Shown: piece after piece, positions 1 through 30,479 of the stretch
Layout: every line of letters begins with the position of its first letter
Numbering within the stretch: position 1 is the stretch's first letter
DNA from: Streptomyces sp. NRRL WC-3618
Lineage (GTDB): Bacteria > Actinomycetota > Actinomycetes > Streptomycetales > Streptomycetaceae
Length of the DNA stretch: 30,479 nt
Direction: 5' to 3'
Assembly: GCF_001280005.1 (NCBI RefSeq)
Contig: NZ_LGDW01000066.1
Coordinates: 1-30,479, forward strand
The notes under the pieces: model-generated
Database searches by the model: none
The model's input: the letters and a program-made list of their open reading frames with translations, nothing else
What the model was told of the DNA's origin: nothing
Translations under genes and position numbers: made by a program

Positions 1-355
1 AACCCGAACGGGCACCGGGGCCCGCGACGGCGCCGGCCTTCCCCCCCCCCCCCCCCCCCTCCCCCCCCCCCCCCGCCAGTCGGCACCCCACGCACCCCGG
101 ATGCCCCGCCCGCGCGGAGTGGTCCCGGGCTCGCATCGGCCAGTCGCCCACCGGCCGCACGCCCGGCGGCTTCCCCCACCCGGCGAGATGAAGTACCCAG
201 GTGACCAGGACGGCGGCCGCCACCACCAGGGCCCCATCCGCCACCAGGAGAACCGAGGTCATGCAGACCCCCAGCCCGAGCACGCAGGACCCGACGGTCG
301 CGATGGCGGTGCCGGTCCAGCCGGCGACGGTGTGGCCCTCGTCGTATGTGCTCAC
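1..355 (-). CDS. HGxxPAAW-like small membrane protein, 3' end unresolved
   Basis: The reverse strand reads from a GTG at 355 into a protein beginning STYDEGHTVAGWTGTAIATV, followed by two hydrophobic segments (about residues 15-35 and 38-58), a WGKPPG turn and a CVGC pair. This layout matches the small HGxxPAAW-family membrane proteins common in Streptomyces; their function is not known to me. The frame then enters the G-rich tract at 41-74, where it would encode only glycine, and no stop is met before the window edge. The family normally ends shortly after the Cys pair, so the true stop was probably lost to a length error or expansion in the homopolymer. The gene is divergent from the MarR regulator, with an 86-base intergenic region that should hold both promoters. 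Confidence 0.6.
   Translation of the reverse strand, partial: MSTYDEGHTVAGWTGTAIATVGSCVLGLGVCMTSVLLVADGALVVAAAVLVTWVLHLAGWGKPPGVRPVGDWPMRARDHSARAGHPGCVGCRLAGGGGEGGGGGGKAGAVAGPGARSG
41..74. repeat. Poly-C (poly-G) homopolymer tract
   Basis: Eighteen C, one T and fourteen C in a row. On the other strand this is a G run able to form a G-quadruplex. Runs this long are error-prone in sequencing and slip in replication. It falls inside the reverse reading frame of the small membrane protein. Confidence 0.9.
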
Positions 356-441
356 GCGTGCGTCTCCCCAGTAGAATCGAGATCTCTCACTCCGTAAGCA
401 GTTTAGACACAAAACTTCTCACGAGCTAAGGCAATTCCGCG

Positions 442-963
442 ATGCGCGACGGCACGCACGACACGCCCGCCACTTCCGGCGCACAGAGCAGCGGTTCCCG
501 CCCGCCCGCGACCCCCGCCGAGATGCTCACAGCGATGGACCACACCATCGCGACGCACCTGCTCAGCCAGCAGGAGATGGCGCGTCGCCTCAACCTGAAC
601 GTCACCGACCTCACCTGCTTCGCCTACGTCCTGGAGGCGGGCGAGGACCTGCTCACCGCCGGTGACCTGGCCGAACGCGCCCACGTCACCACGGGCGCCG
701 TCACCGGGATCCTCAACCGCCTCGAACGCGCGGGCTACATCACCCGCCGCCCCGACCCGAACGACCGCCGCCGGGTCCGCGTGGCCGCCGAACCGTCCGC
801 CGTCGCCCGCGCCCACGCCCTCTACGGGCCCTACTACGCCCGCCTGGCCGCCCTCATCGCCGACTACTCCCCCGACGAAGTAGCGCTACTGTCCGACTGG
901 TTCACGCGTCAGGGCCGACTGGCCCGGGAGTACATGGACGAGATCCGCGGGACGGACGCATAG
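442..963 (+). CDS. MarR-family transcriptional regulator
   Basis: This 173-residue protein has the MarR winged helix-turn-helix layout. A helical N-terminus (about residues 30-60) is followed by the DNA-binding helices (about 72-102, with AGDLAERAHVTTGAVTGILN). The beta wing follows, carrying the diagnostic DPNDRRRVRV (about 108-117), and then a C-terminal dimerisation helix. The first 25 residues are Ser/Pro/Ala-rich and probably disordered. The ligand cannot be told from sequence. The ATG at 442 has only a weak ribosome site (AAGG in CTAAGG). It is divergent from the small membrane gene, and the 86 bases between hold a short dyad GTTT-N7-AAAC near 402-416 that could be its operator. MarR proteins often control the divergent neighbour, but that is inference. 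Confidence 0.88.
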   Translation: MRDGTHDTPATSGAQSSGSRPPATPAEMLTAMDHTIATHLLSQQEMARRLNLNVTDLTCFAYVLEAGEDLLTAGDLAERAHVTTGAVTGILNRLERAGYITRRPDPNDRRRVRVAAEPSAVARAHALYGPYYARLAALIADYSPDEVALLSDWFTRQGRLAREYMDEIRGTDA

Positions 964-986
964 AGGGCCCGCCTCGCCTTCCCGGA

Positions 987-1832
987 TCAGCGAAGGTGTT
1001 CGAGGCAGAACGCGGCTGTGGCCGCCGCGATCGCCTTCGGGTCCTTCTCCGGGCCGAAGTGGTCGAGCTTGGGGAACCGGGCGAGAGCGGATCCGGCGAG
1101 AGTCCCGTGCAGACGGACGGTGGCGCGGCCCGCGCCGGTGTTCTCGATGCCCTTGCCCGCCATCAGCAGCACCGAACTGGTGATCCCCGCGTACTTCGGA
1201 AAGTCGTTGTCGCGCCCCGCCGACTCCCTGTGCTCACGGACAATGGTGGGCAACAGGGCGTACTTCTGGAGGCGTTCGCGCTTCCTGATGGCCAACGGGA
1301 TGATGAGCCGGAGCAGTCGGCGCGGGGCCTTGCCGGTGGTCTCGGGGTTGATGCCCTGGATGAACGCGAGGAACGCCTCCGCCGGCTTGCCGGCGTCCAG
1401 CAACCTCTCGCACTCCTCGGCCCAGCCCATCGGCACGGAGCCGTCGACGGATACACCGGGTTCGTAGACGACGACCCGGTCGAAGCCGCCGCGCAGGGCC
1501 GCCTCCAGGGTCAGGAAGCCGCCGAAGCTGTGCCCGAAGACGTTACGGGCACCGGTGACCTCGCGCACCGCCTCGATGTCCGCGCACTCGGCGTCCACCC
1601 CGTAGTCGTCGCCCTGCGGACCACTGCCGCCCCGGCCGCGCCGGTCGATGACGTGCACCGTGAAGTGGGGTGCCAACTGCGCGGCCAGGCCGTCGAAATC
1701 GGCAGCCACCCCCAGCGCCCCCGGCACGACCAGCAGCCCCGGACCGGAGCCCTGGCTGCGGTAGCTGATGACTGTGCCGTCCGCCGAGACCGTCGACGCG
1801 ACTCTCACACCGGCCGTGACCTGCATGTTCAT
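987..1832 (-). CDS. alpha/beta hydrolase
   Basis: This 281-residue alpha/beta-fold hydrolase shows the oxyanion-region GALG turn (about residue 38), the DRRGRGGSG motif of strand 4, the nucleophile elbow GHSFGG (Ser nucleophile, about residue 100), and a C-terminal LDHFGPEKDP segment carrying the catalytic His. The acid is probably the Asp/Glu in the segment before it. The substrate is unknown. The open frame extends upstream to 2117, but that stretch crosses the divergent promoter region and the TetR gene. The ATG at 1832 (MNMQVTAG) is preceded by GCGGGGG and fits the family start; a second ATG lies at 1826. It is divergent from the TetR gene and is its likely target. Confidence 0.85.
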   Translation of the reverse strand: MNMQVTAGVRVASTVSADGTVISYRSQGSGPGLLVVPGALGVAADFDGLAAQLAPHFTVHVIDRRGRGGSGPQGDDYGVDAECADIEAVREVTGARNVFGHSFGGFLTLEAALRGGFDRVVVYEPGVSVDGSVPMGWAEECERLLDAGKPAEAFLAFIQGINPETTGKAPRRLLRLIIPLAIRKRERLQKYALLPTIVREHRESAGRDNDFPKYAGITSSVLLMAGKGIENTGAGRATVRLHGTLAGSALARFPKLDHFGPEKDPKAIAAATAAFCLEHLR

Positions 1833-1937
1833 GGATGCCCCCGCTATGAAGACCAGATGAAGAACCAGTGGGAGATGCCGTCCAGCGCGCTCATCTCCAC
1901 CACAGGAAGAACAGTAGACGCCGATTGAACGATCGCG

Positions 1938-1953
1938 CAATACGCTTGTATAG
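1938..1953. promoter_or_regulatory. Candidate TetR operator between hydrolase and TetR
   Basis: CAATAC-GCTT-GTATAG is an inverted repeat with one mismatch, 16 bases in all, in the middle of the divergent intergenic region. Its size and place fit a TetR operator that controls both genes. Confidence 0.35.
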
Positions 1954-2001
1954 ATCGATCGCCTCAGGCGTTCGCGCCATCTCGGTGTTAGCCTCCGTGA
2001 C

Positions 2002-2574
2002 ATGGGAAACCGCGAAGCCCTCCTGGTGGCCGCCAAGGCGTGCCTGCGGGAGAAGGGGTACGACCGCAGCAGCGTCCGGGACATCGCCACCGCGGCCAAA
2101 GTGAGCATGGCCGCCATCGGCTACCACTACGGCTCCCGCGAAGCCCTCCTGAACCAGGCCCTGTTCGAGACCCTCGACGAATGGGGCGACGCGATGGGCC
2201 GGGCCCTGGTCCCGGACCCAGACGGCTCCGCCAAGCGGCACTTCACGCAGATGTGGCAGAGCCTGATCGACGACTTCGCCACGCACCCGGACCTGTGGCT
2301 CGCCTCGATGGAACTCTTCATGCAGGCCCAGCGCCAGCCCGCCCTACGCACCGCCCTGACCGCCGGCCTCACCCAGGGCCGCCGCGGCATGGCCGCCATC
2401 CTCACCAGCACCCCCGAGGACGACGTCCCCACCGAAGCCGTACGCACCCTCGGCAGCGTCCAACTCGCCCTCATGTCCGGCATCATGATCCAACACCTCA
2501 GCGACCCCACCACGGCCCCCAGCGCCGACGAAATCCTCCAGGGCCTACGCACCTTGACCGACCTCACCCACTGA
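2002..2574 (+). CDS. TetR-family transcriptional regulator
   Basis: A 190-residue TetR-type repressor. The N-terminal 50 residues form the usual three-helix DNA-binding domain (LLVAAKACLREKGYDRSSVR, then DIATAAKVSMAAIGYHYGSREALL). This is followed by a helical ligand domain with a TetR C-terminal-like region (QMWQSLIDDFATHPDLWLASMELFMQA). The GYHYGSRE motif is the recognition-helix signature. It starts with ATG at 2002, with no strong ribosome site in front (CCTCCGTGAC), so the message may be leaderless. It is transcribed away from the alpha/beta hydrolase and probably represses it and itself. The ligand is unknown. Confidence 0.9.
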   Translation: MGNREALLVAAKACLREKGYDRSSVRDIATAAKVSMAAIGYHYGSREALLNQALFETLDEWGDAMGRALVPDPDGSAKRHFTQMWQSLIDDFATHPDLWLASMELFMQAQRQPALRTALTAGLTQGRRGMAAILTSTPEDDVPTEAVRTLGSVQLALMSGIMIQHLSDPTTAPSADEILQGLRTLTDLTH

Positions 2575-2618
2575 CGCCGCCTGAATCGCTCCGAGGGCGG
2601 CAGCCGCCAAGACATAAA

Positions 2619-2659
2619 CCAGAGACCCCGTGGATTTGGCTCCTCCACGGGGCCTCTGG
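2619..2659. terminator. Strong hairpin terminator beside the tRNA-Arg fragment
   Basis: Arms 2619-2634 and 2644-2659 pair over 16 bases with one mismatch (CCAGAGACCCCGTGGA against TCCACGGGGCCTCTGG). It ends 7 bases before the tRNA-Arg fragment. The intact tRNA-Arg terminator has exactly the same spacing, so this is probably the original terminator of the tRNA before an element inserted. It also lies 44 bases after the TetR stop. Confidence 0.8.
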
Positions 2660-2666
2660 TTTGCCG

Positions 2667-2708
2667 TGCACTCGGCAGGATCCGAACCTGCAACCTTCTC
2701 ATCCCTAG
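2667..2708 (-). repeat. tRNA-Arg 3'-half fragment (putative att scar)
   Basis: These 42 bases match the tRNA-Arg(ACG) segment 3348-3389 at 39 positions. The match covers the acceptor 3' strand, the T arm and most of the anticodon arm, and is then lost in the D-arm region. Both copies are on the same strand and both end 7 bases before a hairpin terminator. Integrative elements using tyrosine recombinases duplicate the 3' end of a tRNA gene in this way. The three substitutions mean the fragment is old and not a functional tRNA. Confidence 0.75.
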
Positions 2709-3305
2709 CTAAAACCAGCTCGGGCTTGAAGGTCATACAGGTTGTTCAAAGGGAGTTGATGGGCACCGTTGGCCCGGGTCCGAGGGGGACTACTCAGGAC
2801 GCCGATCGCGCGCCACGCTCGTACGGCCACCCCGTGAGCCGCCTCTTACTCCCCCGGTTCGGCTTTCGCCTCGGGCGCCCCGGGGCGCCTGTTGTCGGGA
2901 CGACGCGACGTTACGACCACCATGGCTCAGACTCCAAGTCGATTCCGCGTTGACCGCTTTGTCCGAAGCAACCTCGGAGGGTCCCTCGCTAGGGGACCCT
3001 GCCGGTCGCATGGCGCCTGCTTGGGCGGTGGCCGCGTGACGGCTTTCCCGTCGCCCCGGAGGCCGTAGCTGGTGTCGCCGCCTCTTTGGGCACCGATCCT
3101 CTGACGATCACTGATCCCCTGTGGGTGGCGAACATGCCGCGCTTCGACCGGCGGTGCTCTTCACCGGCACTCACAGATCGCCATGACGATGGAGGTCTAC
3201 CCGGAGACTGACGAAGAGGCGGCTCGCGAGGCAGTCGGCCAACTGTTCAGGCCATGCGCGGCGACGGATAGGCCAGTTGCTGCACTTCGCTGCTGTACGG
3301 CACGG
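2709..3305. other. Gene-poor stretch, probable remnant of an integrative element
   Basis: About 600 bases between the tRNA-Arg fragment and the intact tRNA-Arg terminator. I find no convincing intact gene. One forward frame, 2993-3211, is open for 72 codons and reads like a protein fragment (around TITDPLWVANMPRFDRR), but it has no credible start or family. Its position between duplicated tRNA ends suggests degraded element DNA. Confidence 0.45.
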
Positions 3306-3340
3306 AAGAGCCCCGCTCCGGTTACCGGAGCGGGGCTCTT
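3306..3340 (-). terminator. tRNA-Arg terminator
   Basis: A perfect 16-base stem (AAGAGCCCCGCTCCGG, 3306-3321, with its complement at 3325-3340) with a three-base loop, starting 7 bases past the tRNA 3' end on the reverse strand. Confidence 0.88.
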
Positions 3341-3347
3341 ACCTGTG

Positions 3348-3420
3348 TGCACTCGGCAGGATTCGAACCTGCAACCTTCTGATCCGTAGTCAGATGCTCT
3401 ATCCGTTAAGCTACGAGTGC
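3348..3420 (-). tRNA. tRNA-Arg (anticodon ACG)
   Basis: A 73-base gene on the reverse strand, from 3420 (5') to 3348 (3'). The acceptor stem GCACTCG/CGAGTGC, discriminator A, D arm GCTTAACGGATAGAGC, anticodon stem TCTGA/TCAGA around loop CTACGGA, and T arm GCAGG-TTCGAAT-CCTGC are all complete. The ACG anticodon decodes CGN arginine codons after wobble deamination to inosine. CCA is not encoded. Its 3' end faces left toward the duplicated fragment, consistent with use as an integration target. Confidence 0.97.
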
Positions 3421-3552
3421 TTGTGTGTTCTGTTGTGTTTGCTCTTCCCTCCGGGCTTTTTCGGCCCGGTTGGCGTTGCGGGAACAACATTACATGACTG
3501 GCGGCGTGAGGTGAAATCCGTTAGCCGCGCCCTGCCTGACCTGCGAAAACGG

Positions 3553-3586
3553 CCGAAGCCCCGGTCTTTGGGGACCAGGGCTTCGG
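3553..3586 (-). terminator. tRNA-Ser(GCT) terminator
   Basis: A 14-base stem, CCGAAGCCCCGGTC against GACCAGGGCTTCGG, with one mismatch and a six-base loop, 9 bases downstream of the tRNA-Ser 3' end on the reverse strand. Confidence 0.8.
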
Positions 3587-3595
3587 GATCAGGTG

Positions 3596-3686
3596 CGGAG
3601 GCGGAGGGATTTGAACCCTCGATGGGATGTAAGTCCCAAACCGCATTAGCAGTGCGGCGCCATAGACCGGACTAGGCGACGCCTCC
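3596..3686 (-). tRNA. tRNA-Ser (anticodon GCT)
   Basis: A 91-base type II tRNA on the reverse strand with acceptor stem GGAGGCG/CGCCTCC and discriminator G. The anticodon loop CTGCTAA (anticodon GCT, reading AGC/AGU) sits in a CGCA/TGCG stem. A long variable arm follows, then T arm GAGGG-TTCAAAT-CCCTC. It lies upstream of tRNA-Arg on the same strand, but a strong terminator stands between them, so the two are likely separate transcripts. Confidence 0.97.
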
Positions 3687-3899
3687 AGCACAACCCCCCG
3701 CGCGAGCGCGAGTGGTGCGTGCAGATGATGACACAGACGAGCGCGGTGTCACCAATCGCCTCCCACGGTACTAGGCAGGCGGGGCGCAGGGCAAAGCCGT
3801 TGTTCCTGCCCATGACACGTGGCGTCGCGTCTGTCGGCCCTGACGGCTCCGTCGGCCCGGCCCGCGCAACGTCCTCCCGCGTCACGCGTTAGTCAGGTC

Positions 3900-4457
3900 A
3901 TGGTCAAGGTCACCCCTCACTCCCCATCTCCGCTTCCTCCCCGCACCCGCACCCGCACCCGCACCACCGGTGCCCTCCGCCGTCTCGTGTTCGCCGCCAC
4001 CGCCGGCGCCTCCCTCGCCGCCGCCTCCTTCTCCGCCGCGCCCACGGCCGCCTACGCCGACGGGGCTCCCGAGACCCGCCCCCTCACGCCCCTCGCACCC
4101 TTCGCGCCCCTGCTCGCGCCCCTGGGCCGCGCCTCCGAGCACCTCACCGTCACCGTCCACGGCACCGGTGGGCGTGCGGACGGGCGGTTCGAGCTGGTGT
4201 GTCATCCCGGGGGCGGCAGTCATCCCGACGTCGACGGGGCCTGCGGGTCGCTCGACCGGGGGGCTCGGTGGGGGAAGGATCCGTTCGCCCCCGTAGCCCC
4301 GGACAGTGTCTGCACGATGGTCTACGGCGGTCCGGCCACCGCTCATGTCACCGGAACCTGGGCCGGGCGTCCCGTCGACGCCACGTTCGACCGCAGCAAC
4401 GGATGCCAGATGGCGCGCTGGGACCGGCTCGTACCGCTCCTTCCCGATCTTCGGTAG
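3900..4457 (+). CDS. Secreted subtilisin-inhibitor-like (SSI-type) protein
   Basis: A 185-residue precursor. An Arg-rich n-region is followed by a hydrophobic Ala-rich segment and a likely signal cleavage after AYA (near residue 52). The mature part matches the Streptomyces subtilisin inhibitor family. The strand after EHLTVTVHG leads to four cysteines spaced as in SSI (LVCHPGGGSHPDVDGAC, SVCTMVYGG, SNGCQMARW), which form two disulfides there. The reactive loop is CTMVY, so the P1 residue is Met, as in classic SSI, with Thr rather than the usual Pro at P2. SSI proteins inhibit extracellular serine proteases. The ATG at 3900 follows TCAGGTC; an in-frame GTG at 3819 would make the signal region implausibly long. 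Confidence 0.87.
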   Translation: MVKVTPHSPSPLPPRTRTRTRTTGALRRLVFAATAGASLAAASFSAAPTAAYADGAPETRPLTPLAPFAPLLAPLGRASEHLTVTVHGTGGRADGRFELVCHPGGGSHPDVDGACGSLDRGARWGKDPFAPVAPDSVCTMVYGGPATAHVTGTWAGRPVDATFDRSNGCQMARWDRLVPLLPDLR

Positions 4458-4713
4458 GCCCCCGCCACGCTCCCGACCAGCGGAACAACGCCCCCAAGGG
4501 CCCTCACCCCGCCGCCGCGGGGGCCCCGTAGCGCATAAGTGGTGGGAAAGGTGCCGTCACAGGGGCTGTGTCACTTTGTCGTGCGACCTCCCTCTCATCC
4601 GGCGTCGCGAGCGCAACCACAGCCCTTAGACTCCCTCGCGTGACACGTTGCGGGACGGTTGGCAAGATGGCGCCCGCGGTCGGCAAGGTGCGGTAACAGG
4701 GAGGAAGCGTCTC

Positions 4714-7700
4714 GTGAGCAGCAGGCCATCCCGAGGCGCTGCTCGCCTCGCAGCCATACTCGATGCGCTGCCCGATGCGTTGGTGCTGGTCAACGCCAAC
4801 GGGACCGTCGTCAACGCCAATACGATCGCCCTTGGTGCCTTCGAGACGCCGGGCACCGCCCTCGTCGGGCGCGGGCTGCTCGATCTGCTGCCGGAGTTCG
4901 ACTCGCGGCTGATCCCCGGCACCATGCGGCGCCCCGATTCGATGGACCCGTACGGGCAGACCAAGCCGACCCGGATGATCGCCCGGCGGACGGACGGGAG
5001 CGAGTTTCCCGTCGAGGTCACCAGTGCGAATCTCGAGAACGGCCAGCAGGCGTACGACAGCTACGGCTACACCAATGACGAGCTGCTCATGCTCGTCGTA
5101 CGCGATCTGTCCGGCACCGTGGACACCGAGGCCGAACTCGCGCGTTCGCAACGTCAGACCGAGATGATCCTGCGTGCCGCCGCCGAAGGGGTCGTCGGGA
5201 CGGACACCGAGGGGCGGGTCGTTCTCGTCAATCCGGCCGCCGCTCAGATACTCGGTTACCGGGCCAGCGACCTCGGCGGGCGCGAGCTCCACACGCTCGT
5301 CCTGCACTCGCGCGCCGACGGCGAGCCCTTCCCGTACGGCGAGTCGCCGCTCGCCGACACCCTGCGGTCCGGGCGCAAGCACCGGGTGCGGGGGCAGGTG
5401 CTGTGGTCCAAGAGCGGCGACAAGGTCTCCGTCGACCTGACAACCGCGCCCGTCCGGGACGGCGACCAGCTCGTCGGCGCCGTGATGACCTTCACCGATC
5501 GGCGTCCGTACGACTCCCTCGCCGAGGAGAAGGACGCCGCCGACAGGCTGCACCAGGAGGAGCTGGAGCGGGTCGCCGAGGAGCACGCCTCCGAGCTCAC
5601 CGCCCTGCGCCAGCAGCACGTCACCGAGATCGAGCGGCTGCGCGAGGAGCACGAGGAGGAACTCGCCGCCGGAGAGGACCGGTACGCGGCGCTCGCGGAG
5701 CGGGAGCAGGACCGGTACGAGGCCCTGGCCGGCCGGCAGGAGCAACTGCTCGTGCTGCTCGGCCGTTCGCTGCGCGGCCCCCTCGACGAGCTGCGCCGCG
5801 ACCTTTCCGCCCTCGCCGCCGACGACGCCGGGCAGCTGTGGCCCGAGGCCAACCAGGTGCTGCACCATCTGTCGGCCGGCTACTCGCGCATCACCACGCT
5901 GGTCGACAACGTCCTCTCCTACCAGCGGCTCGACACCGGCGCCGAATCCGTCACCCGTACGAAGGTGATGCTCGACGCGGTCGTCGCCGCCGGGGTCGAC
6001 GGGGCCGTCGAACTGATCGGGCCCGGGCGCGTCCAGTTCGCCGTGCACGCACCGCCGATCGAGGCCGAGGTCGACCCGCAGCGCCTGGCCGCCGCCCTCG
6101 CGCATCTCATCGCGGACGTCGCCGGGGTCGACGCGACCGGCAACTCGCCCGCCTCCGCGGGCGGTTACATGGACAACACGGTGGTCGTGGCCGCCGCGCA
6201 GCGCGGTGAGGTCGTACGGATCGAGGTGCGCGGGCCGTATCCCGGGGGAGACCCGGTGCACGAGCCGATCGTGCGCGGGATCGTGCGGGCCCACGGTGGC
6301 GTGCTCCAGACGCACGAGGTGCCGGGTATGAGCGGCAGCGCGTTCGTCCTCGAGGTGCCCATCGGGGGTGGGGCGGGCGCGGTGGTGGCCGACGCCGAGG
6401 ACATCGAGGACGTCGTGGAGACGGCCGTGGGCGCCGAGCTCGCCCTGCCCGAGCAGGCCGTGGACAGCAATGGCGCCGACGGTGGCGACGGCAACGGTGG
6501 TGTCAGCGGACGGCGGCGGGCCCGGCGGTCCTCCGTGGACGCCTTCCTGGAGAGCGACAGCCCGGAGGGCGCCGCCGAGGCCGAGACCGATGTCGAAGCC
6601 GGTGGCGCCGGGAACGAGGCGGTCGCACCCACCGGACGGCGCCGCAGGCGGGCCACCGAGGAGGCCGCCGCCGCTTCGGGCCCCGCGCCGCAGCCCTCCG
6701 CCGAGGGAGACGGTGGTACCGGACGCCGACGCGGCCGTCCCAGCCCCGTCGAAGGGGGCGACGCGGGCGCGGGCGACGAGGGCGGTGTCTCCGAAGGAGC
6801 CGTCGTCATGGCGGGCGAGCACGGCGCGGGCACCGCTGCCGCGGGGACCGGTCTGGGCGGGACGGTGCCGCCCCAGGGCGTGCCCGGCGCTCCGGCACGG
6901 CGCGCCGGAGGCGAGCAGCACGCGTTGCCGCCCGCCCTGCCCGCGGCTCCTGCGGCGGGCGAGGGTGCGGAAGGCGCCGAAGGCGAGGGCGGACAGCCGA
7001 CCGGGCGCCGGCGCAGGGCCCTCGCGGCTGCGGCCGAGCGCGGTGTCGCACAGGAGGCGGGCCCCCGCCCGGTGTTCGCCCTGCCCCCGGCCGAGGCCGA
7101 CCGGACGGACCAGGGTGCCCCTGCGGCGCCCGCCGGGCCTGTCGGCGACCAGTTCGACGACGGTGGCCGTCATGACGGGCTCACGCACGATCACGACGAG
7201 GACCACACCCCGCCCCAGCCTCACCCGACGTCCACGCCGACCGGCCGCCGCCGCGCGCGCCAGGCCCCGGACCAGCCGGGGACCGTACCTCCGGGCGGGA
7301 TTCCGGGGCAGGCGGTTCCCGCACAGGCTCCCGTACCGGCACCGGCCGCCCAGGCCGCCGTCGGTCCGCAGGGCGGCGTACCGGGACAGGGGCAGCCCGT
7401 GCCCGCACAGGGCATGCCTGGGCAGGCTGCACCCATGGCCCAGGTCGCACAGGCCGGACAGGTCGCGCAGGCCATGCCCGGACAGCCCGTTCCCGCGCAG
7501 GGACTTCCCGCGCAGCCCATGCCACCCAGCCAGCCCATGCCCGGCCAGTCTGTCCCCGCACAGGGAGTCCAGGCAGTCCAGGGAATCCAGGGTCAGCAGG
7601 TTCCCCAACAGGCCCTTCAGCAGGCCATGCAGCAGGCGCCCCAGGCCGTTGCCCCGCAGGTACCGGCGCAGGGTACGGCGCCCCAGCCCGCCCAGATCCA

Positions 7701-9261
7701 AGGCCTCGCCCCCAGCCAGCCCGCCCCGGCGGCCCAGGTACCCCCTGTCGCCCAGCCCCAGCCCCAGCCCTGGCCCCCGGCCGACGACGAGACCCCGGAC
7801 ATGGGCACCCCCATGCAGCCGAACCTGAACCCGAACACAGCGGCCGCCGCTCCTGCACCCGCTCCCGCCCCCGCGCCCGCGCCCGCGCCCCAGGCAGCCG
7901 CCGTGCTTCCTCCTGAGCGGGTCACACCGCCCCGGCTCGCGCAGGCGCTGCCCGCCGAGGACGTCGCGCCGGTCGACCCGAACTCGGCGCAGGGGCCCGC
8001 GATCAGTGTGCGGACGCTCGGGCAGGGGGTGCCGTTCGCCCGGCAGGCGGCGCAGGTCCAGGCGCCTGGCCAGCCGCAGAGCGCCACGCCTCCGAACGGC
8101 ACCAATGGCACCAACGGCTCCGGCCGCCGCCGCAAGCTCGGGACCCGCCCCGAACCCGCCCCCGGCCAGCCGGAGACGACGGCCCGTCCGCACCCGCAGG
8201 CAGGCCAGGCCGCCACCGCCACGCCTCCGACAGCGCAGGCCGCGCCGGTCCCGGCGCAGCCCTCCCTGGCCGTCCAGGCGCCCCTGCCGGGTCAGCCGTC
8301 CCTCGCCGGACAAGCACCGCTCACCCAGGCGCCGTTGCCCGCGCAGCCCTCGCTCGCCGGACAGACGCAGCTCGCCCCGGGCACGCCACGGCTGCCCGGG
8401 TTCACCGAGGGTGCCGGGCGCTCGTACGCCATAGGAGCACCGGACGAGAACGCCGCCGAGGGGCCCGAGCCGCTCGACGGTCCCGGCGGGGCCGTCGAGG
8501 TCTCCGACCAGCCGCAGCCACGGCCGATGGACGACGAGCTGCCGCCGGAGCCGCTGGACAACCCGCGTCGGCTGCTGGTGTGGCCGGCGCCCGACGTCAC
8601 CACGCAGCAGGCGCTCAGCGACCGTGGGTACCGGCCCGTCATCGTGCATTCCCGCGAGGAGGTCAACGCGCAGATCGCGGCCTTCCCGGCGGCGCTGTTC
8701 GTCGATCCGCTGACCGGGCCGATCACCCGGACCGCCCTTCAGTCGCTGCGCCAGGCCGCGGTGGCCGCCGAAGTTCCGGTACTGGTCACGGCTGGACTCG
8801 GGCAGGCGACGCGGGAGGCGGCGTACGGCGCTGATCCCGCCGTACTCCTGAAGGCGCTCGCCCCGCGTGACAGTGAGCAGCATCCGCCTCGGGTCCTGCT
8901 CATCGAGGAGCACGCGGAGATCGCGCTCGCGCTCACGGCGACGCTGGAGCGGCGCGGGATGCAGGTCGCCCGGGCCGCGAGTGACGCCGACGCGGTCACG
9001 CTGGCCTCGCAGTTGCGGCCGAACCTGGTGGTGATGGACCTGCTTCAGGTACGGCGCCGCAGGGCCGGGATCGTGGACTGGCTGCGGGCGAACGGGCAGT
9101 TGAACCGCACCCCGCTGGTCGTCTACACGGCCGCCGTCGACCAGGCCGACCTGCCGAGGCTCGCTTCGGGGGAGACGGTGCTGTTCCTCGCCGAACGGTC
9201 CACCAGTACCGAGGTACAGGACCGGATTGTCGACCTGCTCGCCCGTATCGGCACAAACTAG
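4714..9261 (+). CDS. Large PAS / degenerate histidine kinase / tandem receiver protein
   Basis: A 1515-residue cytoplasmic sensor-like protein starting at a GTG with GGGAGGA eight bases upstream. Two PAS domains (about residues 10-137 and 145-265) lead into a charged coiled coil (about 268-348) and a histidine-kinase-like region (about 345-550). The expected H-box reads GRSLRGPL, with Arg351 where the phosphorylated His belongs. The N-box lacks Asn (HLIADVAG) and no DxGxG ATP-lid motif is visible, although an IVRAHGG segment remains. A linker of some 700 residues rich in Pro, Gln and Ala follows, including an alternating Ala-Pro run near 7850-7890. The C-terminus has two receiver-like domains (about 1284-1385 with Asp1331, and 1389-1515 with Asp1442). 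In the second the usual Lys is replaced (FLAERS). It is probably an ATP-independent signalling scaffold. No partner gene is adjacent. Confidence 0.8.
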   Translation: MSSRPSRGAARLAAILDALPDALVLVNANGTVVNANTIALGAFETPGTALVGRGLLDLLPEFDSRLIPGTMRRPDSMDPYGQTKPTRMIARRTDGSEFPVEVTSANLENGQQAYDSYGYTNDELLMLVVRDLSGTVDTEAELARSQRQTEMILRAAAEGVVGTDTEGRVVLVNPAAAQILGYRASDLGGRELHTLVLHSRADGEPFPYGESPLADTLRSGRKHRVRGQVLWSKSGDKVSVDLTTAPVRDGDQLVGAVMTFTDRRPYDSLAEEKDAADRLHQEELERVAEEHASELTALRQQHVTEIERLREEHEEELAAGEDRYAALAEREQDRYEALAGRQEQLLVLLGRSLRGPLDELRRDLSALAADDAGQLWPEANQVLHHLSAGYSRITTLVDNVLSYQRLDTGAESVTRTKVMLDAVVAAGVDGAVELIGPGRVQFAVHAPPIEAEVDPQRLAAALAHLIADVAGVDATGNSPASAGGYMDNTVVVAAAQRGEVVRIEVRGPYPGGDPVHEPIVRGIVRAHGGVLQTHEVPGMSGSAFVLEVPIGGGAGAVVADAEDIEDVVETAVGAELALPEQAVDSNGADGGDGNGGVSGRRRARRSSVDAFLESDSPEGAAEAETDVEAGGAGNEAVAPTGRRRRRATEEAAAASGPAPQPSAEGDGGTGRRRGRPSPVEGGDAGAGDEGGVSEGAVVMAGEHGAGTAAAGTGLGGTVPPQGVPGAPARRAGGEQHALPPALPAAPAAGEGAEGAEGEGGQPTGRRRRALAAAAERGVAQEAGPRPVFALPPAEADRTDQGAPAAPAGPVGDQFDDGGRHDGLTHDHDEDHTPPQPHPTSTPTGRRRARQAPDQPGTVPPGGIPGQAVPAQAPVPAPAAQAAVGPQGGVPGQGQPVPAQGMPGQAAPMAQVAQAGQVAQAMPGQPVPAQGLPAQPMPPSQPMPGQSVPAQGVQAVQGIQGQQVPQQALQQAMQQAPQAVAPQVPAQGTAPQPAQIQGLAPSQPAPAAQVPPVAQPQPQPWPPADDETPDMGTPMQPNLNPNTAAAAPAPAPAPAPAPAPQAAAVLPPERVTPPRLAQALPAEDVAPVDPNSAQGPAISVRTLGQGVPFARQAAQVQAPGQPQSATPPNGTNGTNGSGRRRKLGTRPEPAPGQPETTARPHPQAGQAATATPPTAQAAPVPAQPSLAVQAPLPGQPSLAGQAPLTQAPLPAQPSLAGQTQLAPGTPRLPGFTEGAGRSYAIGAPDENAAEGPEPLDGPGGAVEVSDQPQPRPMDDELPPEPLDNPRRLLVWPAPDVTTQQALSDRGYRPVIVHSREEVNAQIAAFPAALFVDPLTGPITRTALQSLRQAAVAAEVPVLVTAGLGQATREAAYGADPAVLLKALAPRDSEQHPPRVLLIEEHAEIALALTATLERRGMQVARAASDADAVTLASQLRPNLVVMDLLQVRRRRAGIVDWLRANGQLNRTPLVVYTAAVDQADLPRLASGETVLFLAERSTSTEVQDRIVDLLARIGTN

Positions 9262-9282
9262 GGCCCATCTCGCCTATGGGGC

Positions 9283-9334
9283 GGAGCAGTGTTTCACGTG
9301 AAACATTGTCCTGTTTCACGTGAAACAGTGCTCC
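9283..9334. promoter_or_regulatory. parS: Tandem parS (ParB-binding) sites in a long inverted repeat
   Basis: Two exact copies of GTTTCACGTGAAAC (9291-9304 and 9313-9326) match the Streptomyces ParB consensus. They sit in a larger palindrome whose 23-base arms (9283-9305 and 9312-9334) differ at one position, with a six-base spacer. It lies between convergent genes, so the transcribed hairpin may also end transcription from both sides. parS sites in Streptomyces cluster around oriC, which places this window near the origin. Confidence 0.93.
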
Positions 9335-9358
9335 GACCCACGGCCGACCTCGGCTCCC

Positions 9359-11014
<1,656 letters not shown>

Positions 11015-11072
11015 GGCGTCCTCCCGGGGCTTCATTGCCTACTCGGTGGTAAATGTTGTGCTGATTCTGCGC

Positions 11073-11090
11073 ACATACCGAGCGGTACGT
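11073..11090. promoter_or_regulatory. Palindromic operator upstream of the acyl-CoA synthetase
   Basis: ACATACCGAGCGGTACGT is an 18-base inverted repeat with one mismatched pair and a two-base centre, 59 bases upstream of the GTG start. Its TACCG-N2-CGGTA core resembles operators of TetR-type regulators of acyl-CoA metabolism. No regulator gene is adjacent. A second dyad, GTGATC-N5-GATCAC (11103-11119), lies beside it. Confidence 0.5.
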
Positions 11091-11147
11091 CACTAGGAGA
11101 GAGTGATCGATCAGATCACGTCGTGCTGCGGAACCTTCCGGAAGCCA

Positions 11148-11717
11148 TCAGCGGGCGAGCACCAGTTCAGGGTCCTCGCGCAGCTTGCCCAGCGCCCGGG
11201 AGACGGCCGACTTGACCGTGCCCACCGACACCCCGAGCACCTCGGCCGTCTGGACCTCGCTCAGGTCTTCGTAGTACCGCAGCACCACCATCGCCCGCTG
11301 CCGCGTCGGCAGTTTCATGATCGCGCGCCACATCGCGTCGTGCAGCACCTGGTGCTCCGCCGGATCGCCGGCCGGCGTCCCCTCGGGCTCCGGCAGCTCG
11401 TCGCAGACGAACTCGTCGACCTTCCGCTTCCGCCACTGCGACGTCCGCGTGTTCAGTAGCGCCCGCCGGACATAGCCGTCGAGAGCACGGTGGTCCTCGA
11501 TCCGCTCCCACGCGACGTACGTCTTGGTGAGCGCGGTCTGCAGCAGGTCCTCCGCGTCGCTCGGGTTCGCGGTGAGCGACCGGGCGGTGCGCAGCAGCAC
11601 CGGGCGGCGGGCTTTCACGTACGACGAGAACGACGGGTAGGTGTACGACGCGAACGGCATGATCTGCGTCGCCGGCGTAGCCGCGTTCGAAGCGCTGGTG
11701 CAGACGAGTGTGGTCAT
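11148..11717 (-). CDS. SigE-family ECF RNA polymerase sigma factor
   Basis: A 189-residue extracytoplasmic-function sigma factor. Region 2 (about residues 28-95) has the -10-binding pattern ARSLTANPSDAEDLLQTALT and the WERIEDHRALDGYVRRALLN segment. Region 4 (about 130-182) has PTRQRAMVVLRYYEDLSEVQ and the helix-turn-helix VLGVSVGTVKSAVSRALGKL that reads the -35 element. This is the layout of the actinobacterial SigE-like family. No anti-sigma gene is adjacent, so its control is not evident. A short Thr/Ala-rich N-terminus precedes region 2. It is transcribed on the same strand as its neighbours, with 225 bases separating it from the thiolase operon. Confidence 0.9.
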   Translation of the reverse strand: MTTLVCTSASNAATPATQIMPFASYTYPSFSSYVKARRPVLLRTARSLTANPSDAEDLLQTALTKTYVAWERIEDHRALDGYVRRALLNTRTSQWRKRKVDEFVCDELPEPEGTPAGDPAEHQVLHDAMWRAIMKLPTRQRAMVVLRYYEDLSEVQTAEVLGVSVGTVKSAVSRALGKLREDPELVLAR

Positions 11718-11777
11718 GGATCCACGCTAGGTTCGACCCCTACGCGAGCGGATCGGCCGCAGGTCCCGAAGCCGCGT

Positions 11778-11827
11778 CCCCCTCAGGTTGTACGAGGGGG
11801 GCCACCTCCACCTCCTGAAGGTGGAGG
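11778..11827. terminator. Two stacked hairpins between the thiolase and sigma-factor genes
   Basis: CCCCCTC pairs with GAGGGGG (about 11778-11800), and immediately after it CCTCCACCT (11805-11813) pairs with AGGTGGAGG (11819-11827) around a five-base loop. They lie downstream of the thiolase and upstream of the sigma gene. They probably end the thiolase operon, but could attenuate sigma-factor transcription. Confidence 0.5.
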
Positions 11828-11942
11828 CAGGGCCCGGGGCTGTGAGGGTTCGCCCCTGAGAGGTCGTACGGAGGTGGTACGGAGGCCGCTCCTCCGGTAG
11901 CGGCGGCAGCCGGGGGTCCGAGGGCCCGCCGACCGGGCGCGC

Positions 11943-13109
11943 TCACCCGGCGGCCTCCAGTACCAGCCCCGAGGTCGGCACCCCCGTACCGGCTGTGACC
12001 AGCGCTCTTTCCGCGCCCGGCACCTGATTGACGGAGGTCCCGCGCAGCTGCCGTACCGCCTCCGCGATGCCGTTCATGCCATGCAGGTACGCCTCCCCGA
12101 GCTGCCCGCCGTGCGTGTTCAGGGGCAGCCCCTCGGCCGCGACGAAGTCCGCGGCCTCGCCAGGGGCGCAGAAGCCGAACTCCTCCAGCTGCATCAGCAC
12201 GAACGGCGTGAAGTGGTCGTACAGGATGGCGACGTCGATGTCGGACGGGCCGACCCCGGCGGTCCGCCACAGTTGCCGCGCCACCACACCCATCTCGGGG
12301 AGCCCGGTGAGGTCGTCGCGGTAGAAGCTCGTCATCTGTTCCTGGGCGCGGCCGGCGCCCTGGGCCGCCGCCGCGACGACGACGGGCGGGTGCCGCAGCT
12401 CGCGCGCCCGTTCGACGGAGGTGACGATGACCGCCTGGCCGCCGTCCGTCTCCTGGCAGCAGTCCAGCAGCCGCAGCGGCTCGGCGATCCAGCGCGAGGC
12501 CGCGTGGTCGGCGAGGGTGATGGGCCGGCCGTGGAACCAGGCGGCCGGATTGGTCGCCGCGTACTTCCGGCCACGGACGGCGACCTGCCCGAACGCCTCC
12601 GCCGACAGCCCGTATGTGTACAGGTACCGCTGCGCCGCCATCGCCACCCAGGAGGCGGGCGTGAGCAGCCCGAACGGCAGCGACCAGCCGAGCGCCACCC
12701 CTTCGGCCGATGGTTCCCGCCGCTGCACCCCCGACCCGAATCTCCGCCCCGACCGCTCGTTGAACGCCCGGTAGCAGACGACGACCTCGGCCACCCCGGC
12801 CGCGACGGCGAGCGCGGCCTGCTGCACGGTCGCACAGGCGGCGCCCCCGCCGTAGTGGACCCGCGAGAAGAACGACAGCTCCCCGATCCCGGCGGCCTGC
12901 GCGACGGTGATCTCCGGGCTCGTGTCCATGGTGAACGTGACCATGCCGTCCACGTCGGCGGGCGTCAGCCCGGCGTCGTCGAGCGCGGCGCGCACCGCCT
13001 CCACGGCGAGCCGCAGTTCGCTGCGCCCCGAGTCCTTGGAGAACTCGGTGGCCCCGACACCGACGATGGCCGCCCGCCCACCGAGTGCGTCGCGTGCGTG
13101 CAGGCTCAC
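11943..13109 (-). CDS. Thiolase-like lipid-transfer protein / Ltp2-type aldolase
   Basis: A 388-residue thiolase-fold protein of the SCP2-thiolase/lipid-transfer group. It has the N-terminal AAIVGVGATEFSKDSG, HYGGGAACATVQQAA (Cys near residue 92), ILYDHFTPFVLMQLEEFGFC, and NTHGGQLGEAYLHGMNG. Tyr297 and Tyr341 fall close to the two tyrosines that I recall as catalytic in Ltp2 steroid aldolases, and the thiolase C-terminal Cys/His chemistry is not obvious. It starts with GTG at 13109, with GGGAGG upstream. That start overlaps the MaoC stop by four bases (GTGA), showing translational coupling. With ChsH1- and ChsH2-like partners it probably cleaves a beta-hydroxyacyl-CoA by retro-aldol reaction. 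A plain beta-ketothiolase role is the alternative. The frame upstream of 13109 is only a shadow of the MaoC gene. Confidence 0.82.
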   Translation of the reverse strand: MSLHARDALGGRAAIVGVGATEFSKDSGRSELRLAVEAVRAALDDAGLTPADVDGMVTFTMDTSPEITVAQAAGIGELSFFSRVHYGGGAACATVQQAALAVAAGVAEVVVCYRAFNERSGRRFGSGVQRREPSAEGVALGWSLPFGLLTPASWVAMAAQRYLYTYGLSAEAFGQVAVRGRKYAATNPAAWFHGRPITLADHAASRWIAEPLRLLDCCQETDGGQAVIVTSVERARELRHPPVVVAAAAQGAGRAQEQMTSFYRDDLTGLPEMGVVARQLWRTAGVGPSDIDVAILYDHFTPFVLMQLEEFGFCAPGEAADFVAAEGLPLNTHGGQLGEAYLHGMNGIAEAVRQLRGTSVNQVPGAERALVTAGTGVPTSGLVLEAAG

Positions 13110-13510
13110 GAAGGGCCTCCCGAGGCCGAGGGGGGTACGCGGACGGTCGCCGTCCCGGAAACGTGCCGCCCGATCCCGTTGGCGCCGAGGACGCGCACTA
13201 CGGCCGTGTCGCCGTCGACTTCCTCGACGCGGCCGGTCAACACCATGGTGTCGCCTGGGTAGTTGGGGGCGCCGAGACGGATGGCGAGTGCCCGCAGGAC
13301 GGCGGTGGGGCCGAAGAAGTCCGTAATGTACCGTCCCACCAGCCCGTTCGTGGTGAGGATGTTCATGAAGATGTCGGGGGAGCCCTTGGCCCGTGCCAAC
13401 TCGGCGTCGTGGTGCACGTCCTGGAAGTCGCGGGACGCGATCGCCCCGGCGACGATCAGTGTGCGCGTGATCTCGATCTCCAGCGGCGGCAGTTCGTCCC
13501 CGGCTCTCAT
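13106..13510 (-). CDS. MaoC-like enoyl-CoA hydratase (ChsH1-like)
   Basis: A 134-residue single hot-dog-domain hydratase. The hydratase motif region reads AIASRDFQDVHHDAELARAKGSPDIFMN, in which an Asp and a His keep the D-x4-H spacing used in MaoC hydratases. GAPNYPGDTMVLTGRVEEVDG is the usual second half of the hot-dog fold. It starts with ATG at 13510, overlapping the stop of the upstream bifunctional gene by four bases (ATGA). In steroid degraders a protein of this size (ChsH1) pairs with the MaoC half of ChsH2 to form a heteromeric hydratase with a roomy active site. The same arrangement is expected here. Confidence 0.85.
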   Translation of the reverse strand: MRAGDELPPLEIEITRTLIVAGAIASRDFQDVHHDAELARAKGSPDIFMNILTTNGLVGRYITDFFGPTAVLRALAIRLGAPNYPGDTMVLTGRVEEVDGDTAVVRVLGANGIGRHVSGTATVRVPPSASGGPS

Positions 13511-14493
13511 GCGCCCACCTCGGCGGGAAGGTCGCCCCGGAACACCGGAAGGGCCGGCCGGCTCTCCTCGTACCGCACGAATTCCAGCCGGACCGGCATC
13601 CCGATCCGCACCTTGTCGTACGGCACACCCACCACGTTGCTGATGATCCGCACCCCCTCCGCGAGCTCGATCAGCCCGACCGCGTAGGGCGGGTCGAAGG
13701 CCGGGAAGGGTGGGTGATGCAGGACGACGTACGAGTAGACGGTGCCGTCGCCGCACGCCTCGACGGTGTCCCAGTCGCCGCTGCCGCAGGCGTTGCACCC
13801 CGGCAGCCAGGGGAAACGGAGGACGCGGCAGCCCGCACAGCGCTGGATGAGCAGCTGTTGGCGGTCAACACCGTCCCAGAATCCAGCGTTGTCGCGGTTG
13901 ACGACGGGCCGGGGGCGGGTGGGGGCGGCCTGGGGTTTCTGCCCCGTAGGCGTGGTCTCAGGGGCGCGCGCGGGTACGTACTTGAGGATCCGGAACCGAT
14001 GGGTGCCGACCGGTTCACCGTCCACTCGTACGTCCGTCCGGGTCGTGACGAAGTAACCGGTGCCGAGTTTGGTGGTCTTGGGCCCGGAGACGGACTCGAC
14101 GACCGAGTCGAAGGCGACCCGGTCGCCCGGCCGCAGGGGCCGCAGATACTCCTGCTCGCAGTCGGTGGCGACGACCGAGGTGCAGCCCGCGTCGTCGAGC
14201 AGGGCGAGCAGTTCCTCGTACGCGGCCGAGCGCCCCTGGTGCCCGGAGAGCCCGCCCATGGTCCACACCTGGAGCATGGCGGGCGGCGCTACGGCGTCCG
14301 GCCCGGCGTACGCCGCACTGGTGTCGCCCAGCGCCTCGCACCAGTGCCGGATCATCGGCTCGTTGACGGGATCCTTGCCGACACCACCGACGACGGCGGG
14401 ACGCCCTTCGAACGCGGCGAGAAGCGGGCCGAGTTGGCCGTACGGGGAGGGACTGGGGGGACGGCTGGGAGGACGACTGAGTGGGTGGCTCAC
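13507..14493 (-). CDS. Bifunctional MaoC-like / DUF35 OB-fold protein (ChsH2-like)
   Basis: A 328-residue fusion. Residues about 28-172 are a degenerate hot-dog/MaoC domain (FEGRPAVVGGVGKDPVNEPM, then YLRPLRPGDRVAFDSVVESV). After a Pro/Thr-rich linker, residues about 205-325 are a DUF35 domain. This has a zinc ribbon with four Cys (CAGC and CNAC, 13 residues apart) followed by an OB-fold (SYVVLHHPPFPAFDPPYAVG). This exact architecture is that of ChsH2, whose MaoC half pairs with ChsH1 and whose DUF35 half docks the Ltp2 aldolase. It is first in the three-gene operon. The GTG at 14493 has no clear ribosome site and lies 4 bases from an operator-like repeat, so the message may be nearly leaderless. 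Confidence 0.86.
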   Translation of the reverse strand: MSHPLSRPPSRPPSPSPYGQLGPLLAAFEGRPAVVGGVGKDPVNEPMIRHWCEALGDTSAAYAGPDAVAPPAMLQVWTMGGLSGHQGRSAAYEELLALLDDAGCTSVVATDCEQEYLRPLRPGDRVAFDSVVESVSGPKTTKLGTGYFVTTRTDVRVDGEPVGTHRFRILKYVPARAPETTPTGQKPQAAPTRPRPVVNRDNAGFWDGVDRQQLLIQRCAGCRVLRFPWLPGCNACGSGDWDTVEACGDGTVYSYVVLHHPPFPAFDPPYAVGLIELAEGVRIISNVVGVPYDKVRIGMPVRLEFVRYEESRPALPVFRGDLPAEVGA

Positions 14494-14497
14494 GGTT

Positions 14498-14514
14498 TCT
14501 GACTGTCCGTCAGA
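14498..14514. promoter_or_regulatory. Inverted-repeat operator of the hydratase/aldolase operon
   Basis: TCTGAC-TGTCC-GTCAGA is a perfect 6-base inverted repeat with a five-base spacer, four bases upstream of the ChsH2-like start. Size and position suit a TetR-type repressor site. It differs from the palindrome before the acyl-CoA synthetase, so the two units are probably under different regulators. Confidence 0.55.
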
Positions 14515-14666
14515 TCAGGAGGGGTGTCAAGGGTTCGAAAACGCCTGCGCGGCGACACGATGTACCGAAGTACGTGCCGCCGCGCCGACGCTTCACCACC
14601 CCATGAAGCGCTCCCCACCAGGGAGTTCAGGACCGCCGGGGACCCACACCCCCGCCGGCCCACGGC

Positions 14667-14972
14667 TCACCAGAGGTGGGTGAAGTTGACGACGGCGTTG
14701 GACTGGTCGATGGCCGTGAACGCGGAGCCGTTGACCTGCGCGGTGTTGTTCTCGTTCGAGGCGCCGGAGCCGACCGCCTGTTGCTGCGAGGTGGACGAGT
14801 TGCCGCTGTTGTTACCACCCACGCCGCTGCCGACGATGCCGGCGACGGCCGCGTTCGATCCGCCGCCGGCGAGGGCGCCGCTGTCCGCCGCCGCGACGCC
14901 GCTGAAGAGCGCGGCGGCGAGAGGCAGCGCCGAGACGGCGGCGAGAACGCGGGCGGTACGGATGCTTGCCAT
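14667..14972 (-). CDS. Small secreted Gly/Asn/Ser/Gln-rich protein
   Basis: A 101-residue precursor with a clear signal peptide: MASIRTARVLAAVSALPLAA, then a likely cleavage after VAAA near residue 29. The mature part of some 70 residues is rich in Gly, Ala, Asn, Ser and Gln, including GGNNSGNSSTSQQQAVGSG. It ends in an aromatic tail (FTHLW) and has no Cys. GGAGG lies eight bases before the ATG at 14972. The composition recalls small surface-assembling proteins of Streptomyces (rodlins, chaplins), but it lacks chaplin Cys residues and I cannot place it in a named family. A role at the cell surface or in aerial growth is only inferred. It has its own upstream region of over 400 bases. Confidence 0.75.
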   Translation of the reverse strand: MASIRTARVLAAVSALPLAAALFSGVAAADSGALAGGGSNAAVAGIVGSGVGGNNSGNSSTSQQQAVGSGASNENNTAQVNGSAFTAIDQSNAVVNFTHLW

Positions 14973-15396
14973 GTCTGTTCCTCCAGAACATGTACGCCCC
15001 GGCTCCGTGCCGGACCGTACGAAGTACGTGTGATGCGCGTGATGCGTGAACTACCGCTGATTCAAGGCAGTTGGCCACCGCCTGGATGTTGTTTCACCGG
15101 TGTTGTTTCGCCGCCGTGCACTGCGTCGCAAGATCAGAATTGCCCACCGAATCCCCGGCGAACCACCCCGGAACCGATCATTCCCCCTGAAGCGTGATGA
15201 CAAGTCGATAAACCCCCTTCACATCACTGAAGTCGCAGTTCAGGCTGATAGGGGAGATTTCCGCCAGGCCGCCACGGCGTTACACAAGGGGCGCAAGGGA
15301 CGAAGCGTTCCCGCACATTTCCAGCCATTCCGCCAAAACGACGTCGACGACCCGTGCACCCTTCCCTTTTTCGAACGTGAGTACGAATATAGAAAC
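14973..15396. other. Intergenic region between divergent genes, no gene seen
   Basis: 424 bases separating the secreted-protein gene from the primase-polymerase gene. It should hold both promoters. The last 25 bases before the ATG at 15397 are AT-rich (TACGAATATAGAAAC) with no ribosome site, which suggests a -10 element and a leaderless or very short leader. The sequence GAAGTACGTG occurs at 15021-15030 and again at 14567-14576, flanking the secreted-protein gene. Confidence 0.5.
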
Positions 15397-16275
15397 ATGG
15401 CCACCACAGACCGGCAGGCCACGACGCTGGCCCTCGCCCACGCCCTGTCAGCCGCCGAACGCGGCCTGGCCGTCCTCCCCCTGTCCGGGACGAAACTCCC
15501 GGCCCTGCGCTCCCCCCACCGCGACGACCCGACCTCCGTCCCGGCCTCCGCCCCGTGCCACGGCGAGTGCGGAGGCATGGGTCACGGCGTGTACGACGCC
15601 TCGACCGACCCGTCCCGCATCCGCGAACTCTTCGCCGCCGCGCCCTGGGCCACCGGCTACGGCATCGCCTGCGGCCTGCCCCCGCACCACCTCATCGGCA
15701 TCGACCTGGACACCAAGACGGGCACCGACTCCTCGGCGGCCCTGCGTGAACTGGCCCTGCGTCACCTCTTCACGATCCCCGAGACGGTCGTCGTCCTGAC
15801 CCCGTCCGGCGGCCGCCACCTCTGGCTAACGGGCCCCCCGGACGCCGTGGTCCCCAACTCGGCGAGCAGGCTGGCCCCAGGCATCGACATCAGAGGAGCC
15901 GGCGGCTACCTCGTCGGCCCCGGCTCCCGCACCGAACACGGCGTCTACGCCACGGCCCCCGGCACGGCCCACCTGACCCCGGCGCCGTGCCCACCGCCCC
16001 TCCTGCGCCTCCTCCTGCCCCCGCCCCGCACCCACCGCTCCGCGCTCCCCGCGCCGGCCGAACACGGGCAGGGCCTGATCCACTTCGTCCTCGCGGCCCA
16101 TGAGGGCCAACGCAACACCCGCCTCTTCTGGGCAGCCTGCCGCGCCCACGAGAACGGCCTCGGCTCCGCCCTGACCGACCCCTTGGTGGAAGCGGCCGTC
16201 CAGACGGGCCTGACGGAGCGGGAGGCGCGGGCGACTGTGGCTTCGGCGGCGCGGATGACGGGGTGGCGGGGGTGA
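15397..16275 (+). CDS. Bifunctional DNA primase/polymerase (Prim-Pol) domain protein
   Basis: A 292-residue Prim-Pol (AEP superfamily) protein. The N-terminal alpha segment (ALSAAERGLAVLPLSGTKLP) is typical of the family. The catalytic GIDLDTKTG (Asp-x-Asp metal site, about residues 109-111), the GGRHLWL His motif (about 145-151) and DIRGAGGYLVGPGS (about 172-185) follow in the right order. The C-terminal third lacks a helicase or ATPase domain, so this is a standalone primase-polymerase that might make primers or fill gaps. An HGECGG cluster near residues 50-60 may bind metal. Such genes occur on actinomycete mobile elements and also as lone chromosomal genes. The GC content matches the core here. 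The start is the ATG in AGAAACATGG. Confidence 0.85.
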   Translation: MATTDRQATTLALAHALSAAERGLAVLPLSGTKLPALRSPHRDDPTSVPASAPCHGECGGMGHGVYDASTDPSRIRELFAAAPWATGYGIACGLPPHHLIGIDLDTKTGTDSSAALRELALRHLFTIPETVVVLTPSGGRHLWLTGPPDAVVPNSASRLAPGIDIRGAGGYLVGPGSRTEHGVYATAPGTAHLTPAPCPPPLLRLLLPPPRTHRSALPAPAEHGQGLIHFVLAAHEGQRNTRLFWAACRAHENGLGSALTDPLVEAAVQTGLTEREARATVASAARMTGWRG

Positions 16276-16377
16276 GGTGACGCATGCGCACTTATCGGGT
16301 TACTGAGGTGCGACTTTGTCAAACAAGGCCAAAAGGCGCCCTATGAGGACCATGTACCGGGCACTCACACTCGCGAC

Positions 16378-16929
16378 ATGGGGGTTCTCCGCGATGCCGA
16401 CCGACTTGAGTGCTTGTTGTGCTCCGCGAAGGGGCCCGACGTTCGCGAGCGCGGACGGATCGTGCCTCTGTCGGCCGAACTCTGCGACGGCTGCTGGAAC
16501 AAGGTGGCCAATGATCTCGCCATGCGCGAGGGAGCCACGGCAGCACCACAGCTGGACCCCGACCCGGACGACACGGAGTGGATCGAGCCCCGCAGCTGCC
16601 GGCGCTGCCGTGCCACGGTGCGCTGCTACCCGACGAACTACGACCGCTGGGTAGAGCTGGCCACGTTCGAACTGCCGGCGAAGAAGGTCCCTCCACAGCA
16701 CCGTTGGCGACTGATGCGCCCGACGGCAGCCAACACCCCGATCGCGGTGGCGACCGTAGCCATCAGGATCGGCGCCATCGACCCGACACCCGGCGAACCC
16801 GTCATCCCGGCTCACGAGTTCGTATGCTGCGCCAGGGCACCTGAGGGGCCCAGCAGCCAGACAAACGGAACGGCCCCCAACCTGAACACCAGGTCAGAGG
16901 CCGTTCACCGCGGTGGGTGTGGGATTTGA
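16378..16929 (+). CDS. Cys-rich zinc-ribbon-like protein (possibly DUF6083)
   Basis: The frame gives up to 183 residues. Paired cysteines CLLC (about 12-15), CDGC (about 36-39), CRRC (about 74-77) and CC (about 149) suggest two zinc-binding knuckles. The second carries CYPTNYDRWVELATFELPAKKV, a pattern seen in a Streptomyces family that I recall as DUF6083; that name is from memory. The function is unknown. The last 25-30 residues are read from the tRNA-Ser terminator and its 3' end on the opposite strand, with the stop at 16927-16929 inside the tRNA. The conserved part ends near the CC pair, so the natural stop may have been lost. Confidence 0.6.
   Translation: MGVLRDADRLECLLCSAKGPDVRERGRIVPLSAELCDGCWNKVANDLAMREGATAAPQLDPDPDDTEWIEPRSCRRCRATVRCYPTNYDRWVELATFELPAKKVPPQHRWRLMRPTAANTPIAVATVAIRIGAIDPTPGEPVIPAHEFVCCARAPEGPSSQTNGTAPNLNTRSEAVHRGGCGI
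16868..16906 (-). terminator. tRNA-Ser(TGA) terminator
   Basis: Outer stem GAACGGCC/GGCCGTTC (16868-16875, 16899-16906) encloses an inner ACCTG/CAGGT stem. It begins five bases past the tRNA 3' end on the reverse strand. Confidence 0.65.
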
Positions 16930-16997
16930 ACCCACGGTGACATCGCTGCCACGACGGTTTTCAAGACCGTTCCCTTAGGCCGCTCGGGCAACCCACC
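16911..16997 (-). tRNA. tRNA-Ser (anticodon TGA)
   Basis: An 87-base type II tRNA on the reverse strand. It has acceptor stem GGTGGGT/ACCCACC, discriminator G, D arm GCCCGAGCGGCCTAAGGG, anticodon stem ACGGT/ACCGT around loop CTTGAAA (anticodon TGA, reading UCN codons), a long variable arm and T arm GTGGG-TTCAAAT-CCCAC. Its 3' end faces left, so an element using this tRNA would lie left of 16911. I saw no duplicated 3' end there. It marks the last clearly core-like feature before the AT-richer island. Confidence 0.97.
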
Positions 16998-17312
16998 CGT
17001 GCCCGGGTGGAGCGGGTACTGCGTTCCGGGCGTGGGTGCTGCTCAGGGGGCGTGGTCCAGACCGGGTCCACTGGATCGGTTCCACTCCCCAGAGCTGCCA
17101 CTGAACGGAGGTGTCGGCGCCGCGAGGGTTCCTCAGCCGTTCTCCTCAGCTCCGCCAACACCGGCCTAATGCGCTCCTCGACAGCAACCGCAGACAGCAA
17201 CCGAGAGCTTGATCCGTCAAGCATTGACATAGTGCCCGTATCTACTGAGTTACCACTATCTCTACGGGCTCAAGGCGGCTCGCTCCGCTCTCACGCGCAG
17301 GCTCCCACTTGA
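16998..17312. other. Intergenic region right of tRNA-Ser, no convincing gene
   Basis: 315 bases holding the tRNA promoter region. A reverse frame starting near 17230 is open into the tRNA, but its codon use is not Streptomyces-like and its tail reads tRNA sequence, so I do not call it. GCCCGTA and TACGGGC (about 17234-17269) form an inverted repeat around a 22-base loop. GC content falls across this stretch toward the island. Confidence 0.4.
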
Positions 17313-17513
17313 GGCCAAAGAAGGGGTAAGTCGCGGCCGGACGGCCGGCTACACGGCTTTGAGCAGTCACTTAGCGGGAGTCTCGAAGATCACGGCCCGA
17401 ACATCGCGCTTTACCGGGCAGGCCAACAGGCTGCCCGAAGCCGGTCTACCAGCCTTATATGTCAGGACACTGATCTATTAGAACTGAGGTTCCCGTTACT
17501 AGTCGGACTAAAG

Positions 17514-17582
17514 ATGCCAAAGCCACCAAAGAAGAGAAACGGGTTGTCTGGGGCTACGGAGAGCCTCCATCATGAAGCATGA
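17514..17582 (+). CDS. Small Lys-rich leader ORF coupled to the OLD-type gene
   Basis: A 22-codon ORF starting MPKPPKKRNGLSG, whose stop TGA overlaps the start of the next gene in an ATGA junction (17579-17582). No strong ribosome site precedes the ATG. The frame is open upstream for a further 67 codons to a TGA at 17310 with no ATG, GTG or TTG. This could therefore be the tail of a broken or alternatively started gene (residues such as EDHGPNIALYRAGQQAARSR) rather than a leader. The overlap suggests that translation of this frame feeds the downstream gene. Confidence 0.4.
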   Translation: MPKPPKKRNGLSGATESLHHEA

Positions 17583-19480
17583 AGATGATCCGCGCGCGGA
17601 TTGAGAATTTCCGCTGCCTTCAGTTGACTGAAGTGAAATTCGATGACGTAACTTCCATCATCGGCCCCAATGGAGTGGGAAAATCGACCATCCTGCGCGC
17701 TCTCGACTGGTTTTTTAACGGTGAAAAAGGAACCTCACTAAGCACAGAGGACCTCTGTATCGACGCACGAGGCAGTCGAATTCGTGTCGAAGTCGAGTTC
17801 GGATCTCTCACTGCGCACGACCGAGAAGAACTAGGTCATTACGCGCCCGAAGGGGTGGACAGTGTGGTCATTTGGCGCACATGGGATAACGGCGAAGACA
17901 AGATCACGGGAAAGGGGATGACCTTCCCACCTTTTGAAGTCATTCGCAGCCAACCAAACGCCACCGCCAAGCGCCGTTCCTACAATTCACTCCGCGACGA
18001 GCGGCCCGAGCTAGAGCTACCATCGGCAGGTAGCGAAGCGCTGGTGGACGAGGCAGTGATTATTTGGGAAAGAAACCATGCCGATCAGCTCGTAGAGTCC
18101 GACATTCAAGCCACGAACTTCTTCGGATTCGCCGGTAAAGGGAAACTAGCGAGCCTATTTGAATTCATCCTGGTCAGCGCTGACTTGCGTGCACTTGAGG
18201 AGTCAAATGACACACGATCCGCTATCTTTGGGCGAATTATCGAGCGCGCCGTAGACAGAAAGGTAGCTGACGCGGAGCTGGCAGATCTCGACGCTCGATT
18301 GAATATGGAACGAGCGCGCATTGCAACCAAAAATTTTGCGCCCCAACTGGAGCTCATCTCGAAAGAACTCACCAAAGCGGTAGAGGTCTTTGCAGCAGGT
18401 AGGAACGTGTCGGTTTCACCCGTCGATAACCCCTACAAGCCAGTCAAGGCGTCCTTCAAGGTAAGCATTATCGATGGCCCAGTTGAAACTAGCGTCGAGC
18501 GCCAGGGACATGGATTTCAACGCGCAATGATTATCGCCGCACTAAAACTTCTTTCGGACCGTGGCGGTGATGGACCACGCTCCAAAGCAGTTTGCTTGGC
18601 TATCGAAGAGCCTGAGCTCTACCAGCATCCCGTCCAGGCACGCGCTTTCTCTCAAGTTCTAAGGAAAATCGCGGAAGATCCGAACCAAACGGCTCAAGTG
18701 GCCTACGCCACCCACAATCCAATCTTCGTAGACCCGCATCACTTTCACGAAATTCGGCGAATCAGTCGAGTTCAGGATGGAGCCAACAAAAGAGTCATCT
18801 CCATTGCCCACGTACAGGTCGAGGACGTGATTGAAAAGTTGTCAGGATTCGTATCCGAAGAAATGGTGCGAAAGCAGATCGGAGCGGCGATTCTACATCG
18901 GCTGGCCGAAGCACTCTTTGCCTCTGCCGTTGTATTGGTAGAGGGGCATACTGACGCAGCTGTTCTTGAAGGATCTGCTACACGTGATGGCTCACCTTTG
19001 GCTGTGGAGGGGATCCACGTTGCTGAAGCCGGTCACAAGACCGCCATCTATCTAAGCCACGCCATCCTGACCCTGCTCGGGATTCCGTGCTTCGCTGTAT
19101 TTGATGCTGACGCCGGTGTCGGAATTAGGATGGAACAGAACGGTAGAAAGCAAAGTGATATCCGCAATGCAGAGCTGAATGAGCGTGCGGAAAATCGTCG
19201 GCTTTTCATGTACCTTGGGCAACATGCCGTTTCTGATTTGCCTCATACTCACGCGGAGAGCGACTATGCCGTCTTTGCAGACCGCCTAGAGGAGACGCTA
19301 AAGGATGAGTGGCCGGAGTGGGGGCAGAAAGTAGAGGAACTAATCCAGTCCGGACTGGGATACAGCGAGAAAAACTCCTACACCTACGCGAGAGCAGCTT
19401 TCGAAGCAGACGGGGAGCCCCCGACCGTTATTAAGCAGATCGTTCAAAACGCAAAGGCCTTGGCCAGGCAGGGGCAGTAA
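17579..19480 (+). CDS. OLD-family ATP-dependent endonuclease (ABC ATPase + Toprim)
   Basis: A 633-residue protein with an N-terminal ABC/SMC-type ATPase. It has Walker A GPNGVGKST (residues 29-37), a central helical insert, a signature-like QGHGFQRAMIIAA, Walker B LAIEEPE (Glu343-344) and the H-switch ATHNP. A C-terminal Toprim nuclease domain follows, with VLVEGHTD (Glu455), a GHKTAI turn and the FDADAG Asp pair (509 and 511). This order defines OLD nucleases such as phage P2 Old and the Gabija protein GajA, which cut DNA in phage defence. No UvrD/GajB helicase or reverse transcriptase follows; the partner is a KTSC-domain gene. Codon use is far more AT-rich than the flanks, which indicates transfer. 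A weak ribosome site suggests coupling to the leader frame. Confidence 0.87.
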   Translation: MKMIRARIENFRCLQLTEVKFDDVTSIIGPNGVGKSTILRALDWFFNGEKGTSLSTEDLCIDARGSRIRVEVEFGSLTAHDREELGHYAPEGVDSVVIWRTWDNGEDKITGKGMTFPPFEVIRSQPNATAKRRSYNSLRDERPELELPSAGSEALVDEAVIIWERNHADQLVESDIQATNFFGFAGKGKLASLFEFILVSADLRALEESNDTRSAIFGRIIERAVDRKVADAELADLDARLNMERARIATKNFAPQLELISKELTKAVEVFAAGRNVSVSPVDNPYKPVKASFKVSIIDGPVETSVERQGHGFQRAMIIAALKLLSDRGGDGPRSKAVCLAIEEPELYQHPVQARAFSQVLRKIAEDPNQTAQVAYATHNPIFVDPHHFHEIRRISRVQDGANKRVISIAHVQVEDVIEKLSGFVSEEMVRKQIGAAILHRLAEALFASAVVLVEGHTDAAVLEGSATRDGSPLAVEGIHVAEAGHKTAIYLSHAILTLLGIPCFAVFDADAGVGIRMEQNGRKQSDIRNAELNERAENRRLFMYLGQHAVSDLPHTHAESDYAVFADRLEETLKDEWPEWGQKVEELIQSGLGYSEKNSYTYARAAFEADGEPPTVIKQIVQNAKALARQGQ

Positions 19481-19689
19481 TGGAAAGATCTTCGGTCGTC
19501 TCATCCAATATCATTTCCATCGGTTACGATCCGTTGGAAATGATGCTAGAAATTGAGTTCCAGTCTGGCGTTTACAGATACTTCTCAGTGCCAGAAGGTG
19601 TGTACAGCGCTCTCATGGATGCACCCAGCCATGGCCGCTACTTCTCTCAAGCAATTAAGGACAAATTTTCCTTTTCCCGAATCGGCTGA
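19480..19689 (+). CDS. KTSC-domain small protein
   Basis: A 69-residue protein that is almost entirely one KTSC domain. It has SSNIISIGYDPLEMMLEIEF, then SGVYRYFSVPEGVYSALMDA, then PSHGRYFSQAIKDKFSFSRI, with the usual tyrosines and the G-R-Y-F segment. KTSC domains are found alone and fused to lysyl-tRNA synthetase and other proteins; their biochemical role is unclear. Its ATG overlaps the OLD stop by one base (TAATG), so the two are translated together. Co-occurrence in the transferred island suggests that it works with the nuclease, for example as an adaptor, inhibitor or target sensor, but no sequence evidence fixes this. Confidence 0.85.
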   Translation: MERSSVVSSNIISIGYDPLEMMLEIEFQSGVYRYFSVPEGVYSALMDAPSHGRYFSQAIKDKFSFSRIG

Positions 19690-19752
19690 AGGATATCTGG
19701 AGAGTTCGCGCGCGAGAGTCGCGAGTGCACTCTCTAGATGACAGAAAATGCA

Positions 19753-19784
19753 AATACCCCGCATGCGATTGCGTGCGGGGTATT
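19753..19784. terminator. Bidirectional hairpin terminator
   Basis: AATACCCCGCA (19753-19763) and TGCGGGGTATT (19774-19784) form a perfect 11-base stem between the end of the KTSC gene and the end of the convergent small peptide gene. It probably serves both. Confidence 0.85.
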
Positions 19785-19795
19785 AGTTCGTCAGC

Positions 19796-19885
19796 TCAGG
19801 TAAGGAGTGCGCCGGCAACACTGTTCGTGGCGATCGCTTCGGTCACTTGCACACCTGCGATCAATATCATCTTGAATTTACTCAT
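19796..19885 (-). CDS. 29-residue hydrophobic peptide
   Basis: A short ORF from the ATG at 19885, preceded by an excellent AAGGAG seven bases upstream. The peptide starts MSKFKMILIAGVQVTEAIAT and ends NSVAGALLT. It has a basic N-terminus and a hydrophobic core, about the size of type I toxins or signal-peptide-like pheromone precursors. The frame is open upstream to about 20083 and would add a membrane segment (PVALILALVLVAVGLNYGIQ) plus a charged stretch. The gene may instead be a single-pass protein of about 80 residues starting at an ATG near 20044. The strong internal ribosome site favours the short form. It is convergent with the OLD/KTSC pair and shares its terminator. The family is unknown. 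Confidence 0.45.
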   Translation of the reverse strand: MSKFKMILIAGVQVTEAIATNSVAGALLT

Positions 19886-20305
19886 GATGAACTCCTTTCG
19901 TTCGTAATTGGCATCGGACTCCGGCTTGTTTCTTTTCAGGAACTGGATTCCGTAATTCAGACCAACTGCGACCAAAACGAGCGCCAAAATCAATGCTACG
20001 GGAGTTGAACCCGCCCCACATACCCCTGACCTCAACTGACGACCCATCAAAGATAGCACGAACACACGCAGTAGGGGCCTCAACGGCCGATAACCAGTCC
20101 ACCAGACCCCGATGGCCTCCCAGCCGAGACTAGGGACAAGTGCGCGCCAGAGCCGTGCCAGATCGTGCGGGGAACCATGGGGAACGGCGGGGAGTGGTCA
20201 CGTGTGCGACCAGGGCTTCACCACCACTCCACCGCAGTTCAGGGCAGCAATCGCTCTGAGAAGACTCAAGCTTCCCAAGCTAAGGGCGGTTGCGGTGGGC
20301 GCCCA
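19886..20305. other. Island right edge and intergenic region
   Basis: 420 bases between the small peptide start and the end of the ATPase fusion gene. Composition shifts from AT-rich to GC-rich at about 20050-20110, probably marking the right end of the OLD island. Apart from the possible N-terminal extension of the peptide ORF I see no gene. Confidence 0.5.
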
Positions 20306-21757
20306 TCAGTCCGGCATGATGACCTGGACATGCCCGAGCGAGGCCAGCGTCATACTGTGTGTCGCGATGACAAACTGACACCCATCTTCCACACGAGCAT
20401 TCATCCAGGAGACGAGTTCCTCGGTGAGCGATCGGGGAAGTCCAGCCTCCGGCTCATCCAGCAGATACAGCACACCAGGCTTGGGGCTCATCTCTGCCAA
20501 GCCAATACGGAATGATTCCGTCGCACTGAGGTGCGGGATGCGTCTCTCCTTGAGGCTTGGGTAGGAGGCGTACCACACGTCCTGTGGCCTTGGGCGATGA
20601 TGAAAGGTGATCTCCAGGACGCCGGCCAACCGTCGGCTGAGTGGCCGGTAGTCGAAGGCTCTTCGGGCCCTTTCCCCCTGCAAGGCGTGCGAGAGAGACT
20701 CAAGGACCACGCTCTTGCCCGCTCCGTTAGGACCGGCCAGAACGGTGATTCCCGGCCCGATGGTGATGCCCTGACGCAGTAGTCCAATCATGGGAACAGT
20801 CAGCACACGCTCGCTTCCTGGATCCATGACAACGTCAGTCAGGTCTTTCGGTAGGAAGCGCTCAGGCGTAAGACGTTCTACATCCAAGCGCACCGCCCGC
20901 AAAAAGCCACCACCGGTGTAGTCAGGGTCAGGCTCAACAATCTCGCTAGTGAAGCTGTCCAAAGCCGCAGCAGGGAGGCCTAGTTCACGCGTGGTCTGAC
21001 ACAAGTCTTGGTCGAGTTCACGCAGGGTCGTCTCGATTGCATCGGAGAGGCCCAAGCCGGTGTTGCCAGCCGGCGTCGTCTCCCCGCCTTCAGGGCGGCC
21101 GAGGACCTTGGCGAAGTGCGCCAGCCGTCGTGTCCACTCCTCAAGCAAGTGCGTCGTCTGCTCATCAGCTACCGCCCGTGCCGTCTCCTGAGGTTCTGGA
21201 CGTTGCAGCCGTAAGGGGGATACAGATCCTTCGTGGAGCCCACCCTGTCCTCGATTCGCTCGCAGTGCAGCGATGTGGGTACGCATCTGTTGGCAGGTCA
21301 CGACTAGTGCCCACGCCATATTCTGATCTTCTGCCCGGAGGTTCGCCAGGCGATGATGAACTTCTCGCATCTCCTGGGACAGATCCAGAATTTCACGCAT
21401 GGTGGCGACAACATCCGTGTTCCGACCGGAGGCCCCACGTTCGCTGCTCGCAAGGGCCCTCTCCCACAGAGGACGTGCAGCCGCAAGCAGTTGCTGGTGC
21501 TCCTTTGCACTCGGGGTGATCACGTCTGCGACAGCTTCGACAAAGTCCCAGGTGATGCCCACTCCAGCGAGCCTCATATAAGTAGCGGTACGTCCAGGCG
21601 GTGACGCGCCGGCGAAGTGCTCTGGCGTGAAGCGGCTGATCACCGTGCTGACTGTCACTCCACGGTCATCAAGCCACCGGCGTAGCAGACGGGCAATCTG
21701 ATTCTCCTCCTCGGTTCCCTGCGGTGGTCGCCACTGTGGACGAGCTCCCCTTCCCAT
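20306..21757 (-). CDS. HTH-ABC ATPase fusion protein
   Basis: A 483-residue protein. Residues about 15-100 look like an XRE-type helix-turn-helix region (QIARLLRRWLDDRGVTVSTV, RLAGVGITWDFVEAVADVIT), as in Streptomyces regulators. A helical middle part (110-270) is followed by an ABC/RecF-like ATPase. This has Walker A AGPNGAGKSVV (342-349), Walker B YLLDEPEAGL (Asp434-Glu435) and His467 in the ATHS switch. The ATPase half is short and lacks a long coiled-coil insert. No nuclease domain is visible. Such ATPases occur in defence and mobile-element genes, so a DNA-sensing or regulatory ATPase is plausible. The ATG at 21757 has GAGGAG ten bases upstream. The ACTTGTCTAAGT dyad just before it may be an autoregulatory site. 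Confidence 0.75.
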   Translation of the reverse strand: MGRGARPQWRPPQGTEEENQIARLLRRWLDDRGVTVSTVISRFTPEHFAGASPPGRTATYMRLAGVGITWDFVEAVADVITPSAKEHQQLLAAARPLWERALASSERGASGRNTDVVATMREILDLSQEMREVHHRLANLRAEDQNMAWALVVTCQQMRTHIAALRANRGQGGLHEGSVSPLRLQRPEPQETARAVADEQTTHLLEEWTRRLAHFAKVLGRPEGGETTPAGNTGLGLSDAIETTLRELDQDLCQTTRELGLPAAALDSFTSEIVEPDPDYTGGGFLRAVRLDVERLTPERFLPKDLTDVVMDPGSERVLTVPMIGLLRQGITIGPGITVLAGPNGAGKSVVLESLSHALQGERARRAFDYRPLSRRLAGVLEITFHHRPRPQDVWYASYPSLKERRIPHLSATESFRIGLAEMSPKPGVLYLLDEPEAGLPRSLTEELVSWMNARVEDGCQFVIATHSMTLASLGHVQVIMPD

Positions 21758-21779
21758 GACCGCGTTGCTCCTCTCATGA

Positions 21780-21791
21780 ACTTGTCTAAGT
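21780..21791. promoter_or_regulatory. Dyad upstream of the HTH-ATPase gene
   Basis: ACTTGTCTAAGT (ACTT-N4-AAGT) lies 22 bases upstream of the start. It is a candidate operator for the protein's own helix-turn-helix domain. Confidence 0.3.
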
Positions 21792-21919
21792 CATGGTGCC
21801 GTGTAGGTGCGCCGTCCGGAGCCGTCCGGCGAACGTCGTGGACGGCTGGCCCTCGTCAGTTATGTCGCGCCACTGTTGTCGGCGCCGCAGTCACCTGAAC
21901 ACGCGGCAAGTAGAGCTGT

Positions 21920-21944
21920 AAGAGCTCCGGGCCTCGGAGCTCTT
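21920..21944. terminator. Perfect hairpin upstream of the small membrane gene
   Basis: AAGAGCTCCG pairs perfectly with CGGAGCTCTT around the loop GGCCT. It ends 22 bases before the ATG at 21967. It could insulate that gene from upstream transcription, or be a leader hairpin. Confidence 0.5.
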
Positions 21945-21966
21945 CACATTCGATCGAAGGACGTAC

Positions 21967-22209
21967 ATGTCTCAGCCGCACACCCACACGGAACATCACC
22001 AACCGCCAACGACGAACGTCTCAGCTACCGTGCCGCCTCTGCTCGCCCTGACGTTCGTCTTGCTCCTCCTCGTCATCGGCGGCGGGCTTGTATACGTGAC
22101 TCTCACGCATCCGGCCGTTGCCGTACCTCTGACCGTGGCCACTGCAGGCGTCGCACTCGTGGTGACCATCGCAAGCGCCCTCCTCGCTCTGGTCGCGCCG
22201 CGACGGTGA
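21967..22209 (+). CDS. Small two-segment membrane protein
   Basis: An 80-residue protein. A His/Thr/Pro-rich soluble N-terminus (HTHTEHHQPPTTNVSA) is followed by two hydrophobic helices (about 23-46 and 50-75) and a short basic tail (APRR). GAAGGA lies six bases before the ATG. I do not recognise the family. Small membrane proteins of this kind are common on actinomycete conjugative elements, some as spread (Spd) proteins, but this cannot be assigned. It precedes the Nudix gene on the same strand by 129 bases. Confidence 0.7.
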   Translation: MSQPHTHTEHHQPPTTNVSATVPPLLALTFVLLLLVIGGGLVYVTLTHPAVAVPLTVATAGVALVVTIASALLALVAPRR

Positions 22210-22338
22210 GACCAGGCCGCAGGGCTTCCGTCTGGTTCACACGAGAATCTCTCGTCAAGGTGACGCAAAGGGAGCCGAACGCGCGCACCCTCCAGATCGG
22301 TCTGAGATCCTGGAGTCCGATCGAGAGGGGCCGCAGGT

Positions 22339-22872
22339 ATGGAGTGGAAAACCCACGGTGAGCGACAGATCTACACGAACAAGTGGGTGAACCTGTGTCT
22401 GGTCGACGTCCAGCAGCCTGACGGGGCCAGGTGGGAGTACCACGTCGTTCGCCTCCGGCACCTGGCAGTGGCCGCCGTGGTCAACGACCGCCAGGAGGTG
22501 CTGATGATGTGGCGGCACCGCTTCATCACCGACTCCTGGGCCTGGGAGTTGCCCATGGGCCTGGTCGAGGAAGGCGAGTCCCCGGAAGAGGCGGCGGCCC
22601 GCGAAGTCCTGGAGGAAACGGGCTGGCGCCCCGGTCCCATCAAGCCCCTGATCTACGCCGAGCCGGCCAACGGGATCACCGACTCGCAGCACCACGTCTT
22701 CCGCGCGGACGGCGCCACGTACGACGGTCCGCCCACGGAGAAGAACGAGTCCGACCGCATCGAGTGGATCCCCCTCAGTGAGGTGCGCGGGATGATCGAC
22801 CGCCGCGAGATCGTGAGCAGCGGATCCCTCGTCGGCCTCTTGTACGTGCTCATGGACGAAGCGATCCGCTGA
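22339..22872 (+). CDS. Nudix hydrolase (Pif-like candidate)
   Basis: A 177-residue Nudix protein. The Nudix box is complete: Gly74-x5-Glu80-x7-Arg88-Glu89-x2-Glu92-Glu93-x-Gly95-Trp96 (GLVEEGESPEEAAAREVLEE, then TGW), so the Mg-dependent diphosphohydrolase site is intact. The overall layout resembles ADP-ribose pyrophosphatase-type members. In the actinomycete element pSAM2 the Nudix protein Pif blocks redundant transfer between element-bearing cells. A Nudix gene beside KorSA-, Tra- and SpdB-like genes is a good candidate for the same role, although a housekeeping substrate is possible. It ends 23 bases inside the convergent XRE-TPR gene. Confidence 0.85.
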   Translation: MEWKTHGERQIYTNKWVNLCLVDVQQPDGARWEYHVVRLRHLAVAAVVNDRQEVLMMWRHRFITDSWAWELPMGLVEEGESPEEAAAREVLEETGWRPGPIKPLIYAEPANGITDSQHHVFRADGATYDGPPTEKNESDRIEWIPLSEVRGMIDRREIVSSGSLVGLLYVLMDEAIR

Positions 22873-24190
22873 CCGGTGGGAGGAGTTCCCGTAGCCGTGC
22901 CTCGAAAGCCAAGGCTACGGGCTCCCGCCTGTGCGGAGCCAACTGCTCGTAGAACTCCCGGAGATGGCCCGACACCCGCTCGGAGGACACCGCCGACGCG
23001 GGCTCCAGAGCTTGCGTGGCGGTGTGACAAGCCTGGGCAAGCTTGCCCTGGTCCAGCTGCGTACGGGCCAGCCAGAACGTGTGGAACGCCCGGCCGCGTT
23101 GGTTGGTGCTGTTCTCCCGCCGCAGAGCATCCGCGATCAAGGGTTCCGCAGTCGCGGCCTCCCCGAGTCGGCCGTGAGCAATGCCGGTGTCGACTATGAG
23201 CTTCAGCTCGTCGAAGTAGGTCACCCATGACGGGTCGGGGTCATTCGCCTGGATCTGCTCGAAGTGGCGATGCGCTTCGCCGATCGCTCGGTGAGTGGAG
23301 TCCCGGTTGCCGAGGGCGGCATGGGCGAAGGCCTCGCGCATGGACAGCATCGACATGACGCGCGGCGTCGTGCCGAGAGCTGGGCGGGCCTGGTCCTGAG
23401 CGGCGGTCACGAGCGCCAGGGAGTCCCCGGGCTTGTCCTGGTACGTGGCCTGCAAGCTCATGCAGGCCAGGACGTTGGCCATGAACTGGCGGTCGTCGAT
23501 CTCCCTGGCCAGTTGCAGGGCCTCGGTGAAGTACGCGCGGGCCTGGTTGTACTGGCGGGCGTCGAAGTAGGTCCAGCCGGTGAGTCGCGCCAACTCGGCC
23601 GCGATTCCGTACAGGCCGTTCTGGATCGACGGTGGTCGGCTCTCCTTCAACAGTCCCACAACATGCCGGAGCTGACCGACGATGGCCGGCCTCAGAGCTT
23701 CGCCGCCGTGCTGGTCGTCCCGTCGCCAGTAGTCCTCGATGGACGATCGGAACGCGGCAAGTGTGGCGGTGCTGAGGCTCGTTCGTGTGGCCAACGCCAG
23801 GATGCTGTCTACATCCGGCCCCGGCAGAGACGCGGGTGTCTGCGGCTCTGGCTCCGGCACTTGCGGTGCCTCTCGCTGGGTGACCACGAGAGCCTGGGGC
23901 GTCTCCCAGGGGCGTCGGGCAAGCCCGAGCATGTGCCCTGGGATGCGCAAGCCGTCCGCGATGCGTTCGACGACGTCCATGTGCAGCAACTGACGTCGCC
24001 CGGCGATCACTTCACCGACTCGGCTGGGCGTCAGCTCGCATCGCCTGGCGATCATCGACGGATAGATGCCCGCCCGTACCTTCACCAGCCGGAAGACTCT
24101 GCCGAAGTCCCGTACCCGGCACGCGTTGATCATCTCGGGATCGGTGAGCAGCCTGGCAGGCAGTTCCTGCGGCCGGTCGGCGTCGGGCAT
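22850..24190 (-). CDS. XRE-TPR transcriptional regulator
   Basis: A 446-residue regulator. Residues about 28-85 hold a helix-turn-helix (FRLVKVRAGIYPSMIARRCE, LTPSRVGEVIAGRRQLLHMD). A Pro/Glu-rich linker follows and then tetratricopeptide-like helical repeats, clearest around ARLTGWTYFDARQYNQARAY, FTEALQLAREIDD and FHTFWLARTQLDQGKLAQAC. This architecture is shared with actinomycete element regulators and with RRNPP-type peptide-sensing regulators of Firmicutes. Whether it binds a peptide is unknown. The ATG at 24190 (MPDADRPQ) has GGGAG about ten bases upstream. The longer frame to 24259 would start within the operator. A perfect palindrome lies upstream, and a small gene diverges from it. 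Confidence 0.85.
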   Translation of the reverse strand: MPDADRPQELPARLLTDPEMINACRVRDFGRVFRLVKVRAGIYPSMIARRCELTPSRVGEVIAGRRQLLHMDVVERIADGLRIPGHMLGLARRPWETPQALVVTQREAPQVPEPEPQTPASLPGPDVDSILALATRTSLSTATLAAFRSSIEDYWRRDDQHGGEALRPAIVGQLRHVVGLLKESRPPSIQNGLYGIAAELARLTGWTYFDARQYNQARAYFTEALQLAREIDDRQFMANVLACMSLQATYQDKPGDSLALVTAAQDQARPALGTTPRVMSMLSMREAFAHAALGNRDSTHRAIGEAHRHFEQIQANDPDPSWVTYFDELKLIVDTGIAHGRLGEAATAEPLIADALRRENSTNQRGRAFHTFWLARTQLDQGKLAQACHTATQALEPASAVSSERVSGHLREFYEQLAPHRREPVALAFEARLRELLPPVSGSLRP

Positions 24191-24251
24191 CGGGCAAGCT
24201 CCCACCCTGCGAGGGCTACGCAACGTCGCTGATTCTCTACTTGCCGCGATG

Positions 24252-24268
24252 TTACCCAAGTTGGGTAA
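24252..24268. promoter_or_regulatory. Perfect palindromic operator between XRE-TPR and the divergent small gene
   Basis: TTACCCAAGTTGGGTAA is a perfect 8-base inverted repeat around a single G. It lies 62 bases upstream of the XRE-TPR start and 49 bases upstream of the divergent ATG at 24317, the right place to control both. The local dip in GC fits a promoter. Confidence 0.75.
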
Positions 24269-24316
24269 TCAGCCTGACCTTTTGGCGGGGGCACCCGGTT
24301 CGCGATGCTCGTGTGC

Positions 24317-24547
24317 ATGGCGAGCAATCAGCAGACCAGACCAGGTGTCGGTGAACTGGCCAAGGACAGCGTCAGGGACCGTATCGGTGTCGTCATGGGC
24401 GAGTTCGGCGGCCGTGTGCAGATGCGGCCGGTCCGTGGCGGCCTGGAGTGGGATGCCGTATCGGACAACGTGGTGGCGCTCAGTGCGCGGGAGGAACTGA
24501 GCGCACGTCTGGCCATCAAAAACGGCAACAGTCTGGGTGGGTTGTGA
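24317..24547 (+). CDS. Small conserved actinobacterial protein
   Basis: A 76-residue protein beginning MASNQQTRPGVGELAKDSVR. It continues with a compact beta-rich region, DRIGVVMGEFGGRVQMRPVR then GGLEWDAVSDNVVALS. I recognise this as a recurrent small Streptomyces protein that often sits beside XRE-TPR regulators; its function is unknown to me. The G-x-x-M-R-P...GG-x-E-W-D pattern resembles a small SH3-like barrel. No ribosome site is visible before the ATG, so it may be translated from a leaderless message. It is divergent from the XRE-TPR gene across the palindromic operator. Confidence 0.7.
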   Translation: MASNQQTRPGVGELAKDSVRDRIGVVMGEFGGRVQMRPVRGGLEWDAVSDNVVALSAREELSARLAIKNGNSLGGL

Positions 24548-24795
24548 TGCGCGCCATCGGCCGAGACACCGGAGCAATTTTTCATCATCTGCATCAGTGG
24601 TTCGTGCGGCCTGGTGATCGGCAATGCCTCGATATCAACCAGCAGACCGGCCGCCCCGGACGGGTGCCATTCACGGCTCCCCCGTCCCCGTTCGGGGCGG
24701 CCTCCAGAACTGCTTTCCCGATCGCCTGCGCACCCAGCCCGGCGATCAGGGCGGCACGCACGTGCCACGCACCACCTCACACCGGGAGATTGCAC

Positions 24796-25239
24796 ATGAC
24801 GGCAACGGCGAACGATCAGAGGTCCGGCCGCGCGGTGGCTGGTGAGGAATTGTTCGAGAGCCTCGCCCACTTCGTGGTCATCCACAACGGGCAGTCGGCC
24901 GAGCGTGCGGAGCGGATCGCGGACCAGGCGGTCGCGTTCCTGGTCACGGCGGCCACTGCCACCGTTCCCATGGTCCCGTCCGATGACGTGGACTTCGGCC
25001 TCCACGCGCTCATCCTGCACACGAAGGAGTACGCCGCGCTGTGCGAGCGGTACGCGGGCCGCTTCCTGCACCACAACCCCCAGCCGGGTGGAGGCGCCCG
25101 CGACCCTGAGATGGTCGCCGCCTCCGCACGCGCCATGAAGGCGGCCGGGTTCATGGTCTTCGACGACCTGTGGACCGTGAACGGCGTGAATCTCGCGCAG
25201 TGCGATTCGGACTGCGGCCGACCGTACGGTCGGGCCTAG
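24796..25239 (+). CDS. GRDP-like (His/Cys motif) protein of unknown function
   Basis: A 147-residue protein. The core reads FESLAHFVVIHNGQSAERAE, later DVDFGLHALILHTKEYAALC followed by ERYAGRFLHHNPQ. This H-x-L-I-L-x-T-x-x-Y-x-x-x-C-x-x-x-x-G-R-x-x-H-H pattern resembles the glycine-rich-domain-protein-like fold and suggests a metal site made of His and Cys. The C-terminus has a second Cys pair (CDSDC). The frame is open from 24448, but GGGAG nine bases before the ATG at 24796 marks the likely start. The 248 bases upstream (24548-24795) hold no clear gene. It is followed by the kinase-like gene on the same strand. Confidence 0.65.
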   Translation: MTATANDQRSGRAVAGEELFESLAHFVVIHNGQSAERAERIADQAVAFLVTAATATVPMVPSDDVDFGLHALILHTKEYAALCERYAGRFLHHNPQPGGGARDPEMVAASARAMKAAGFMVFDDLWTVNGVNLAQCDSDCGRPYGRA

Positions 25240-25257
25240 CCACACGACAACTGCGAC

Positions 25258-25287
25258 GCGGCCGGCCTGAATTTCGTGGTCGGCCGC
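25258..25287 (+). promoter_or_regulatory. Hairpin in the leader of the kinase-like gene
   Basis: GCGGCCG (25258-25264) pairs with CGGCCGC (25281-25287). It covers the alternative GTG start at 25276 and lies upstream of the ribosome site used by the TTG at 25318. It may end upstream transcription or shape the leader. Confidence 0.35.
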
Positions 25288-25317
25288 GCTCGCCTGGAAC
25301 CTGGAAGGGATGAGACG

Positions 25318-26154
25318 TTGCCCGGCCCTACCCCTGAACTGCCGATCGTGGTGCTCGACGCACTCATGCCCACGACTCAGCGCATGGTCATCAACCGTCG
25401 AGGCTCCACGGTTTGGGAGGTGGAGAGCCACCGGGGCCACTACGCCGTGAAGATCGGCTATCCGATCGAGGCTACGGCCGACTGGCCTGCCCAGCCCTGG
25501 ACCGCGCTCGCGCCCGCGCGCGAGGGTGCCGTTCTGCTTCGCCTCGGCGTCGAGGGGATCGCGTACGGCGAGTGGGAGCACGGTACGTGGAACTTCCAGC
25601 CGTGGCACGAGGGGCCGGACCTGTACCGGCTGTGGGAGCGCTGCCGTACGAAGGATTCGCCCATCGCACCGGACACCAGTGAAGCACTGGAATGCGCCGA
25701 AGCGCTCGCCGACCTCCACGCCAAGGGCTGGGCACACGGCGATGTACAGCCCGCCCACTTCATCATCGGGCCGGAACGAACACACCTCATCGATCTCGCC
25801 CTCGCCCACGGCGGTCACGTACCCGAGGGACACGACTTCCCGTTCCGCGGCTGCCTCGTCCACTACGAAGCACCAGAGATCGCACGCAGCGTGCTCGACA
25901 CCGGGGAAACAGAGCCGACGCAGGAAGCCGACGTCTACGCGCTCGGGGCCTCGCTGCTCATCTCCGCCACGGGCTGGCGGGCGGTCGAGTACCCGGACGA
26001 CGCTCCGCGACCTGTGCAGCGCGAGGCAGTGGCCAACGGCCGACGTCGGCCCGTGAAAGTGCCCGGTGAGCTGGGCGAATTGGTCGACGCGATGCTCAGC
26101 CACGCACCGGGGGATAGGCCCACCATCTCCGAGGTGGTCAAAGCCCTGACCTGA
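25318..26154 (+). CDS. Atypical protein kinase-like protein
   Basis: A 278-residue kinase-fold protein. Lys45 in HYAVKIGYP fits the ATP-binding lysine. The catalytic loop is HGDVQPAHF (His140, Asp142), with HGD in place of HRD and no Asn at the second metal position. IDLAL (Asp159) stands for DFG, and YEAPEIA, DVYALGASLL and PGDRPTISEV are the standard APE, subdomain IX and XI motifs. It is thus a protein-kinase-like enzyme with an odd metal site; whether it is active is unclear. No membrane segment or sensor domain is present. AAGGGA nine bases before the TTG at 25318 supports that start; a GTG at 25276 is the alternative. It is probably cotranscribed with the GRDP-like gene 78 bases upstream. 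Confidence 0.75.
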   Translation: MPGPTPELPIVVLDALMPTTQRMVINRRGSTVWEVESHRGHYAVKIGYPIEATADWPAQPWTALAPAREGAVLLRLGVEGIAYGEWEHGTWNFQPWHEGPDLYRLWERCRTKDSPIAPDTSEALECAEALADLHAKGWAHGDVQPAHFIIGPERTHLIDLALAHGGHVPEGHDFPFRGCLVHYEAPEIARSVLDTGETEPTQEADVYALGASLLISATGWRAVEYPDDAPRPVQREAVANGRRRPVKVPGELGELVDAMLSHAPGDRPTISEVVKALT

Positions 26155-26209
26155 TCCCGAAAGCCCTGTTCACCTCGCGTCAGCAAGCGCGTGGACGCCG
26201 ACAACAAAA

Positions 26210-26255
26210 GACCGGACCACCCCTCAGCCTGGACAGCATTCCGGGTGGTCCGGTC
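26210..26255 (+). terminator. Strong terminator after the kinase-like gene
   Basis: GACCGGACCACCC and GGGTGGTCCGGTC form a perfect 13-base stem around a 20-base loop, 55 bases after the stop. Confidence 0.85.
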
Positions 26256-26507
26256 GCGGAAGCCCTGATCAGGACCCCGGTGCCGATGGTACCGGGGCGG
26301 TCTGCGTGCTCGGATTCGGGTGCGGCGACAACCCCCGTCAGCTGTTGTTGAGTTAGAGAGGACGGCGATTGAAGGCGGTCATTGGAAGCACGGTTCTGAC
26401 GTGCACCACCGAAAGTGAGCCAAGACGGCGAGTGCGCCGAACGAGCACCCGTCACGTATGTCTCCAGCAACCCCGGACCGGCATCAGCCACGTTGCCCGG
26501 TTTCGAA
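26256..26507. other. Intergenic stretch, no convincing gene
   Basis: 252 bases after the kinase terminator. A frame opens at a GTG at 26415 and runs into the small hydrophobic ORF, but its codon use is poor. No other gene is seen here. Confidence 0.4.
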
Positions 26508-26642
26508 ATGACGTCCACCCGGACGGCGGGATCGTGCGTGCTCGGGCTCGGGCTCGGCCTGGTCCTGGTCGTGCTCCTGGTGCTCGGGCTGGGCGAGTTG
26601 CTTCCTGGCCTGGCTGTCTGCTTTGGCGGTGCGGCGCGCTGA
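26508..26642 (+). CDS. Small hydrophobic peptide, single membrane segment
   Basis: A 44-residue ORF starting MTSTRTAGSCVLGLGLGLVL and continuing with a Leu/Val/Gly-rich helix, an LGELLPG turn and a short Cys-containing tail (AVCFGGAAR). It has one strong membrane segment and no recognisable family. The ribosome site is weak and the repeated CTCGGG/CTGGTC composition could arise by chance in GC-rich DNA, so this is tentative. If real it could be a membrane-inserted peptide of the conjugative element. Confidence 0.3.
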   Translation: MTSTRTAGSCVLGLGLGLVLVVLLVLGLGELLPGLAVCFGGAAR

Positions 26643-26710
26643 GTGGCCGGGGGCCGGCGCAGCGGTGGCGGAGACAGGGAGCGGCGGCGGCCCCCGGCCG
26701 CCAGCGCGCG

Positions 26711-26731
26711 CGGACCGCCGTAGGCGGTCCG
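26711..26731. terminator. Perfect hairpin
   Basis: CGGACCGCC-GTA-GGCGGTCCG, a 9-base perfect stem between the small hydrophobic ORF and the coiled-coil gene. Confidence 0.6.
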
Positions 26732-26871
26732 CCTTGATCCAGTAAAGAAACTCTGAACAGCACCGCTGGGCAGCGGGCGATCGAAATGGGAGAGGCACGG
26801 ATGCCGTGGGCAAGCCCCGGCGGTTCGAGCAAGTGCGCACAGAACGACGGCACGTCGGCAGGCGGGGAGCG

Positions 26872-27099
26872 ATGAGCGAGCACATACCGGACAACGAAAT
26901 GGGGTCGACCAGCATTCAGGTTGGGGACACGGATCAAGTAGTCGCGCTGGTCGAGGAGATGTGGGCCATGGTCGTTCGCCTCAGTAGGGAAATCAGGGAG
27001 TTGCGAGAGGAAGTGGCCCAGCTCAGTACTACGGCTTCGGCTGCTGAGCTGCCTTCAGTTCCTCTACCTCGCGCCGCAGTTCTTGATGATCAGCGCTGA
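26872..27099 (+). CDS. Small coiled-coil protein
   Basis: A 75-residue protein with GGGGAGC five bases before the ATG. The middle part (VEEMWAMVVRLSREIRELRE, then EVAQLS) has the heptad pattern of a short coiled coil, preceded by an acidic and polar N-terminus. The last third overlaps the 3' end of the convergent GntR gene by 71 bases on the other strand. The function is unknown. The C-terminus of the GntR protein is also a coiled-coil-like helix, so an interaction is conceivable but not shown. Confidence 0.5.
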   Translation: MSEHIPDNEMGSTSIQVGDTDQVVALVEEMWAMVVRLSREIRELREEVAQLSTTASAAELPSVPLPRAAVLDDQR

Positions 27100-27520
27100 G
27101 AACACGGATCTCGTCACGTAGTGCGGTGAGTACTTCGACAAGGGTGGTCCCGGCGACTGCGGCAGCTTCGGTGTCGTCGGGCCCGCCCTCCCCCTGCTCG
27201 GCCTGGCCGTGCTCCTCGCCCCTGTTCGCCAAGTACCAAGCCGGAGCGGTGTAGTCCGCCGAGAACTCCCCGCCGGCATTGTGGTCTGCGACGAAGCTGC
27301 CCCGACCATGGATCGTGTAGATCAGGCCCTCGTCCCGCAACACATTGAGCGCGGACCTCGCGGTCATGTTGGCTACGCCGAAGCGTTCCTGTAGCTCGCG
27401 GATGGATGGCATCTGCTCGCCCGGCTTGATCCGCCCTTGCAAGATGTCGCGCCGAATCTCGTCGGCGGCGTGCTGATATGGCGGCCGACGGTCCTGCTTG
27501 CTCTCTGGCGCGGGGCTCAT
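27029..27520 (-). CDS. GntR-family regulator (KorSA-like)
   Basis: A 163-residue repressor. The N-terminal winged helix is GntR-type (YQHAADEIRRDILQGRIKPG, then EQMPSIRELQERFGVANMTA and the wing GRGSFVADHN). The effector domain is short and ends in a charged coiled-coil helix (RDEIRVLSADHQELRREVEE). Small GntR proteins facing the transfer genes of pSAM2-type elements (KorSA) repress the pra/tra promoters, and the place and size here match. The ATG at 27520 (MSPAPESKQ) is chosen over an upstream in-frame start at 27568, which lies within the operator dyad. It is divergent from the transfer operon. Confidence 0.87.
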   Translation of the reverse strand: MSPAPESKQDRRPPYQHAADEIRRDILQGRIKPGEQMPSIRELQERFGVANMTARSALNVLRDEGLIYTIHGRGSFVADHNAGGEFSADYTAPAWYLANRGEEHGQAEQGEGGPDDTEAAAVAGTTLVEVLTALRDEIRVLSADHQELRREVEELKAAQQPKP

Positions 27521-27561
27521 GGCCCAAGAGTAGCGACTCTTAGCACCCCTAGCACACCCCA

Positions 27562-27638
27562 CTGACATAGGTGGCCTACGTCAGTTGACACCTAGCTCAC
27601 CCGATTCACTTGACACTGCTAGGTCTGCTATGTTCAAT
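27562..27638. promoter_or_regulatory. Divergent promoter/operator region of the transfer operon
   Basis: CTGACATAGG-TGG-CCTACGTCAG (27562-27584) is a 10-base inverted repeat with one mismatch. It is followed by two TTGACAC copies (27585-27591 and 27610-27616), each followed by a CTAG-containing half site. The TTGACA hexamers suit -35 boxes reading toward the transfer genes. The dyad is the likely site of the KorSA-like repressor. Confidence 0.6.
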
Positions 27639-27691
27639 GGAGAGCACGCCCCGCCACCCCGGTGGAGCGCAATCGAGAGGAACCAACTCCC

Positions 27692-28042
27692 ATGGCACGC
27701 ATCCGTGTTGGCCTGCTCCCCACCTCTTCGTTCATGGTCGGCACCCTGCCGGTGCCGAAGTACGCGGACCAGGAGAAGACCCAGTTCGCCACCGACCGTG
27801 AGACCGGCGCGAAGCTCTACACGATCACCCTCTTCTTCATGGAGGAGGACCGCGCCGAGGCTCTGAAGATCACCGTTCCGGAAACCGGTCTGCCCAACGG
27901 GCTCCGGCCGGGTGTCCCGGTCATGCCGGTGGAACTGTTCGCCACTCCGTGGGCGCGCATCTTCAACGGCTCGCTCTCGGACGGCATCGCCTACCGCGCG
28001 GGCCGACTGGACCTGGTGGCCCCGGCCGCTGAGGCGGCGTGA
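27692..28042 (+). CDS. Conserved actinomycete conjugative-element protein
   Basis: A 116-residue protein starting MARIRVGLLPTSSFMVGTLP, with a compact mixed alpha/beta make-up (KLYTITLFFMEEDRAEALKI, RIFNGSLSDGIAYRAGRLDL). I recognise it as the protein that commonly opens the tra operon of Streptomyces integrative elements; its function is not known to me. GAGAGGAA lies 12 bases upstream of the ATG; a GTG at 27662 is an alternative start. It is first after the regulatory region, and its stop overlaps the next start by four bases (GTGA). Confidence 0.75.
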   Translation: MARIRVGLLPTSSFMVGTLPVPKYADQEKTQFATDRETGAKLYTITLFFMEEDRAEALKITVPETGLPNGLRPGVPVMPVELFATPWARIFNGSLSDGIAYRAGRLDLVAPAAEAA

Positions 28043-28251
28043 GCGGCACTGCCTTCCGGTCCGGCGCTGAGCGCAGCTACCCGCTGCCTCACGCCGGGCC
28101 GGGTGCCCAGTTCACCGAATCACTCGTGACCTCGGTGGCGGCCCTGCTCGTCGCCTACGGCTACCCCCGCCTCGACGCGTCGGCGGATCGGGCGGCCCTC
28201 GAATCGGCCCTAACGGCCTTCCTCTACACCCCGTTGGAGAGTCAGAGATGA
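28039..28251 (+). CDS. Small conserved element protein
   Basis: A 70-residue soluble protein with a GTG start overlapping the upstream stop (GTGA) and a stop overlapping the Tra start (ATGA). It has the helical segment FTESLVTSVAALLVAYGYPR followed by SADRAALESALTAFLY. The family is unknown to me. The tight coupling on both sides says it is made in step with Tra. Confidence 0.7.
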   Translation: MSGTAFRSGAERSYPLPHAGPGAQFTESLVTSVAALLVAYGYPRLDASADRAALESALTAFLYTPLESQR

Positions 28252-29663
28252 AGGATCCGAACGCCCCGGCGCAAGGGATCTTCGGTCAAGTCCCGCTCGT
28301 CGTCGCCCTGGTGCTCGCCGTGCTCGTCGGATGGGCGGTCTGGTGGGTAGTCCGCTACGTTCGCGCCGACGCCATGACTCGGCAGTCCATACGGCAGGCC
28401 ATACGCGTGCGGTGGGGCTGGAAGCGGCTCGCACCGATGCTCAAGCTGTCGGCCACGGACAAGACCCCGACCGCCCTGGCGTCACTGGCGAACACGAACG
28501 GCAAGCCCATCAAGCCGCGTGTCCTCATCCCCGCCCTGAAGGTGAAGCACGACGCGTACGGAGTGATCGCGCGGGCCCAGTGCCTGCCTGGCGTTGGGCT
28601 TACGCAATTCCAGAAGGCGGCCCCGCACCTCGCGGACGCCTGGCGCTGCACCCGGGTGGCGGTCACCCAGGACAAGCCTGGGGAGATCCTCGTCCGGGGT
28701 GTGCGACTTGATCCGCTGAAGTTCCCCACGGAGCACCACCCCACGGGTGAGGCACCAGAGGAAACAGCACAGTGGGATCTGGGCCTCGACGAGTACGCGC
28801 AACCCGTGTCCGTGAACCTCACGCAGGTACCCGGCGTGACCGTGGCCGGCCTTCCCGGTTTCGGCAAGACCAGCCTGATCAACCGGCTTCTCGCCGACTG
28901 GGCGCCCTCGCCCGCAGTGCAGTTCGCCTGCGCGGACGGCAAGGTGTCGGCTGCGTACGAAGGTGACTACGCCGACTGGGTCCAGCGCATGTTCGCCTTC
29001 GTGGGCGATGACCTGGAAGAGGCCAACAAGCTGTTCCGGCAGCTCGTTGAACTGCGCCGCGCCCGGTCGGCATCGGTGCGCCAGATGCTCGGGGTGAAGT
29101 CCATGTGGGAGGTCGGTCCTTCCGAGAACTGGCCCCTGGTCGTACTGATCGTCGACGAAGCGCACACCTACTTCCGCGACCACAAGGGAAGCGACCAACA
29201 GACAAAGAAGCTGGCCGCGCTCGCCGCCGAGAACGCCCGGCTCGTGGAAGACCTGGTGAAGAAGGGGCGGTCCGTGGGACTGCTCGTCATCCTCACCACC
29301 CAGAAGTCCACCGGTGACGCGATACCCACCTTCATCCGCGACGTGTGCCCCGTGGGCCTGAGCTTCGCCCAGAAGACCGCCGAAGCCGCCGTGGCCGCGC
29401 TCGGCGACGAGATCCGGGAATGGCCGGACGCCAACCCGATCAACCTCCAAGACCCCACCTACGTCGGCGTCGCATCGATGAACCACCAGTCGCAACCCGG
29501 CTTCATCCGCATCCGTACGCCCTACGTACCCGACGCGGAAGCGGCTCACATCGCCGAACAGACGGCGAACCTCACCGCCGACCCGGGCGCCCTCCTGGAA
29601 GCCTTCCTCGGCCTCCGCCTGGCGGACGTGGACCTCTCAAAGGTCGACGCCGCAACAGCCTGA
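28248..29663 (+). CDS. FtsK/SpoIIIE-type DNA translocase (Tra, conjugal transfer)
   Basis: A 471-residue TraSA/TraB-type protein. One N-terminal membrane segment (about residues 15-36, VPLVVALVLAVLVGWAVWWV) leads to a cytoplasmic motor domain. This has Walker A AGLPGFGKTSL (201-208 core), Walker B VLIVDEAH (Asp303-Glu304) and the sensor-like LTTQKSTGDAIPTFIRD. In actinomycete elements this single hexameric motor moves double-stranded DNA between mycelia after recognising short repeats at clt; no clt cluster is evident in the window. The length is typical of the smaller AICE Tra proteins. It is translated in overlap with the gene before it and probably controlled by the GntR repressor. Confidence 0.92.
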   Translation: MKDPNAPAQGIFGQVPLVVALVLAVLVGWAVWWVVRYVRADAMTRQSIRQAIRVRWGWKRLAPMLKLSATDKTPTALASLANTNGKPIKPRVLIPALKVKHDAYGVIARAQCLPGVGLTQFQKAAPHLADAWRCTRVAVTQDKPGEILVRGVRLDPLKFPTEHHPTGEAPEETAQWDLGLDEYAQPVSVNLTQVPGVTVAGLPGFGKTSLINRLLADWAPSPAVQFACADGKVSAAYEGDYADWVQRMFAFVGDDLEEANKLFRQLVELRRARSASVRQMLGVKSMWEVGPSENWPLVVLIVDEAHTYFRDHKGSDQQTKKLAALAAENARLVEDLVKKGRSVGLLVILTTQKSTGDAIPTFIRDVCPVGLSFAQKTAEAAVAALGDEIREWPDANPINLQDPTYVGVASMNHQSQPGFIRIRTPYVPDAEAAHIAEQTANLTADPGALLEAFLGLRLADVDLSKVDAATA

Positions 29664-29710
29664 CCTACGCCCTCACGTTCCCAACACCCTCGGAGAGGAG
29701 GTGAACTCCC

Positions 29711-30409
29711 ATGACAGAGGACCGGATCACTCAGCGCACGATCACCGCAGTCATGATCGTCATTGCCGCGCTGGCGTTCGTCTTCTCCTTCGGCAACGTC
29801 TGGTCCCTCGCCCTGCGCCTCGGCGTCCCCGGCCCGATCGCACCGCTCATCGCTCCGATGGTGGACCTCTCCGTGGTCGGCCTTCTGGTCGCCCTGCGCT
29901 ATCTCTCCCTGCGCGGCCTGCCCGCCGAACAGATGACGGCCGCCAACCGACTCATGCACTTCTCCGGACTGCTGACCCTGGCCCTCAACGTCGCGGAACC
30001 GATCGTCGCCGGACACTACGGCCGCGCTGCCGTTGACGCGGTGGCCCCGCTGCTCCTCCTCGGCTGGGGTGCCGTTGGCCCGCAGCTCCTCCGCGCCTTC
30101 CACACCGTCGCGCGCCCCGCCGTACCGGCTTCCCTGCCGGACGAGATCGAGTCGGAGCCTGAGACGGCTTCTGACGTATCCAACTCTGCGGTGCCTCTCA
30201 CCGTTCCGGCCCCGGCCCCGGTCGCTCCTCACGTGGCCCCGGCTCCTGCCTCGCCTGCGGTCAAGGTGCCTGAGCCGCTGTTGACCGAAGCACGCTCCAT
30301 CGCCACGTCCCACCACACCGAGCACGGCGAACCGATCACGGCGGCCCAGCTCAAGACGCGACTCGGAATCGGCCTGCCCATGGCCACCGCGCTGCACGCC
30401 GCTCTGTAG
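29711..30409 (+). CDS. SpdB-like DUF2637 membrane protein
   Basis: A 232-residue protein with a perfect AGGAGGTGA ribosome site six bases before the ATG. Four hydrophobic segments occupy about residues 10-120 (TAVMIVIAALAFVFSFGNVW, IAPLIAPMVDLSVVGLLVAL, then two more), the DUF2637 pattern. A Pro/Ala-rich linker follows and then a C-terminal helix-turn-helix-like segment (LTEARSIATSHHTEHGEPIT, AAQLKTRLGIGLPMATALHA). SpdB proteins of Streptomyces plasmids and elements help spread transferred DNA through the mycelium. It lies 47 bases after tra. Confidence 0.85.
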   Translation: MTEDRITQRTITAVMIVIAALAFVFSFGNVWSLALRLGVPGPIAPLIAPMVDLSVVGLLVALRYLSLRGLPAEQMTAANRLMHFSGLLTLALNVAEPIVAGHYGRAAVDAVAPLLLLGWGAVGPQLLRAFHTVARPAVPASLPDEIESEPETASDVSNSAVPLTVPAPAPVAPHVAPAPASPAVKVPEPLLTEARSIATSHHTEHGEPITAAQLKTRLGIGLPMATALHAAL

Positions 30410-30479
30410 CGCCCTCCTTCCGCCGGCCGCTCCGCCACTTCCCACCACCGCCCGCCCCCTGGGCCCGCCCTGCCATGCC

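Follow-up and report, generated by a model that had tools for sequence, protein, structure and literature searches.

An OLD-family nuclease gene and an overlapping KTSC-domain gene form a candidate two-gene defence unit in Streptomyces

Introduction

Why does the stop codon of an OLD-family nuclease gene overlap the start codon of a gene for a small KTSC-domain protein, and could the two products act jointly against phages? The question is raised by a 30,479-nt stretch of DNA from Streptomyces sp. NRRL WC-3618 (GCF_001280005.1, contig NZ_LGDW01000066.1), hereafter the window, in which an earlier note had proposed an undescribed defence unit. The openly licensed literature that was searched contains no description of an OLD-KTSC pair, in agreement with the novelty claimed, and where KTSC and the OLD family are named together, the latter occurs in the reference list alone; an account elsewhere is possible. 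With somewhat more confidence than doubt, we read the pair as a mobile module of two genes directed against phages (or plasmids), in which OLD would be the effector and KTSC a bound adaptor or licensing subunit.

Layout of the locus

The OLD-family ATP-dependent nuclease (633 aa) is encoded on the forward strand at 17579..19480, an assignment based on the ORF, Pfam, PADLOC, individual residues and the closest structure 6p74, and is followed on the same strand by the KTSC-domain protein (69 aa) at 19480..19689, whose start overlaps the OLD stop in the motif TAATG. Both reading frames are open and intact. Counted in 1-kb windows, the GC content is 0.528-0.534 at 17501-19500 and 0.515 at 19001-20000, compared with 0.645-0.724 at 15001-17500 and 0.61-0.69 at 20001-30000, so that the AT-richer island described earlier was recovered, with a GC content of about 53% over the pair versus 0.61-0.72 around it. 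A hairpin 3' of KTSC at 19756..19781 (no strand assigned; 11 pairs, −22.3 kcal/mol by folding) is a plausible terminator common to both genes; the fold makes this part of the earlier proposal plausible, while a terminator scan that demands a T run made no call there, and any terminator at this site would be one lacking a T run.

The unit starts later than the position 17313 first given for it, as the genes begin at 17579 and homology with the most distant pairs starts near 17561-17568, besides a separate upstream repeat. This repeat, termed the anchor, spans 17244..17441 on the forward strand (blocks 17244-17298 and 17339-17441). Across the five loci with the pair, the segment in front of OLD does not form one open frame, whereby coupling of OLD to a further coding gene on that side was ruled out, and this segment, with the anchor, was therefore read as non-coding.

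At the left edge lies a tRNA-Ser(tga) gene (16910..16997, reverse strand); the resemblance to relatives over their tRNA region breaks off shortly past this gene. On the right side, genes for a GntR regulator (27029-27568, reverse strand), an FtsK/SpoIIIE-like protein (28248-29663, forward strand) and a DUF2637 protein (29711-30409, forward strand) together occupy 27029-30409; we take these to be marks of an actinomycete integrative and conjugative element, which runs past the window end. The placement of the island between a tRNA gene and a conjugative element was thus found as described, with the identity of the element being our presumption.

The OLD protein

Analysis of the 633-aa protein revealed matches above the curated cut-offs to AAA_15 (E 1.3e-36, residues 1-384) and OLD-like_TOPRIM (E 6.6e-14, residues 446-511), and hence the architecture of the OLD family, an N-terminal ABC ATPase and a C-terminal Toprim domain within one protein, which bears out the intact ABC-ATPase/Toprim protein claimed at the outset. 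Among the best 25 of 137 PADLOC models matched, Old ranked first (E 1.2e-45), followed by AriA and GajA; the genome of the window contains one OLD-like_TOPRIM match. We located a Walker A motif (GPNGVGKST, with K35), an EEPE motif with E343-E344, the H-loop H379, and the Toprim residues E455, D459, D509 and D511, of which all but D459 are invariant in an alignment of 15 OLD sequences.

The closest solved structure is 6p74, the OLD of Thermus scotoductus (TsOLD), both with the single sequence (E 4.3e-25) and with a profile (E 9.2e-37). An AlphaFold model of moderate confidence (mean pLDDT 76.6) likewise gave 6p74 as its first Foldseek match (E 4.8e-19), and then Gabija GajA. E455, D509 and D511 align with the TsOLD metal A residues E377, D431 and D433, so that the metal A set and the Walker A lysine of the family are both present, and the non-invariant D459 aligns with the metal B residue D381. 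The alignment does not reach the other TsOLD metal B residues, S478 and E480, for whose counterparts D568, E571 and K598, all invariant, are no more than candidates. With its catalytic residues in place, the protein is a candidate for an active nuclease.

The KTSC protein

The second gene encodes a member of the KTSC domain family, showing the KTSC fold and a match to PF13619 well above the cut-off (E 6.5e-22; 77.5 bits versus 25). It is the single KTSC gene of the genome, which agrees with its earlier description as a lone gene, and with one copy there and presence in 10/392 Streptomyces genomes, a housekeeping role was ruled out. In three sets, KTSC genes lacking a recognised defence neighbour numbered 12/18, 6/14 and 71/73, which counts against the defence reading favoured here.

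Published accounts of the domain, in the passages concerned, disagree: it is called DNA-binding (PMC9503650), RNA-binding of the lysyl-tRNA synthetase type (PMC7824862), or of unknown function and perhaps RNA-binding (PMC8541194). The KTSC protein of the window is slightly acidic (net charge −2, pI 5.1; other KTSC proteins span −6 to +8), which does not favour nucleic-acid binding.

Conservation of the pair among close OLD proteins

Among 392 Streptomyces genomes, an OLD protein of at least 82% identity occurred in three, including the window, with KTSC directly downstream in all three; 16 further genomes carried an OLD of 44-49% identity, and none of these 16 contained any KTSC gene. In named genomes, KTSC adjoined OLD at 3/80 loci (L002, L003 and L004), all belonging to the close clade, and at 0/77 of the other loci (41-48% identity), with the reservation that KTSC could be missed at L037, L075 and L081, which extend no more than 260 nt past the OLD stop, and at L040, which starts 181 nt before the OLD start. 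One of the 77 (L071) has a KTSC gene 4.5 kb off. KTSC is missing from most OLD relatives beyond the close clade, which makes it an optional partner when the whole OLD family is considered.

This scarcity favours an explanation in which OLD acts alone and KTSC is a passenger that happens to have been retained in a few mobile lineages, as does the faster divergence of KTSC. The close clade itself argues otherwise. The gene context of its OLD proteins (82-87% identical) was covered at five distinct Streptomyces loci, L004 being the same locus as L125 and L153 the same as L123, and at 5/5 the start codon of KTSC overlaps the stop codon of OLD, so that the TAATG junction reported earlier extends beyond the window. 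Three kinds of gene surroundings are found among the five, the window, L002 and L003 having element parts in common; L125 and L123, in different surroundings, share only the upstream repeat and OLD-KTSC, with homology stopping at the KTSC stop codon. Furthermore, purifying selection acts on both genes where it is measurable, with dN/dS values of 0.04-0.06 for OLD (4/10 pairs, the rest being saturated at silent sites) and 0.07-0.14 for KTSC (3/10 pairs, the rest likewise saturated), from which we concluded that KTSC is maintained, though changing faster than OLD. A chance passenger is thus improbable, and the pairing in separate clades and the excess of adjacent cases over chance, both described below, speak against it as well.

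Pairing in distant OLD lineages

KTSC genes were also found next to OLD genes of other lineages. In genome G313, on a large contig and close to where it ends, KTSC stands in front of a different, 618-aa OLD (L124), and the same order, KTSC then OLD, occurs on three Streptomyces plasmids (L140, L141 and L142) and, with a 628-aa OLD, on a plasmid of Haloferax alexandrinus (L139); the gap between the two genes in these KTSC-first lineages is 51-52 nt. Of the Streptomyces plasmids bearing the second OLD type, 8/11 had no KTSC match. BLASTP revealed little in common between the window OLD and the L124 OLD past the ATP-binding region, and unpaired OLDs are far nearer to the window OLD than the L124 OLD is.

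Mapped on a quick maximum-likelihood tree with 31 OLDs, pairing takes three changes, a count made less sure than two by long branches, chiefly those of L139 and L289. A constraint that grouped all ten paired rows lowered the log-likelihood by 391 and was rejected (p-AU 0.0002), whereby a single clade of paired OLDs was ruled out. Beyond the window lineage, pairing was found with two distant OLD lineages, one of them haloarchaeal, and the pair is not confined to one lineage, which would have spoken against the earlier proposal. Change counts on the tree cannot separate gains from losses, and a single old union followed by many losses could also account for the pattern; separate gains are favoured by the opposite gene order, with OLD first in the window lineage and KTSC first in the others.

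At the Haloferax locus L139, KTSC is preceded at a distance of 1.4 kb by a pair of NurA and HerA-like genes, an opposite-strand gene standing between, and this KTSC might belong to that pair and not to OLD. The possible old union and this HerA-like neighbour both lower, by a little, the odds of our preferred explanation and of the more far-reaching one given below.

The co-occurrence was also compared with chance. In 20 of 21 KTSC-positive actinobacterial genomes (G158, which was below the cut-off, was left out), an OLD Toprim lay within 3 kb of KTSC in 4, against 0.012 expected, and the probability of two or more adjacent cases is P = 7e-5; the four cases represent two lineages, three of them being in one close lineage that includes the window itself, which had prompted the question. 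The expectation that the two genes adjoin more often than by chance was therefore borne out.

Gene order also bears on the main rival, in which KTSC would be an antitoxin-like restraint on a self-toxic OLD, released on infection. KTSC is small and coupled, and in the other lineages it precedes OLD; antitoxin genes often stand first. Class 1 OLDs can indeed be toxic, as the passages concerned report that P2 Old kills recBC cells (PMC10568477) and that YbjD is toxic (PMC13261556). However, KTSC is the second gene in the window lineage, most OLD relatives do without it, and in SIR2-HerA systems, where nothing points to an antitoxin, it is encoded after HerA or forms part of the same protein. We consider such a restraint rather unlikely.

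Elements, anchor repeat and cargo

Mobile elements carry the unit in several settings. At L002 it is flanked by direct repeats of 50 bp that copy the 3' end of a tRNA-Arg gene, and at L123 by 43-bp repeats resembling a tRNA 3' end, where a complete tRNA was not called. Carriage on conjugative or tRNA-integrated elements would suit a module for element maintenance, transfer or DNA repair instead of defence, and the archaeal OLD Cran1 is described, in the part of the source concerned, as having a role in the cell cycle and not in defence (PMC12796447). To this explanation we give little credence, since close OLDs are patchy (3/392 Streptomyces genomes) and the neighbouring anchor repeat leads, elsewhere, into cargo with defence-type genes.

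The anchor repeat lies upstream of the unit also at L123 and L125, was not found at L002 or L003, and is present in 67/199 Streptomyces genomes (E 1e-12). A first set comprised 13 anchor loci with the cargo on the OLD side, all except L241 and L242 being included in the protein scan. The cargo included a methylase and endonuclease of SacI type at L237, an Mrr-type protein matching PDC-M36A at L238 and an NB-ARC/TPR protein at L244. Two further cases come from the genome that contains the window, with a Schlafen/AlbA_2 protein at L246 and an AIPR protein at L247; no defence call was made at the 6 other loci scanned (unknown, kinase, AAA, ice-binding, mannitol dehydrogenase).

A second set of 35 loci was taken in order of E-value, leaving out those already seen or near contig ends. 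The 2 kb on the OLD side had a GC content of at most 0.60 in 27/35, and the median was 0.553 on the OLD side (34 loci) versus 0.672 on the other (34; Mann-Whitney p 1.2e-10). Scanning the first one or two genes per side gave 58 cargo-side and 68 other-side proteins, for which 25 of 74 Pfam and 25 of 104 PADLOC families were listed. Among these listed matches, the cargo side contained Septu PtuA (E 2.5e-181) and PtuB (4.1e-86), a dGTPase (7.2e-94), NACHT (4 proteins), AAA_21 (2), HNH (2), SLFN_AlbA_2 (2), and HD-CE, SLATT_2 and GmrSD_N (1 protein each), together with transposases (DDE), a sigma factor, an oxidoreductase and repeat proteins. The other side mainly showed HATPase, Nudix, GntR/UTRA, FtsK, RepSA and integrase cores, and its PADLOC matches, none better than E 1e-21, were PDC-S07 (8 proteins, those of Nudix type), SspH (4 proteins) and mad8 (1 protein). 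The contrast between the sides rests on these kinds of genes and not on the PADLOC model counts, 104 versus 3, which exaggerate it through redundancy, one PtuA matching many PtuA models. Many cargo genes carry no assigned function.

The low-GC, defence-bearing cargo at the anchor thus places the unit in a slot for exchangeable genes, many of them of defence type, and the repeat provides a handle for finding further cargo genes in Streptomyces elements.

Proposed function

Two observations support the defence reading, namely this cargo hotspot and the presence of KTSC in the anti-phage complex of SIR2-HerA. In the two-gene module that we favour, OLD would be the effector, its ABC-type ATPase controlling the Toprim nuclease, and KTSC a small dedicated subunit produced in step with it through the stop-start coupling. 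KTSC would bind the ATPase-nuclease and may serve as an adaptor or licensing factor for recognition of the trigger or of the nucleic-acid substrate, by analogy with the KTSC fused to, or encoded after, HerA in SIR2-HerA. Once infection is sensed, OLD would cut phage DNA or host tRNA, and the phage or the cell would be stopped; P2 Old is said to cut host tRNA on sensing RecBC inhibition, in a passage citing others (PMC13261556). The RNA-binding reports on KTSC and the tRNA substrate of this relative also suggest the idea, by analogy, that KTSC might guide OLD to tRNA.

More tentatively, and with doubt prevailing, OLD-KTSC could be a class of OLD of its own in bacteria and archaea, with KTSC as a portable recognition or licensing cartridge for unrelated ATPase-driven defence effectors. 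The effectors concerned would be SIR2-HerA, OLD (two lineages at the least, perhaps three) and haloarchaeal ThiF/E2 operons, and if so, lone phage KTSC genes could be decoys. An OLD with a dedicated 69-aa partner and distant examples makes such questions approachable by a two-gene construct, and the orphan KTSC domain gains a testable context common to unrelated defence effectors.

Comparison with known systems

Six neighbour proteins at 15346-26154 were scanned for partners of known systems, and none was a UvrD helicase, a reverse transcriptase, SIR2 or HerA. The window OLD shares its domain order and catalytic motifs with class 1 OLDs (P2 Old, TsOLD 6p74 and E. coli YbjD/OldB); its invariant K598 lies beyond the stretch aligned with TsOLD. 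According to the passages concerned, TsOLD cuts DNA (PMC7049728) and the Toprim domain of YbjD/OldB is dispensable for the phage phenotype (PMC13261556), the latter speaking against the module that we favour. Class 1 members are described as single genes, however (PMC10568477, in the part concerned), whereas KTSC overlaps the OLD stop at 5/5 loci, so that the window OLD is not an isolated gene. Gabija (GajAB, class 2) also joins an OLD to a dedicated partner gene, and GajA models and structures were matched by the window OLD; its partner, however, is a UvrD-like helicase and not a 69-aa KTSC protein.

Retron Eco8 (class 3) and PARIS (AriA/AriB) likewise use OLD-type ATPase/Toprim effectors with partners. 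The proteins scanned, to which the comparison with retrons is limited, do not include the reverse transcriptase of such a system. The PADLOC AriA match (E 4.4e-41) covers the ATPase part of the window OLD, its Toprim part matching OLD-like_TOPRIM, as judged among the best 25 of 137 models; while PARIS has an AriA ATPase with a separate or fused AriB, the window OLD combines ATPase and Toprim in one protein.

SIR2-HerA provides a parallel for KTSC, which is the C-terminal domain of the HerA ATPase in the solved anti-phage complex 8wld and is elsewhere encoded directly after HerA (L133, L148-L150). Its ATPase and effector are HerA and SIR2, in place of which the window system has OLD. One passage, itself silent on OLD, cites as unpublished that HerA is coupled to an endoDNase and to a KTSC gene described as DNA-binding (PMC9503650). 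A review asks how many OLD classes there are and, in the part that sets out its scheme, divides OLDs into single genes (class 1), those with a helicase (class 2) and those of retrons (class 3) (PMC10568477); by this scheme, the OLD-KTSC unit belongs to none of the three classes.

Genomic surroundings of the OLD-KTSC pair

Analysis of the window revealed an intact tRNA-Arg gene and a degenerate second copy of its 3' end (2620–2708 and 3346–3420), separated by approximately 640 bases, and the degenerate copy resembles the scar of an integration event. In the Streptomyces locus L002, the element carrying the OLD-KTSC pair is bordered by a tRNA-Arg with the same anticodon as that of the window. 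Low-GC cargo bordered by the anchor repeat located upstream of the OLD gene (17244–17441) was observed in many Streptomyces genomes (loci L237–L248 and L249–L283), and the genome of the window itself harbors two further anchor copies, one beside a Schlafen/AlbA_2 gene (L246) and one beside an AIPR gene (L247).

Comparison of the DNA just downstream of the pair with two other Streptomyces loci revealed a conserved segment (window 19774–20061; L002 8157–8443; L003 2352–2656) with 88–90% identity across the three genomes, compared to approximately 78% for the OLD DNA. Within this segment, a small minus-strand ORF lies convergent to KTSC. Also convergent to the pair is a gene (20306–21757, minus strand) whose product is an ATPase of the AAA_21 type with an extended N-terminal portion, which was weakly matched by the MAD3 and AriA models.

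KTSC genes in other contexts

A profile search of the 4 kb around each of 73 KTSC loci on viral contigs (L153–L225) identified no OLD and no SIR2-HerA at 71 of them; the lone KTSC genes of phages could serve as decoys or have some other role. On a haloarchaeal plasmid (L144, 1181–4213), a KTSC gene overlaps a ThiF gene preceded by an E2/UBC gene, and ThiF genes were listed under the KTSC match in two further records (H6, H8). In Streptomyces genome G372, which gave no OLD Toprim match, a gene for a 324-aa protein without Pfam match is separated by 43 nt from the downstream KTSC gene (L121, 6731–7961).

In Thiomonas (L071, 5890–12743), an operon of the anti-phage system SIR2-HerA with KTSC follows an OLD relative within 1.4 kb, possibly a setting in which an OLD captures KTSC. 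On a Haloferax plasmid (L139, 1–4213), NurA and HerA-like genes are located upstream of a KTSC-OLD pair, thus placing several KTSC-linked effectors together at one site.
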